In this document: piece after piece, positions 1-64,000 of the stretch
Position numbering within the stretch: the first letter of the stretch is position 1
Layout: each line of letters begins with the position of its first letter
Source: Jaenimonas drosophilae
Lineage: Eukaryota > Euglenozoa > Kinetoplastea > Trypanosomatida > Trypanosomatidae
Reading direction: 5' to 3'
Assembly: GCA_030849065.1 (NCBI GenBank)
Contig: JASAON010001660.1
Location: 186,001 to 250,000, forward strand
DNA length: 64,000 bases
Position numbers and translations under genes: made by a program
Notes under the pieces: model-generated
What the model saw: the letters and a program-made list of their open reading frames with translations, nothing else
Databases searched by the model: none
What the model was told of the DNA's origin: nothing

Positions 1-762
1 ATGCAGTCGAACCTGTGGGAGGCACAACACACCATTGAGCTCTCCTGCTGCATGCCTTGTGGCACCGCTCCCACTGCCAGCAGCCCATCCTTACTTCATT
101 CTGATACCTCAACCAACAACACGATGGAGGTGAAGGAGGACCCCGTGCCGATGGCGGCGACGGTCTCGATGCTGCACCCGCTCTCATCCGAAGGCGATTC
201 GCTCTTGGCATTTGCCTTCCAAAGTGATCGTGTGGCCACTCATCTCCGAAACCTGGCGAGCCTCGACCCTCAGTGCAGCCCCACGCGTTGGGCAAGATTG
301 ATGAACGCCTTCCCCGATGCATCGTTGCGTGTGTTGGTGGTGCAAACCATGGCAAGCCATAGCCTCTCCGAGGGAGGATCTCCTCGCCACAGCATGGCTC
401 GACCAGGAAGCAGTCGCATGACGAGCAACATGAGCGGCTCCACCCTCATGGCCTCCAGCAAGTCATGGTATGAGCTGCCCACGCTGGTGTCGTTTAGCGT
501 CTCGTGCATGAAGGAGCTGTGCCGATTTAGTGTAGCGGCAATGCTGCATGATAAGATGGTGGATGTGCAGAGCGCCGCCGTGGTGGATTTTACACCGATG
601 CTTCCAAGCACCCCAACGGTGGTGAAGATGGGCTGGGATAGTCATGAAGGGCAGCTGGCCATGAGCATCTCCTCGCTCATCCAAAACGCTGCACTCATCA
701 CTCTGGGCATGCAGAGCTCCACAGGGAATGCGGCACGCTTTGGTATTGAAGTGAAGCTGTGA
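1..762 (+). CDS. Probable mitochondrial outer-membrane beta-barrel protein, 5' end probably outside window
   Basis: The frame is open from the first base and ends with TGA at 760-762. No splice acceptor is visible before it, so the gene probably starts upstream; in-window ATGs at 1 and 124 are alternatives. The last eight residues, RFGIEVKL, fit the mitochondrial beta-signal Po-x-G-x-x-Hy-x-Hy (R, G, V, L at the key places), which known beta-barrels such as VDAC, Tom40/ATOM40 and Sam50 carry in their last strand. The preceding 100 residues alternate polar and hydrophobic positions with short turns, as in porin strands (for example around SFSVSCMKEL and QLAMSISSLI). No signal peptide, transmembrane helix or enzyme motif is seen. 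A serine/methionine-rich loop lies near residues 125-155. Assignment to the porin-3 class is inference from these features; the exact member (VDAC, VDAC-like, ATOM40, other) cannot be told. Confidence 0.5.
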   Translation: MQSNLWEAQHTIELSCCMPCGTAPTASSPSLLHSDTSTNNTMEVKEDPVPMAATVSMLHPLSSEGDSLLAFAFQSDRVATHLRNLASLDPQCSPTRWARLMNAFPDASLRVLVVQTMASHSLSEGGSPRHSMARPGSSRMTSNMSGSTLMASSKSWYELPTLVSFSVSCMKELCRFSVAAMLHDKMVDVQSAAVVDFTPMLPSTPTVVKMGWDSHEGQLAMSISSLIQNAALITLGMQSSTGNAARFGIEVKL

Positions 763-841
763 TGCAGCGCATTGTTCGCGAAGAGGGTGAGGGGTCACCC
801 TGATAGATCTCATTATGCACTGGTGTGCCGCTGACGCCATC

Positions 842-861
842 CACACACACACACACACACC
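842..861. repeat. (CA)n microsatellite in spacer
   Basis: Run of about ten CA units in the 292-bp spacer between the first two genes. No function is evident. Confidence 0.85.
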
Positions 862-917
862 AGTAGAAGTGATGCATGCAGTGGCTGCTAGCAAGGTGAT
901 GGTTGCTGACGTTGCAT

Positions 918-946
918 CCCCCCTTCTTCTCCTTTCTCTATTGTAG
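918..946 (+). promoter_or_regulatory. Inferred trans-splice acceptor for the transporter gene
   Basis: A C/T-rich tract (918-940) is followed by the first AG at 945-946, about 108 nt before the chosen ATG. This is the standard layout of a spliced-leader addition site in kinetoplastids. Confidence 0.6.
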
Positions 947-1054
947 TGCTAAGAGCCATTTCAGTTGCGCGGTGCAGCACCCAAGGACAGTTGTTCTTTT
1001 AGAATCCCGCGCACCCAACAACACCAACACATAATATATTCCAAATCCAAAGAC

Positions 1055-2440
1055 ATGTCGAAGAGTCAAAAGAAGTCCGCAGCGTCCTCGTCACCTTCGG
1101 CAGCCAAGGATCATTCGTCACCACCAAAGAAGCCGGCGAAGAAGCAACACGCGACCCCACCGAACGGTGGTAAGGCGATTCCATCTGGAGCATCATCTCC
1201 ACGAGGAAATGAAAAGGCAAGCACCAACGGATCAGCATCGAAGAAACGGTCCGCAGCTCCTGCCAAGAGTGGCAGCCTGCACACACGGTTCCTCATTGTG
1301 TTGCAAATGATTGTGTGCGTGGCAGGCATCTACTTGTGCTTCGGCATGTGGTCTGTGAAGCAGGAGCGCATTGTTACGAAGCCCTACTTTCGCTCGGGGG
1401 AGGCAGAAGGAGCCATGATTCCAACAGTCTTTGGATTCGGTCTCGTCCAGGCAACTGCCGGCTTCCTGTTTGGAGCTCTGCTGGTGCTTCTTCAGCGCGT
1501 CTTCGTGGGCGGGAGCTCCGCACCCCAGCCCGCTCGCACCCCTCGCCACACCACTTCCGATGGTGGCAAGACGAATTCGGTGCTGCGGCCGTTGCTACTT
1601 GTTGGCTTCACCAACGCTTTTGCTGCCTCACTGGGCTACGCTGCGATGCGGCGTCTGCCCTTCCCCGTCGTCCTCGCCACGAAGATGTCTAAGATGTTTC
1701 CCGTGATGGTCGTGGGCTTCATCTCCTACGGAGCGCGCTACTCCGCGGCGAAGTTGACGAGCTGTGCGATGATCACCATCGGCGCCATCGTCTTCTATCT
1801 GCTGGAGGAGGCCGCCCACCCACACGGCACCCCGGCCAAGCCAACCACGCCGACCAATGCCAAGAATGGGCAGCTGGGCTTTCTTCTGCTCTTTGTGAAT
1901 CTCATCATGGATGGATTCACCAACTCCACGCAGGATGAGCTGGTGCGACGACTGCAGTGGGGTGGCAATCAGCTCATGATGTATACCAACTTTGCCACGA
2001 TGATGTGGATCGTGGTGGCGCTGGGCTTGCTTGACGTTGTGGATGCCTCCATGCTCAGCCCCGTGGTGACGCCCCTGGCGGCGTGGTTGGGGATGCCAGC
2101 GGAGAAGATGCTCTCGTGGGTGGCCTTTGGAGACTTCAGCATCACCTGCAGCTTCCTGCAGGAGTATCCCGAGGCGGCCTATGACCTCCTCTCCATGAGT
2201 GCGCTGAACGCACTTGGCCAGTTCTTCATCTTCCGCACCATCTCCCTCTTTGGTACCGTTACCCTGACCACCATGACCTTGGTGCGTAAGGCGGGCAGCG
2301 TGGTGCTCTCCATCATCCTGCATGGCCATCGCGTGAATTCGACGCAGATGGCGGCCCTCTCCGCTGTCTTTGTGGGAGTAGGATGGGAGTCGTGGCTAAA
2401 TGTGAAGGAGACGGAGAAGAAGCGGGCAGCACGAGGATAG
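1055..2440 (+). CDS. SLC35B1-like (UAA family) nucleotide-sugar transporter
   Basis: 461 aa from ATG 1055; the frame opens earlier only at a TTG. Residues 1-75 are a Lys/Ser/Pro-rich soluble tail. The rest is a multi-span membrane protein of the drug/metabolite transporter superfamily. The first span matches the SLC35B1/HUT1 start (GIYLCFGMW..KQERI). The most diagnostic stretch, near residues 210-245, reads KMSKMFPVMVVGF followed by a K-L-T-S-C-A-M-I-T-I-G helix; this corresponds to the conserved 'K-x-x-K-x-x-P-V-M' motif between two spans of UAA transporters. Such proteins sit in the ER or Golgi and exchange nucleotide sugars (UDP-galactose or UDP-glucose) or, for human SLC35B1, ATP/ADP. The substrate cannot be read from sequence. 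The C terminus is basic (KKRAARG) but lacks a canonical KKxx ER-retrieval signal. The long basic N-terminal tail is unusual for the family. Confidence 0.82.
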   Translation: MSKSQKKSAASSSPSAAKDHSSPPKKPAKKQHATPPNGGKAIPSGASSPRGNEKASTNGSASKKRSAAPAKSGSLHTRFLIVLQMIVCVAGIYLCFGMWSVKQERIVTKPYFRSGEAEGAMIPTVFGFGLVQATAGFLFGALLVLLQRVFVGGSSAPQPARTPRHTTSDGGKTNSVLRPLLLVGFTNAFAASLGYAAMRRLPFPVVLATKMSKMFPVMVVGFISYGARYSAAKLTSCAMITIGAIVFYLLEEAAHPHGTPAKPTTPTNAKNGQLGFLLLFVNLIMDGFTNSTQDELVRRLQWGGNQLMMYTNFATMMWIVVALGLLDVVDASMLSPVVTPLAAWLGMPAEKMLSWVAFGDFSITCSFLQEYPEAAYDLLSMSALNALGQFFIFRTISLFGTVTLTTMTLVRKAGSVVLSIILHGHRVNSTQMAALSAVFVGVGWESWLNVKETEKKRAARG

Positions 2441-2590
2441 GGCAGCACGGTTGTTGGATCACCATGCTCATTTGCTCCCTTCAGTCAACTGCTATGAGTA
2501 ACTCATGTGCAGTGAAAGGCGGGCAACTACCATCACCATCTCAGTTTCTGTGCAAGTACAGTGTGGGCTGTTATCTAATTCCCAATTCTA

Positions 2591-2626
2591 TCTCTCTGCT
2601 CCCTCCTTCTTCCTCTTGTACGATAG
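2591..2626 (+). promoter_or_regulatory. Inferred trans-splice acceptor for the CHHC zinc-finger gene
   Basis: Dense pyrimidine tract 2591-2619 followed by AG at 2625-2626, 26 nt before ATG 2652. Confidence 0.65.
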
Positions 2627-2651
2627 TTTGCTGAGGTGCGGTGAAAGTGCA

Positions 2652-3545
2652 ATGAGCTCCACGCCGTCAGCAAGTGTGGCCTTCGCCACAAAGATGCGAG
2701 CGCTTCTACACTCCCGCGCCGCTCAGCGACCGGTGGAGGAGGGCTTCGTGCGATGCCCACTAAACCCTGAGCACCACGTTCCCCGGGCCTCCATCGTTAG
2801 CCACATTCAGTTAGTACATCTGCAAGACTCTCTGGCCCTCGCGTCAGATGCGATGTACTCCAACGACACGGCCTCACGGCGGCACGAATACCTCGCAACA
2901 GGGCTCTACCACATGTTTGACTCGAGAAGCAGTCGAGGCAGCTGCTCCGACCGTGAGACCAGCCCCAGCTCAACCAGCACTTCTTCCTCACGTGCAGCAC
3001 AGCACCGCCGCCGCTCTAAACGCATACGCCAGCGAAGTACATCCACGGCATCTACCAGCTCTCTCAAGACCCCTGAACCACTGCCACACCCACCGGTTCT
3101 CCCTGACGTCATATTCACCGAAGAGCCATTTTTGCCTGTTGCTGTATGGGCATGCCCTCCACCCGCCATCCCGAACTTTTATGACTGCGTGCTGCCAGAT
3201 GCTGATCTGCATCAATCTAGTCCGCACGATACTCATCCCGAGATGCGATGGCAAAGTTGTACCATCGTCATCAACATGTCTCGTCGCCTTGGAGCTCCCG
3301 AAGTCTCATGCCAACAACCATCGAGTTCGTCCCCACATTTGCATGAAGACGAGCTCCACCAATTCCTGGATCTTTACTGCAACAGGGACGTGGCACCACA
3401 TATCGATGTGGTCGTCCTTCACAACCGAGCAGTTCTCCAGTTTCCAACACCTCATCATCGTGATGCACTCCTCCTCAAACTTCGATGTCAATCGCACCTC
3501 ACAACGCCACTCTTCAACCTACACATTTCTCACCCACAGACTTAG
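2652..3545 (+). CDS. CHHC-type zinc-finger protein (U11-48K/TRM13/GTSF-like finger)
   Basis: 297 aa from ATG 2652, just after a strong acceptor. Residues 35-56 begin CPLNPEH and give C35-x5-H41-x9-H51-x4-H56. The first part matches the CHHC finger 'C-P-x-[ND]-P-x-H-x-[VM]-P-x-x-x-[IL]-x-x-H' of U11-48K, TRM13 and gametocyte-specific factors, which binds RNA or tRNA. The last ligand differs: the family has H-x3-C, whereas here it is H-x4-H. The middle (about residues 95-140) is Ser/Arg/Thr-rich and low in complexity. The last third has acidic and hydrophobic blocks but no known domain. No methyltransferase (TRM13) domain is present, so a stand-alone RNA-binding or adaptor role is more likely. 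The partner RNA is unknown. Confidence 0.6.
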   Translation: MSSTPSASVAFATKMRALLHSRAAQRPVEEGFVRCPLNPEHHVPRASIVSHIQLVHLQDSLALASDAMYSNDTASRRHEYLATGLYHMFDSRSSRGSCSDRETSPSSTSTSSSRAAQHRRRSKRIRQRSTSTASTSSLKTPEPLPHPPVLPDVIFTEEPFLPVAVWACPPPAIPNFYDCVLPDADLHQSSPHDTHPEMRWQSCTIVINMSRRLGAPEVSCQQPSSSSPHLHEDELHQFLDLYCNRDVAPHIDVVVLHNRAVLQFPTPHHRDALLLKLRCQSHLTTPLFNLHISHPQT

Positions 3546-3694
3546 TGCGTCCAGCAACCAATCACACATCAACACATGATCTACGCTTCTTGGGCATACT
3601 CCACCGTCAATCCAAGTACACTTCACTATCCTTCAATCCCTCTTCCCTCATCTCCACTACACACATAGACGCACCACATCCAATCGTACCCCCT

Positions 3695-3800
3695 GGGCAA
3701 CAATGCTGTGCATGATGACGATCACAAGCTTAGGACACCTTTGGATGTAGCCTTGTGCTGCAATTGAAAAGCTAACCTTGCATATCGATTCGTACACTGA
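3695..3800 (+). repeat. Direct repeat copy 1 (106 bp)
   Basis: Identical to 3861-3966 except one base (T at 3708, C at 3874 by alignment register). The two copies are separated by 60 bp of unrelated pyrimidine-rich sequence. Confidence 0.95.
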
Positions 3801-3805
3801 CGCAC
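3708..3805 (+). ncRNA. Candidate box C/D snoRNA, copy 1
   Basis: Box C ATGATGA lies at 3712-3718 and box D CTGA at 3797-3800, an 89-nt span typical of C/D snoRNAs. A short terminal stem can form: GTGC just before box C pairs with GCAC just after box D. Inside, CTTAGGACACCT (3729-3740) is complementary over 12 nt to the highly conserved eukaryotic large-subunit rRNA segment AGGTGTCCTAAG (recalled from LSU domain V). The element directly before box D, ATTCGTAC (3788-3795), is complementary over 8 nt to the nearby LSU segment GTACGAAT. Any D' and C' boxes between the guides are degenerate. Tandem C/D snoRNAs in polycistronic spacers are known in trypanosomatids. A 2'-O-methylation guide is inferred, not shown. 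Confidence 0.72.
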
Positions 3806-3860
3806 GCACCACCCTCCTCCTATCATCTAGCTACTCACTGAGCCTTATCTCCTTCCCCTT

Positions 3861-3966
3861 GGGCAACAACGCTGTGCATGATGACGATCACAAGCTTAGG
3901 ACACCTTTGGATGTAGCCTTGTGCTGCAATTGAAAAGCTAACCTTGCATATCGATTCGTACACTGA
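3861..3966 (+). repeat. Direct repeat copy 2 (106 bp)
   Basis: Second copy of the 3695-3800 repeat, with 105 of 106 bases matching. It also contains the complete box C to box D interval. Confidence 0.95.
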
Positions 3967-3971
3967 GTCAC
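3874..3971 (+). ncRNA. Candidate box C/D snoRNA, copy 2
   Basis: Second copy: box C ATGATGA at 3878-3884, box D CTGA at 3963-3966, rRNA-complementary element CTTAGGACACCT at 3895-3906. The sequence after box D differs from copy 1 (GTCACAC), so the terminal stem is weaker (GTG with CAC). The internal guide elements are unchanged. Confidence 0.68.
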
Positions 3972-4189
3972 ACGTGTTTTTGTGAGTGAGACTGAGACTT
4001 ACAGCAGTGTTTCACTGTTGTCGCTTGTTTTTTTAATAATACTTGTACAGTGTGTGTGAGTAGTGTCTTGGGCACACTATGGTATTGTGGGTGGAAGAGG
4101 CTTGCTGTGCTTTGGAACTGCTGCTGCTCTTCTTGGTTCTTGTTGGGATAGGAGTACTAGCTACGACCTTTTATTAGGTGCCATTCAAA

Positions 4190-4219
4190 CTCTTTCTTTT
4201 TCTGGTGTATATTTTTCAG
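4190..4219 (+). promoter_or_regulatory. Inferred trans-splice acceptor for the kelch/BTB gene
   Basis: Pyrimidine-rich tract ending ATTTTTCAG with AG at 4218-4219, ten nt before ATG 4229. The frame is open upstream to 4178, but that codon lies before the acceptor. Confidence 0.72.
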
Positions 4220-4228
4220 GCGAGCAAC

Positions 4229-7200
4229 ATGCAAGCCCAACGTCGTTTTGCTCGTGAGGACGATATGACCGATGACATGGAAGCACTGCTGGCGGAACTC
4301 AACGGTGCCGGTGGTGAAGTGGATGTAGGTGCTGCACGCCCGTACAGCAAGCATGGTCGGGCGCGAGGTACTGTGGGCAGTGTGTCTGTCCTTGGTGAGC
4401 AGCAACGAGGTCTTGCGCGAGCCAAGTCTGACGTGTCAGGGCGTGGGTCGCGGCCTAATTCGGGCACCAGTGCAGCAACGACGGCTTTTTCAACCTACAA
4501 CGTTGGCCTGACGGAGAAGGAGGTGCAGAACACACGGCACCACGTAACTCCCCTCGGTGTACGGCTGCAGCCGCTTGGCGGGAGCTCCTCCCCCGGTGGG
4601 CAGCGATCTCCGGCGAAGGTTGCCGCGCTTCCTGCGCTGCGGAGTGGAGGGGATGAACCACTGCGCTTGGAGAGCAACGCGCCAATGGCGTTTAGATTTG
4701 CCGGGGCAAACGATTCTTCACCATCGGTGGAGGCCCCGACGTCAGCCGAAGTTGCCCCAGCGGAGCCACTTCTGGCACTGAAGAAGCCAAATCAGCCGAG
4801 CACCGCGGCTGTTTTGAATGACGTTGCGCAAGGGCCGCGTGAGGCCAACTTCCTGCCCATCATGTGCGCGCGCTATCTCCGCCCCTCCGGTCTTACCCCA
4901 CCAGCCCGCTGGGGCCACTCACTGACCTCCATGAGCGGCTCCGCGCTGCTGATGTTTGGTGGCATGGATGTCTCAGGAGATGAAACCAACGCCCTGATGG
5001 AGTTCAGCAGCAGCACCATCTCGTGGGACCCCGCCTTTGTGAGCCGTGGTGCGCCACCCACCGCACGCCACAGCCACGCCGCCTGTGCATGGGATGGTCG
5101 TTGGCTCGTCGTGCATGGCGGAACCTCTCGCAGTGGGATTGTGTTTGGGGATATCTTCATCTACGATACCTTGTCCTGTGAGTGGGAGTGTGTGTGGGCC
5201 TCGTCGGGCACTGCGCAGCGCAACGACCCCGGCCCGCGCTATGGCCACACAATTGTGATGCGCGATGATCGCCTGTACGTCTTTGGAGGTCGCGTTGTAA
5301 AATCTGCGACGTCTGGGAGCACCACCACGGCCCTTGCCTCGGCTGATGTGTACGTCTTCTCCATGAGCAGCCGGCGCTGGCGCAAGCGGATTCGTGCTGG
5401 AGGAAAGAAGACCAAGACGGAGGAGAACGGCGGCAAGGCCAAGACATCCACCACAGCACAGGAAGGGGCCTCCCCCGCCCCGCGCGCCTCCCACGCCGCC
5501 TGTTTGAAGGGTGATGTGATGTACATCAGCGGCGGTAGCAGTACAGGGGCCAGGGTGCTCTCCGACACGTGGAGTCTGCAGCTGAGCACCAACGAATGGA
5601 GGTGCCTGCACCCAGGAGAGGCAGCGGATGCGATTCCACGAGAGAGCCACGCCCTCTTCGTCTGTGGTGAGGCGTTGATGTGTGTGGGCGGATGCAGCAC
5701 CAGCATGTATAACGAACGTGTCTCGGGTAAGTTCACCAACTTCGTGGCGGTCCTGCCGCTCGTGGGGCAACCCTCGCCGTGTTGGATTCCTGTGGCAATG
5801 GGGAATGTGGCCATTGTGGCGCCAAACAAGAAGTCCTTTGGAGCTGCCTTCAGCGGAGGCTTCGTCTACGTCTTTGGCGGCATGTGCGGAGCTGAGCCCG
5901 CCACCAACACCATGGTCCGCTTCTTGGCTGCAGATGGCTACGTCTCAGAGATGGAGCAGAGCAGCACCGGCAGCAACGATGATGCACTTCGTGGAATGAT
6001 GCAGCAGCTGCGCGAGAGCAACCCGGTGGTTCCGGCAGATATGTTCGCCATCGCCGCCACGTGGGGAGGCGTCAACGACGAGACGGGGTGTTTCGTGGAT
6101 AAAGAACATGCTGCGGTGGGCTTTCACCGGCAGCTACTTGTGAAGCGCGCACCAGCGTTGTTGGAGGCTCTTCTTGCCTGCCGCTCAGAGCAACTCTTCC
6201 TGGGTGGGGCGGACACGATGAAGCATGCAAAGGGGGCAACGGATGGCGCGTCGAGCCAAGGTGGCGGCGTGCAGGTGTACTTCACCAACGGAACAAGCCG
6301 TGTGAAGGGTCTTCCAGAGCCCATCACCCCCGACGTCCTCAGCTGTTTGGCGGACTACATCTACTGGGGTGGGCTGCGCTCCAAGTACCGCATCCTGCTG
6401 GAGGAGGAGGAGGCAGCGAATGGGGAGGACGAGGAGGGAAGCCCCGCTGGCGCCAACGATGGGCAGCGTACCGCCGTTCTTGCCATGATGGAGAGCCTAA
6501 AGACCATCGCCAACAGCTACCAACTATCTCCCCTTGCGGCACTCTGCGATGCCCTTCTCACGCGAAGCCGGCGCCACCTTCAGCGTGCGCGGGAGGCCAG
6601 CGCGGAGTGCCTGCGCAAGGATCTCCTCTCCATGATGGAGAGTGGCACCGGTGCCACTCTCACGGTACTCTTCGTGGATCCCCACACCAAGAAACAAACA
6701 ACCTGTGCGGTGCACCCCTTTGTGGTGGCTAGTGCGAGCAGCTTCTTCTCCGATCTACTCCGCCCACTCTACACCGGCGCCAAGACCACCTTCCAGGTGG
6801 GTCCTGTTGCGGCCAAGGTGCAGGCCTCCACGGGCGCCTTGCCGCTGCAGTGTAGCACCTCCAAGCGGGCCGTCCTCGTTGGCCCCGTCTCCGTGCCAAC
6901 CCCAGCCGTTAAATCCATCCTGCGCTTTCTATACACACAATCCCTCACCGTACGTCGCGAACATGCCTTCGACACCATGTTGGGCGCCCATCAACTGGGA
7001 CTATCACAACTGCAGTCCTACTGTGAGGCCATCATTGCCCGTGAGGACGTCAACTATGATAGCTGCTGCTCCTTCTACTACTTGTCTCGGAAGTATGCGG
7101 CCTCGCTGCTCGAGGAGATGAGCCTGTTAACGGCAGTATCAGGCTTTTCCTCCGTGCACCAGAGCCCGGGCTATGCGTCGCTCTCGGACGCAGATAAAAA

Positions 7201-7321
7201 GAGTATCAGCGTCGTGGCGGAGGAGCTCGGCTCTAACTCATGGGTGCCGCCACCACAACCAAAGCATGAGCTAAAATCTGCTGCACAATACGAATCAAGG
7301 TGGAAGGGCTCCGCGTCGTAG
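4229..7321 (+). CDS. Kelch-repeat protein with two BTB regions (LZTR1-like)
   Basis: 1,030 aa. Residues 1-210 are low-complexity. Residues about 220-570 form a kelch beta-propeller: repeated blades with 'R-x-x-H/G-H-[ST]', a glycine pair (LLMFGG, LVVHGG, LYVFGG, VYVFGG) and a Trp/Glu before the next blade. Two BTB/POZ-like regions follow. One, at about 640-715, is interrupted by a charged insert. The other, at about 800-935, holds the typical HPFVVASASSFFSDLL helix and a 'LRFLYTQSL' turn, with a BACK-like C-terminal region. Kelch followed by two BTB domains is the LZTR1 arrangement, which acts as a substrate adaptor for CUL3 ubiquitin ligases; conventional KLHL proteins have BTB first. Whether this protein binds a cullin is not visible. 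An acidic Glu run lies near residue 725. Confidence 0.8.
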   Translation: MQAQRRFAREDDMTDDMEALLAELNGAGGEVDVGAARPYSKHGRARGTVGSVSVLGEQQRGLARAKSDVSGRGSRPNSGTSAATTAFSTYNVGLTEKEVQNTRHHVTPLGVRLQPLGGSSSPGGQRSPAKVAALPALRSGGDEPLRLESNAPMAFRFAGANDSSPSVEAPTSAEVAPAEPLLALKKPNQPSTAAVLNDVAQGPREANFLPIMCARYLRPSGLTPPARWGHSLTSMSGSALLMFGGMDVSGDETNALMEFSSSTISWDPAFVSRGAPPTARHSHAACAWDGRWLVVHGGTSRSGIVFGDIFIYDTLSCEWECVWASSGTAQRNDPGPRYGHTIVMRDDRLYVFGGRVVKSATSGSTTTALASADVYVFSMSSRRWRKRIRAGGKKTKTEENGGKAKTSTTAQEGASPAPRASHAACLKGDVMYISGGSSTGARVLSDTWSLQLSTNEWRCLHPGEAADAIPRESHALFVCGEALMCVGGCSTSMYNERVSGKFTNFVAVLPLVGQPSPCWIPVAMGNVAIVAPNKKSFGAAFSGGFVYVFGGMCGAEPATNTMVRFLAADGYVSEMEQSSTGSNDDALRGMMQQLRESNPVVPADMFAIAATWGGVNDETGCFVDKEHAAVGFHRQLLVKRAPALLEALLACRSEQLFLGGADTMKHAKGATDGASSQGGGVQVYFTNGTSRVKGLPEPITPDVLSCLADYIYWGGLRSKYRILLEEEEAANGEDEEGSPAGANDGQRTAVLAMMESLKTIANSYQLSPLAALCDALLTRSRRHLQRAREASAECLRKDLLSMMESGTGATLTVLFVDPHTKKQTTCAVHPFVVASASSFFSDLLRPLYTGAKTTFQVGPVAAKVQASTGALPLQCSTSKRAVLVGPVSVPTPAVKSILRFLYTQSLTVRREHAFDTMLGAHQLGLSQLQSYCEAIIAREDVNYDSCCSFYYLSRKYAASLLEEMSLLTAVSGFSSVHQSPGYASLSDADKKSISVVAEELGSNSWVPPPQPKHELKSAAQYESRWKGSAS

Positions 7322-7647
7322 CACGCCACATTGGTGGATGTACCATCAATTCATACCCCCCTTCCCCCACCCATCGCCCCGCTCGGCTCTGACCTTGCAC
7401 CATCTTTTCCAATCTTGATGATTTATGGAACTCCTGTTGTTGTACGCTGTACTTTGTGTCTTCATCATCGCAGAGCTTCATGGCGGAAACCTCGCCAGTA
7501 GAGAGGGAGAAAAATCATTTTTTGTTGTTGTTTGGGTGTTTTGTGTTGTGATGTGCTTGTATGAGTGCATGGGATGTACATGGTTCTTACCTCCCCCTTT
7601 TTTCTCTATGTAGTAGGTTGTTAGTTTGCTGGTGTTCTACACGAATC
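7322..7647. other. Spacer with 3' UTR and splice acceptor
   Basis: 326-bp spacer. It is C-rich directly after the kelch stop codon and T/G-rich from about 7430. A pyrimidine tract ends in AG at 7612-7613, immediately followed by a second TAG. No ORF or repeat of note. Confidence 0.7.
7590..7613 (+). promoter_or_regulatory. Inferred trans-splice acceptor for the EF-loop coiled-coil gene
   Basis: CCTCCCCCTTTTTTCTC followed by AG at 7612-7613, 35 nt before ATG 7648. Confidence 0.7.
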
Positions 7648-9507
7648 ATGCACGTCCGCAGCCGAGTGCTGCTGGAGCTGATGAGCGGCGTGAATATTGG
7701 GCGTCTGCATCTGGCTGAGCAGTTCAGCTCCATGGATGGCTGGCAGCGGCAGCAGGATTCCCGCTTCGATCACTATGTGCAAGAGAAGCGCAGCAAGGAG
7801 TACTTCGAAGACTTTGATCAGCGTGTGGAGCGGGCATTTCAGGCCGCGGCAAAGGCACACCGGGCGGAGCTCCGCAACGCCCTGAAGCGGCGTCTACGCG
7901 ATAAGCAAGATAAGTTTTCGGCCAGCACAATGCTGGAGATGCGATCCGCAGTGGAGGACCGCATGAAGTGGCTGCGCGAGGTGTGGGCCCAGGTGGACGC
8001 CGACTACCGAAGCAACGACGCGGAGCGGCAGAAGCGTGCGGCGGAGGAGATCACAGCTGCACTTCGTGGAGAACCAGGGGAGTACATGAAGTGGGTCTAC
8101 GAACAAGCGCGTGAGCGGCGTTTCTTGGGTGATAAGGGCAAGGCCGCACTGGATGCGGAGTTGGCCGACGCCGAGCTGCCCGAGGTCTCCGACGAGGAGG
8201 TGAATCGTTACCACAACCTAAAGTGGAGCATGACGGAGATTGAGCACAACGTGAAGAGCAAGTTCGGGGTGGCGGGCCAACAACACTGGGCAGAGCTCCA
8301 AGCTGCCAAGGACGATGAGTACGAGCAGAAGCTTGATACAGCGGCACAGGTGTATCAGAAGCTTCTGGATCAAAACGACCGCTTTGATGAGAGCCGACGC
8401 ACGGCCCTCCTCCGTAGCAACGTGGAGCGCATTCACCAAGCGCAGGTGCGCTTCAAGGCATCGATGGAGATGGAGGCCAATCGCGAGCAGCTTGTGGAGG
8501 CTCATCGATCGATGGAAGAGGAGCGAACGCGCATCGCCAAGGAGCAACGCGTTGCTTTGCTCAAGGAAGCGGCTGAGCTAAAGAAGTCTGGGGTTCCGAA
8601 TGAAGAGATTAGCCTCCGACTGAAGGAGAGGCAGCTTGCACGCCAGGCACAGCGCCAGGATGAGTATCGGCTGCGTGAGCGCGAGTCTGTGCAGGCAAAG
8701 AAGAACGAATATCTCCGTCTGATTCAGCAGCTCCGCACCGATTCGGAGGAACGCGAGGGTCGTGAGCTGCTGCAGCCACAGCGCAGTGAAGCAGGTTGGC
8801 AGCAGCGGACCCACAACGTTTTTGGCTTCGCCGATGACGATCGCAGCGATGTTGGTGGGGAGATGGCAGCATCCTCGGGTCCCGCAGGCCATATGGCCGC
8901 TTCTCACACGGAGGGAGATGTTCTGGGCATGGAGGCAAGTTCTAGTGCATCGCCCTCTACGCACCGGGCCATTAAGAAGCAGTTGTGGGATGCCATCCAC
9001 GATGATAAGTATGAAGAGCCCTTCCTCACTGTGCATCAAGCACGTTTGGATGCAGCCAAGACCTACGACCCGCTCTACGCCAGCCACTTCCCCACCTCCC
9101 TGGCACAGGGCAAAAAGTACTCCCGCCAATCTATGGGTACGCACGCGGCGGGCAACGAGCAAGACAATGAGATGATGCAGAAGGTCAACAGCAACTACTT
9201 CAGCTACAACTGGGGCGTGCAAACCGGAACGGTGCACGATTTGGATGGTGATGGTGAACTGGACTATCTCAATCAGTCCACCTGGCATGTGCGGGATAAG
9301 ACGACGGGTGATGTGGATTGGCGCTACGAACGAAAGAAGGGCGGTGCGGTGTTCCGGGGCCCACGCTTCTACCGAATGGGCGCGGAGCGTGATGCCGCAG
9401 ACCCTGGTGAGCGCACGATGGACCCCCTACCCCCGCCCAAGCGACGACTGCCATCCTCTGCAAAGTCTTCTTCCAACACGCCACTTCCGTTTGGCCGTAG
9501 CAACTGA
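7648..9507 (+). CDS. Charged coiled-coil protein with an EF-hand-like loop
   Basis: 619 aa from ATG 7648; an earlier ATG at 7561 precedes the acceptor. Residues about 45-370 are strongly charged heptad-type helix (many E/R/K/Q, few prolines), suggesting long coiled coils. A Ser/Ala-rich linker follows at about 395-440. The C-terminal part is different: aromatic-rich (YFSYNWGVQ), then residues 531-542 read DLDGDGELDYLN. This fits an EF-hand loop (D1, D3, D5, G6, E7, L8, D9) except that position 12 is Asn instead of Glu. A W/R/F-rich tail follows (WHVRDKTT, VFRGPRFYRMG). The first 25 residues could be a mitochondrial presequence (Arg and hydrophobic, no early acids), but this is weak. No named family is recognised. 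Confidence 0.7.
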   Translation: MHVRSRVLLELMSGVNIGRLHLAEQFSSMDGWQRQQDSRFDHYVQEKRSKEYFEDFDQRVERAFQAAAKAHRAELRNALKRRLRDKQDKFSASTMLEMRSAVEDRMKWLREVWAQVDADYRSNDAERQKRAAEEITAALRGEPGEYMKWVYEQARERRFLGDKGKAALDAELADAELPEVSDEEVNRYHNLKWSMTEIEHNVKSKFGVAGQQHWAELQAAKDDEYEQKLDTAAQVYQKLLDQNDRFDESRRTALLRSNVERIHQAQVRFKASMEMEANREQLVEAHRSMEEERTRIAKEQRVALLKEAAELKKSGVPNEEISLRLKERQLARQAQRQDEYRLRERESVQAKKNEYLRLIQQLRTDSEEREGRELLQPQRSEAGWQQRTHNVFGFADDDRSDVGGEMAASSGPAGHMAASHTEGDVLGMEASSSASPSTHRAIKKQLWDAIHDDKYEEPFLTVHQARLDAAKTYDPLYASHFPTSLAQGKKYSRQSMGTHAAGNEQDNEMMQKVNSNYFSYNWGVQTGTVHDLDGDGELDYLNQSTWHVRDKTTGDVDWRYERKKGGAVFRGPRFYRMGAERDAADPGERTMDPLPPPKRRLPSSAKSSSNTPLPFGRSN

Positions 9508-9998
9508 GGTGCGTTGATCGCCCTCCCCCCACTTCTCATGTGCCACTCACAGAAATCTAAGAACATTCACGAAATTAGTACCCTACTGACTGAGTTCTCT
9601 GATTATTTTTGTTGGCTGTGTACACGCGTTGATGCACCACACTCTTTCATCTTTGCTCCTTCTTCCACGATCAACGTTGTAGTTTATTGCCGGTTGCTGG
9701 TCAATCACGAACTTACCGTATTGGCCCATCTCGGTTTGCTACATATTTGCGTAACAACGCACCCGACTACTCTCATCTACTCTTACGCTCTAGCTTCCCC
9801 GCAGGTGCAACGAAGAAGCAGCCCAAGGGTAGTCGTATCCGTACACACGTAGTTGGTTGGACTGAAGGTATACCCTGTGAGCCGCCGCCGCTCACTCTTT
9901 CGCACTCTTTGGCTGCTGTGTGCGCAGCCCGTGTTGTGTCAGGCTGCACGTTTTATCACGGCAACGAGGCTACTCCACCCAAGAGTGGAGCTGTGGTG
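9508..9998. other. Spacer with 5' UTR of the MFS gene
   Basis: 491-bp spacer. The acceptor AG at 9803-9804 follows CTCTAGCTTCCCCGC. The reading frame of the next gene is open through this region from 9687, but no in-frame ATG lies between the acceptor and 9999, so it is read as untranslated. Nothing else is recognised. Confidence 0.65.
9784..9804 (+). promoter_or_regulatory. Inferred trans-splice acceptor for the MFS transporter gene
   Basis: Pyrimidine-rich stretch ending GCAG with AG at 9803-9804, about 195 nt before ATG 9999. Confidence 0.6.
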
Positions 9999-12251
9999 AT
10001 GTCGTCCACTACGGGCGATCCCGCCAAGTGGCGGCCCAAGCGGGCGGCAGGTGAGATGGACGCAGGCGGTGACGATGCCAGTGCGGAAGCAACCGGCAAT
10101 CGGGCTTCTCCCGATGCATCTGCAGAGGCCGTCAGCTCATCTGTTGTGTACGCCAATTTGTGGCTCTTCATTTGGCTGAAGACTATTGGCAGCTATGACT
10201 CAGGTGCCTTCAGTGCCGTTCTCGGTGCAGCAAATGGCATTGCCGAAACGTGGGACCTCAGCACGGTAGAGCAGGGAACCCTCACCTCCAGTGTCTTCCT
10301 CGGCAACATCATTGGCTGTCCATTGGCTGGCCACCTCTTCTCTTCTTACAATGAGCGCCAGGTGCTCAATATCAGCCTCATTGTGCACACCGTCTTCACC
10401 TTCCTCTTCGCCACCTTCCCTCAGTACCACATTGCACTCTTGAACCGCTTCTTCATTGGCCTCAGCCTCGCATTTGTCGTGGTCTACACCCCCGTTTGGG
10501 TAGACGCCTTTGCGCCAAAAGATCGTCAGAGTGTGTGGATGGCCTCCCACAACGCCGGTGTTCCGCTCGGTATCATGATGGGCTACCTTCTTGGCGCCTT
10601 CTTGCCATCCTACACCAACATTGGGTGGGAGTGGGCCTTTTATCTCAAGTGCGTTGTGATGGTGCCAACCATCTTCTATATTGCTGGGGTTGACCCACGC
10701 ACCATCAACGCCCGCTCGCGTTCTACTGCAGTACATCCAAGTAGCTCAGCCGCTCCCATCATTAGCTCACAGGATGGCTTCGTCGGCCGTCTTCGTCGCC
10801 GGTGGATGTCGGTGTGGTGTCTCATTCATCCACTCCTCACCAACTCCATCTTCATGTGCAGTGTGTTGGCCATGAGCTCGCTCTACTTCGTTGCCACGGG
10901 CCTTCAAAACTTTGTCACGCAGTACCTCCGTGAGCCGCCCTTCAACGCACCCATGAAGACGATCATGGCGGGATTTGGGGTCTCCGTCGTGACGGCACCG
11001 GTCTGCGGCGTCATTACGGGCGGCATTCTGCTCGACCGCTTTGGTGGCTATCAGGGAAACTTACGGCGTGTGGCTCTCTTTGCCCTTTGTTGGGGCTGCG
11101 CGGCAGCGGTATTTGCGGTGGTGTGCATCTTCGTCAGCTCCACGGGAGTATTTCTGCTCGTGATGTCTGTTGTACTCTTCTGTGGCGGGGCCATCATCCC
11201 ACCCGGGGCGGGCTTGACCATGTCGTCCCTCCCCGACCACCTCCGCTCCGTGGGGGCGGCCTTCTCGCAGACCTTCTACAACACCCTCGGCAACTTTAGC
11301 GGGCCCATGGTCTGTGGTCTGGTTGCCGACTGGACGGGTGAGCTCAAGTACGGCATCATGACGTTGATGCTCTCCAGTGTACTGGGCATCATCCCCATGG
11401 TGACGATCCTCATTATTGCAATGCGTATGCCACGGGTGAGTACTGACAACACCGCCGCCACCATCGTCATTATGAATGCGGAGGACGAGGATGAGGATGC
11501 TGAATCGTCGGGGATTGATACCTCGGGGCCATCACGCAGTAGCCAGGCCGCTGCGACACGCAACACGGTGGAGATGGAGGAGCTCGCGCAACCCCCCACC
11601 ATCACCCAGGCCGCACAACGTCGATGGGTGATGGAGGAGGAAGACGTTCGCCGCTCTGCCAGCGGAGTTCTCGGACTGCGATCAGCCAACTCAGCCGGAG
11701 AGTGGGTCGGTGGGGGCTCACCCGGGGTACCTCCCATGACATCTTCCGTCTGCTTCAACACCTCTTTCCCACCGCCGAGCAACGCCGCTCCATTGACACA
11801 GATTCATCGGCCGCGGGTTGCGATTGGAGAGGGCCAGCCGCGGGAGGTTGCCGAGGCTGCAGATTCTCCCACCGTTGTTTGCAGCCCGCGACCAGGCGCG
11901 CCATCACCCAACATGGCATCGTTGGAACACAAAGCACTACGGCATTCGCATCGGGCCTCAGTGCCACCTCCATCGGCCGCTGTTCTTAGCCGCAACTCCT
12001 CCATTCAGCTTGCCGTACACGATGGGGAGAGCCTTCAGGACCTGACGATGCCAACACCACACATGTTTGGAATGGATGTGGTTCACTCATGGCTGCTCGT
12101 GCAGGGGAAGAGTGAAGATTTTGGCTCCGCAGCAAGCCTTCCACGGGGAGCGATGCAAGCCGAAGATAGCCTGCCACGTGGTGCAGCCTTGACTGAGGAG
12201 GGCTCACAGCGGGCCCCCACGGCAGAGAATGACTCCCGCGCCGAGCCCTAA
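9999..12251 (+). CDS. Major facilitator superfamily transporter with long C-terminal tail
   Basis: 750 aa from ATG 9999. About twelve hydrophobic spans lie between residues 45 and 480. The first half shows the MFS order: span 1 with 'SYDSGAFSAVLG', a 'QGTLTSSVFLGNIIGCPLAGHLF' span 2 region leading into the short 2-3 loop, then 'NRFFIGLSLAFVVVYTPVWV' in span 4, like spinster/organic-solute members. A central loop (about 235-265) is hydrophilic. The second half repeats the pattern, with 'GVITGGILLDRFGGY' at the 8-9 loop (a G-x-x-x-D-R-x-G-G motif). After the last span, roughly 260 residues of Ser/Pro/Glu-rich sequence follow; they look disordered and cytosolic and begin with an acidic run (EDEDEDAE). 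Substrate is unknown. Such a long tail is unusual and may carry trafficking or phosphorylation sites. Confidence 0.82.
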   Translation: MSSTTGDPAKWRPKRAAGEMDAGGDDASAEATGNRASPDASAEAVSSSVVYANLWLFIWLKTIGSYDSGAFSAVLGAANGIAETWDLSTVEQGTLTSSVFLGNIIGCPLAGHLFSSYNERQVLNISLIVHTVFTFLFATFPQYHIALLNRFFIGLSLAFVVVYTPVWVDAFAPKDRQSVWMASHNAGVPLGIMMGYLLGAFLPSYTNIGWEWAFYLKCVVMVPTIFYIAGVDPRTINARSRSTAVHPSSSAAPIISSQDGFVGRLRRRWMSVWCLIHPLLTNSIFMCSVLAMSSLYFVATGLQNFVTQYLREPPFNAPMKTIMAGFGVSVVTAPVCGVITGGILLDRFGGYQGNLRRVALFALCWGCAAAVFAVVCIFVSSTGVFLLVMSVVLFCGGAIIPPGAGLTMSSLPDHLRSVGAAFSQTFYNTLGNFSGPMVCGLVADWTGELKYGIMTLMLSSVLGIIPMVTILIIAMRMPRVSTDNTAATIVIMNAEDEDEDAESSGIDTSGPSRSSQAAATRNTVEMEELAQPPTITQAAQRRWVMEEEDVRRSASGVLGLRSANSAGEWVGGGSPGVPPMTSSVCFNTSFPPPSNAAPLTQIHRPRVAIGEGQPREVAEAADSPTVVCSPRPGAPSPNMASLEHKALRHSHRASVPPPSAAVLSRNSSIQLAVHDGESLQDLTMPTPHMFGMDVVHSWLLVQGKSEDFGSAASLPRGAMQAEDSLPRGAALTEEGSQRAPTAENDSRAEP

Positions 12252-12332
12252 ACGCATCTGGGTTGACAGGCGGTGGGTGTGCATCATGTGCGAGACCCTG
12301 TACATGTAACGATGCCACAGAACGGACCAGAT

Positions 12333-12353
12333 ATGATGATGATGATGATGATG
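12333..12353. repeat. (ATG)n trinucleotide microsatellite
   Basis: Seven consecutive ATG units in the 3' flank of the MFS gene, upstream of the inferred splice acceptor and so not expected in the mature SmD1 mRNA. Confidence 0.85.
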
Positions 12354-12401
12354 TGGTTAACACATGAACCGTGTTGGTGTTTTGCGTGCCTCATGTGTGC
12401 A

Positions 12402-12433
12402 TCTCTCTCTTCCTGTTTCTCTTCCTTGTGCAG
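12402..12433 (+). promoter_or_regulatory. Inferred trans-splice acceptor for SmD1
   Basis: CTCTCTCTTCCTGTTTCTCTT tract leading to GCAG, AG at 12432-12433; 120 nt of 5' UTR to ATG 12554. Confidence 0.75.
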
Positions 12434-12553
12434 ATTAAGTTGTAGGCTTGCCTGGGGACTCGTACCTTCGTTGCTCCTCCATCGACATTCCTCGCCCGTG
12501 CGTTCATTCTCGATTATCCGACCTTTCCAGACCACCATCACCTACCATCCACC

Positions 12554-12880
12554 ATGGCCGCCTCCATCTCCCCCTCCGAAACCGGCGGAAGCTTAGTTAC
12601 CTTTCTGCAGGAACTCCGCAACACCGCGGTGGAGATCCAGCTCAAGAACGCCTCCATCGTCTCGGGTGAGATCTCTTTTGTTGATGCCAACATGAATACC
12701 TACATCAAGCGTGCCAAGATTACAACCAAGGGGAAGAACCCCGTGGAGGCGGATGAGTACATGGTCCGTGGCAGCAACATCCGCTACATAGTTCTCCCCG
12801 AATCCTTGGACACAGTGGAGGTGCTTAAGCGAGCCTCCACCTCGAAGAAGCGCCAGCGTACCCCGTCGGCTAAGAAGTAA
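12554..12880 (+). CDS. SNRPD1: Small nuclear ribonucleoprotein Sm-D1
   Basis: 108 aa. The Sm fold is complete. Sm1 covers residues about 15-50: an N-terminal helix (VTFLQELRN), 'TAVEIQLKN' and '[19 protein letters not shown]', with the RNA-contacting D-x-x-M-N-x-x motif. Sm2 contains '[17 protein letters not shown]', which carries the R-G-[SN] signature. The order and spacing are those of SmD1 ('V-x-x-F-L-x-x-L-x-N', then 'IRGNNIRYFILPDSL' in other eukaryotes). SmD1 is one of seven proteins forming the ring on the U1, U2, U4 and U5 snRNAs and, in kinetoplastids, on the spliced-leader RNA. The tail is short and lysine-rich ([11 protein letters not shown]) and lacks the arginine-glycine repeats of animal and plant SmD1. 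Confidence 0.93.
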
Positions 12881-13258
12881 GTGCCTGCCGGCACACACCG
12901 TCTCTAGAGAGGAGCTTAAGTGTCCGTCTTTGGCTGATGTACGTTGGCAGACGGAGGTGAGGAGCGTTGTTTGTTGTGAACGCCTAAGCCACAGACTGTC
13001 GCTGACCTCCCCAACCCTACGTTGATTGCCGAGGTGTAGCTCGTGAGTGATGATGATGCAGTGGAACCCATATTCTTGTTCTTGCTCTTTTGCCCACACT
13101 ATCATTTATGCTCTAGTAGGACAAGCTGCTTGAAGACGGCTGCTACATAGATTGGTACAAGTACGTGGCGCTGCTCATTGGGAGAGTTGTACGCCGCAGA
13201 TTGCTTCAGCAACCGTCACTGAGGCACGAATCGATCACCAACAACTTCTTCTGTGGCC
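12881..13258. other. Spacer between SmD1 and the proline-rich gene
   Basis: 378-bp spacer. A pyrimidine-rich stretch leads to CTCTAG at 13121-13126 (probable acceptor), leaving about 130 nt of 5' UTR. No RNA gene or repeat recognised. Confidence 0.6.
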
Positions 13259-15982
13259 ATGACCACCTCTTCTACCACGGCCGGCTTGATTAGCCTGCAG
13301 CGTCGCATGCAGCGTCGGGGTGAATACGTGGACGAGCTCACGAAATTGATTCCTCAGCTAGCCGCTGAGGTACCCACACCAGCCACCAACACACGGCGTC
13401 CGCCAACCGCGCAGGTGACCTCACAATGCAGCACCTCCATCCCCATGACATACTACGGAGGAAGCATCCTGTACGCAAGCCGTAACGAGTCTGTGGGGCC
13501 TGATCCAGTTCGTCAGGCTTCACCGGCAAACACGTGCGACCCACAACAGAAGTCAGGGGGTACGGAGCCATCATCATCATCACGATCCAACGTGATGGAT
13601 TTGATTCTTCGTGTAGCGATGGGTCAAGAGGTGGACATCACCGCCACAGTAGCACCACACAAAGCACGTGTACCACCACCACCACCACCAACAGCAACAG
13701 CAACACCCACAAAAATCATCATTGATGATGCCGTGGCTAGGACCCATGACCACATGGTGGTGGTGCCATACGCCATGATAACGCCGCAGACCTCTCCTGC
13801 CTCCACCCCTCCCCCTGCACAGACGCCACACGTCCCCACCGTCGCTGACGTTGCGGCTCCCGTACAGAGCGCTACAGTGGTGCCTCCTACAGTGCCTAGT
13901 ACAGCAGTTGCAAGCACCACGTTGGCATCTCCCCCGCCTGCATCAACGAAGGCGAGCCTCTTCGAGCACTGCCCTTTTAAGCCATTTCGGCAGCAATCCG
14001 CCATAGACCTCATCACCGCACGCTACTCCAGACTGTCTTCGCAAGAAGAACAGCCACAACCCCCACCTCCGCCACCGCCACCACCACAGGCCATCATCAT
14101 TCATTGCTGCGGCCGCTCCCATGAATGTGGGGTGGACCGATGCACGAGTGCTGCTCCTCCACCAGGCACCAGTCCATCTTCATCTGCTCCTGCTGCGGCG
14201 GCAGTACCTCCCTCTACTGTACCAGCACCCCCATCTGCCGTACCACCCCCGCCACCATGTGCTAGCGTACCGTTGCCGCCCTCTGCAGTTCCGCCACCCC
14301 CGCCTGGCGCAGACGTGCCTCTCCCGCCAGCTGCCACTGTGCCACCACCTCCAACAACAGAGGTGCCAGCCCCACCATTGACAGCCATTCCCCCGCCCCC
14401 AGGAGCTGTGGTACCTCCTCCTGCTGGAGTTGTTGTACCTCCTCCTCCTCCTGGAGCTGTGATTCCTCCTCCTCCCCCAGGAGTTGTGGTACCTCCTCCT
14501 CCCCCAGGAGTTGTGGTACCTCCCCCTCCCCCAGGAGCTGCGGTACCACCCCCTCCAGCAGGGGTTGCGGTGCCTCCTCCTCCCCCAGGGGCCGCTGTAC
14601 CTCCACCACCTCCATCGGCTGTGGTGCCATCTCCAACACTCGGCCCTGCCGACAAGGCGAAGCAAGACGCAGCGGACGAAAAGGCACGGTTGGCGGCGGA
14701 GAGGGAGCGTGCTCTGCTTGCCAAGGCAAACAAGTACGTTGAAGGCCTCGAGGAGGAGGTGCAGCATCATGCCCTCCACCTCGATGTGGCGGCACGTCAG
14801 TTGGCCGATGAAGAGGCCCGCAACGCCGCACTACGCCACGACCGTGATTCCCTCTTGGACCTTAGCCGGCAGCTCGAGGCTAACAACGCTCTGCTGCAGG
14901 ATTCGCTTGAGCGGGCGATGGAGCGACGGACGCCACACTTCAGCCATGATGCATCACCAGACTATTGGATGGGCTTCAACACACCTCCACGTGCGGCGGC
15001 GCAGCCAACCGGGGCGGCGGCTGGCCACCGCGACCCCCTCGCCGATGTTGCGCCATTGATGGAGAGCCTTCCTCCTGGTGTACGTGAGGCATACGAAGCA
15101 GCTCCAGCTCCACGTGCATCCGCACCTGCAGCTGCACCGCCTCCACCCGCAACAACCGTAACTCTGAGTCCGCCACCTCCGCCACCAACCCTGACGGTGG
15201 CACCTGCAGCTCTACCGATGACCGCCACCTCCATTGAGCTCTCACCCATCTCCTCCGTCCCACCGCCGCTCCCACCTCCTCTGCCCACTCCCCCACCTTT
15301 ACCCGCTCCTCCAGCGACGTTTGCGGCGCTTCCCCAAGTCAGCGGCAACGTTTCGGTTGCCGATGCCGCACAGCGGGAGCTTCTTCGGCACCTGTTTCTC
15401 TCGCGGGAAGAAGAGTTGCGGCAGCGAGAGCAGCTGCAGCAAGAAAAGCAGGTCCTGGAAACGGCGCTACGCGCAAGTGTTGCTGCCGCTGTATCTCCTT
15501 CATCTTCGGTGCCTCCGCCAGCGGCCCCACCGCTGCGCGAGGCTACACCATCGCCCACACGTGATGCCTCCGCCTCACTGCACCGGTTAGATGAGCTGGA
15601 GCGCTACATTGATCAGCTCTGGCACCGAGCCCAGGATGGGAGCTCCCGTCTTGCTCAGCAACAGCGTGCATCTTCGCTCCCTGCCTCAGCCTCACCCGTT
15701 GCTCCTCCACGCGTCCCTCCAACCGCTTACGCAGGAGCCGTCTCGACCCCCATTCGGCCCTCCTTACCTAGTGCACCACCACCTCTCGGAATCATCCCTA
15801 TCGCCCCAACACCAACGCCCCATCTTCCTCCTCCGGTGGTGCCAACCGCATCTCCACAGGCCGCGGGTGGGTCACGTGAGGTGCAGCGGCGGGCGGAGCT
15901 CGCGCGACTGAAGGAAGAGATCGCGGCCGAAGGCACAAAGCTCCGCAGTGAGTCCGTGCGCTGGCGGACTACCCAACCATAG
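13259..15982 (+). CDS. Proline-rich coiled-coil protein with tandem poly-proline repeats
   Basis: 907 aa from ATG 13259 (a GTG six bases earlier is not needed). The protein is dominated by proline runs. Residues about 260-275 and 380-460 hold repeated PPPPPG units separated by small hydrophobics (GVVV, GAAV, GAVI). Such runs bind profilin, SH3, WW and EVH1 domains, and the layout resembles a formin FH1 region, but no FH2 actin-nucleating domain follows. Instead a charged coiled coil (about 465-560, Glu/Arg/Lys/Ala-rich, with 'LDLSRQLEANN') comes next, then more Pro/Ala/Ser sequence, a second short coiled coil (about 700-745, 'LFLSREEELRQREQLQQEKQ') and a C-terminal helix ('RRAELARLKEEIAAEG'). 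A scaffold linked to actin or the cytoskeleton is possible. No family is recognised. Confidence 0.72.
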   Translation: MTTSSTTAGLISLQRRMQRRGEYVDELTKLIPQLAAEVPTPATNTRRPPTAQVTSQCSTSIPMTYYGGSILYASRNESVGPDPVRQASPANTCDPQQKSGGTEPSSSSRSNVMDLILRVAMGQEVDITATVAPHKARVPPPPPPTATATPTKIIIDDAVARTHDHMVVVPYAMITPQTSPASTPPPAQTPHVPTVADVAAPVQSATVVPPTVPSTAVASTTLASPPPASTKASLFEHCPFKPFRQQSAIDLITARYSRLSSQEEQPQPPPPPPPPPQAIIIHCCGRSHECGVDRCTSAAPPPGTSPSSSAPAAAAVPPSTVPAPPSAVPPPPPCASVPLPPSAVPPPPPGADVPLPPAATVPPPPTTEVPAPPLTAIPPPPGAVVPPPAGVVVPPPPPGAVIPPPPPGVVVPPPPPGVVVPPPPPGAAVPPPPAGVAVPPPPPGAAVPPPPPSAVVPSPTLGPADKAKQDAADEKARLAAERERALLAKANKYVEGLEEEVQHHALHLDVAARQLADEEARNAALRHDRDSLLDLSRQLEANNALLQDSLERAMERRTPHFSHDASPDYWMGFNTPPRAAAQPTGAAAGHRDPLADVAPLMESLPPGVREAYEAAPAPRASAPAAAPPPPATTVTLSPPPPPPTLTVAPAALPMTATSIELSPISSVPPPLPPPLPTPPPLPAPPATFAALPQVSGNVSVADAAQRELLRHLFLSREEELRQREQLQQEKQVLETALRASVAAAVSPSSSVPPPAAPPLREATPSPTRDASASLHRLDELERYIDQLWHRAQDGSSRLAQQQRASSLPASASPVAPPRVPPTAYAGAVSTPIRPSLPSAPPPLGIIPIAPTPTPHLPPPVVPTASPQAAGGSREVQRRAELARLKEEIAAEGTKLRSESVRWRTTQP
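14390..14625 (+). repeat. In-frame 30-bp tandem repeats encoding PPPPPG units
   Basis: About seven copies of a 30-bp unit (consensus starts GGAGTTGTGGTACCTCCTCC) give a ten-residue unit of five prolines, Gly and three or four small hydrophobics. Adjacent copies are identical or differ at a few bases, so the array is probably length-variable. Confidence 0.85.
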
Positions 15983-16980
15983 ACGAGTTGCTCCTCACGG
16001 TATGTTGTGTTGTCTCTTCACCGCTGAGGCTGTACCACTATCTTTACTTCAAAGGAACTGTGTTGGTGATGTACCGTCACTGTATGCATTGCCACGATGA
16101 TCTTATGACGTACTCTACTGCCATCTTCTTTATCTTTATGTCTGTGTTGTTTGTATTCTTAGGGATAGGGATGCACTTCTGCATCAGGATCTGTGCCTCA
16201 GTGTGGGTCGCGTGTGCGTGAGCGGCGTCGCGGGTGCATTATGGGATCGATCGGCATGACCTTGGAAAGACGATTTCGGATTGGATGGTACTCCCGACTC
16301 GATGAGGGATGTGGGTTACTTCATCATGTACCCACACATCACCACACTACTCAGCACAGCGCTTCTTGTGCTGGCTTCCACGCTTCCATCCCCCAACAAC
16401 GTACTGATACCACTGGTGCTGGCGAGTATCGTGGTATAGATATTTGTTGTACAGATGTACGTACCATTGATTTCACGCAATGAAGGGTACCAAATCCCCC
16501 CTCTGGCGTACTATGGTACCCTCTCCCTCGTTGTGGCGTGGCTACAGCTGTATCCATGTTCGTCGTGTCAGCCGTGCTACCGTTAGGACAACCTTCTACG
16601 ATTGTTGCCGTTACTGTGTCTGGTGCAAGGACAGCTCTGCATACAACTCATTGCAACACTTGTGATGTAACCGATTTTTCGTCCATTGTTGTTTCACTTG
16701 ACTCTCGGCATGTGTCACTGCTGAGAGATTAAACCAACATTGCACTGCCTTGTATTAACTGCTGGCCACGGTATTTCTTATTCTCATGGAGGAAGGGCAG
16801 GTTAGTGTATGTCGTGATGGTAGAGGCAGCGATTATTTTAATGCGCACTGAACCCACCCTTCCTACTCTCCATCTTTGCATCCTAGGAGCAGAAGGATTA
16901 ATCCTTTTCGTCTTTCGGTATACGCATCTTGCAAATACATTGTGCAAGCGTCCATAACAATTGCTATCGTGTATCTGTCT

Positions 16981-16997
16981 GTGTGTGTGTGTGTGTG
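16981..16997. repeat. (GT)n microsatellite
   Basis: GT run shortly upstream of the pyrimidine tract of the next gene. Confidence 0.85.
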
Positions 16998-17028
16998 CGG
17001 GCAGAATCTTCGTGTTACTTCATCAAGT

Positions 17029-17053
17029 TTCTCTCTTCTTCTTCTCTACAAAG
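17029..17053 (+). promoter_or_regulatory. Inferred trans-splice acceptor for the small membrane protein gene
   Basis: Pure pyrimidine run followed by ACAAAG with AG at 17052-17053, 26 nt before ATG 17079. Confidence 0.68.
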
Positions 17054-17078
17054 CGATCACAGACGTCAGAAGGCAGTG

Positions 17079-17681
17079 ATGGGTTGGTTCCGTAAGGAGG
17101 CACCACCTACGCCCGTCGAGGTCAGTGAGATTGACCTCCTTGTCGCTGGCGCGCCCACCGCGTCGGCGGAAGAGGCACGCATCCACGACGATGCTCGCTT
17201 TCTGCGCTCAAACCAGCGGCACCAGTACGCCGACGTACTGTGTGGGATGGCAGCCTACACCTTCAGTGGGCTGCAACACATTCACGGCCAAAGTACAGGC
17301 CTTCACCTCTTCACCATGTGGGCCGCGGGAACCACCTTCTTCATTAATTACGGGTCACGCGCCTACACCGCAAACATGTGGGCCAACTACCGAGCACAGG
17401 AGGGCCACGTTGCGTCAGATGCCCTCCCCACGAAGGAGGAGCCCACATCCATCCCAGCAACGCCACTGGCAGCCACTGTGGTGAAGCTCTCTGATTGCGA
17501 GGCAATGCGCAACGACGTCTTCAAGATGGAGGCGGTGGCGTCGTGGATGTGGATGCTCACATCCTTGCAGCAGTTTAAAGTGCATAAGCGGCTAAAGTGG
17601 TGCGGCTACAGCAGCTGGATGGGCCTCTCCGCCTCCATGTACTTCACCATGCGCCACATGTACACCCTCTTCACGGCATAA
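17079..17681 (+). CDS. Small protein with several possible membrane segments, unidentified
   Basis: 200 aa from ATG 17079; the frame is open upstream but only across the splice acceptor. Residues 1-55 are hydrophilic. Then come moderately hydrophobic helices: YADVLCGMAAYTFSGLQHI (about 50-68), GLHLFTMWAAGTTFFINYG (about 73-91), and, after a hydrophilic loop, two Met/Trp/aromatic-rich segments (about 147-160 and 176-195, GLSASMYFTMRHMYTLF). Many Met, Trp, His and Tyr lie in or near the spans. There is no clear signal peptide. The hydrophobicity is marginal, as in mitochondrial inner-membrane accessory proteins, but no family is recognised and location is a guess. Confidence 0.65.
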   Translation: MGWFRKEAPPTPVEVSEIDLLVAGAPTASAEEARIHDDARFLRSNQRHQYADVLCGMAAYTFSGLQHIHGQSTGLHLFTMWAAGTTFFINYGSRAYTANMWANYRAQEGHVASDALPTKEEPTSIPATPLAATVVKLSDCEAMRNDVFKMEAVASWMWMLTSLQQFKVHKRLKWCGYSSWMGLSASMYFTMRHMYTLFTA

Positions 17682-17684
17682 GGT

Positions 17685-17716
<32 letters not shown>

Positions 17717-18024
17717 GTGCTGGCGAGTATGATTGAATGCTTGGCATCATCATCACTCTCACGAAGTGAGGAAGAGCGAAGTAAGTGGTTGCTTCAAGTC
17801 TATGTGATAATGATGATCTTCTTGTTCGTTCTCTTCCGTCAAGCATCTCACGTAGCTGTACTCAACTAATTCATTTGCAGGAAGCTTGGCACTAACCTAC
17901 CGAGGCCATCATCTCCTCGGTCTCTTCACCTACATACATTGTTTGGTGCATCTCCCACTGGGGAGATTGAATAGCCCAGCACAGGTTAGCACGCGCATTA
18001 TTGGCAACAACAACAACAACAACA
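17682..18024. other. Spacer with (TG)n tract and splice acceptor
   Basis: 343-bp spacer. A (TG)n run (17688-17716) begins a few bases after the stop codon. A pyrimidine-rich stretch at 17818-17840 and TTTGCAG with AG at 17879-17880 mark the probable acceptor. A (CAA)n run sits just before the next ATG. Confidence 0.75.
17688..17716. repeat. (TG)n microsatellite
   Basis: About fourteen TG units directly in the 3' UTR of the small membrane protein gene. Confidence 0.9.
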
Positions 18025-19752
18025 ATGGCGAACGACCCCAAACGCTCTGCACAGCGCGTGCCGGAGCTTCTGAAGGAGCTCAAGGAGATGGCCAGCTACC
18101 GTCCTCCTTACCGCAGCGCATCGCGTGCTGGCGATGGCGATGACGAATCGTTGCTCCCCATCACCCCTGAGACCGTCGTGGATGCCTACTTACTCCGCTA
18201 CCTTGGTGCCGCCGCGTACTCCACCGAGGAGGCGTTGGTGATGCTGAAGCGACGACGCGATTATGAGCGCACGCTGGGCAGTGTTTCTGTCTCGCCAGAG
18301 GTGTTGCTCCTCCTCTCGTGTGGTGTTATCAGCGTCATTGGGAGAGATCTACGTGGGCGTCAGGTGGTGTACCTCAACCTCCAACGCTTCTCCGCCGCCC
18401 TCTGCCTTGATGAGGAGAACATGATTCGCCTCACGACGGTGGTGATGGAGTACATCCATGCGCTCTGCATCAGCTCTATGACCGACGCCAGTGCCTCGTC
18501 GCTGGCGGGCCTCAAGAACGGAGACAACACCGAGCGCATGCAGCAGTGTGTTTTATTGGTGAATGAGGAAAGCGTGGAGTGGGAGTTCCATCTTCCGCTT
18601 CTCGCACACATCTCCGCCGTGACGACGGTGCTCTCCAAGTACTACCCACACGTGATGGGCCTCGTCTTGCTTGTGGGCGCCAACTTTGATGTTCGCCAGG
18701 GCATCAAAGACACTCTCCACGACAGCCCACGTGAGGTGAAGGCGCTGATTCATCTTGTGCAGCGCAACGACCTCAATCGCTACATTGATCGCCACGTAAC
18801 TCCGACTGAGTTGGGTGGCTCATTGACTGTTCCAGATCGAACCACAACCTTTGCCGATGCGGTACTCCGCCACTGGTATGCCCTTCTCTGCTACGCCCAG
18901 CTCGAGACAATGTCGGCGCGGGGGAGCGCGACGGAGAGTGGGATCAGTGCGCGCTCTGTTGCTGAGCCATCACCCTCACTCATCTACTCAGAGGAGCAGT
19001 GGAAGGTGCAGCGCAAATACCTAATGATGAGCACCGCGCTAAACTCTAGAACCCTGGCCATCCGTCAAAGCCACAACATCGCCAGCGAGCAGGCCGCGAC
19101 CGGTGCGGGAGGTGATGGATCGATGCACACCGGAGCACGTGCGGCGGACGTCTTCACCAACTTTGATGAGGGTCTCTGCTCCGCCTTGAGCGTGGATGAG
19201 TACAGCATGGACGAATACACTCAGCCACGTAGCCCCACGCAGCGGTCGGCCGGGGTGAGGAACAACAACAACAACAACAACGCCAGCTTCTCTCCATCCT
19301 CCTCCATGACCGCAGCTGCAAAACGTGCCGTTGACGGAAGTTTAGCCTCCGCGGCGGTTGTGCTGCCCCTGAGTGAGGAGGAGGAGGCGAAGATACGCGC
19401 CAACAGCGATTATGCCGTCCAGGCGCTGCAGAAGGAGCGAAGCCGTCGCATGCAAGCGGAGCAGCAGGTACATCTTCTTGAGATGGGCGTTGTGATGGAT
19501 GTGCGAAACATGTCTATGGTGGAGCGGAGTCTGGCTGCAATGCACGAAGAGATGAATGTGCTTGTTTCAAACATCCTCGTGCGGGCCAGCGCAGCGCGGG
19601 CACGAGATGCCCCGCCATCACTGGCGCAGCTGCTACAGCTGACGGTGAGCTCGCTCGAAGCTGCCTCCGGCACACGCGAGGAAGTTCCCGCCATGTCGTT
19701 GGCGCAGCCCGCGATTCGCGAGCCTCCGCAATCGTGCTGCCCATGCATGTAG
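18025..19752 (+). CDS. CRAL-TRIO (Sec14-like) lipid-binding protein with C-terminal cysteine cluster
   Basis: 575 aa from ATG 18025, preceded in the 5' UTR by a CAA repeat. Residues about 45-80 form the helical CRAL-TRIO N domain ('DAYLLRYLGAAAYSTEEALVML' with 'LLRYL..' like 'LLRFLRAR'). The lipid-binding CRAL-TRIO domain spans about 95-280: 'GRDLRGRQVVYLNL', a central strand ('CVLLVNEES'), a 'YPHVMGLVLLVGAN' segment matching the conserved 'YPE..' strand, and a late 'VTPTELGGSL' matching '[LI]P.E.GG'. Such domains carry phosphatidylinositol or other hydrophobic ligands between membranes. The rest is low-complexity, including an Asn run (about residues 413-419), and a coiled coil (about 455-520). 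The protein ends QSCCPCM: three cysteines in the last four positions but one, a plausible lipid-modified anchor. Confidence 0.8.
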   Translation: MANDPKRSAQRVPELLKELKEMASYRPPYRSASRAGDGDDESLLPITPETVVDAYLLRYLGAAAYSTEEALVMLKRRRDYERTLGSVSVSPEVLLLLSCGVISVIGRDLRGRQVVYLNLQRFSAALCLDEENMIRLTTVVMEYIHALCISSMTDASASSLAGLKNGDNTERMQQCVLLVNEESVEWEFHLPLLAHISAVTTVLSKYYPHVMGLVLLVGANFDVRQGIKDTLHDSPREVKALIHLVQRNDLNRYIDRHVTPTELGGSLTVPDRTTTFADAVLRHWYALLCYAQLETMSARGSATESGISARSVAEPSPSLIYSEEQWKVQRKYLMMSTALNSRTLAIRQSHNIASEQAATGAGGDGSMHTGARAADVFTNFDEGLCSALSVDEYSMDEYTQPRSPTQRSAGVRNNNNNNNASFSPSSSMTAAAKRAVDGSLASAAVVLPLSEEEEAKIRANSDYAVQALQKERSRRMQAEQQVHLLEMGVVMDVRNMSMVERSLAAMHEEMNVLVSNILVRASAARARDAPPSLAQLLQLTVSSLEAASGTREEVPAMSLAQPAIREPPQSCCPCM

Positions 19753-20337
19753 CGTATGGGCCCACCGCACCACCACACAACTCTAGCCATCGTTCTTGTT
19801 CTTCACCCCCCCTTCCGCGCACGTATAGCGCGAAGTGCAGGGCCATCATTTCTTGCGGGCCATTTCATGCTCCACAGGGCAGAAAAAAAACAAGTGAATT
19901 GCGCGCTGATTGGTTCGTCTCTCCATTGCTGGTTGGCGGTGTCGGTGCTGGCATATACACGCACACACACACACCATTATTCTCTAGCGGAGCTCATCCA
20001 GAATGGGCATGGAGATGCCGCCAGAATGGCTTTTTTTGTGTGTGCCACACTCGGGAGTATCCGCGCCACTGTGATACGAACACACTCACACCAACACTAT
20101 CACCCTGAAAAAATTCATCAAAATCATATCATCATCATCATCAAAATCATCATCATCATCTTCTTCTTCGTCTTCACTTCTTCCGTCGTTGTCACGTGTA
20201 TCTTCACTAGGCAAAGTACTCAAGCTCATTGATCACGTGGCAGTGCTGAGACTGATCTCGCAACTTTTCAGCTCCTGCCTTGACTCTTATATCAGTTTTT
20301 TTCGCTATTCTTTCTTCATTGATCTCCATCCATCAAC
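19753..20337. other. Spacer with CA and CAT tracts
   Basis: 585-bp spacer holding a (CA)n run near 19960-19976, (CAT)n at about 20130-20160 and a CTT-rich pyrimidine stretch to 20190. The probable acceptor is TTTTCAG with AG at 20270-20271, 67 nt before ATG 20338. No RNA gene recognised. Confidence 0.7.
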
Positions 20338-23300
20338 ATGTTGGTGGCGGCACTTCTAAATACGCTCCTCCTCGCCGCATTCGTTGGTCTGTTTCTCCTC
20401 ATCCTATGCCGCCTCGCCCACATTGCGCAGCTCTCCTTCATGATTCGCAAGTTTGAGCAGCACAGCCCCAACGCCTTCTTCGTGCCACTCCGCCCGCTGC
20501 TCAGCCAGCCCTTCAACACCATCGTATACCCGCAGTATCGCGTCTCTCATGGCATCCGCAGCGGTGAGATGATCTCTCCCGTGCCGGCACTCTTCACCTG
20601 CGCCGCAGAGGAGGAGATGATGTACGGCCAAGGGGCCTACATGCACCGATTGCAGGCGGCTGCCTACTACTTTTACCGAACCATTCGCACGCAGCGTGAG
20701 CATGAGGGAACGACGGCAGCGCCAGGAAGTGAGGGCGAGGCCGCCCGACCACGCTCCGTGGCCTTTGCCCAAGACTGTGTAGAGAAGGAGGCGGCGGAGA
20801 AGGGGCGCACACGCCGCTCCACCGATGACGGGGCCGAGGCGGCCTTTGGGCATGCGCCGAGCTCGCCCATGTTCTCGCCAGAGGCAGAAGATGATCGGTT
20901 TTCATCCTTCATCAACGGTTTCTTGCCAAGCCGGCTCTCCTCGAGCCGCCGCTCGCGACGCATTGAGGATGCGCCAGGACCAGGAATGGTGGCGGCGGTG
21001 GAGGTGCACGCTAACTGGGAAGAGATCGGCTCCTCCTCCATTGATCCGCATCCCCGCGCGGAGCATCATCGGGACCAACCGAACGCATCTCCCACGCGTC
21101 GCGCCATGAAACGCCCACAAGAGGTTGTGCTGGGTCTTCGGCTTCCCATGGAGCTGCAATCTGGCGATGGATCATCAACGCCACCAACGGGAACCCCATC
21201 GCCTCCGCAGGTGAGGTTGCAAACGAAGCGCATGCGGATGCAAGTGGCGGGAGATTTGGATGGCGCGCTGCGCATGGAGGACACAAGTCTCGGCAATGCT
21301 CTAGCCGATGAGCATCCGCATCGTCGTGCATATGGTGGCGCCACACCTCTGCCGCACTCCTCTCACGATGATTCGGTGTTGGCCCTCCATGACCGCCCCA
21401 CCTCCGCCAACGCACGCCAGGTTGGCCTTCGCCCCTTCGCACGTCTCACGCATGCCAACATGTACGCCGAGCTCGCCGCTCATCGTTTTGGCTTGAGTGA
21501 GATGGTGATTGCGCGAGAGGCGGCGAGGGTGGCGTCGCTCTACGCCACACGAAAGGGCCGCGCCCACGCCGCCCGACGTGTTTCGGTGATGTTATCTAAC
21601 CTCGTCCAGCTGCGGCAGGAGCGTCAGTATCAGCAGCTCGTGGAGCGAGCCAAGCGTTGGCAGGGTGAGGCGGCAGCAACCAGGGAAGAAGACCCGCGCT
21701 CTGCGGATGCGTCGTGGCGGCGCGGAAGCACTGACGTGAGCTGCGAGCTCCCCTCTGAAGGCGGCTCATCGGTGCCGTGGCCGTGGTCGGTGTGGGCGGC
21801 GGAGTGGCTCGAGAGCCGCGCAGAGATGCCGCAATCGCCCATTAGCCCTCGCATCGCAGCCAACACACGCCTGCACTCCGCCTCGACCAACTCATACAGC
21901 CGAGCGGTGCGCGATATGCGCAAATATGTATCTCGTGAGGCGTTGGAGGAACTCACGCGCATTGATGCCCTGCAGCTGCACTATCACACCTTCTATCTCT
22001 CCTGCCGCATGGTGGCTCAGCAGAAGGCCGTGTGGCGCACCGGCCGTCGGGAGATGCTCTTTTTGCTGGATACCACGCCACGGAGGAACTGCGGCCCGCA
22101 AATGCTAAACACGGGCTTCCCATCTGCACACTTTTCCTCGCTGCCACCTCCGGCCAACGATGCCGCCGCCTTTCGTGGGCTCTCACTCTCCGAGGAAGAT
22201 GAGCTCTCCGAGATGAATCGCGACGTGGATGCGCAGCCGCTCCTGACAGACTCCCCAACAGGGGCAACCTCCGCCGCGGAGGAGTTTCTCGTTCTTCAGA
22301 AGCGAAAAACACAAGAGCGGCATCAGGAAGGGTTGGCTAGTGGCGGGGATGAGGCTGATGTACGGCCTTCTCCCGCACATGAGGAGGACGAGAATGGCAC
22401 ACAAAACACCCACCGCCACGCAACACCAGCATTGGCTGTTGCTGAGGACGAGGAGCCGCAGCACATCACTCCAGCCTTTGCCGCGGCATATGCATCTCGA
22501 CGTGGTAGGATGCACGCCTCACGCGATGTACGAGTGGCCTACCTCGTTGGCGCACACGTCGAGACGTTCTTGCGTGCCACAACGGTGCATGCGAGCCAGA
22601 CCTTCAGCAACGGCGCAACCAATTTTCTGTGCTTCTTCGATGACGAGGACGAGGCCGCGGCATGCCGACGTGTGGCGGAGCGTGTGCGCACCAAGCAAAC
22701 GCAGATGGCCCAGCTCGGCTGGGGGGAGTGGGTGCCTGGCCGGCCGGCCCCTGTTCCTGCAGCCCTGCACCTCAGCCTGAGCGACGGCGATGTGCGTGGT
22801 GATGGCGCCTCGGATGCCTCCGTCGTGAGCAGCTCCGCCTCCTCCCCCATGCCGCCACCTGAGGACGGCTCTACCAAAACAAAGGCGGCCGCAGCCGATG
22901 GCTCCGACACAACGCGCGTGAAGGTTGTGGTGCCGAGCCCTCCCCCACACATGGGCGTGCAGGCCACCGAGGAGCCGAGCAGCGCCCTCCTTCAGGCCAG
23001 CTTCTCACCGCACTCCAACAACTGCAGTCGCACCAACTATGATCTCTTCACGGCGCGATCGCACTCGCACAGCGATGATCCAAATGGGTGGCAGCCTGCG
23101 GCATCTTCGCTGGAGGAGGAGGCGGCCTTGTTCGCCACACGCGTAAAGCCTGCGTCCGAGGAGGAGGAGGAGGAGGAGGGATTGCAGCTCCCGCAGGATG
23201 ATTTGGTGGCCGCCGTCACAACTGAGCCCTATTCTTTGCTGCCATCTCCGCCAGAGATGCCGTCTCCGGCGCCATCTCCGCATACCCCCAACACTCCACC

Positions 23301-25323
23301 TCGCACCGAGGCCACCCGTATACCATTCAAGATCCCTCCCGCCATCATTGCTGCCGAGGAAGATGCGCACCGCGTGAGCTGCTTCCGTGCAGCAGTAGAA
23401 GTGAGCACCAAGATGCAAGGATACTCGCACTACACCACCACCACCACCCTCGACCACAAGTCAGTGCCAGGTACAAGCAGCCACGCCTCGGAGCTCCCCA
23501 GCGTGGCGCGCTTCTGGCGCATCTTTTACTACCTCTTTGGGCGCGGAGAAGACACTGCCTACCGTGAAGGCCGCCGCGACCCGAGCACCACCGAGCACAG
23601 CGGCAGCGTTGGCAGCAACGTGCGGCAGAAGATAGTGCAGAGTGCCTACGCCGTTGCCGATCATCATGAGGTGGAGCTATCTGATTTAGCTCACCAGGTG
23701 CTGCAGCGGCAGGTGCGTCGCTTCATGAACCACGCCGGCCCCCGCGGTGGTCGTGCGGCGCGCATTCTGAGCCACCACTCACTCATGGACGCCACCGACG
23801 GCTTCTCCGACCGTGGCGATCTCCCCCCTGGCATCGTACCACGCATCGAGGAGGTGGAGCATCCGATGCACCACGACATACCCGTGGCGTTGGCCGTGAT
23901 GCTCTACGTCAGTGCTCCACCCGCGATGGGGAAAACGGGAACGCAGCTTCTCGCGGAGAGCCGCGCCGAGGATGATCGCGGGCGATCCATCCTCATCACG
24001 CTCCTCTACACCTCCACCGTAGACCACTTGCACCAAACGTTGCACGCGGCACGGCGCCAGCTCATGACGAGCCGCCGTCGGGGCACCGGTTTTGGCAGCT
24101 TTGATGCCGCCGCCGGCGACCTCGGCACCTTCGGCGGCAGCTCCGTCTTAACCGGCGGAGAATCGCAGCGCATGATGCTCAGCCGCAACAGCTCGTTGGT
24201 TGGCGATGCGAGCGAGGTGGGCGGGCGGCGGGTGGCGGCGGATCTAGCCACCCAAGCGCCACTTTCCAGCAGCACAAACCTCAGCCAGCCGAGCACAACG
24301 CACATGAGGAGCCGATCCGGAGCGACGGAGAACGGAGCGACGCAGCGGCCGTGGCTGCCATCGGAGAAGTATCCCGCCCTGCACATGAATGATTCTCTCT
24401 TTGCCGATGAATCCAGCATCATGAACCCATCCACGATTCAGGCCTCGCCGCTCAGCATCTCCATCTCTTCCCCGCTGAAGCGAGCGGCGGCGACCCTCTC
24501 CAGATGCCTCGCACCATCGGCGGTTCTCGTGAATCAGCCCTCCTCGCTGGTGATGGTGAGCGATCCGGAAGATGAGGCCGCCACCTTTCTGCTCGCGCCC
24601 GCAGCGGGAGATGATCAACGCCACCACGGTCGGAGCATGACGATGCAGGGCTCGGGCAATCAGAGCCACAACGTGCGCGATGCCGCCGAGGAGCTTCTCC
24701 AGCCGCTGCGCGATGCGCGACACTTTCCCGATGGGCTGCCGCTCTCCGTGGCGTTGAGCTATCTCCGAATTGGGGATGAGCTCTTCCAGGTGGAAGAGGT
24801 GCATGTGGCCGCACTGCCAAACTATCGCTCGCTGCGTGTTCCGCTGCATCGCAGCGGAGTTGTGGCGGAGACGTTGGCGGCCTCGCCCATCTCTGACGAT
24901 GGCGCCGCGTGTGGCAGCGAGGATCATCTCTTCGAGGAGGAGGAGGAGGAGGAAGATGGCGGACCGCATCACTTCGACGCCACGAGCTGTGCGCCGGAGG
25001 AGCTCCACGCCACGTGGGCCCGTCGCACACGCCGCCGCCGTGGGACCTCGCGACGGCGTGCCGCAGCCTCAACGCAGCGCTTCAGCCACCTCACCTACTC
25101 GCTGACGGCGGATGGCGCGGAGGGCCAACAACAGCTCGTCTGGCTGTGCCAGCAGTGCATCGTGAAGGAGGCCAACACCATCTTCTTGCCCTGCGGCCAC
25201 TTGGCGCTCTGCGCACGATGCGCTGACAAGATCTCCATCTGCCGCACGTGCAAACGATGGATCGATGCCACCATCACACTGCGCTCCGATGAGGGCCAAA
25301 ATCTCGCCGCCGATCCTGCTTGA
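20338..25323 (+). CDS. Giant membrane-anchored RING-finger protein (probable E3 ubiquitin ligase)
   Basis: 1,661 aa. An N-terminal hydrophobic segment (residues 6-27, LLNTLLLAAFVGLFLLILC) is a signal anchor or transmembrane helix. The last sixty residues hold a C3HC4 RING at residues 1604-1638: C-x2-C-x11-C-x-H-x3-C-x2-C-x6-C-x2-C, of the 'LPCGHLALCARCA' type seen in IAP, MULAN and MGRN1-like ligases, which transfer ubiquitin from an E2. The 1,500 residues between are long, rich in Ser/Ala/Glu/His and partly disordered, with acidic runs (near 945 and 1540). Some blocks look folded (about 30-120, 360-440, 525-590, 705-800, 1010-1230, 1450-1520), and hydrophobic strands such as 'VALAVMLYVSAP' recur. 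These parts resemble no family I recognise. The anchor plus terminal RING suggests ubiquitination at an organelle surface. Confidence 0.78.
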   Translation: MLVAALLNTLLLAAFVGLFLLILCRLAHIAQLSFMIRKFEQHSPNAFFVPLRPLLSQPFNTIVYPQYRVSHGIRSGEMISPVPALFTCAAEEEMMYGQGAYMHRLQAAAYYFYRTIRTQREHEGTTAAPGSEGEAARPRSVAFAQDCVEKEAAEKGRTRRSTDDGAEAAFGHAPSSPMFSPEAEDDRFSSFINGFLPSRLSSSRRSRRIEDAPGPGMVAAVEVHANWEEIGSSSIDPHPRAEHHRDQPNASPTRRAMKRPQEVVLGLRLPMELQSGDGSSTPPTGTPSPPQVRLQTKRMRMQVAGDLDGALRMEDTSLGNALADEHPHRRAYGGATPLPHSSHDDSVLALHDRPTSANARQVGLRPFARLTHANMYAELAAHRFGLSEMVIAREAARVASLYATRKGRAHAARRVSVMLSNLVQLRQERQYQQLVERAKRWQGEAAATREEDPRSADASWRRGSTDVSCELPSEGGSSVPWPWSVWAAEWLESRAEMPQSPISPRIAANTRLHSASTNSYSRAVRDMRKYVSREALEELTRIDALQLHYHTFYLSCRMVAQQKAVWRTGRREMLFLLDTTPRRNCGPQMLNTGFPSAHFSSLPPPANDAAAFRGLSLSEEDELSEMNRDVDAQPLLTDSPTGATSAAEEFLVLQKRKTQERHQEGLASGGDEADVRPSPAHEEDENGTQNTHRHATPALAVAEDEEPQHITPAFAAAYASRRGRMHASRDVRVAYLVGAHVETFLRATTVHASQTFSNGATNFLCFFDDEDEAAACRRVAERVRTKQTQMAQLGWGEWVPGRPAPVPAALHLSLSDGDVRGDGASDASVVSSSASSPMPPPEDGSTKTKAAAADGSDTTRVKVVVPSPPPHMGVQATEEPSSALLQASFSPHSNNCSRTNYDLFTARSHSHSDDPNGWQPAASSLEEEAALFATRVKPASEEEEEEEGLQLPQDDLVAAVTTEPYSLLPSPPEMPSPAPSPHTPNTPPRTEATRIPFKIPPAIIAAEEDAHRVSCFRAAVEVSTKMQGYSHYTTTTTLDHKSVPGTSSHASELPSVARFWRIFYYLFGRGEDTAYREGRRDPSTTEHSGSVGSNVRQKIVQSAYAVADHHEVELSDLAHQVLQRQVRRFMNHAGPRGGRAARILSHHSLMDATDGFSDRGDLPPGIVPRIEEVEHPMHHDIPVALAVMLYVSAPPAMGKTGTQLLAESRAEDDRGRSILITLLYTSTVDHLHQTLHAARRQLMTSRRRGTGFGSFDAAAGDLGTFGGSSVLTGGESQRMMLSRNSSLVGDASEVGGRRVAADLATQAPLSSSTNLSQPSTTHMRSRSGATENGATQRPWLPSEKYPALHMNDSLFADESSIMNPSTIQASPLSISISSPLKRAAATLSRCLAPSAVLVNQPSSLVMVSDPEDEAATFLLAPAAGDDQRHHGRSMTMQGSGNQSHNVRDAAEELLQPLRDARHFPDGLPLSVALSYLRIGDELFQVEEVHVAALPNYRSLRVPLHRSGVVAETLAASPISDDGAACGSEDHLFEEEEEEEDGGPHHFDATSCAPEELHATWARRTRRRRGTSRRRAAASTQRFSHLTYSLTADGAEGQQQLVWLCQQCIVKEANTIFLPCGHLALCARCADKISICRTCKRWIDATITLRSDEGQNLAADPA

Positions 25324-25551
25324 CCCCCCACCCAGTGCCACACACACACGCACACAGGGCTGTATTGGTACAGCTGATGCCACGTACGACAACAGCAACA
25401 CCCACATCGTCTGAGCATGTTAAATATGATGTCAGTGGCTTACTTCACTCTTCACACATGAATCCTTCTTCATCTTCGTCTTCTTCAGTGTTTTGTTCTG
25501 ATTGGGATCTGCCGCACCCACGGCAGCTACCTTCATCTACCATTGGTAGGT

Positions 25552-25585
25552 ACCACACACACACTCACACACACACATTATCTAG
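25552..25585 (+). promoter_or_regulatory. (CA)n tract and inferred trans-splice acceptor for dynein heavy chain
   Basis: A CACA-rich run is followed by ATTATCTAG with AG at 25584-25585, 15 nt before ATG 25601. The pyrimidine tract is interrupted by A residues, so the acceptor assignment is moderate. Confidence 0.5.
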
Positions 25586-25600
25586 CTTGTTTTTGCAAAC

Positions 25601-28600
25601 ATGAGCTCTTCTTCCATGGATACTTCGTTGATTCGTCGGATTGCCGATGAGTTGCGTCAGACCAGCGAGGATGTGTGCCGCGCGCTGGACGCATCGCCCG
25701 AGGCGCAGGCGTTTCTCACGCAGCGTTGCGATGGCCCGGCAGCCTCGCCATCCACGGCTGAGGAACCCACGGCTAAAGTGGGCATACGGGGGCGGAAGTT
25801 TATTGTGTTGTACGTGCTCAGTGAAGATGGCGAAGATGGCGGCGGTCGGCCACTCATCTATGCCGATACATCTCTCGATCGAGTGCAGCCCTACTTCGCT
25901 GCATCCACCAACAACACGGGCCACCGCACCACCACCGCCCATCATCGCAGCCTTCGCGCATGCGTCTTCGTTCGGTGGCGCAACGATCTGATGAGCTTCT
26001 CCATCTCCTCCGTGGATGTGGCGCATCCTCTGGAGGATCTTCAGTTTACGCTGCACATGTACGAGCAGCTTCTGCGGCAAGAGTGGGAGCCCACGAGCCA
26101 AGTGGTCAGCCGCATGCAAGAACTGGGCGATGAGCTCGATGTTGTGCAGCACATTCCGCCCAAGGTGGATCTGCGTCGCTATATTTATCCCGATATTCTG
26201 CAGCTCTGCGAGGATTTTCCAGCCATGGAGGTTCATCAGCTGATGGAGCAGCTCGGCCATCTCGCCAAAGATAGCACCTACATGGAGGCGGTGCGCAAGT
26301 GCAGAAAGCCGTGCGTGTCGGTGCTGCGAGCCTCTCATGACATTGATCGTTCCGAGGTGGCCGAGACGGAGCTCATGCTGGAGGTGGAGCCACTGAAGCT
26401 GCGCAGGGTTGAGGAGGTTGGCAATCGCTTCCGCTCCGTTAGCGCATGGATTAAGGATGTGCAGGCGCAGCTGGAGAGCCGCGAGTGGATCCTCGCGAAC
26501 AAAATTGTGCTCGAGACAGATTTTCGCTCTGACTTCATTCACACTGGTGATAAGATGCTCAAGATCATCCGGTACGTGGAGAGCATCCCTGTGAAGGGCC
26601 TACGTACCGTCACAAGCTTGGCGGAGCTGGAGGTGTTGGCCAAGAACATTTTCACAGCCGTCGTGCATCCCCCGATGATCGCAAAGGATATAGGCCCCAT
26701 GGCTGTCATACACTCTGCCATCAAGCCGCCCTTGATGCGCGAGGTTCTCATGTGCTCAACCTCAGAAATTGTGGTTGTTTTCATGCGCATCACCGAAGGT
26801 CGGTGCGTGGAGCTGCTGGAGGCGCTGCACCCCGCCACCAACGCCGCGCCGCAACGCTCCGCCGCCGCATCCTACGACGCGGTGGTGACGGTGCTGGCCT
26901 TCTTATCGAGCTGCGTGGATTTTCTTCACGGGATGCGCGAGAACTACATGAAGCATCTTCTATCCAAGTCGGACATTCCCGATGTTTCCTGCCATCCTCT
27001 GCTTGAGGCGCTCTGTCAACGAAGCAATATGCTAGAGACGATGGTGGAGCGGCATTACCGCATCTTGGCACAGCTCGAGAATGCCTTCGCCGCCAAGATT
27101 GAACTGCCAAAGAAGGATGAGCTGCCAACGGAACGAGTGAAGAAGGCCAAGATGCCTACACGCGGAAGTGGCTTCCAGCATGAGGTGGATTTGGTGCGCG
27201 AGGAGTGCTCCTCCATCCTACACAGGTCGTGCGCTGCCCTAGTGAAGGCCATATGCTCGCCACCTGAGCATGTATCTGCCCCTTGCATCTCATCCTCTCG
27301 CAGGACGGTGTTGTGGCGCACCTATGCCGCTGCACAAGAATACGTGGATGCTTCCTGTGCCACCTACGCCAAGGGCATCGAGGAGGCTGACGAGTTTATA
27401 GTCCACCACTTGAAGAAGATTCTGGCAACGGAGCCCGGCCCATCTCCTGGCTCATTGGCCAACGCCTCTCACGGTGCGGAGCAGGTGATGCGGCTCTTCT
27501 TCATCTACTCCAGGTTTCGTTTCATGGATCTGCCAAACCTACGAGAGCTCATGACGTCCTTGGGCATCCCCGCAACAGAGGCCATCATTGATCGCATCAA
27601 CGCCGTCGTGAATGACTTCACCGAGGGCAAGCACCGCTCGCACGATATTCGCTATGCCGTGGAGGCGTACCGCGTATCGGCCTACGTTGCGCACATGCTT
27701 CGTGAGCATGGCCTCCTTCAGTCGCTGCGGCAGTGCCTCTTTTGGAGGGATTGCGTGATGGATATGGGCTGGCACAACCTGATGAGCCTGCGTCGCGCCA
27801 ACAACGTATGGAGGTTAGATGATAAGCTCATGGAGTACTTCCATCTCAGAGATACCCCGTTGGCAGAGCTGATGAATCACCCGCGGGATGTTGTCGGTAC
27901 CGTATTTGCGCTCTCCTACTTACACAGGCAGTACCCGGAGGAGCCGTGGCGTGCGGATGCCCACCTCCACATTGCGCAGCAGTACATCGCCAACTACGAT
28001 GGCATTCGCAGCCTCACCGACTACGCGGAAGAGTGCCTCACTGGCTTGGGTGTGTTTCAGCGTGCGCAGAGGGCGGAGAAGAACCAAAAGTTATCGGTTC
28101 AGCGCGTACATGAGTACATTCTGCGCTCACTCAGTGATTTAACCACCAAGTGGTGCATTCAGTCAAGCACACAACTGCGTGAGTGTGGCGCCATGGGAGG
28201 AAGCGGGGTGCTCTCCACCCCCGTCTTGAGGCTGCAGCCAAGGATTGGCAGCTCCGCACGTGGCGGTGAGGTAAGTGGCGCAACGGAGTTGGTGGTGGAG
28301 GTATCCTTTCCATGGCAGCTCGAGGCCATCTCCAATGATGTGCAGTACATGAGCAGCGTGTATACCTTCAAGAAGAAGGATGTTCTTGACGAGGATGTGG
28401 TGAGTACGTTGGCGCAGATCAACGAATCAGTCCGACAAAATGGAGGCAAGGCGCGCATCGCGCACACACTGCGCAAGTTGTTGGCCATTTACTACGCCAC
28501 CGTCGATGGCGAGGATGATGTGCTGGTTCTTCTCACCTCGGACGAGTACCGTCGTGCCAATCACATAATCTTGTCTGGCTGCAACATCCACTGGAATGAA

Positions 28601-31600
28601 GATACGCAGATCTTTCACTTCGCGGTACAGCTGGAGGAGAGCATTCGCCACCTTACCCACGCCGTGGCCATCATCCGCCAAAAAACAAGTGTTATATATC
28701 GCAAGCTGCAGGAGCTCAGTAGCCGCCCCTTTCATCCCGACGCGATTGCGTTGTGGGTCGGCCAAATTCACGCGATGGTTAGTGGGCTCGCTATGGATTC
28801 CCGCTCCGCCACCCGCTGGATGCGCCAGACGCAGCCTCTCCTCGATGCAGCGCTGATGCAGCAACTCAAGTATCTTCTTCATGGATGGACGATGGACTTC
28901 ATCTCTCTCCGCGGCGATCCGCGCTATCTTCAGCACACATCCACCGGAACGAGCCAATTTCATCTTCTCCCGCTGCACGTGCGCATGTGCTTGGTGTATC
29001 GCGAGGTTCAGCTGAAGCCCGCCGCGCCGGAGTGGCGGCGGCACTGGCTAAAACACCTCAACGCCTCGTTCTCTTGGCTACATGAGCAGCCACCGCTGGA
29101 GCTGGGGCAGGCGGCACAGGCCGCCATTCTCAGCAACGGCACAGCCGGCACCAGAGATGATGATGATGATGGCCACGGCGGCCACTACTACCTCCTCGAG
29201 CAACTCCCTCCAGAAGCTCTGGCGGAGCCGCTGCGTGCCATTGAGAGCTGCATCCAGGATGCGCAGGCGGTGGAGCAGCAGTGGCGCCAGAGCCAGCAGT
29301 TCCTGCACATGGATCCCTCCATTATGCAGCGCCGCTTCGGGCAAAATCTTCGTCAATGGTCGGATGCCCTCCAACTGATGCACCAGCTCATTCACCGCGT
29401 GATGGATGTTACGGAGCCCAACATCCTACTTGGTGGCATCGCCATCCTCGCCGAGGACGCTCAAGGAAGTCTGCGTGGCAAGCTTGATCAAGTGAGCAGC
29501 TCCATGCACGGCAAATTCAAGGATGTACTCGAGGCGCAGCTCGAGACCTCCCTCAAGCAGCTCCTCGCCGACAAATCCACGGCAGATGGCCTCAACGTTA
29601 TTGGTGATACCGCGGATGCGTGCAAATTCTTATGCATCGCCACGCGCCTCCGCAACAACCTCATCGCCAAGGAGGAGGAGATCATGCTCATGAGCAGCGC
29701 CGAGTCGAGCCTGCTCCAGCTCGGATATGTGTTTCCAGATAATTGGGTGCGTACGGCAACCTTGCGAGAGGAGTTTATGGCCTACAAGGATGCCATCGAT
29801 CGCAAATCCAAGGCGCTGCAGGTACGACGGCCCTACGTGGAGGAGAGCGCCAGAAAACGTGGCGAGGAGCTCCACGCCAAGGTTGCACACCTGCGGGAGA
29901 GGCTGCGCAAGGTTCATGGCAGCGGTGAAACACAGGCATCCGTGCATGGTGGTGAAGCCAGCGGTCGAGGCTCCGTCGTCGATCAGCAACAAATCATCTC
30001 CATCCACGATGAGGCCTGCACCGTGGATGAGGAGGCGAAGGAGGTGGTGGCCCTACAAGAGGCGCTGGATATGCAACGCTTTGATGCGTCTGAGGTGGAG
30101 GAGCTGAAACGCGATGCCTCTGACCTGCTCGAGGTCTGGGCTCACGTGGCCAATCTCACCTCCGCCCTGCACACGCTGGGGGCCACACCACTCTTCGAGG
30201 CGGTGCCGCGGCACGTGCAGGAGGAGCTCAAGCGGCTGGAAAAGATGGCGGAGGCTGCCCCAGAACCCATTCAGCTGAACCCCATCTTCGTGGATGCCGT
30301 GGCCAAGGTGAAGGCCGCCACGAGCTGCCGCCGCCTTCTTCAGGATCTTCGATCCGATGCGATGGCATCTCTCGAGCGCTCACGCCGGCACTGGGTGGCG
30401 CTGAAGCAGCAACTCCAATCCAAGTGGGTTCTGGAGGATCTCACGTTGCAGCACATCTGGGATTCCGACCCGACGGCACACGCCGCCATCTACGCCAGCA
30501 TTCTGGAGCAGGCGCATGGCGAGCACCGGCTGGAGGTGCAGCTGCAGGCCATCACCTCGTTTTGGTCAGCCTTCGAGTTCAGCACCACCGTGTATAAGCA
30601 GCGGGTGGCGCTCCTGCGTGGGTGGGATGTGGTGTTTGAGCGTCTGGAAGATGATCTCAGCACCTTCAGTGGCATGCGTGCGAGCCCGTTCTTCACGTCG
30701 CAGCAAGTCGTTGCCATGACGAATGATTCCGAGGCACAACTCAATCGTCTGCGGCAGGTGTTGGAGGTCTTGATGGAAACGCAAAAACGTTGGGTCTATC
30801 TCGATGGTGTCTTTGCCGGAAACCGCGAGATTCGCTCGCAACTTCCACGTGATGCCAGCCAGTTTGACCGAACCAGCATTGAGCTGGTGGGCCTGATGCC
30901 CCAGCTCCGCGCCGATGGCACACTTCCCGAGGTGAAGACGAATGCCTTCTTGGATGATCCAAAAATGCTCTCCACCCTGGAGCGGCTCGTGAATCAGCTC
31001 AACGGCGTGCAACGTGCGCTGACGAGCTACCTCGATACGCAGCGTCGTAAGTTTCCGCGCTTTTTCTTCGTTGGCGACGACGACCTGCTTGAGATCATGG
31101 GCAACAGCAGAGACCCGCACGTGATGGGGAGGCACCTCAAGAAGATGTTCTCAGCCCTCGCCAACTTCATGCTTCCGACGGAGGCAGTTGATGGGGCAGA
31201 CGTACAGATTCACGGCTTCAGCAGTGCCGACGGCGAGTGCGTGAGATTTTCTAACAACAAGGTTGTTTGGGTTGGCCAGCGGCCCATGTACGATTGGCTG
31301 AAGGAGGTGGAGCAGCTCATGGCCACCTCACTGCGCACCGAGACGCTCCGCGCCACCGAGGCACTGACGGCCAACAAGCGCGTCTCTCTCGATTGGCTTG
31401 GCACATTTCCGAGCCAAACGCTGGCGCTCGCACTGCAGTTATGGTGGGTGCGCCAACAAGAAGAGGCCTTTTCCGTGAAGACGAAGGATGCCATCTTCCA
31501 CGCACCGCGCATGAGCTTTGCCCAACGCGAGCGACTGCGAACGAGCTCGGGCGCCACCCCGCCCACCTCCGCGGTGATTGCGGCGATGGAGGAGGTTCTC

Positions 31601-34600
31601 ACCACCCTCGCCAGCAGCGTCTTGGATGCACGATTGGCCTCGCTGGTGCGGCACCGCTGCGAGCAGGCCATCACCGTGGCGGTGTACCAACGCGATTGCT
31701 CTCGTTGGCTCGTACGTGCTGCGGTGCAATCAAAGAACGACTTTGAGTGGGCCCGTGTGCTGCGTCTTTACACCACCACCACAACAACAACATCATCATC
31801 ATCATCATCATCATCATCAGCCGAGGATGCACTGGTGGAGTGCCGCATGGCGGATGCTACCGTGGTGCATGGCTTTGAATACATTGGTGGCTATGAGCGT
31901 CTCGTACAAACACCGCTCACCGACAAGTGCTACCTGACGTTGATGCAGGCGTTGCACGCACGCTTGGGTGGCTCCCCGGTGGGTCCGGCTGGCACCGGCA
32001 AGACGGAGACGGTGAAGGCGCTCGGCATGCAACTTGGCCGCCACGTTCTCATTTTTAATTGCGATGACACCTTTGACTTCCAGGCCGTGAGCCGCATCTT
32101 CCTCGGCCTGTGCCAAGTCGGTGCGTGGGGATGTTTCGATGAGTTTAACCGTCTTGAGGAGCGCATCCTCTCGGCTCTCTCACAGCAAATCCAAACCATC
32201 CAGGAATCCCTGCGCGGAGGATCAACGCAGGTGGAGCTCAGCCGCCAATCCGTACCTCTGCACACCAACGTTGCCGTCTTCATCACCATGAACCCAGGCT
32301 ACGCTGGCCGATCCAACCTGCCAAGCAACCTGAAGCAGCTCTTCCGCACCATCACCATGGCGGTGCCCGATCGCGCCATCATTGCCGAGGTTATGCTCTT
32401 CGCTCAGGGCTTTCATCGTGCGGAGGCGCTCTCCAAGAAGATGGTGCCGCTCTTCCGGTTGTGCGAGGATCAATTCTCACGTCAGGCGCACTACGATTTT
32501 GGTCTTCGTGCTCTGAAGTCGGTTCTCATCGCGGCTGGAGATCGCAAACGTGCGGCTGTGTCGGAGCTCCGCCAACAGACATGCACGAAGGAGGTGAATG
32601 CCGAGGTGGAGAGGGAGGCGGAGTGTACGTGGGTGCTTGAGAGCCTCATTGCAAACATTGCGCCGAAGCTCATCACGCACGATTTGGCCCTCTTTTATCC
32701 GCTGCTGCACGACTTCTTCCCCGATCGCGACCTCCCGACGATGGAGATGGCGGAGCTTCGTGCCGCCATCGCACACGTCTGCTCAACGAGCGGCCTCACC
32801 GCTGCCTCGGCCTGGGTGGAGAAGATTTGCCAGCTTAGCCACACCCGCGGCACCCGCCATGGCATCATGCTCGTCGGGCCGAGCGGAACGGGCAAGACGA
32901 TGGCGTGGCGTACTTTGATGGCGGCGATGGTGCGCGTGCACCCCTTCATGGAGGTGCAGGCCTTCGTTCTGGAGCCCAAGGTGCTCTCCAAGGCACACTT
33001 GTTTGGCAGCTTAGATATAACCACACGTGAGTGGCAAGACGGCGTCTTCACCGCCATTCTCCGACGCATCATTGTTGAGCAGGAAGCGATGAAGGCAGGC
33101 GCCAAGGAGGAAGTGGAGGCCTCTGCCGAAGACACCATCGTGTTGGAGAGCAGCAGTGGTGGGGCAGATGCACTGCGATCTGCCAACCACCTCGTGCCTA
33201 CGCTTGTGAAGGAGTACTGGATCATCTTTGATGGCGATGTTGATCCGGAGTGGGTCGAGAATCTGAACTCCGTCCTCGATGACAACAAGGTTCTGACGCT
33301 GCCCAATGGCGAACGCCTCGCGCTGCCACGCTCGGTGCGCATCTTCTTTGAGGTGCAAAATTTGCGCTACGCCACGCCCGCCACCGTCTCGCGATGCGGC
33401 ATGTTGTGGTTCAGTGAAGGCGTGGTGCCATTGCCGAGCATGCTATCCTATGCCTATCGGCAGATGGAGCGGAAGCCTGTGGCTGATCATCGTGGCCGCC
33501 ACTTGCCTTGGCACGTGGATGATGCCATGATTGGCAGCACCCAAACGAAGGGGTGGCGAAGTGGCCCTGCGGCCAATTCTGGTGTGGTGGTATCGTGCGC
33601 CTTCTCCAAGCCCTACAATCAGTACATCGTCTCGAGCACACTTCCCTTGCATGGGAGTGGTGCCCATGAGGCTGGTGAGTTGGCCATCACGCCAGAGATG
33701 ATGTCTGCCGATCTCCCGCGCGCCGATGGAGGTCTGGTGGCGTCGGGCAGCTATGCACTCGAGGGCCATCCCGATGCGCTGCGCCTCCAACGTGAAATGA
33801 TGAAGGAGTGGGATAAGGCATTTGAGCGCCAGGGCATCATTGCGCGCGGCATCCAAATCCTCGCGCGCCCATCCTACACCGCCGCATGCATCATGGAGTT
33901 CGGTGTGGGCCAGCAGCTGCAGAGCATTCTCTCCTTGTTGTGGGAAGGTATCTGGTCTTGCTTCCGTGCGGAACAGCAAGCCAAGACGCGGCACTCAGCC
34001 GCCACCCTCACCGCCGTGGCGCAACACGTGATGGAGTACGCCGTCTTCTGGGGCCTTGGCGCTCCAATGGGCCACGAGCATCGACGCCAGCTTGCCATGG
34101 ACCTACAACTTCAGCCCCACGTTGCCGGCAAGCCAGCCACGATGCTCGAGGTGGAGGTGAGCTACACCACAGGCCAGTGGAGCTTCTTGCGTGAGCGCCT
34201 CGAGACCTCCTCCATCACAGCTGAGCAAGTTGGCGCCAACGACACCGTCATTGGAACCGTGGATACGATGATTCACGAAGCACTCCTCTCGGCGTGGCTC
34301 AGCGCTGGCCGCTCCGCCATCCTCTGCGGCCCGCCCGGCTCCGGCAAGACGATGTCGGTGTCCGCCGTGCTGCACCACTCGCCCGCCTATGATGCGGTGT
34401 TTCTCAACTTCAGCAGCGGCACCACCGTTGAGATGGTGATCAAGGCACTCGAGCAGTACTGCAGCCTGCGCAACACCGCCAAGGGCCTCGTCCTCAGCCC
34501 CACCTCGGGCAAACGTTTGCTGCTCTTTTGCGATGAGATCAATCTCCCCGCGATGGACCGATATGGCACCCAGACGGTGTTGCAGCTCCTCCGCCAAATC

Positions 34601-37600
34601 ATTGAGCGCGGTGGCTTCTACCGCACCAAAGACAACGCGTGGGTGCAAACGGAGATGATTCAGGTGGTGGGCGCGTGCAATCCGCCAACCGATGCGGGTC
34701 GCGTGCCCATCTCCCTCCGCGTGTTGCGATGGGCTCCGGTCCTCTTCGTGGATTTTCCCACCGATGAGTCGCTGCACATCATTTATAGCACCTACTGCAG
34801 AGCGGTGCTGAGCTTCAACGAGAAACTGTGCAGGGAATCGGCGGACCCTCTCGCCTCAGCCATGGTTGCTATTTATCGTGCCTCACAAACACGTTTTACC
34901 CCACTGATTCAGCCACACTATTTGTACAGCCCACGTGAGCTCTCCCGGTGGTCCCGCGCGCTTCACGAGGCCATGATGAGTTGGGATGATGCAGAACGAA
35001 AATCGCTCGACGCCGCCGCACTTGTGCGCCTCGCCCTCCACGAAGGCCTCCGCGTCTTTTCAGATCGCCTCGTCTCGCACGAGGAGCGTGTGTGGGCAGA
35101 TGGGGTGATGGATGCTGCGTTTCGTGAGTATTTTCCAGCACTGGGCCCCCAGGTTTACGCCCGGCCGCTGCTCTACGCCTCGCTCCTCTCACCGGCCTAC
35201 CGCGATTGTGCTCGCGAGGACCTCCGACGTTTGCTCGAGAGCCGCCTCCCCAACTTTTGCGATGAGGAGGTCTCAACCCCGCTCGTTGTCTTTGATGCGA
35301 TGGTGGATCACGTCGTGCGCATCGACCGCGTACTCCGCCAGCCCCTCGGCCACGTGCTCCTCGCCGGCTCATCTGGCGTTGGCAAGACGGTGATGGCGAG
35401 GCTCGTGGCGTGGCTGAACGGCTTTTCTGTTTTTTGGTTAAAGGCACATCGCGATTATGATCTCGACGACTTCGCCGCCGACCTCCGCGGGCTTCTCCGC
35501 CGCTCCGGCTGCAAACGTGAGCGTATTTGCTTCGTCTTTGATGAATCCAACATCATCGAGCCCAGCTTTCTCGAGTACATGAATGCGCTCCTCGCGTCGG
35601 GTGAGGTGCCTGGCCTATTTGATGGTGAAGAGTGGGCGAAGCTCATGCTTGATGTGCGCGAGGCCATCACCGGTGTGCCACTGGCCAATGCCGGAACAGG
35701 AGGGGGAAGTGGCGGAGCTCCCGCCGCCTCTCCCACGAGCCAATCCATCGATCTCAGCAGTGATCATGACGTGTATCGCTGGTTTCTGCGCAACGTGCGT
35801 GAGTACCTCCACGTCGTCTTCACCATCAACCCCGCCTCGACGGAGTTCTCCTCGCGTGCCGTGGCCAGTCCTGCCCTCTTCAACCGATGCACCATTGATT
35901 GGTGTGGTGATTGGGATGAATCCACGTTGCGCCAGATTACACACCTCCTCACCCCGCACCTCGTCCTCCTCCCCAGCTGCCGTGAATTCGCCAGCGAGGA
36001 GGTGGCGCACGCCGCGGTGGAGCAAACCGTCGCCGCCATCCATATGAGCACCTTGCACATGAATGCCGACGTTCGAGCACGCTCGGCCAACGTTGGCACC
36101 TTCATCACCCCGCGGCACTTCAGCGATTGCGTGCATCATCTTCGCCAGCTCTACGAAGAGCGGCAGTCTGGGTCGGTGGAGCAGCTCCGCCATCTTAACA
36201 ATGGTCTCGCCAAGCTGGGAAGCACCGCGGCTGAGGTGGCGGCGCAGCAATCCTCGCTCACAGAGGCACGTGCCAGCATGGCAGAGCGCAGCGCTGCGGC
36301 GGAATCGATGCTCGAGCGCATCATCTCTGAGACGGACACCACCAAGAAGGAAAAGGCAGAGGCAGAAAACATGCGTGTGCAGCTCCAGGACGAGCAAGAG
36401 CGCATCGCCGTGGATTCGGCTGCGGTGCAGGCGGAGCTCGCGCAAGCCGAGCCCGCGCTGCGTGCCGCCGAGGCCGCTCTGAATACCGTCAAGCCAGAAT
36501 ATCTCCGTGAGATTCGTGCCTACACAACGCCACCACCCACGGTGAAGCGTGTGCTTGAATCTGTTGTGTTATTGATGGGGGAGAAGAACTGCGAGTGGGA
36601 TATTCTCAAGAGCCACATTCGTCGCGAAGACTTTCTCAGCAGCGTCAAGGCCTTCAAGCCAACATCCATCCATGAAAGCGCACGCGCCAAGGTGGCGGGA
36701 CTGTTGCAGGATGCCTCACTCACCGTAGAAACAGCCAACTTCGCTTCCAAGGCGGCGGGCCCTCTGCTGCAGTGGGTGCAGGCGCAGCTGAAGTTCTGTG
36801 CGGTGTTTCAGAGCGTCGCGCCGATGCGAGCCAAGAATGATCAGCTCGCGCGCGAGCACCACACCAAGGAGGAGCAGCTCCACGCCACGGAGAAGGAAAT
36901 TGGCGAGAAGGAGGCGTTTTTGCAGCAGCTCAAGGCAGAGTACCAAACTACAACGGAGGAGATCGCGGAGCTGAAGCATCGCATCACCGTCGTCTCTGGA
37001 CGATGTACGCGTGCCACAACCATCTTGACACAACTCCTCGACGAGCAGTCGCGATGGGAGTCTGAGATCGCATCCTTTGATGCAGACGTCTCAACGGCTG
37101 TTGGGGATTGCCTCGTGAGCGCCGCGTTTCTCGCCTACGCGGGCTTTTTCGATGAGCAAACGCGCCATGGCCGACTTATTCCACGTTGGCTCGAGTGCAT
37201 CCGCGCTGGTGGCATCACCCCTCCACGTCCATCCTTCACCGTCACTGACTTTCTCGCCCCACCTGCTCCACGACTACAATGGCAGCAGTGCGGGCTGCCC
37301 AAGGATCGCGTTTGCATCGAGAACGTAGCCATTCTGCGTCGCTGTACGCAGCGGTACACCTTCCTCGTTGATCCTGATGGCACCGCCGCCTCCTTCCTTC
37401 AGCGCTTCTACGCCGCGGAAAAAATATCGAAGGCCTCCTTCAGCCGGCCCGGATACCTCAAGCAGCTCGAGATGGCATGCCGCTTTGGCTATCCCATCAT
37501 CATGGAAGACGCAGAGCTCCTCGATCAGGCCCTCGCCCCGCTCCTGAACCGGGAGTTCCGCCACGTTGGCAGCCGCAGCATCGTGCGCATCGGTGCGCAT

Positions 37601-40600
37601 GAAATAGATTTGAGCAACACCTTCCGCCTCTTTCTCATCACGCGTCGCTCCACGTTTCAGCCCCCGCCCGACCTCGCCGGCCAAGTGTGCATCCTCAATT
37701 TTACGGTGACGATCTCGTCGTTGCAGTCGCAGTGTTTGCAGCGTGTGTTGCTGCACGAACGCCCCGACATTGATCTCCGCCGCACGCACCTCCTCAACCT
37801 CCAGGGCGCCTTTCACGTGAAGCTGCGCGCGCTGGAGCAGGACCTCCTCACCTCCATTGCCGAGTCGGAGGGGAGTTTGCTCGATAATGATCAGCTCATC
37901 CAAACGCTGACGAAGCTGAAGCATGATGCACATGCCATCCAACAAGATATCCAGCACAGCGATGAAAGTATGCGATCAATCTTGGTCGTGGAGGAGCGCT
38001 ATCGTCCTGTTGCATTTGCGGCATCGCACATCTTCTTCGCACTACGCCAACTCAGCGAGCTGAGCTGCTTCTATCACTTTAACGTGCGTTTTATGTTTGT
38101 TGCCCTCCGCGACGTGATGGAGATGCTACCACCCAAGACCATGTCAGCAGCATCGGCAGAGGTTCAGCCCGGTGGTGATGGAGATGGTATCACCTCAATG
38201 GCTGTCGTGGAGGAGGACCCAGCGGAGGTCGCGGTGGAGATGCAGCGGCTCACGCTCCTCTTCCGCGGGCTCTTTGCCCTCGTACACGGCCGAGTGATAC
38301 GTGGCGTGTTTCAACGCGATCATCTCGTTCTCGCCCTGCGTCTGGCGCAGCTGCGGAGCGCGACGTGTGAGGCCTGTGATGGCCTCCGCACCATTTGCCC
38401 CATCGCGAGCAGCGAGTGGGAGTGGCTCATCAGCGGTTTTTCTGCCGGTGGCGGCGTGTTGATGGATGATGCCACCTCCGAGCAAACCTCATCACTTCCA
38501 TCTGTGTTGAGCCACGCATCCTTCGCCCTGAGTGCGCAGAGCCGCACCGCCCTCACGGGGATGTTTGCCCGACCAGAGTACGCGGAGATTGTGGCATCCA
38601 TGAAGAACAAAGAACATGCCGCGATGTGGTCTGACCTCCTCCTCTCATCATCACCACTGGAAAAGATGCAGAAGCTCCCCGACACATGTTTTCCGCCACA
38701 TGCCACTCCATGTCGGCGGGAGTTCCTCCTTGTGGTGATGTTATACTTCGTTCGTCGCGATCTTTTTGTTGCCGCCGCATTCGCACTGCTCCATCGCTTC
38801 TTTGATGGGGATGTTGGTGCAGTGAACGAGGCGAACCCCACCTCCATGCCACCCTTCTTTGATGATGCCACGCAAGATCTCGAGCGCATCATGGCGGAAC
38901 TGAACTCAAGCACGCCGCTCATTATGATCTCTGAAGCAAACTACGACCCCTCCACACGCGTGGAGCAGCTCGCGCGCCACATTGGCTTTCAGCTCAACGT
39001 GGTGGCGATGGGAAGTGGCGAAAGCGTGCAAACAGCCGACGTCTTCCTGCAAGACGCGATGCGCAGCGGTGGCTGGGTGTTGCTCAAGAACGCCCACTTG
39101 GCTCGCGACTACGTCGAGAAGATGGAGAAGGCCATTCACTTCCATGAGCTCGAGGGCAGCCTACACCACCACTTCCGCTTCTTCATTAGCGCGGAGCGTG
39201 GCGCACACGATGCCACTTGTGTGCTGCCCATATCACTCTTGGAGATCTCTGTTGTGGTGGTGTATGAGATGCCACCCGGGATGCAGTCATCCCTGCTGCA
39301 GACCTACGCCGCCATGCCAACATCCAGCAACAACAACAGCAGCATGGATGCGGGGGTGTGCCTGCCTGGGAGCAGCCCGTGCCAGCGTTTGCTGCTCTCC
39401 GCCGCGTGGGCGCATGCTGCCATTGTAGAGCGGCTCACGTATGTGCCAATGGGCTGGGCGCAGATGTACGAATTCAGCGATACGGAGTTTTCACGTGTGG
39501 CACAGGCGGTGTTGGCGTGGTCTTCGTCGAAGTGGCTTCAATCATCATCATCTACGGCACCAGAGGTGGCGTGGGATGCGTTGCGGGCCATCATCGCCAC
39601 CACCATTTACGGCGGCAAAGTGAGCAACGACTACGATCAACGTGTGCTGGACCTCCTCTGCGAGGACCTCCTCTCGCCGGAGCTCTTCTCCGACGCCTTC
39701 TCCTTCCTTCGAGATGCAAGCACCACAACCACAACAAGTATCGCGGCACTTCCAACCACCGCGAGTGGCGATCGTGCGGCATATCTTCAGTGGCTCCGAC
39801 GTCTTCCCGACGGCAGCAGCGATCCCCAATGGATTGGCCTCCCCAGCGGTGTTTCGCGGATGGTACATGCGCGACGCGCTCTTGATTCGGTTGAGCGTCT
39901 CGCAATGATCCAATCGTCGCTCACGGAGTGTTCGTGGACCTCATCGACGAAGCACAACGACGATCGCCACAACTATGATGATGATGATGATGATGCTGGA
40001 TCGGCGCGTTGGCTCATTGCCATCCGCGAGCTCTGTGCCGCCTGGGGCCCGCTCCTCCGCTCCCAACAAACCTCGCTGCTGCAGAACGCCTTCGTTGCGC
40101 AGGTGCAAGCTCTGCGCGAGGCGGAGCACACCGGTGAGTTGATGGGTGCCGCACCGGCCGATCATCATCACCGTGAGGTGGGTGGGGCTGGTGAGCCCGT
40201 CGCGCCACTCGTCCTTGCACTTCAGCGCGAAGTGGTGGTGCTGCTGAATCTGCTCGAGCATGTTGTGAAGGATGTGGCTCTCCTCCAAGATATCAGCAGC
40301 AGCACACGCAAACCAACGGCGGCGAGCCGCGCTCTCGTCAACGACGTCTCGACGGGCCGTGTTCCATCAACGTGGGCCGCACTCATCCCATCTGAGCAGT
40401 GCGGCTCCTCCACACGCACGCGCATGCTGGTTGGGTCGTGGCTCGCGGAGGTACGCCAGCGCAGCACGCATCTCCGCCAGCTCGCCGAGGCAGCAGAGGC
40501 CGGTGTGCTGCACAACACCGCCATTAATCTCGGCCTCCTCTTCGCTCCCGGCGCATATTTAACGGCATCGAAGCAACAACACGCGCGGCAGTCGCGGCTG

Positions 40601-41002
40601 TCGCTGGAGTCGTTGTGCCCCACCATTTCACTCACCAGCGCCTCGCACCAACACGCCGCAACAACAACGGGTTGTGGTGGCTCGCTGCTCCTGACCGGCA
40701 TCGTGTTGTTCGGGGCACGTCTCTCCGCCAAGGGCGATGTGTGCGAGCTCATCGCGCCAACGGGGTCTGGCGAGCCGGAGGCACTGAGCTCGACGGTTGG
40801 TTTGCGGCTGACGTGGGAGCAGAAGTCTGCGAATCATGGCAGCGCAACGAACACGGCGCATGTGTTGGAGGTGCCGCTCTACGCCACAAGTGATCGTGAA
40901 GTGCTTCTTGAGCGCGTAGAGCTCCCGGTGGCGGTGGAGGCCACGAAGAGAACGTGGTACGTACGTGGTGTGTGCCTCGCTGCATGGGCAGCAGAGGAGT
41001 AG
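25601..41002 (+). CDS. DYNC1H1: Cytoplasmic dynein-1 heavy chain
   Basis: 5,133 aa in one exon; animal orthologues are about 4,650 aa. The tail occupies roughly residues 1-1500 and the linker ends near 2090. The ring has four P-loops: GPAGTGKT (AAA1, 2128), GPSGTGKT (AAA2, 2426), GPPGSGKT (AAA3, 2910) and GSSGVGKT (AAA4, 3256). AAA1 reads [10 protein letters not shown] and then [20 protein letters not shown], and the next block [15 protein letters not shown]. These are the dynein-1 forms, not the '[23 protein letters not shown]' form of dynein-2 or axonemal chains. AAA2 has [20 protein letters not shown]. The stalk follows AAA4 (about 3530-3850) with the microtubule-binding tip near 3630-3745. 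AAA5, AAA6 and a C-terminal domain complete the motor. It drives minus-end transport of vesicles and organelles and mitotic functions. Low-complexity inserts (Thr/Ser run at 2057-2073, Asp run near 4793) account for part of the extra length. Confidence 0.95.
   Translation: [5133 protein letters not shown]
31770..31820 (+). repeat. In-frame ACC/ACA/TCA repeats encoding Thr7-Ser10 before AAA1
   Basis: A trinucleotide array within the dynein gene encodes a run of threonines and then serines between the linker and the first AAA module, about 55 residues before the AAA1 P-loop. Confidence 0.9.
39975..39997 (+). repeat. In-frame (GAT)n encoding an Asp run in dynein
   Basis: Seven GAT codons give a poly-aspartate loop in the C-terminal region of the dynein heavy chain. 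Confidence 0.9.
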
Positions 41003-41167
41003 TTGCATCATCACGGCTAAGAAAAAAACAAAGACGACGATGATGAATGCGTGAGTAGAGCGTGTGTGCTTGTAGGGCCCATGATTCATGGAAACAGCAA
41101 CAAGATGGCCATCTTCATGTGCGCACACATATCATCAGCATGATCATTATTCATCATCATCAGCACA

Positions 41168-41205
41168 TTCTTGTCCTCCCCCTCCTCTTCAATCTTCTCG
41201 TGTAG
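41168..41205 (+). promoter_or_regulatory. Inferred trans-splice acceptor for first metallo-beta-lactamase gene
   Basis: Long pyrimidine tract (CTTGTCCTCCCCCTCCTCTT and onward) ending GTAG, AG at 41204-41205, 19 nt before ATG 41224. Confidence 0.75.
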
Positions 41206-41223
41206 CAATACGTGTGCGTAGAT

Positions 41224-42471
41224 ATGCCCGCCTTTCGTGTGGTGGAGGCCGGTGCGCGCATCGGTGCTCCTCCGCGCGGCTCCATGTCCGTGACCCTCGT
41301 TGGCTCCGGCGTATCAACGGCCATTCCGGTGATTGGCCACCTCAGCGGCAACTGCGCATGTGCCGATGCGATGGAACATCCCAACGGGCCCAACTGCCGC
41401 AACAACATCAGCCTCCTCATCACTCTTCCAACGATGGACGCGGGCATCGCCTTCTCTCCTCGCTCGCAAACGAGCTTGGTCAGTACCAATCACGCGTCGT
41501 TTGCCGTTCCCACGCACAACCAACTCGGAGATGCTACCGTGAGATCTATCCTCATTGATGCTGGAAGGACCTTCCGCGATGCCTACTTTCGGGTGCTGGC
41601 CCCGCATGGGCTTCGTTCCGTGGATGCGCTGCTCCTCACGCATGGCCACGCCGATGCGATTGGCGGTCTCGATGATCTCCGCGATCTGCAAACGATGCGG
41701 ATGGAAGGGGGCGATTGGTACGTGGATCACTTCATCCCAACATTCCTCCATCAGCACACACTCGAGGATCTTCACTCCAGCGTGGGCTACATTGTGCGCA
41801 ACAGCCACTACATTGGCCATGGGTCATCCACGGCGGAAAAACACGCCAAACGCGTTGACGCACATCGGCAGGAGCTCATCGCCTCAAAAGGAGCAGATAA
41901 ATGGAACTGCATCGGCATCCGCAGATCAACGGCGTTGCAGCTCTTCACGTTGCCGGAGGATCGCCCCAAGAACTTCGTCATTCCCGGATTGCACGTCGTG
42001 GATGGCTTTAGCTTCTACTCACTGCCCGTGGAGCACGGCGCGGGCTACATCTCACTTGGCTTCGTCTTTGGCAGTGGCGTGGCATTCCGCAGTGATGCGT
42101 GCACCGCAACGATGTTGGCGGGCAAGAGTTGTGTTGCATACATCTCCGACGTGAGCGATATCCCGCCACTCTCCATGAAGTTTTTGCTCGATCTCGTCAA
42201 GATTGATGTGCTCTACATTGACTGCCTCCACACACGTGGTAAGTCATCACCCGTACACTACGCCATGGATGATGTGCTCGCACTCGTCGTGAAGATACGA
42301 CCAACGTACGTGTACGGGGTTGGCATGTACTGTGATGTGGAGCACCACGAAGGAAAGACGGCTTTTGCGGCGGCGCTGGCGGAGTTGGTGGAGAGTGGCG
42401 CTCTCAAGCCTGGTGAAGTGGAGTGCATTGATCTGGGCTACGACGGGCTGGAGATTGTGCTGCCTCAGTAG
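41224..42471 (+). CDS. PhnP-like metallo-beta-lactamase-fold hydrolase, copy A
   Basis: 415 aa from ATG 41224 (a GTG twelve bases earlier is in frame but not needed). The fold starts '[18 protein letters not shown]' and continues with '[10 protein letters not shown]' and '[16 protein letters not shown]'. The metal motif is [15 protein letters not shown], giving H-x-H-x-D plus a downstream Asp. This is the variant of PhnP-like and plant/protist 'cyclic phosphodiesterase' members, in which the sixth residue of HxHxDH is Ala. Later come '[17 protein letters not shown]' (His ligand), '[10 protein letters not shown]' (Asp ligand) and '[14 protein letters not shown]' (terminal His). Phosphodiesterase chemistry is likely but the substrate is unknown. 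A hydrophilic insert of about 100 residues lies between the HxHxD motif and the central block. The next gene is a paralogue, and 234 bp are identical between them. Confidence 0.85.
   Translation: [415 protein letters not shown]
41980..42213 (+). repeat. 234-bp tract identical to 43302-43535
   Basis: Every base matches the corresponding tract in the next gene (offset 1,322 bp), third codon positions included. Sequences on both sides are clearly diverged. It encodes the conserved core from IPGLHVVDG to KIDVL. Confidence 0.97.
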
Positions 42472-42725
42472 CCCCGCGCACACACAAGTGCTCGTGTGTT
42501 TCTTGTTGTTGCTTTGTGTTCGCATCATCACGTGTGTAGCTGGCGGAGCTTCTTGCTTCCTATACAACATCGTCATTTATTGCACTGCAGGAACGAGAGC
42601 TCCATCATCCATGTACTCGTGCTGTAGCATATCATGTTGTTTCACGCCATCATCATCATCATCGAGTGTTGTTGCGAATATATTGGAGTAGTTGGCCACC
42701 TCATTTTCATGTGTTGTAGGATTGG

Positions 42726-43847
42726 ATGGAGCTCACCTTTGTTGGTACCGGCGTGTCCTGCGCCATCCCCGTGATTGGCCACTCTTCACACGCGTGCTGC
42801 TGCCAATCTGCCATGGATGATCCAAACAGCCCAAACCGACGCAACAACGTCAGCCTTCTCATCACGTTGCCACCGTTGAGCTCATCCGTGGCGCCACAAC
42901 GCATACTCATTGACTGCGGCAAGACGTTCCGCGCCGCCTACTTTCGGGTACTCGCGCCAAAGCGGGTTTCGTACGTTGATGCGCTGCTCCTCACGCATGG
43001 CCACGCCGATGCGATGCAGGCGGTGGAGGAGCTCTGCCGCCTCCACTCCGAAACTCAGCGTGTGTGGTGCGATGCGCACCATCCATCATCTGAGCCGATG
43101 CCAAGAGCACTATCGCATCTACCAACATTCCTTACGAAGCCAACGTGGTCGGAGGTGCGCGATGTGGCACCAGCGATCGTGGAGGCGAGCCACATTCGAT
43201 GTGCGCCACACTTTGATGGGCCATCATCATCCTCATCATCATCATCGTCAACGGTTTGCGACGTGTTCTTTCTTCCGGAGGATCAGCCAACACAAATGAT
43301 GATTCCCGGATTGCACGTCGTGGATGGCTTTAGCTTCTACTCACTGCCCGTGGAGCACGGCGCGGGCTACATCTCACTTGGCTTCGTCTTTGGCAGTGGC
43401 GTGGCATTCCGCAGTGATGCGTGCACCGCAACGATGTTGGCGGGCAAGAGTTGTGTTGCATACATCTCCGACGTGAGCGATATCCCGCCACTCTCCATGA
43501 AGTTTTTGCTCGATCTCGTCAAGATTGATGTGCTCATCTTCGATCTTCTTGCGGAGAAGGGGTCCTCCTCGCCACCACACACGTGTTGGGATGATGTAAT
43601 GCCGTATGTACGCCAACTCTGCCCTGCACGCGTGTTCTGTGTTGGCATGTTTTGTAGCCTGGAGCACAACGCGGCCAACCAACTCTGGATTCGTGATTTG
43701 GAGGAGGAGAAGATGCGTGTGCGAGATGTGTTGGGGGCGGAGGCAGCGATGTCGGCCGACGAGCAACATCGTCTTCGCGACTTTATTAGCCGCGTTGAAT
43801 CCATTGAGCTCGCCTACGATGGCCAGGAGCTGGAGCTGCCTCTCTGA
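42726..43847 (+). CDS. PhnP-like metallo-beta-lactamase-fold hydrolase, copy B
   Basis: 373 aa, starting seven bases after a GTAG acceptor (AG 42718-42719). It has the same domain order as its neighbour: '[24 protein letters not shown]', '[10 protein letters not shown]', '[16 protein letters not shown]', metal motif THGHADAMQ, then '[17 protein letters not shown]', '[10 protein letters not shown]' and '[12 protein letters not shown]'. It lacks the longer N-terminal extension of copy A and has a Ser run (near residue 170) in the variable insert. The last 45 residues, with a charged helix ([17 protein letters not shown]), differ from copy A. Tandem duplication followed by gene conversion of the core is the likely history. 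Substrates may differ because the inserts lining the site differ. Confidence 0.85.
   Translation: [373 protein letters not shown]
43302..43535 (+). repeat. 234-bp tract identical to 41980-42213
   Basis: Second copy of the identical core tract. A separate 38-bp identity around the HxHxD motif (41623-41660 and 42978-43015) is also shared. Confidence 0.97.
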
Positions 43848-43969
43848 TGATGTTGTTGTTGTTGTTGCTCTTGTTTTGCAATGATGAGCCGCACCGTATC
43901 GAAGTTATTGCCTGGATTGATGATGTCAAGAAGATAAATGTGCCTCTTCACATGTTTTGTGTGCATTAC

Positions 43970-44022
43970 AACATCTCTCTTCTTCTTTGTTGTTGTTGTT
44001 GTTGTTGTTGATGTTTCTGAAG
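43970..44022 (+). promoter_or_regulatory. Inferred trans-splice acceptor with (TTG)n tract for AP-1 mu
   Basis: CTCTCTTCTTCTTTG followed by about seven TTG units and TTTCTGAAG, AG at 44021-44022, 117 nt before ATG 44139. Other AGs lie further down, so the exact site is uncertain. Confidence 0.45.
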
Positions 44023-44138
44023 TTGTTTCCACGATTCCATTCACGAATCGTTGGGGCACACGCCGTGAACGGTGTTCCTCATTTTGATCCATCTTATCAC
44101 TCACCTGCACATATACACGCGCGTGGTGTACTGACAAG

Positions 44139-45443
44139 ATGGCGTCCTACTTTTACATTCTAGATCTCCGCGGTGATCCAATCATTTACAGATCATTTCG
44201 TGGCGAGCTCATCCCCGGCCTCATCGATATCTTCAAGAAGTGTGTGCTCGATGAAGAAGATACGAATGTGGCCCCCGTCTTCGAGCATGACGGCCGAACC
44301 TTCGTCTATATCCGCGTCAATGACGTGTACCTCCTCCTCGTGAGCTGCACCAACATCTGCCCACTGATGCAGATTGCGTTTCTTCGTTCCTGCGTATCAA
44401 CCTTCACCTACTACTACAAGAATGTGTCGGAGGAATCCATCAAGGACAACTTCGTCATTGTGTACGAACTCATTGACGAAATGTGCGATTTTGGCTACCC
44501 GCAGCTCACGGAGGAGCGCGTGCTGAAGCAGATGATCACTCAGGAAGGCCTCATCAGCTCCATTCTCGGCAACGGAGACACACTCAACGCCCGAACACTT
44601 CCCACGAACTTGACGGGCATGACGCACGCCAAGCCGTGGAGGCCGCCGGAGAAGACGTACTACTACCGCCGCAACGAAATATTCATTGATGTGGTGGAGA
44701 GCGTTAATATGCAAACAACAAATGCTGGCATTCACATCAAGAGCACGCAGCCCACCCTTGAGATCATTGGCAAGGTGCTGTTGCGTGTACGTCTGTCGGG
44801 GATGCCCGTTGTGATGGTTGGCACCAATGAGATTCGTTTTGGCCGCCCCCTCATGACGAGCCGCTCGGTGCACCTGGACAGCGTGAAGTTTCATCGCTGC
44901 GTGGAGCTCGCCAAGTTTGATGTAGACCGCAGCATCACCTTCGTGCCGCCGGACGGAAACTTTGAGCTCTTGTCGTACCGCGTACAACGCACGATGGAGC
45001 CGCCGGTGGAGGTGAGCTGCATCACCACTTGCCGCAGCGCGAGCAAGATTGTGCTCGGCATCACGGTGCAAACACAGAACAGCAGGTGGGCGCACACCAA
45101 CTTCATTGACGTTCTCGTACCCATCCCTGCGGGAGCAGATACACCCGTTGCCACGACGGCCCACGGCGTCGTGCGCTACGCCCCGGAGTCCAACCAGCTT
45201 CTCTGGAGTTTGCGCAAGGTGAAGCGTGGTGTGGATGTGCGTTGTGAGGTTGTCATTCACTTTCCAAGTGTGATGAACGCCTTCGAGATTAATCTGCCAC
45301 CGATTCAGATTAAGTTTGAAGTTCCGTACTACGTGCCGTCGGGATTTAAGCTGCGATACGTGAAGGTGGAGGAGAAGTACGAGGCGGTTCCGTGGGTGAG
45401 GTACAAGACGCAGAGCGGCACCTATGAGATACGCATCAAGTAG
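44139..45443 (+). CDS. AP1M1: AP-1 clathrin adaptor complex, mu subunit
   Basis: 434 aa, the normal mu size. Residues 1-140 are the longin-like domain: it starts MASYFYILDLRGDPIIYRSFRGE and has 'FVYIRVNDVYLLLVS', 'FLRSCVSTFTYYYKNVSEESIKDNFVIVYELIDEMCDFGYPQ' and 'LKQMITQEG', all typical of mu1. After a linker, the mu homology domain begins 'WRPPEKTYYYRRNEIFIDVVESVNM' and contains 'EIIGKVLLRVRLSGMPVVMVG' and 'FHRCVELAKFDVDRSITFVPPDGNFELLSYRV'. The C-terminal 'PPIQIKFEVPYYVPSGFKLRYVKVEE..YEAVPWVRY' is the mu1-like end. The subunit recognises tyrosine-based YxxPhi sorting signals on cargo at the trans-Golgi/endosome. The LLVSCTN segment and overall spacing favour AP-1 over AP-2 (no lysine-rich PIP2 loop stands out), AP-3 and AP-4. 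Confidence 0.9.
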   Translation: MASYFYILDLRGDPIIYRSFRGELIPGLIDIFKKCVLDEEDTNVAPVFEHDGRTFVYIRVNDVYLLLVSCTNICPLMQIAFLRSCVSTFTYYYKNVSEESIKDNFVIVYELIDEMCDFGYPQLTEERVLKQMITQEGLISSILGNGDTLNARTLPTNLTGMTHAKPWRPPEKTYYYRRNEIFIDVVESVNMQTTNAGIHIKSTQPTLEIIGKVLLRVRLSGMPVVMVGTNEIRFGRPLMTSRSVHLDSVKFHRCVELAKFDVDRSITFVPPDGNFELLSYRVQRTMEPPVEVSCITTCRSASKIVLGITVQTQNSRWAHTNFIDVLVPIPAGADTPVATTAHGVVRYAPESNQLLWSLRKVKRGVDVRCEVVIHFPSVMNAFEINLPPIQIKFEVPYYVPSGFKLRYVKVEEKYEAVPWVRYKTQSGTYEIRIK

Positions 45444-45747
45444 ATGATGATGATGATGATGGTGCATGTGCCCGTCGGTTGCTTGACCCTCTGGTGAAAG
45501 TTGTGGCAGTGAAGCACTTTTTCTTTTCTTTGTGTGCGTGCGGATGGCCTTCATGGATATCACTGGGATGATGCGTGTTTAGATGATGCTTCTCTTCTTG
45601 TTTTTCTTTGAATTCATCCAGACCCTCCAACAGCCACCTCCACAGAGCTCATCCAAAGCATCTCATACGCACGCAAGCGTGGGTGTTTCGATGATTTAGG
45701 TGCACCAACACGTTAACCGCCACTGATTCACGTCTGTGAAAGTGGGG
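45444..45747. other. Spacer between AP-1 mu and the first pseudokinase
   Basis: 304-bp spacer. It begins with an (ATG)n run overlapping the AP-1 mu stop. A T-rich tract ends TTCATCCAG with AG at 45620-45621, the likely acceptor. The 126-nt 5' leader contains a minimal upstream ORF (ATG-ATT-TAG near 45691). Confidence 0.6.
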
Positions 45748-48732
45748 ATGCCTCCTCGCCCCACGCGTGGTTCGCGGCCAAACGATGATGATGATGATCA
45801 GCCATCGCGGCACACACAGCGGCACAGACGCGCTTCCTCGGCAACCCTACATCCATGCAGTGTGCAGTCGCGATCCCTCGCCAGCACCGCTCCTCGCGCA
45901 TCGGCCGCCGTATCAGGCCCACGCGGATTAAGTCGAGCCCCCATCATCCTCCGACGACGAACATCATCGATGGCATCAGCATCATCAACGGAGGTACGAA
46001 CCTCAATCGGCAGCGTGGCGCGTACGAGGAGGGGCGCTACACCGGCGGCCCACGCTAGTGTTGCTGCTCCTGCGCCACACCATGAAGAAGAAGCGCAGAC
46101 GGTGGCAGAGGTGCTCGATGCCACCAACACATCCCTCGCCACCTTCACACCTCGCACGTCAAGTGTGGCGCGCGGCCCAGACAGATGGAGCCGCGCACCC
46201 GTCGTGCACCACCGAAGAACATCATCGATGGCATCATCATCATCGATGGAGGAACGACCGGCGGTGAGGGATCTCACGCGCTCACGGCATGGCGCCTCTA
46301 CTCCAGCTCCTGCCCCAATTAATGATGCTGCACGTACGCAGATGATGGCGGAGCAGAGCACCACGCACGGCCTCAGCCCATCTGTCGCCCGTACCATCCA
46401 AGTGCCAGAATTACATCGCTCATCATCTTCATCTTTGGATGATGAAGCGTACGATGATGAATACATCGCCAACATTCCGTGGCACTCTCAAGTGACGAAC
46501 GTCAATGCCACATTCCACCACGGCCGAAGCAGCGATGCGAGGCCGCCACCTCCTCGTGTACGTCGGGTGATTGTCTGCCCTACCGTCTTATGCATCAATG
46601 CGGTGCTGCACAGCATTCAACGCGAGATGCGCAACGAGATGTGGTCGTGGATGCGAAGCATGTTTGTTGTGAAGAATTCGCTGCCACCTCACTCACGGGG
46701 AGCATCGCTCGTGGCACATCCGCCATGCGCGCTCGGCGTTTCTCTCCTCCCACACTCATCTAATTTGGCGGTTTTCAAGGCCATTGACGTGGCCACCTTC
46801 TTCACTGCGATGGAAGAAGATGATGATGATGCCGCTGTTGCCGAGGTTGGTGCAGCGCGACGCAACCCGCGACGTCCTCCGCACATGCGCGTAATGCCCG
46901 ACATGATTCGCGCACAAGTATCTCCGCCACTGTGTTTTTCATTGTGGCGGCTCAAGGCTCTTCGCCACCCACACCTCCTCCGCGTCGTGGATATCCTCAC
47001 CATCAAGGGCCTCTTCCACGATCATCGCACATCGCGCTTTACACCGCAACACCACAGACGCAGCCCCGCCCTGGTGATGCAGCAGTTTGGCAACATGGAT
47101 GAGGAGGCGCGAGATCGCCGCGAGGACGAGTTTCAACGCCTGGACCGACGTGGTTGGATGGATCAACGCCACCTCCGCGCCAAGTTGTCGCCCACCGCGA
47201 TTGGCACACATCCAGATGTGTGTTCCTGTGCTGCCTGCCAGGGTGAGCATCTCCTTCCCATATACATCCCAAGCACCATCTTGTACGCGCGCGAGTGCGC
47301 ACATCGGTCGCGACCCTTATACTTCCATTTGCAGGAGGCGTGGTCGGCGAGCTCGCCCATCTTCGCGCGCGGCGGTGCGGAATACACCCGGGGCGTACAT
47401 GAAACTGCGCGCGAACACTTTGTGCGTCTCTCGAACAGCATCGCCTTCAGCGTTGATCGCATGGCCGACATCATTTACCAAGTGAGCTGCGGCCTCTCGC
47501 ACCTCCACAGCAACGGCACTCTTCACGGCAATCTGCACTACCACAACATCTTCATGAGCGAAGACGGCCATGCGTCGCTCGCCGATTTTGGTTTGCCACT
47601 CTTTCCAGATAATCTCATGGACCACACCGCAGGGCCGTTGATGATGGGCAACGACCAACGAATGCTATCACAAACATTGCCATCGTCGGAGTGTTCCGCC
47701 TTTTATCGCGTTAATCTCGAGATTCTGCAACAGATTCGGAGTGGTTTCACCAACACCTGCAATCCAACGCACAAACCATCATCATCATCATCTCCGGAAG
47801 ATGCACGTGAAGATCAGCCGTCGGGCCATCCAGCGCGAGTGGTATGGAGCGACGATGCGCAACAACTCATGATGCGCTTGCACCTCACCCCGCCTGAGTG
47901 TTTGCTCATCGTGCTGCCACGGGACCTTGCCGAAGGTGTGTCGGAGGAGATGTACGACGTTGATCAAGATGGCGTGGAGGTATGGATCTGCGAGGAGCTC
48001 CGCACCGAGGCCGCAGATTGCTACGCCGTTGGTGTGTTGTGGTACGCCATGGCCTTTGGGGCATTCCCACCATTTTCGTGCAGCCATCATCTTGCGTACC
48101 GACGACGTGGCGAGGCATCCCCGCCGTATGAGCTGCTGCGCCAACACAGCGGAGGTGGTGCAGATGATGATGATGTTCCCAGCCCCACCATCAACGAGGG
48201 TGAGGACGATCCTCCACACCTCCGCGCCGACGCACACGCCGCCGCGATGTCTGGCGGGATCGTCTCGACGCTGCGCGTTGATGCCTCCGTGCGCCACCTC
48301 ATTGGCCGCCTTCTTCACCCAAACCCCGCGCAGCGACTCACCTTGGATGAGCTCCGCGCGCACACCTTCTTCAGCGTCTGTGGGCGCCAGCGCTTCTTCA
48401 CAACAACAACACCACCACAAGAAAATGACGAGGGGCAGCCCCCGTCAGCCGTGTTCCTACGTACATCTGGGCAAGAACGTGAAGCGGGTGAAGCATCGTC
48501 GCTGCCCAGCACCCATGAAGGAGAAGTGGCAGCGCCACCTGCGCCACATGTGCCGGTGCCGTCTGTCGGAGAATTCATTCTCAGTCGCGTCAGCGCGACG
48601 GCGCAGGATTTTCTCAACGGCCTCGACACAACGATGATGGAGGCGATGATGATCGCCGCCACCTACGACGAGGAGCCACGGCAGCGGCATGGGCACCAAG
48701 TCTCTGAGAGCGTGCCAGACCTCTTCTTGTAG
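45748..48732 (+). CDS. Protein kinase-like protein lacking the catalytic Asp (pseudokinase A)
   Basis: 994 aa from ATG 45748. Residues 1-270 are Ser/Arg/Ala-rich and contain two copies of an RRTSSMAS element. The kinase-like domain runs from about 315 to 905. The beta3 lysine may be K344 (AVFKAID). The catalytic loop is HGNLHYHNI at 593, where active kinases have HRDLKPENI: the catalytic Asp is Asn595 and the Lys is His. DFG is kept (613-615, ADFGLPLF). The APE site reads PPE after an activation segment about 100 residues long. The F-helix is recognisable ('EAADCYAVGVLWYAMAFGAFPPF'), as is the end ('LLHPNPAQRLTLDELRAHTFF', a clear STE/CAMK-like C-lobe). Large acidic or His-rich inserts interrupt both lobes. 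Phosphotransfer is unlikely; a scaffold or allosteric role is inferred. Confidence 0.78.
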   Translation: MPPRPTRGSRPNDDDDDQPSRHTQRHRRASSATLHPCSVQSRSLASTAPRASAAVSGPRGLSRAPIILRRRTSSMASASSTEVRTSIGSVARTRRGATPAAHASVAAPAPHHEEEAQTVAEVLDATNTSLATFTPRTSSVARGPDRWSRAPVVHHRRTSSMASSSSMEERPAVRDLTRSRHGASTPAPAPINDAARTQMMAEQSTTHGLSPSVARTIQVPELHRSSSSSLDDEAYDDEYIANIPWHSQVTNVNATFHHGRSSDARPPPPRVRRVIVCPTVLCINAVLHSIQREMRNEMWSWMRSMFVVKNSLPPHSRGASLVAHPPCALGVSLLPHSSNLAVFKAIDVATFFTAMEEDDDDAAVAEVGAARRNPRRPPHMRVMPDMIRAQVSPPLCFSLWRLKALRHPHLLRVVDILTIKGLFHDHRTSRFTPQHHRRSPALVMQQFGNMDEEARDRREDEFQRLDRRGWMDQRHLRAKLSPTAIGTHPDVCSCAACQGEHLLPIYIPSTILYARECAHRSRPLYFHLQEAWSASSPIFARGGAEYTRGVHETAREHFVRLSNSIAFSVDRMADIIYQVSCGLSHLHSNGTLHGNLHYHNIFMSEDGHASLADFGLPLFPDNLMDHTAGPLMMGNDQRMLSQTLPSSECSAFYRVNLEILQQIRSGFTNTCNPTHKPSSSSSPEDAREDQPSGHPARVVWSDDAQQLMMRLHLTPPECLLIVLPRDLAEGVSEEMYDVDQDGVEVWICEELRTEAADCYAVGVLWYAMAFGAFPPFSCSHHLAYRRRGEASPPYELLRQHSGGGADDDDVPSPTINEGEDDPPHLRADAHAAAMSGGIVSTLRVDASVRHLIGRLLHPNPAQRLTLDELRAHTFFSVCGRQRFFTTTTPPQENDEGQPPSAVFLRTSGQEREAGEASSLPSTHEGEVAAPPAPHVPVPSVGEFILSRVSATAQDFLNGLDTTMMEAMMIAATYDEEPRQRHGHQVSESVPDLFL

Positions 48733-48869
48733 CAGCACGGGTGTGCTGATCAGCTCTTGTTTTTTCTGTTTCTTTTTCTGCTATTGTCTCGTACTCTTAA
48801 GGAACAACACACAACCACAATGATGATGATGATGATGGTCTATCACCTTGTGTATGAAACAACAAACGT

Positions 48870-48896
48870 CTTTTTTTTTCTCTTGTTTCTTCTTAG
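48870..48896 (+). promoter_or_regulatory. Inferred trans-splice acceptor for the 414-aa gene
   Basis: A tract of T and C (TTTTTTTTTCTCTTGTTTCT) ending CTTAG with AG at 48895-48896, 24 nt before ATG 48921. Confidence 0.78.
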
Positions 48897-48920
48897 TCAT
48901 CCAAGTAGGAATCGTGGTTG

Positions 48921-50165
48921 ATGGCCGCAGCCTCTGCCGCCGCAAAGGGTGTTGTGCGATGTACGCGCCGCATCCGCGATCCGTTGAGCTATCTCATTAT
49001 GCAGCCAACGGATGCCGATCAGGTTTGTACCTCCATCCGCACCACCGACGTTGCCATTTTGACCTTCTATCTTCCCATTCACAACCTGCAGCACTGCCTA
49101 CATCGACGATACGAGGCGGAGCAGTTTGGCGAGCTCATTCTGCCGCCGGGGGTGGCGGCACCGATGCCAAAGTCGCTGACGCAGACGGAGGCGGAGGCAG
49201 GAAAACACGCCGCCGCCACCAAGAGCGCTGCCATGCTCAAGAAGATGATCATGTCAGCACCACAACGTGAGGGGGCGACCGAGGCAGCGGCAAACTCCGC
49301 CGACGTAAACCAGCTCAACAACCACGTTAATGAAAAGGGTGAGACGGTGGTGCCACTGGGCCTCGTGACACTCCTCGTTGGCCACAATTATCCATCGCAT
49401 CAGTCGTGGCTGGAGAAGAAGCTCGATCCTGCCCCGCACCCCTCACTCTCACTGCGCATCTCCGTCATGGACCGCATTCACTGGCAGCGCACAACGTGGC
49501 TGGCGGGCGCCATTTGCCCTAGTTTGTGTTGGGGCCGCATCCCGCAGCGCATCTTCTCAATCAACCTCGACTACAAGAGCCCCATTCTCATCACCGCGGG
49601 CGGCGAGGGGGGCCCATCTCCGCCGTCGTTTGATGAGGCGGCGCAGATGTACCGCCGGCCACTTCGCGTGGAGCTGCCAAGTTTTGGCTTCTCCGCAGAG
49701 GTGAGCGATAGCGGCACGACCATTTTTAATCCGCGCGTGAAGACGGTGGATGGTTTTCTGGATAATGAGTCGGCGTTGCACCGCCTCGCCGTCGCACGTG
49801 AGATAAACATGCTCGGTCTTGGCGGCAGCGTGTATCGCCAGACGCTGTGGAGCAGCCCGACGCTGCCGAACGTCGGAGGAATCACGCATCTACGCTACGG
49901 CTCTCTCTTTCAGCACTACTTTGGCTGCGACCCGGTCGGGGAGCCCGTGGCGGCGTGGATGGTGCGGGAAGTTGATAAGACGCTCATCTATCAGATGGAA
50001 GGTGAGGTGGAGGATGAAAACGATCCCAACAGCGCCACCACCTACGGCGATCGCTCGCTCACCGAGCGCGTGCAGAAGAAGGCCATGAATCGCTATAACG
50101 GCTTCCGCGATGAGCTCCGTGGCAAGACCTACAGCGACATGCGTGGGGATGAGGTACCTCGGTGA
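48921..50165 (+). CDS. Unidentified protein, possibly mitochondrial
   Basis: 414 aa from ATG 48921 (a TTG one codon earlier is ignored). The start MAAASAAAKGVVRCTRRIRDPLSYL is Ala/Arg-rich with no acids for 20 residues, which would suit a mitochondrial presequence. Residues 25-70 look folded ('DVAILTFYLPIHNLQHCLHRRYEAEQFGELIL'). A charged Ala/Lys-rich segment follows at 80-130, then 'VTLLVGHNYPSHQSWLEKKL' and a Trp-rich stretch ('IHWQRTTWLAGAICPSLCWGRIP'). Another conserved-looking block lies near 270-350 ('NMLGLGGSVYRQTLWSSPTLPNVGGITHLRYGSLFQHYFGCDP'). No enzyme motif or membrane helix is seen. The character resembles lineage-specific kinetoplastid mitochondrial proteins, but this is only an impression. 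Confidence 0.6.
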   Translation: MAAASAAAKGVVRCTRRIRDPLSYLIMQPTDADQVCTSIRTTDVAILTFYLPIHNLQHCLHRRYEAEQFGELILPPGVAAPMPKSLTQTEAEAGKHAAATKSAAMLKKMIMSAPQREGATEAAANSADVNQLNNHVNEKGETVVPLGLVTLLVGHNYPSHQSWLEKKLDPAPHPSLSLRISVMDRIHWQRTTWLAGAICPSLCWGRIPQRIFSINLDYKSPILITAGGEGGPSPPSFDEAAQMYRRPLRVELPSFGFSAEVSDSGTTIFNPRVKTVDGFLDNESALHRLAVAREINMLGLGGSVYRQTLWSSPTLPNVGGITHLRYGSLFQHYFGCDPVGEPVAAWMVREVDKTLIYQMEGEVEDENDPNSATTYGDRSLTERVQKKAMNRYNGFRDELRGKTYSDMRGDEVPR

Positions 50166-50280
50166 TTAATCATCCGTTGTTGTGTGCGCACGATTAATTA
50201 AAATGTGTGTGTTGGTGGGTGAGAACGTTGGTTCCATCCACATCACGACTTGTGAACCTGCCCAACGTGTTGGATGCATC

Positions 50281-50354
50281 ATCATCATCTTCTTCTTCAT
50301 CTTCATCTTCATCTTCATCTTCTTCATCTTCATCTTCATCTTGTTCGTGCATAG
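50281..50354 (+). promoter_or_regulatory. CAT/CTT-repeat pyrimidine tract and inferred trans-splice acceptor for pseudokinase B
   Basis: About 60 nt of (CAT/CTT) trinucleotides lead to GTGCATAG with AG at 50353-50354, 20 nt before ATG 50375. If the tract were translated it would give a serine run, but it fits a splice signal better. Confidence 0.68.
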
Positions 50355-50374
50355 TGAGTAGTTCCTTCGTCTTG

Positions 50375-52651
50375 ATGGAGGAGGTGACCTACCCTCATCT
50401 CCGCGACGACGAGGATGATCCCGGCCAACAACTTCTTGGCCAGGCAGGCACCCTCCACCCCAGCACCATCGCCGCCTCTCCTCAGAACCAACCACCACGC
50501 CAGGTGATTGGCAAGTATGAGCTCGGAAAGGTGCTCGCCGCCGGCGACTTTGATTGCCGCACACGTCTGTGCTCGCACATCGTTACGGGTGCTCAGTATG
50601 TTGTGCGTATTTACCACAAGTCGGTGCTGTCGGAGTCTGGGTGGATGTGGGAGCGTGTGCGGGAATCCATCCACGTTCAGCGCACGCTGCCCAAGCACGA
50701 CAACATCGTGGAGATGGTGGAGTGCTTCGAGACGGCATCGAACTTATACATTTTGATGCAACTTTTTCAGTCGGGCAACGTTTCATCCATCTTCACCGCC
50801 AACAGCCCCAACACGACGGGGGAGACGGGGGAGATGATCGGGCCCGACGCCACGAGCCCGCTCCACCTCTCCCGGCCACGGCGCCACCCATCGAGCCTCA
50901 GCAGCAGCAGCTACAGCCTGAGCCAGTCGGGGATGGATATCCTGAGCCAGTCGGACCTCATCGAAACAACCTCGGGGGCGGTGGGCGGCACCAACGCCAT
51001 CGCCATGGGGGCCTTCATCACCAACGTGCGCTCATTCACGACGATGTCGGCCATTCGAGATATCTTCACGCAAATTGTGCGTGGCACTCAGCACATGCAC
51101 GTGCACCACGTCGTACATACAGGCATCGCACCCGACCACATCCTCATCAACGACCGCGGCCTCGTGAAGATTAGCAACCTCGTTTCATGTTGTTTCTGCG
51201 CGCCAGGCACGAAGGTGATGGACCTCCGCGGCACACGCCACACCGTCGCCCCGGAGGTGCTGAAGGGCGAGCCCTACGACCCCTACCTCGCCGACAGCTG
51301 GGCCCTTGGCGTCGTGCTCTACTTCATGCTGAATGGCGGCCGCTACCCACACGACGGAGCCAACACGCTGCAGCACATTATGTACCACCACGTACGCCCC
51401 GTGAGGGCCAACGTACCAACCATCGCCAAGGACCTCCTCGCACGTCTGCTCCAGGTCTCTCCCAGCCAACGCCTGACGGTGGATGGCATTCTATGCCACC
51501 CATTCTGCCGCCTCGCGGAGGAGGGTGGCGGGTGCGTCGCTGGCGCGATGGGCGGCGGCCACGGCGTGGATGGCGCCGCCTCAAGCACCGGCGAGCCGCC
51601 CTCGACGCACACATTTCACCACGCGCAGGACGCCTCTGCCAGCCGCTCGATTGGTGCTTCGAGCCTGAAGAACGGCCGCATGTTCGGATCGATGCGGGCG
51701 GGGAGCCAGCATCATCTTGGCGAGGCGGCGGCGATGGGCATCGCGGGCAGCAGCGCCGAGCGGGCGGAGCGGCCGAGCTTCGCGAGCCCCATCATCACGA
51801 CCCCGACGGAATCTCCCACCGACGACACGCAGCCACCTCAGCCGCAAACACAACAGCTCTCTGAAAGCATCCACGTGGAGGGGCCATCGATGCCCGGGTT
51901 ATACACCTCCGACGCGACCGACTTCCCGTGGGACGCCCTCACCGCCCCCTCCCCACCCAAGGCTGAGTTGGTTGGCGGTGTTTCTCTCCAAGACATGGCC
52001 GCCTTCTTCATTCAGCACACGTTTCACATCTACACTCTCCGCAAACAGTTTGCCCAGGTTACCCACCTCCTCAACACCGATGCGATGAGCGTGGGCATCA
52101 CCAACAGCCCCAACGCACACGCGCGCACGGCCGCCACGTCGGAAGTCGGGGCGTCGGCCTACCGCGCCAGCGTGAGCTCCGCCGCCACCCCATCTACATC
52201 GCCACTGCAGTTAAGCCGGGTGGCCTCGCTTAACGCAACCGCGCGCAGTGCCACCAACAACAACATGGGCAGAAAGCGCGAGAGCATCATGAGCCGCTCC
52301 ATCTCCACCTCCAACGTCTTCTCCCGCGACGAGACCACCGCATCGCGCCAGGGTCTCGCGAGCGCCAGCGCAACGGGCGCCTTCCTCCCCGCCATTTACT
52401 CCAAGGCCGGCAGCATTGTGCGGCCAGATGGCATGGCCATCAGTGTCGTGGATGAGAGCTCATTGCACCCCCCGCGCACAGATTCCTCTGGGGAGCACCT
52501 CCACGAGCTCGGCCCGGTTGGGGCCTACGAAGTCTGCCCACTGTGCCAACGTTTGCCAAATGTTGGCCGGCAGATCTCAGCGAAGCCCTACCTCGACACG
52601 CACTTCGAGTACATTGGCGGGGAATACAGGCGGAAGGAGGTGGTGGAGTAG
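50375..52651 (+). CDS. CAMK/AMPK-like pseudokinase with all catalytic motifs lost (pseudokinase B)
   Basis: 758 aa from ATG 50375. An upstream frame adding a Ser run from 50207 is rejected because it crosses the splice tract. The kinase fold is clear at about residues 45-385: 'IGKYELGKVLAAGDFD' (Gly loop poor), beta3 'YVVRIYHKS' with Arg78 in place of Lys, 'HDNIVEMVECFET..NLYILMQL', then HTGIAPDHIL at 248 (HRD changed to H-T-G) and SNL at 267-269 in place of DFG. The scaffold parts are retained: 'LRGTRHTVAPEVLKG', 'ADSWALGVVLYFMLNGGRYPHDG' and 'LLARLLQVSPSQRLTVDGILCHPFC', in the CAMK/SNF1 style. A Ser/Pro-rich insert lies before the catalytic loop (about 145-205). The 370-residue tail is low-complexity with a short folded block near 530-570 ('LQDMAAFFIQHTFHIYTLRKQFAQVTHLL') and ends with C-x2-C. 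Activity is very unlikely. Confidence 0.85.
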   Translation: MEEVTYPHLRDDEDDPGQQLLGQAGTLHPSTIAASPQNQPPRQVIGKYELGKVLAAGDFDCRTRLCSHIVTGAQYVVRIYHKSVLSESGWMWERVRESIHVQRTLPKHDNIVEMVECFETASNLYILMQLFQSGNVSSIFTANSPNTTGETGEMIGPDATSPLHLSRPRRHPSSLSSSSYSLSQSGMDILSQSDLIETTSGAVGGTNAIAMGAFITNVRSFTTMSAIRDIFTQIVRGTQHMHVHHVVHTGIAPDHILINDRGLVKISNLVSCCFCAPGTKVMDLRGTRHTVAPEVLKGEPYDPYLADSWALGVVLYFMLNGGRYPHDGANTLQHIMYHHVRPVRANVPTIAKDLLARLLQVSPSQRLTVDGILCHPFCRLAEEGGGCVAGAMGGGHGVDGAASSTGEPPSTHTFHHAQDASASRSIGASSLKNGRMFGSMRAGSQHHLGEAAAMGIAGSSAERAERPSFASPIITTPTESPTDDTQPPQPQTQQLSESIHVEGPSMPGLYTSDATDFPWDALTAPSPPKAELVGGVSLQDMAAFFIQHTFHIYTLRKQFAQVTHLLNTDAMSVGITNSPNAHARTAATSEVGASAYRASVSSAATPSTSPLQLSRVASLNATARSATNNNMGRKRESIMSRSISTSNVFSRDETTASRQGLASASATGAFLPAIYSKAGSIVRPDGMAISVVDESSLHPPRTDSSGEHLHELGPVGAYEVCPLCQRLPNVGRQISAKPYLDTHFEYIGGEYRRKEVVE

Positions 52652-53007
52652 CTGCCATTGGTATTGATGATGATGATGCGCACGTATTCGATGTATAGTA
52701 CGCAAGGATCTCAGACAGATTTGGATGTGCTGGATCTGTTCCGGTAGCACTGCTGCCGATGTACTCGGGGAGATGTGATACACGCATAGGTCTGGTGTTG
52801 AAGAGAGCTCCGCTTCACTCTGTGGCACTCGCACCTCAATCTTGCTTCTGTTTCTTCTGTTTCTCGTTGCAGCTGGCGTTTTTCGGTTGGCTGCCATCAT
52901 CATAGATATACTTCCCATAGACATACATTAGTTGGTGTAGTGCACCACGGTGGATGTGTTGCGTCCATCTCAAGTGACTTGGAACACACACACACACATA
53001 CATCAGC
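52652..53007. other. Spacer with (ATG)n and splice acceptor
   Basis: 356-bp spacer. A short (GAT)n run lies at about 52665-52677. A strong tract (CTTGCTTCTGTTTCTTCTGT) at 52840-52868 ends GCAG with AG at 52871-52872. A CA run precedes the next ATG. No RNA gene recognised. Confidence 0.7.
52840..52872 (+). promoter_or_regulatory. Inferred trans-splice acceptor for the four-span membrane protein
   Basis: Strong pyrimidine tract and CGTTGCAG, AG at 52871-52872; 135 nt before ATG 53008. Confidence 0.72.
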
Positions 53008-54090
53008 ATGGGCTTCAAGCTCGTCATCACGTTCCTCCTCACCGTCCTCTTCGTGGACCTCCTTCTTGTCTGTGTTAATGGCACCGGCAACCTCCGCAGC
53101 TCTACGCGCCTGGTGCATACCATCACGACCGTGATTCTCGAAGCATGTCTCTGCGGAGAGGCCGCGGCCATCTCCATCATCCTCTCCAACACCTTTTGGA
53201 TTGCTGCAGGCCTCTACTGCCGCATACTCAGCTGCTTGCGCCTGCTTCTTCCGCTGTGGGTCGTGCGCGTCGCCCTCACCGCCATCCCCTTCTTGTGTAC
53301 GGAGATTGGCAATTGCACGGCAGGACGGCAGTTTTATACCAGCCACGCCTTCTACGCCATCCACGTTCTTGATGTGGTTCTGTGGCTGCTCTACGCCCTC
53401 GCGCTGCTCCACGTTCTCAGCTACCTGAGCGAGAAGACGCTGTACCCGCCCTATCACTGCCGCTTCCGCGCGCATCGCAAACATGGCGGGCGAGGCGCTG
53501 GCGACGAGGGCGTGGGTGGCGGCAGCAGCGTGGATGAAGATGAGCTGCGCACCGAAGGAACCATAAGCTACGTTGGTGGAGTCGAGGAGGGCGGCTCCGT
53601 GGAGCGCTCGGCGTCGGGGCAGTGGCGGCGCGGTGCGGCGGGGCAGCGGCACAACTCACCAGCCCGCGACATCGATCCAACAGCGATGGAGGTGCGCAAG
53701 GCGCTTTTCACGTCGGAGGACGCTGCCGGCACGGGAGAAACGGGAACAATAACAACAACAACAGCAATGAGAGCGGCGTCTTCCCCGCCCATGGTGCTTC
53801 CAACCAACTCCGCTGCCTGGCAGACGAGCGACAGCAGCACAACGATAACAGGAGCAGGCCCCCACATTGGCAGCAGGAGGCCAGCCGCCAGCACCACAGT
53901 GGAACTCTCGCGCACTCAAGCCGGCTACGCCTCCTCCATCACAGCCCCGCCCGACACCGGCAGCGGGAACCTCTTTCGGCAGAGCGTTAAACGAAGGATG
54001 GGCCCCCAACCCGGCATACGTGGCGGCGACGAGGCCTACAATCCACTCACTATGCATCGCACCCACAGCGATGCCGCACCCCACCCATGA
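53008..54090 (+). CDS. Four-span membrane protein with long hydrophilic tail, unidentified
   Basis: 360 aa. The N-terminal 150 residues hold four hydrophobic spans: about 3-25 (FKLVITFLLTVLFVDLLLVCV, possibly a signal anchor), 42-72 (TTVILEACLCGEAAAISIILSNTFW), 75-100 (CLRLLLPLWVVRVALTAIPFLC) and 115-142 (FYAIHVLDVVLWLLYALALLHVLSYL). Several cysteines lie near span ends (C22, C47, C71, C76, C97, C104). The next 200 residues are disordered, Ser/Gly/Arg/Thr-rich and without motifs. The layout (small helical bundle plus cytosolic tail) is generic and no family is recognised. Confidence 0.7.
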   Translation: MGFKLVITFLLTVLFVDLLLVCVNGTGNLRSSTRLVHTITTVILEACLCGEAAAISIILSNTFWIAAGLYCRILSCLRLLLPLWVVRVALTAIPFLCTEIGNCTAGRQFYTSHAFYAIHVLDVVLWLLYALALLHVLSYLSEKTLYPPYHCRFRAHRKHGGRGAGDEGVGGGSSVDEDELRTEGTISYVGGVEEGGSVERSASGQWRRGAAGQRHNSPARDIDPTAMEVRKALFTSEDAAGTGETGTITTTTAMRAASSPPMVLPTNSAAWQTSDSSTTITGAGPHIGSRRPAASTTVELSRTQAGYASSITAPPDTGSGNLFRQSVKRRMGPQPGIRGGDEAYNPLTMHRTHSDAAPHP

Positions 54091-54252
54091 TTCTGCCAAC
54101 AACAGAGCCTCCATCGTCTTGTGTGCATGTGTTGTTGCGGTGAATGCATAGAAACCATCCCTGACCCCCAATATCATCTCCATCTCTTCCTTCTTTTTTG
54201 TCCTTGTTAGTTGTCTGAAACACCCTCATTGTTCGCCGGACCTCGCACATTG

Positions 54253-54279
54253 TTGTGTTTTCTCCTCTTCCATTCCAAG
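54253..54279 (+). promoter_or_regulatory. Inferred trans-splice acceptor for ChaC
   Basis: TTGTGTTTTCTCCTCTTCCATTCC is followed by AAG, AG at 54278-54279. Further pyrimidine tract and an alternative CACAG follow within 15 nt. ATG 54351 is the first in-frame ATG after the acceptor. Confidence 0.6.
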
Positions 54280-54350
54280 CACCCACAGCCACCTTTTGGC
54301 TGTCCTACACCGCCACCCTTCCCCCTCCCCCTCACTGCCCTCCCATCGGC

Positions 54351-55082
54351 ATGCAGCACGTCCTTCCCCACGAGCGTTTCGGTCTGCCATCCTTCTCAGA
54401 TACCCTCTTTCTTGTCTTTGGCTACGGCTCCATCTTGTGGAAGCAAAACTTCGACTTCGACGAGGTCTACGACGTCTTCATTAAGGGCCACAAACGTGTG
54501 TTCTATCAGGGAACCTGCGCGCACCGCGGAGTACCTGGGGCCCCAGGTCGCGTCGTAACACTCCTCCCCGCCGAGGATGAAGAAGCCCGCGTGTACGGCC
54601 GCGCCTACCAACTCCCCACCGACCCTGAAAAGCTCATGCACATTTTCGAGATGCTCGATCAGCGGGAGGACGGCTACGATCGCGTGCAGCTGACGCTCTT
54701 TGACGCACACACTGGAAGCGAGGAGTGCCAGGAGCTTCATATTCATCTTAACCCAGAGCACCAACACCGCCGCGTGGTGTGCCTATGCTACATCGCCACC
54801 GAAGCCAACGACGACTATCTGGGCGAGCAGCCGATGGAGGTGATGGCGCAGCAGATCATTTGTGCCTCCGGCCCCAGCGGGACCAACGAGGAGTATCTCT
54901 TCTTTTTAGCCAAGTGCCTGCGCGAGATGGGCGCCCAGGACGAGCATGTGTACGAACTGGAAGCCACCGCGAAGCAGCTCATTCGTCAGCAGCGCCACCA
55001 CCGTGGAAACGGTTTTGGCAGCCACGCCAACAGCCGTTGCGCACACCTCGACTCTTTAGACACTATGTCAGCGCGCGCATGA
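54351..55082 (+). CDS. CHAC: Glutathione-specific gamma-glutamylcyclotransferase (ChaC family)
   Basis: 243 aa, the usual size. The hallmark LVFGYGSILW lies at residues 21-30 (family 'FGYGSL[IM]W'), forming the substrate loop. It continues 'FDFDEVYDVFIKGHKRVFYQGTCAHRGVPGAPGRVVTLLP', equivalent to 'GY.R.FC..S..HRG....PGRVVTL' in ChaC. Next comes the 'LDQREDGYDRVQLTLF' block, where Glu106 aligns with the catalytic acid of the family, and the C-terminal 'QIICASGPSGTNEEYLFFLAKCLREMG', matching 'A.G.SG.N.EYL..L'. The enzyme releases 5-oxoproline and Cys-Gly from glutathione in the cytosol. In kinetoplastids, where thiol defence relies on trypanothione (two glutathiones joined by spermidine), such an enzyme would act on the glutathione pool, an inference from known biology. 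The last 25 residues (HHRGNGFGSHANSR and after) are extra and divergent. Confidence 0.9.
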   Translation: MQHVLPHERFGLPSFSDTLFLVFGYGSILWKQNFDFDEVYDVFIKGHKRVFYQGTCAHRGVPGAPGRVVTLLPAEDEEARVYGRAYQLPTDPEKLMHIFEMLDQREDGYDRVQLTLFDAHTGSEECQELHIHLNPEHQHRRVVCLCYIATEANDDYLGEQPMEVMAQQIICASGPSGTNEEYLFFLAKCLREMGAQDEHVYELEATAKQLIRQQRHHRGNGFGSHANSRCAHLDSLDTMSARA

Positions 55083-55835
55083 GGCCCACATCATCCAGAT
55101 ACCTACACCGTCTTTTTTTTTTCCTCTCATTGTGTGGCAGCGGTGCCCTGTTGTGTTACCTTGTGTTATTGGTGCCGCTTCCCACAGTTGTTCTTTCTCT
55201 CTTCCACCCTACCCCTCCTCACTCCCTTCCAGACGGAGGATGCCCATTTCTGGGTCAGCCTACATGTACCCAAGACACCCCCGCGCATCCTCTCATTCCA
55301 CTTGTGTGGCGTCGCAGTGTAAGCTGCGGAGAAAACGGTTGTTTGTGGTGGTCGATGTGCGGTTTCGAAGTACTTTTGGGGGATACGTTCAGCACTGACA
55401 TCGCCATGCGTTTGTAACGTAAGTTGCCCAGCTGGCTTTTTGCAGATGCGCCTAGTATGCTGGGTCTCGTTTTCCATGAATCTGCGTATTGTTGCGCTAT
55501 GTACTTCAGTTACCATGTTCTTTTTTTCTCTATTTTATATGTTGTGTTTTCTTTCTTTTTCTTTTCGGTTCCTATGTGGGTGGATTCCCGCCCATTCAGC
55601 CGTCGCCGAGCATCTCTTCCGCTGACTTTACCATCTTTTTTCTCTGTCCCCCCCCCCTACAGCTGCACATGCTCATCTGCAGCAGCTTCACGCTCACCCA
55701 GAGCCAATTCTCGCTCTCGACTGACGTCTTCGTCCTGTTTCCGCCAACCAATCACTCCCTTCCATAGCATGACTCCACGACCATCCTCCCAACTCTTCCA
55801 TTGTTTTTACACCAACAAGCAAATCACAGTTTAGG
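55083..55835. other. Long T- and C-rich spacer
   Basis: 753 bp, rich in pyrimidine tracts: T8 near 55113, CTCTTCC near 55195, TTTTTTTCT near 55520, TTTCTTTTTC near 55553 and C8-9 at about 55649-55657. The last is followed by TACAG, the most likely acceptor (AG 55661-55662). Short ORFs here (up to 136 codons) are Phe/Ser/Pro-rich by composition and are not taken as genes. The repeated acceptor-like tracts suggest alternative trans-splicing. Confidence 0.65.
55628..55662 (+). promoter_or_regulatory. Inferred trans-splice acceptor for the last + strand gene
   Basis: TTTACCATCTTTTTTCTCTG, a C run, then TACAG with AG at 55661-55662; about 173 nt to ATG 55836. Confidence 0.7.
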
Positions 55836-56327
55836 ATGCTTGGCGCAAGTCGTCTTCTTCTGAACACCTTCTTGACGCGGTCGGTGGCGTCGACCCCGCT
55901 CACAGTGATCCGCAGCGGGCCTAAGTACTGGTCTGAGCCCGAACGCCTGGTGAAGCACAAACTTATGTACTTCACCATGGGCATTGACCAACTTCCTCTC
56001 CGTCGCACCGCCGTCATCCAGAATGAGCTCCGCCGAGTGCACATGTGCAAGCCCGCGCCGAGGGTAGGAGATACGACCGGTTACAAGCGCCTTCGCTCCT
56101 CCCAGCTCACCACGTGGAACCGCCGCATTCAATACCAGGAGTTCCACCTTCAGCATCTCTTTACGCGACACATGTGGGGTCTCCTGCGCAAGTACCCCGG
56201 CAACACCGTCAAGATCCAGGGCAAGGCGGATGACGGCTACGTTGGATACGACTCCGTTCCCTTCCATCGTTATAACCGCAGCGCTCTGCCCTTCCCCGCC
56301 CGCGAGATTTACGAGCGTAGGAAGTAA
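55836..56327 (+). CDS. Small basic protein, probably mitochondrial
   Basis: 163 aa. The N terminus MLGASRLLLNTFLTRSVAST has Arg, Ser and hydrophobics but no acid, a good mitochondrial presequence. The mature part is basic and aromatic (KYWSEPERLVKHKLMYF, RRVHMCKPAPRVGD, RHMWGLLRKYPGN, FHRYNRSALPFPAREIYERRK), without membrane helices. This composition is common among kinetoplastid mitoribosomal proteins, and a ribosomal or assembly role is a reasonable guess, but no family was recognised. It is the last gene of the + strand unit; its stop codon lies 282 bp from the stop of the convergent gene. Confidence 0.7.
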   Translation: MLGASRLLLNTFLTRSVASTPLTVIRSGPKYWSEPERLVKHKLMYFTMGIDQLPLRRTAVIQNELRRVHMCKPAPRVGDTTGYKRLRSSQLTTWNRRIQYQEFHLQHLFTRHMWGLLRKYPGNTVKIQGKADDGYVGYDSVPFHRYNRSALPFPAREIYERRK

Positions 56328-56609
56328 GAAGAATCCACACAACAAACCCCCACTTTACCCACAAATCTGTACCCCAAACCCATGCGCCAACCTGGAAGCC
56401 ACCCCCCCCCCTCCACCCTCACACAAAGCATAGCCGGAAGAGGAATCAAGCCCCCCCCCCCCACTGGGCCGCGCCGCCATCGCAGCGGGCGCCGGGCAGC
56501 CTTTAAGGGAAAAATGACGAAGGGGGGCAAGTTAGACCCGCACAGAACCCAGCCAGGCGACCACGGGCGGGGCGAAACCCCGCAAACAAACGCCGTTTTC
56601 GCAGTGTGA
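56328..56609. terminator. Convergent strand-switch region (probable transcription termination zone)
   Basis: 282 bp between the last + strand stop and the last - strand stop. It contains two poly-C runs (about 56403-56411 and 56450-56461), a GC hairpin at 56567-56583 (GCGGGG, loop CGAAA, CCCCGC) and little else. In trypanosomatids such tail-to-tail regions are where two polycistronic transcripts end, often marked by base J and histone variants; that role is inferred from position and not from a sequence motif. Confidence 0.68.
56403..56461. repeat. Two homopolymeric C runs in the strand-switch region
   Basis: C runs of about nine and twelve bases, 38 bp apart. On the - strand these are G runs able to pair with one another or form G-quadruplex-like structures. 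Confidence 0.85.
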
Positions 56610-59009
56610 TTAAGCGGCGCGGAAGACGCGCCGCGACTCCTCCGACTCGACGAGGCGAAAAGTTCCCCGCTCCACCTCGAGCAACCGCGTGAGGCCGCCA
56701 TAGTGGCGCGTGGCGGCCCGCTGGACGGCGAGGGAGGCCCACAACAAGAGATTGGCAAGCTCCACCCCGCCCTCGGGGACGAGCTCTCTCACTGCCGCGA
56801 CAACGGCCGCCTTCGTGAGGATCTCCTCCTCGGCCTCCAACTCCATGCGCAGCGCCTCCTCATCATCCGCCACGCCCGCCGTTTGGCTGGTTGTGGCAGC
56901 TGAATCTGCAGCACTGGTCGGGCGTGGTCGTGGGCGCGACCCCGTCTTCACAATCTTCTGAATCGAGTGCACCCCTGGCGCGGTTTCTCGGCATGTGAAG
57001 TACTGCGGGAAGAGGATGAGTAGCGGAACCACACGCGGAGGCAGAACAGCTCGAATTGCCGGGCTCACATGCTCCACCAAGACGGAGATGCTGCAGGCCT
57101 CTGCAGGCGCAATGTAGTGCAGCACCTTCACCACCTCGAGAGGGCTTTGATACGGGTTTTCTGGGCGGATGATGATGCGGGAGTTATCGTCGTCAGCGGG
57201 CTCGGGAACCTCCTGTGCGGTTGGGTCGGAGGGATCGACGCGGCACACAAGACGCTCTCCGAGCCGAAACTGCGCAGGATGGCGCCGCATCACCTCCATC
57301 ATGGCCTCGAATCCCCCAACCGCGCTCTGCTCTTGCGGCGTGAGCCGAATGTAGACGAACTCCGGACGATCCCAGGTTGGGCAGAGCCGATTGAAGATGA
57401 TGAGCAACGCCCGCACATCTTCCGGGTGCCTCTCGAAATCCTCGAGCCACCCCTGCCTCCACCGGCTGCTGTCTGCCCCAATGCGTCGCCGCACCAGCGG
57501 GAGGTCGCAGAGCTTGGACTGAAGGACCTCGAACTCCTGCGGCAGCTCCTGCGCCATGGCGAGAAGCATGTGCGTCGTGAGGTTCTTCTTCGTGTAGCGT
57601 TGCAGAATGAGGGAAAGTGGTACGAAGTAGCCAGGGCAGACGCGGGTGAAGAATTTATGGATGATCTTCTCCACGGCCGACATGCTTGCGTCCAGGGGCT
57701 TGCCATCTGCACCGAGGGCGGTAAGGTCGTTGGCCTCTCCACTGGCCATGCGCTGGTGTAGCTGCTCCCACGCCTCGTCCTTGGTTAGCTGATGATGCTC
57801 AGGATGAAGAAGGATGCTGCGGCGTATCTCCACCGTCCCTCCCATGTTGCGGAGCTCGAAGAAGTGAGGCTGGCGCCGAAACCACTGCAGCGGGGATGAG
57901 GTGCGCATGTGCCGCTTCTTCACTTCCGATGGGATGCCAAGGTTGCCCATATTTCCCCAGTTCAGCGGGATGTACTTCAGAATCTCATAGACGTCCTGCT
58001 TCGTGGGAACCGCCGACACATTCCCCCACCCGCCGTAGTTGTTTTCTGCCGTCGCCGTCCGCACGAACTGGAGTGGGTTGGTGAAGCGGGGCGGTTCCCC
58101 TTCATGGGCAGCAGCAACGGTTAAGAAACGCTCATCCTCGGTGAGCCACAACTGAAGTGCGTCGCCGTCGCCCATGGAGGAATTGCGATGGCGCCTGCGC
58201 TGCATGACGAGATGGCGAAACTCGTCAAAGGAGAATGGCGTGGTACTCTCCTCCGCCGTTGTGTGGCTTGTTTTGGATGCCAACGTGGAGGACGATTGTC
58301 TGGATCCTGCTCGAAGGACGGCGCTGTAGGCATCGTTGACGGCACAGTAGCGATAGCCCGTTTGCTCCAGCTTCTTCGCCATCACCGATCGGAGCAATCG
58401 ATCCACGTTCGCCTCACACCACACATCGGAAGAAGGTCGAGGGATGGGCTGGTGTTCTGCAGCATCGGCATCTGCTCCAGTCAAGTGGCGATACGCCTCC
58501 ACATCCCCCGCAGAGAGCTCCACGAACATCATCGATCCGTAAGTCGGAGTTGGGGGCTCCGTCTGCCCATCCTCATCATGGGCCACTTCACCATCGTCGT
58601 GGCTCCAGCTGCCATCCTCACGCATGAACGCAAGCCGCAGTAGTTGCGTTGATCGGATCCACGTAGGCACGTCAAGGCCAGACTTCAGGATTGCATCCCT
58701 CGTGGCGTTGGGCATCCCAACAACAAAGTTCTTCAGCGGCATCGCAGCCCGTGTTTGTGGGCTCTTCGTCTCTTGAAGGTGCGAAGCAAGGTAGGCAGCT
58801 GCAAGGCGTTCCGAAATGGGCCGTGTGTCGTACATCTTCACCAAATCTGCGGAGGGGGTGAGTACAGCACTGCCAGGTGTGTTGGTGGAGCACTGGCGCG
58901 TGTTATTTATCAACGTGAGCGGCACGTGCATGCCGAGGTGTTGTTGTCGGATCACCATCATTGGCACCCGCTTTGCGCGCAGCGTGCATACGCGATGCCA
59001 CCCACGCAT
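56610..59009 (-). CDS. Large probable mitochondrial protein with repeated helical modules
   Basis: 799 aa on the - strand from ATG at 59009. The N terminus (MRGWHRVCTLRAKRVPMMVIRQQ) is basic with no acid, fitting a mitochondrial presequence. The C-terminal half contains four similar modules of 60-70 residues, each an initial helix pair and a final 'L/F...P..F' or 'R..FR' edge: about 'DVYEILKYIPLNWGNMGNL...PLQWFRRQPHFFELR', 'KIIHKFFTRVCPGYFVPLSLIL...LPQEFEVLQ', 'EVVKVLHYIAPAEACSISVLV...LILFPQYFTCRE' and 'VAAVRELVPEGGVELANLLL...LTRLLEVERGTFRLVE'. This is a winged-helix-like pattern seen in large kinetoplastid mitochondrial RNA and ribosome-assembly proteins. No catalytic motif is seen. The name cannot be given. 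Confidence 0.72.
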   Translation of the reverse strand: MRGWHRVCTLRAKRVPMMVIRQQHLGMHVPLTLINNTRQCSTNTPGSAVLTPSADLVKMYDTRPISERLAAAYLASHLQETKSPQTRAAMPLKNFVVGMPNATRDAILKSGLDVPTWIRSTQLLRLAFMREDGSWSHDDGEVAHDEDGQTEPPTPTYGSMMFVELSAGDVEAYRHLTGADADAAEHQPIPRPSSDVWCEANVDRLLRSVMAKKLEQTGYRYCAVNDAYSAVLRAGSRQSSSTLASKTSHTTAEESTTPFSFDEFRHLVMQRRRHRNSSMGDGDALQLWLTEDERFLTVAAAHEGEPPRFTNPLQFVRTATAENNYGGWGNVSAVPTKQDVYEILKYIPLNWGNMGNLGIPSEVKKRHMRTSSPLQWFRRQPHFFELRNMGGTVEIRRSILLHPEHHQLTKDEAWEQLHQRMASGEANDLTALGADGKPLDASMSAVEKIIHKFFTRVCPGYFVPLSLILQRYTKKNLTTHMLLAMAQELPQEFEVLQSKLCDLPLVRRRIGADSSRWRQGWLEDFERHPEDVRALLIIFNRLCPTWDRPEFVYIRLTPQEQSAVGGFEAMMEVMRRHPAQFRLGERLVCRVDPSDPTAQEVPEPADDDNSRIIIRPENPYQSPLEVVKVLHYIAPAEACSISVLVEHVSPAIRAVLPPRVVPLLILFPQYFTCRETAPGVHSIQKIVKTGSRPRPRPTSAADSAATTSQTAGVADDEEALRMELEAEEEILTKAAVVAAVRELVPEGGVELANLLLWASLAVQRAATRHYGGLTRLLEVERGTFRLVESEESRRVFRAA

Positions 59010-59237
59010 TCCTCTAGGAGATGCAGATTGATGCTACGTCTACCGCTAATCTGGCAGCTTGATGAGATCATAACCACAGCAAGAAAAGAGAATAAAAAGA
59101 GTATATGAATGATGATGGGCCGGTACCACCTGTGCATCGGCCCAAACTCCCTCACTCAAGCAGAGATTCAGTGTGAAACATCATCATCATCATCAACCCT
59201 CGGCCCATGTACATCAACGTGATGGCGTTTAGAAGTA

Positions 59238-61508
59238 CTACGCCTTCTCGTCGGAGGTCGTGGCCGCTTCCTCTGCAAGGCCCTCCTGCAGAGACGCCGT
59301 CTCGCGAAGAATGCGCTCGCGGCGCTCCGCGGCCTCGAACTCCTCCGCGACGTCGCGGCTCTCCTCGTAGGCCTCCACCTGCTCCAGACGATCTCCGGTC
59401 TTGAAGATGAACTCATCGCGCAGAATAACGCCACACTCGAGGCCCTCCTCCACGCTTGGGACGAGGTCTTTGAACCGCCGCAGCTCCTTCAACTGGCCCT
59501 CGTAGACCACCTCGCGCTGCTCCGCCTCGTCTGCCGCCGCCTTTGCTCCAGCCGGCCGACGCACACGTCGCATTACCCGAAAAGTTGGGTGCGCGGCGTC
59601 CAGGGTGCCCGACACGACGCGCATGCCGCCAGCGTTTCCGTTTTTACCGGCCTGTGAGGCCTTGAAGGTTTGTAGGCACTCCGCCGTCGCGAGGATGCGG
59701 GTTTTGGCGACCTTGGGCAGCGCATCCACGAGGAGCTCCTTGAGCTGCTCGAGGCCGTGGTAGAGCACGTCAAAGCGAATCACCTTGATTTGGTCTGGCA
59801 CGTCGAGGGTGTTGGCGTCGCGGCAATCGCCAAAGATGAGAATGCAGCCCGGCCTGCCGCTGCCGCCCATGAGGCCGAGGTCGTGGTCCTGCAAACCTCC
59901 CACCTCCGTCAGCTTCATCTCCACCGAGACCCCCTCCAGCCGCGGCAGCTCATAAACCATCCGCATCAAGGCCTGCAGCATGCCAAAGGTGGCAGCCTTG
60001 CACGTGAGGAGGAAGGCCTTGGTGCTGAAGCTGCGTACGAGGTTGTTGTCAGGCTTGCGCGCGTAGAATTGCCCGCGTTGCTCCGCGTGGACGAGCTGCA
60101 GATAGCCCTCACGCCCGCCCTCGACCTGATAAACCTCCTTCATGAAGAAGTGAAATTTTTCGGCGTGTTTTTCGCTGCTAACTTGCATCAGAATAGAGCC
60201 AGGCTTCGGAGAGACGCTGAATCCGTGCAGCACCACAGGGGTGGAGGGGCCAGCGGAGGTGATGCCCTCGCCCGACTCGTTGATGAGGCGTCGCACCACG
60301 CCGTAGGTCATGCCAGCGACGAAGACCTGCCCAACACGCACGGTGCCTGTACGAACAATGGCAGACACCTCGTGGACCGCGCTGCGCTGCGACTCCATCA
60401 CCGTCAGCTCCGCGCGCGCGGGTTGTGGCGAGCTGATCTCGCACAACTCCGCCTGCAGCTGTAGCGCCTCGAGGAGCTGCGGCACGCCACTGCCGTCCCG
60501 CGCGCAGATCTTCACAACCTGCACGTCACCGCCATCCTCCTCAAGCTCCACCCCAGCATCGCGGAGCTGCGCCATCACCTGCTGGCAGTTTGGCTGACGA
60601 TCAATCTTGCTGATGGCCACCACCAACGGCAGGCCGTTTCGAGTCGCGAGGTCGAGCACCTCACGCGTCTGTGGCTGCACCCCATCCACGGCAGAGACGA
60701 TGAGAACAATGATGTCGTTGGCCGCCGCGCCCGCCTCACGCATCGCCGAGAAGGCTGCGTGGCCTGGGGTATCAATGAAGGTGATGATGCGATCCTTGCC
60801 GCTCGCGTCTGTGCCCGTCCTGACGCAGAAGGCGCCGACGTTCTGGGTGATGCCACCCGCCTCCGCCGAGGCCACATTCGTCTTGCGAAGGAAGTCCAGC
60901 AACGTCGTCTTGCCGTGATCGACGTGGCCCATGATGGAGACGATGGGCGGGCGTGGGGCGTACGCCATCTTGGCCGCGGTGTGTTTTATATCCATCTCCT
61001 TAATCATTCCCGCGCGGTGGAGGCCCGTCGCGACGCTCAATGGGTCGTTAATGTTCGTTGGCGTTGTGAAGTACTCGCGCAGCGGATGGCTCTCGAGGGC
61101 GGCGGCAGGGTCAGGGCCCGCCTTCGGGCGTGCCTTCTGCAGCGGCTTCGCGCGCATCTTCTCACGTCGTCGAACGAACTTGGCGGCGCGCGGATCATCG
61201 GCGCCGACCCACAGCGGCCCCGACCGCGTTGGAATGAAGATGGCCTCCTTCGCAAACTCCGCCCAATCAACGATTTGGCCGAGGCCCATCTCCCGCCGGT
61301 CGTTCTGAATGGTGGCCTTGACGTAGTGCGCCATCGTGTCGGGGTTCAGCGTGCGCGCGTTGGTCGGGCCAGCGGCAAAGCGTGGGTCAACCGCGCCATC
61401 CGACCACGCCGTGGACGGCAGCCCGCGGGAGCTCTGCGACTGCAGCCGCATCGGCGACCAAATACAGCCGCCCCACACGCACGCCGATGCCACTCGGCGA
61501 ACCAGCAT
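59238..61508 (-). CDS. MTIF2: Mitochondrial translation initiation factor IF-2
   Basis: 756 aa from ATG at 61508; the frame extends upstream to a TTG beyond the splice acceptor. The N terminus MLVRRVASACVWGGCIWSPMRLQSQSSRG is a mitochondrial presequence. The GTPase domain starts near 185: G1 GHVDHGKT at 194-201, G2 in 'EAGGITQNVGAF', G3 'IDTPGHAAFSAMR', and G4 'SKIDR' in place of the usual NKxD. Then come IF-2 domains II (beta-barrel, 'VRTGTVRVGQVFVAGMTYGVVRRL'), III ('LVRSFSTKAFLLTCKAATFGMLQALMRMVYEL') and IV ('LKELRRFKDLVPSVEEGLECGVILRDEFIFKTGDRLEQVEAYEE', the fMet-tRNA-binding C2 domain with its 'K.D..V..V..G.ECG' motif). The N domain of bacterial IF-2 is missing, as in other mitochondria. 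The G4 Asn-to-Ser change is worth noting. It lies on the - strand unit beside another probable mitochondrial gene. Confidence 0.93.
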   Translation of the reverse strand: MLVRRVASACVWGGCIWSPMRLQSQSSRGLPSTAWSDGAVDPRFAAGPTNARTLNPDTMAHYVKATIQNDRREMGLGQIVDWAEFAKEAIFIPTRSGPLWVGADDPRAAKFVRRREKMRAKPLQKARPKAGPDPAAALESHPLREYFTTPTNINDPLSVATGLHRAGMIKEMDIKHTAAKMAYAPRPPIVSIMGHVDHGKTTLLDFLRKTNVASAEAGGITQNVGAFCVRTGTDASGKDRIITFIDTPGHAAFSAMREAGAAANDIIVLIVSAVDGVQPQTREVLDLATRNGLPLVVAISKIDRQPNCQQVMAQLRDAGVELEEDGGDVQVVKICARDGSGVPQLLEALQLQAELCEISSPQPARAELTVMESQRSAVHEVSAIVRTGTVRVGQVFVAGMTYGVVRRLINESGEGITSAGPSTPVVLHGFSVSPKPGSILMQVSSEKHAEKFHFFMKEVYQVEGGREGYLQLVHAEQRGQFYARKPDNNLVRSFSTKAFLLTCKAATFGMLQALMRMVYELPRLEGVSVEMKLTEVGGLQDHDLGLMGGSGRPGCILIFGDCRDANTLDVPDQIKVIRFDVLYHGLEQLKELLVDALPKVAKTRILATAECLQTFKASQAGKNGNAGGMRVVSGTLDAAHPTFRVMRRVRRPAGAKAAADEAEQREVVYEGQLKELRRFKDLVPSVEEGLECGVILRDEFIFKTGDRLEQVEAYEESRDVAEEFEAAERRERILRETASLQEGLAEEAATTSDEKA

Positions 61509-61826
61509 GACGGTGTTTTTATCTGTGAAGGTGTTTCTGGTTGTTGTATCTGTGATGTACGCAATCGCCTGCAACGAAGGTCGCGACAATTGCTCACGAT
61601 GTAGTCGTGATGGCTTATATTTAAATGAATTAGGTGCTGCGCTACATAACAAAGAAGAAGAAGACGAGATTCATGATGATGTTGGTGTTGTTGGTGCATC
61701 CGCATTCACCACATTCGCACTCGCAAGATGGAGCAATCGTGAGGGGTGCACGTTAGATTCTGATTATGGTCGTTAAGCGGAGGTGGGTAGAGTGATCAAG
61801 GCATCTTTCTCCGTGCGTGCGTGGAG
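61509..61826. other. Spacer between WD40 gene and mtIF-2
   Basis: 318 bp. On the - strand it carries a pyrimidine tract (61651-61668) ending ATGTAG, acceptor AG at 61643-61642, 134 nt before the mtIF-2 ATG. No RNA gene recognised. Confidence 0.65.
61642..61668 (-). promoter_or_regulatory. Inferred trans-splice acceptor for mtIF-2
   Basis: Read on the - strand: CTCGTCTTCTTCTTCTTTG, then TTATGTAG with AG at 61643-61642. It decides the start: only the ATG at 61508 lies downstream in frame. Confidence 0.75.
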
Positions 61827-63032
61827 CTACGCCGTGGAGCCCATCACCTCGGTACGGAAGGGGAGCGACCACAGACGAATCTCGCCCCCATCCGTTCCGG
61901 TTGCGAGAACGCTTCCATCTGCTGAAAGCGCGGAGGCCATCACCATCCCCTCGTGGAGCTTCACCTGGCGTATCGGCTCGCAACGTGCGAGGCTCCACTC
62001 CATGGCGGTGCAATCATCCGACACGGTGAGAAGCGTGCCTTCCCGCGTGAATTCCAGGCCACGAATATAATCGCGGTGGCCGGCGTAGCTCCGCGCCCCG
62101 CTGCCGAACTCACCCGATTGCACGGCCAAATCTACGCCAAAGGCGTTCTCCGAGCTCGCCGCCAACACCCAGCAGCAGCTGCCATCCTCCTCCGTCATGG
62201 GGGAGGAGGGCTCGACGCCCGCCGCCCCCCCGCCACCCGCCGCCCCATCACTCGCCCCACTGTCGCTCCCGCTCGTAGAATTAGCGTTGGTGGCGGCGAT
62301 GGTGTGTGGCATGGCCCCGCTGCCGCGCACGCTGGGGATGAGCCCGTCAGGGACGATGGCGAGGTGGTTGACGGGGTTCTGAAACTCATCGAGGCTCGCA
62401 ATCAGGCGGTTGTCGTAGGACACCTGCGGGTCGTACATGAGCCGCCACGAGCGGATGGCGCTATCCTCGGAGGCGGTGAGAAGGATGTGTGGGTTTGGCG
62501 CCAGCACGAGGTCGTTGACGGTGCTCATTGACACCACAAACCGGTCGAGCACGACGCTGAGACTTCCCTCGTCGGTGCCCTCGGGGAGATCGCAGAAGAT
62601 GTTGGAGATGGCGTGGATATACACTTGCCCATCATCGCATGCGCTGGCAACGGTGATAAATTCGGCCGCGCCCATCGCCGCGACGGCGGGGGCGGTAGGC
62701 GGAGGCGGTGGCAACAGCAGCATCTTGTTTATACCCTCTCCGAAGCCCCGCACGACCCCGACCGGCGTGTTGGTGCGGCGCAAGTCCCACATTGAGATGG
62801 TTCGATCATCCGACGCCACGAGGAGGCCACAGTCGCGGTGTGGGTGGAAGAGGGTGTGATTGGTGGGGCTGCGGTGGTGGGTTAGCGTGGCGATCTTGTC
62901 GAGGCCGGTGCGTGTGTCCCAGAGTGCTGCGTCGTTGTCACCCGAGGTGGAGGCGAGGAGGTGCGCCACGTGCGGGCTAAAGACCAGCGAGGAGACTACC
63001 TCCGAGTGGGCGGAGGGCTGCTGGGAGAGCAT
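61827..63032 (-). CDS. WD40-repeat protein
   Basis: 401 aa from ATG at 63032 (an in-frame TTG at 63065 directly follows a stop and is not used). About seven WD40 blades are visible, with GH- or S-type starts and D-x-x-[IVL]-x-x-W[DS] ends: 'SGDNDAALWDTRTG' , 'ASDDRTISMWDLRR', 'TASEDSAIRSWRL', 'LTVSDDCTAMEWSLARC' and 'ATGTDGGEIRLWSLP'. The blade before the last ('YAGHRDYIRGLEFTREGTLLTVSDD') is best preserved. A Gly/Ser/Ala insert (about residues 260-290) sits in one loop. The propeller fills the whole protein, so it is a protein-binding platform; partner unknown. The general shape resembles DCAF13 or peroxin-7-like propellers, but no specific hallmark was found. Confidence 0.82.
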   Translation of the reverse strand: MLSQQPSAHSEVVSSLVFSPHVAHLLASTSGDNDAALWDTRTGLDKIATLTHHRSPTNHTLFHPHRDCGLLVASDDRTISMWDLRRTNTPVGVVRGFGEGINKMLLLPPPPPTAPAVAAMGAAEFITVASACDDGQVYIHAISNIFCDLPEGTDEGSLSVVLDRFVVSMSTVNDLVLAPNPHILLTASEDSAIRSWRLMYDPQVSYDNRLIASLDEFQNPVNHLAIVPDGLIPSVRGSGAMPHTIAATNANSTSGSDSGASDGAAGGGGAAGVEPSSPMTEEDGSCCWVLAASSENAFGVDLAVQSGEFGSGARSYAGHRDYIRGLEFTREGTLLTVSDDCTAMEWSLARCEPIRQVKLHEGMVMASALSADGSVLATGTDGGEIRLWSLPFRTEVMGSTA

Positions 63033-63259
63033 CGACAGGCTAGAGGCGATGTGCAGCCACGACAAGTACTTTCAGTAACAACAACACAACGTAACATGGG
63101 AAAAGAATGAAAACAACAAGTACAACATGTAACAGATGCATATACAATGGTAAGATCAAGGAAGAAGAGCACCACTCGTATGTGTAGCCTGTAATCATCA
63201 GCGGAAACAAGAAGAAAACAAGAAACAATATCTGTGATATGATCATGTAGTGCGTCTGT
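63033..63259. other. Spacer between partial gene and WD40 gene
   Basis: 227 bp. On the - strand it reads as a T-rich pyrimidine stretch (CTTGTTTTCTTCTTGTTTCC near 63204-63226) with an AG close to the WD40 ATG. AC/TG-poor and without RNA features. Confidence 0.55.
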
Positions 63260-64000
63260 CTAGAGCTCATCATCATCGCCATCTGATTCGTGGAGCATAT
63301 GAAGAAGAAAACCCCGTAGCTCCGCCTCGTTGTCGCGGAGAACAGTCACCGCACGCGAGATGAAGTTCATGTAGCGCATCGCAGTGCGCATGCGCTCCTT
63401 GCGATGTGATGATCGCGTGAAACACGGACGACTGTATGTAGGTGACAGAGAAGAGTAGGCTTCACAGCCGTCGTGAAGCATCTCATCGACATCATGCGAC
63501 TTGGTTGGAGGTGCGTTGGAGGTCAACCTGCCAACATCTTCAACCTTCCGCGGGTGCTCCACGAATGCAGCCGCCGCATCGCCATCGCCATGACCCACCA
63601 CCCCAACGGCCGCCGCCTCTTCCTCACTTGGTGCTCGTTGGTGGCTCTCAATGCGAGGCATCCCATCACGTAGAGTACCTGTGGCAGCTCCACATGGTAC
63701 CGACACAGCCTCACCACACTCTGCACTGCTCTGCCTCTGTCGCTTAGTGGGTGGTGGGCTCACCGGCTCCTCGTCCGGCACGAGGAGTAGAGGGAAGGGT
63801 CGCTGTGTTGCAGCGCATCGCTTAGCAACCAACTTCGGTGTTCGCGTGCTCTTGTCGGCCGTCGTGGTAGGAATGGAGGGTCGGGCCACGGGAATCCGCT
63901 TTGCGCGGCGCCTGGCTGGAGGTGCCGCCACTGCCGCTGCGTTGCGAATCTGGCGTAGCTCCGCCATGTACGTTGCAGCAATCTGAAGGCGTTTCTGCGG
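63260..64000 (-). CDS. Unidentified basic protein, N terminus outside window
   Basis: The last 247 codons are visible on the - strand; the frame stays open to the window edge, reading QKRLQIAATY directly before an internal Met at 63967, with no acceptor, so the gene probably starts beyond 64000. The segment is Arg/Ala-rich, then Pro/Ser/Ala-rich with charged residues, and ends in a short helix-forming block 'RKERMRTAMRYMNFISRAVTVLRDNEAELRGFLLHML' followed by an acidic tail (ESDGDDDEL). No domain is recognised. Confidence 0.6.
   Translation of the reverse strand, partial: PQKRLQIAATYMAELRQIRNAAAVAAPPARRRAKRIPVARPSIPTTTADKSTRTPKLVAKRCAATQRPFPLLLVPDEEPVSPPPTKRQRQSSAECGEAVSVPCGAATGTLRDGMPRIESHQRAPSEEEAAAVGVVGHGDGDAAAAFVEHPRKVEDVGRLTSNAPPTKSHDVDEMLHDGCEAYSSLSPTYSRPCFTRSSHRKERMRTAMRYMNFISRAVTVLRDNEAELRGFLLHMLHESDGDDDEL

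Follow-up and report, generated by a model that had tools for sequence, protein, structure and literature searches.

Two tandem copies of a probable box C/D snoRNA with a predicted large-subunit rRNA guide in the trypanosomatid Jaenimonas drosophilae

SNORD58 (U58; Rfam RF00151) is the described snoRNA most like the element presented here. In published fragments of human SNORD58A, SNORD58B and SNORD58C, box C precedes the guide letters seen in J. drosophilae (excerpts of PMC6052916, PMC9149858 and PMC5493846), and PMC5493846 labels those letters "box C, guide sequence 1" (excerpt). The D' guide of Arabidopsis SnoR10 has U2651 as its assigned target; blocking of SnoR10.1 lowered canonical and non-canonical targets, G2652 included, which its authors take to mean that a non-canonical rule selects G2652 (PMC8053127, excerpt). 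The excerpted table of PMC11542601 places Arabidopsis Um2651/Gm2652 beside human Um4227 and Gm4228 and holds no yeast entry for them. For trypanosomatids, 79 C/D snoRNA genes are given in T. brucei and 80 in L. major; snoRNA genes of the group lie mostly in clusters with polycistronic Pol II transcription, and clustered and independent snoRNAs all come from trans-spliced, polyadenylated precursors (PMC6562600, excerpt). Singletons occur in T. brucei as well, as does a snoRNA that overlaps an annotated ORF (PMC3091756, excerpt). Here, we report a computational analysis of a duplicated element of J. drosophilae that we read as a trypanosomatid box C/D snoRNA (probability, about 0.93) and that, judging from its letters, very probably guides the LSU site of SNORD58.

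The window (the whole stretch of DNA analysed, 64,000 nt of contig JASAON010001660.1) holds the element in a 683-nt spacer (3546 to 4228) flanked by two protein genes, both on the + strand. The features are as follows, with those of copies 1 and 2 in order of position.

2505 to 3545, + strand: upstream gene for a CHHC zinc-finger protein (PF05253 match)
3694 to 3800, + strand: probable snoRNA copy 1, the stretch common to copy 2 with one mismatch, T3704 (copy alignment)
3708 to 3711, + strand: terminal stem, 5' side, copy 1; GTGC pairs with GCAC at 3802 to 3805 (sequence; 5-bp run)
3712 to 3718, + strand: box C, ATGATGA, copy 1 (sequence)
3729 to 3740, + strand: antisense element CTTAGGACACCT, copy 1, complement of conserved LSU AGGTGTCCTAAG (sequence and published 28S primers)
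3742 to 3745, + strand: proposed D' box, TGGA, copy 1 (inferred from sequence; same letters in the Rfam SNORD58 consensus)
3797 to 3800, + strand: box D, CTGA, copy 1, where copy identity stops (sequence and copy comparison)
3802 to 3805, + strand: terminal stem, 3' side, copy 1, GCAC (sequence)
3860 to 3966, + strand: probable snoRNA copy 2, the stretch common to copy 1 (copy alignment)
3873 to 3876, + strand: terminal stem, 5' side, copy 2; TGTG pairs with CACA at 3969 to 3972 (sequence; 4-bp run)
3878 to 3884, + strand: box C, ATGATGA, copy 2 (sequence)
3895 to 3906, + strand: antisense element CTTAGGACACCT, copy 2 (sequence)
3908 to 3911, + strand: proposed D' box, TGGA, copy 2 (inferred; Rfam SNORD58 consensus)
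3963 to 3966, + strand: box D, CTGA, copy 2 (sequence)
3969 to 3972, + strand: terminal stem, 3' side, copy 2, CACA; flank partly unlike copy 1, pairing preserved (sequence)
4229 to 7321, + strand: downstream gene for a Kelch/BTB protein (homologues in Leishmania and Trypanosoma)

The CHHC zinc finger of the upstream protein (PF05253, 22.9 bits; cutoff, 21.1) is of the U11-48K type; U12-type introns are not a known trait of the host group. Named homologues of the downstream Kelch protein occur in Leishmania, Leptomonas and Trypanosoma (41 to 46% identity), along with further homologues of up to 51% identity over partial length; a search for the Kelch protein in viral contigs gave two stretches fitting the pattern and no relatives. 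Host group, same-strand protein-gene setting and C/D anatomy are as in known trypanosomatid C/D snoRNA genes, whereas here two copies of one snoRNA stand 59 nt apart. The original prediction had called a tandem snoRNA in such a spacer an unusual mixed unit; that view is not supported, because polycistronic, trans-spliced precursors are usual in trypanosomatids (PMC6562600, excerpt) and singletons and an ORF overlap are reported in T. brucei (PMC3091756, excerpt). The spacer (3546 to 4228) showed no further recognisable snoRNA in searches without a dedicated H/ACA tool. Elsewhere in the window, 25601 to 41002 is one open frame of 5,133 amino acids, and at 55100 to 56600 long frames switch from mainly the + strand (a ChaC-like gene, PF04752) to the − strand (GTPase and WD40 genes), in what looks like a convergent strand-switch region.

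The repeat pair spans 3684 to 3805 and 3850 to 3971 (122 nt, 95% identical, spacing of 166). Within it, the two 106-bp direct repeats with one mismatch that had been claimed were recovered at 3695 to 3800 and 3861 to 3966 (mismatch, T3704/C3870), with a 96-nt core (3705 to 3800) fully identical between copies and 59 nt (3801 to 3859) separating the two shared stretches. By 10-nt block, the copies agree at 9/10 positions in blocks 3690 and 3700 and 10/10 across 3710 to 3799, then at 5/10 in block 3800 and 1 to 4/10 in nine blocks further out on both sides. Identity begins 18 nt upstream of box C and runs to the last letter of box D. Although partly different between the copies, each 3' flank pairs with its 5' flank. 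These boundaries, together with the kept flank pairing, therefore indicate a conserved unit of approximately a stem-to-stem RNA and not a longer spacer repeat. The 18 nt before box C (3694 to 3711 and 3860 to 3877, with GGGCAACAA) are kept bar one letter, beyond the terminal stem. A short protein-coding repeat, which one + frame that stays open from copy 1 into copy 2 for approximately 55 codons might suggest, has next to no probability, as stops fall within a copy in all three + frames of 3684 to 3975; + strand coding of the repeat was rejected on this ground.

Each copy has a perfect box C (consensus, RUGAUGA) close to one end and a perfect box D (CUGA) close to the other, as expected of a box C/D snoRNA (consensus from PMC11542601, excerpt). 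Of the prediction that ATGATGA and CTGA lie 89 nt apart in each copy, the boxes stand, and the distance needs qualifying: 89 nt runs from the start of C to the end of D, and 78 nt lie between the boxes in both copies. The flanking stem that had been predicted is also present, as runs of 5 bp (copy 1) and 4 bp (copy 2) when offsets of at most 2 nt are tolerated, the terminal stems being set off from the boxes by 1 to 2 nt and not directly abutting them. The 12-letter antisense element stands one letter from the proposed D' UGGA, the class having an antisense element of 10 to 21 nt upstream of D or D', and UGGA differs from CUGA at 2 of 4 letters. Fold energy was not better than that of shuffles (z scores, −0.08, 0.59 and 0.41).

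Boxes and stem were counted with a C/D descriptor (RTGATGA…CTGA, 40 to 110 nt between boxes; stem of at least 4 bp). Among 2,000 dinucleotide shuffles of the spacer (+ strand), 68 contained a C…D pair and 9 a pair with a stem, versus three pairs, two with a stem, on the + strand of the real spacer. The whole window has six pairs on the + strand, where the two with a stem are the repeat copies, and 15 on the − strand, where the two with a stem both use one C box (26498, reverse complement). Boxes plus stem are thus not sufficient as proof. One C/D-like pair with a 6-bp flanking stem lies on the − strand at 37399 to 37503 (26498 to 26602 on the reverse complement), antisense within the 5,133-amino-acid frame, and is most likely due to chance. 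The shuffle counts, like the Rfam scores below cutoff, would suit a duplicated spacer repeat with boxes by chance and no RNA function, but the 12-letter LSU antisense is found nowhere else in the 18.8-Mb assembly, 18 letters are shared with SNORD58, and copy identity stops exactly at box D; we regard such a repeat as very improbable.

The snoRNA reading gains from the antisense element itself. That the internal 12-mer is the reverse complement of a conserved LSU segment, as originally stated, was confirmed with published 28S primers, the comparison being with these and not with the host's own rRNA: its complement is carried by GCAGGTGTCCTAAGGYRAGCTC (PMC4860332, excerpt) and by CTGAGCTCGCCTTAGGACACCT (PMC4166464, excerpt). 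By rough estimate, 0.03 complements of 12 letters would be expected between the whole RNA and 6,000 nt of rRNA. CTTAGGACACCT occurs twice in the window (mean of 0.01 per shuffle; 0 of 100 shuffles with two or more) and, in the 18.79-Mb assembly, twice forward and never in reverse, both times at the repeat pair; as a control, CTTAGGACACCT read backwards gave 1 and 5 matches (6 in total) in the same assembly. The guide-target duplex (12 bp, −21.4 kcal/mol) was equalled by none of 1,000 element shuffles, although the closest came near it at −20.6.

Rfam was searched next (SNORD58 gathering score, 42 bits). On 701 bases and at a permissive threshold, SNORD58 matched the copies at 24.2 and 22.8 bits (E values, 0.011 and 0.028), the third and last match being a chance-like lncRNA (9.4 bits). 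On the whole window, the SNORD58 E values were 1 (best of eight matches) and 2.5, with two microRNA families close to its scores at 23.7 and 23.6 bits, and no Rfam family in the window was at or above its cutoff (SNORD58, 24.2 and 22.8 versus 42 bits). As the scores are well below gathering, the case rests on match location, not on score. In both copies the match follows a perfect box C, lies on the strand of the neighbouring genes and has UGGA in register with the guide. The stretch CUUAGGACACCUUUGGAU, i.e., the antisense element plus the D'-like UGGA, is identical to the SNORD58 consensus at 18/18 letters in both copies; the rough chance of an 18-mer common with any of approximately 700 snoRNA families (an assumed number) is 5e-5. 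The UUGGAU after the guide does not continue the rRNA pairing, because 28S primers read GCAGGTGTCC there and LSU upstream of the site reads GCAGG (PMC4860332, excerpt). Its agreement with SNORD58 adds to the rRNA complementarity and is, going by the letters, agreement in the D' region, not in the guide.

The likeness to SNORD58 (RF00151) comprises a box C near the 5' end and then CUUAGGACACCUUUGGAU letter for letter. The SNORD58 model is 65 nt long versus 89 nt from C to D here, the 3' half of the element is unlike SNORD58, and the copies lie in an intergenic spacer, whereas vertebrate snoRNAs are mostly intronic (PMC6562600, excerpt). In the covariance model alignment, box C is out of register and the copy 1 match stops at 3759, before box D. 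Box C is separated from the guide by 10 nt (3719 to 3728) versus 4 nt in the human SNORD58A and SNORD58C fragments (excerpts); this spacing and the end of the copy 1 match at 3759 argue against close SNORD58 homology. Arabidopsis SnoR10 (25S Um2651, Gm2652), compared by target only and from excerpts, likewise addresses the equivalent tandem site through its D' guide.

Counting upstream from D' UGGA (3742 to 3745), position five falls on A3737, the partner of the U of AGGUGUCC, and position six on C3736, the partner of the G that follows. The published site numbers are inferred to denote the UG of the 12-mer, its only UG. Guidance of a single residue, either U (D'+5 with box UGGA) or G (D'+5 with box UUGG) and not both in tandem, is an alternative that we hold possible but doubtful. 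TTGGA fits both box readings, and the two-residue behaviour of the guide is what is reported for Arabidopsis (PMC8053127, excerpt), but both residues are listed as marked in humans and plants (PMC11542601, excerpted table).

A long segment runs from the D' region to box D (3747 to 3796 and 3913 to 3962), in which a small hairpin, TGTAGC…GCTGCA, is possible in the fold. It contains CTGCAATTGA, which presumably complements trypanosomatid 5.8S rRNA. A C/D snoRNA acting mainly in rRNA processing or folding, or through the region adjacent to box D or extra pairing, with LSU methylation secondary, would draw on what we take to be a 10-letter complement to trypanosomatid 5.8S rRNA in the middle of the RNA and on a presumed LSU complement of 8 letters beside box D. 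The 78 nt between boxes are also long for one guide, with 3747 to 3796 lying beyond the guide and D' region, and at least 18 trypanosomatid snoRNAs take part in rRNA processing (excerpts of PMC6562600; see also PMC6411936). Against this role, which we judge unlikely to be the main one, the sole antisense match backed by published text is the LSU one (excerpts), matches of 8 to 10 letters are by estimate of chance length over all rRNA, and the 5.8S stretch has no good D' box after it.

The host's own rRNA was sought in the assembly (18.79 Mb, 370 contigs). No rRNA was found there with exact patterns, namely AGGTGTCCTAAGGCGAGC and AGGTGTCCTAAGG, AGTACGAGAGGAAC (sarcin-ricin loop) and AAGTCGTAACAAGGTA (SSU 3' end). 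The Rfam 5.8S family gave no match among the 39 of 635 first-look candidates that were scored (control positive in 9 of 14 named genomes), nor did a 389-nt piece of human 28S, run without a positive control. The searches came back empty, but the patterns had to match exactly; the absence of rDNA from the assembly is therefore probable and not certain.

Among viral contigs, the 18-mer had no matches, an LSU 14-mer had 12 (assumed to be chance) and a presumed trypanosomatid 5.8S pattern had none; a 20-mer had no matches among genome contigs. A literature search for a trypanosome U58 returned Arabidopsis work only, the likeliest T. brucei and L. major sources being outside its reach, and the main text of PMC6182160 mentions neither SNORD58 nor the site number. 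The snoRNA has likely already been named in T. brucei or L. major.

A box C/D snoRNA with an LSU guide is thus supported by the anatomy, the copy boundaries and the sub-gathering SNORD58 alignment. Under this reading, two tandem copies of a snoRNA of approximately 90 to 105 nt, lying between same-strand protein genes, would be transcribed and cut from a polycistronic precursor, and each RNA would be bound by Snu13, Nop56, Nop58 and fibrillarin. Provided that the target is present in the host's own rRNA, the D' antisense element CUUAGGACACCU would pair with LSU rRNA AGGUGUCCUAAG and direct 2'-O-methylation within AGGUGUCC, on its U, on the G that follows or on both. The methylated site would be equivalent to human Um4227/Gm4228 and Arabidopsis Um2651/Gm2652 if the numbers are matched correctly.

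Both the kind of gene and its place are ordinary, though the likeness between organisms so far apart is neat. For annotation, the locus holds two probable snoRNA genes missed by the Rfam cutoff. True homology of the element to SNORD58/SnoR10, odd D' box and tandem Um-Gm target included, is a tentative proposal that we hold with reserve. It would mean that the guide predates the split of Discoba from the animal and plant lineages, with a loss in yeast. Retention of the non-canonical UGGA D' box would in that case be explained by its placing of both residues for methylation. If so, J. drosophilae would supply a trypanosomatid case of a conserved LSU methylation guide, and a non-consensus D' motif common to very distant eukaryotes would bear on the way in which a single guide can mark two adjacent residues.
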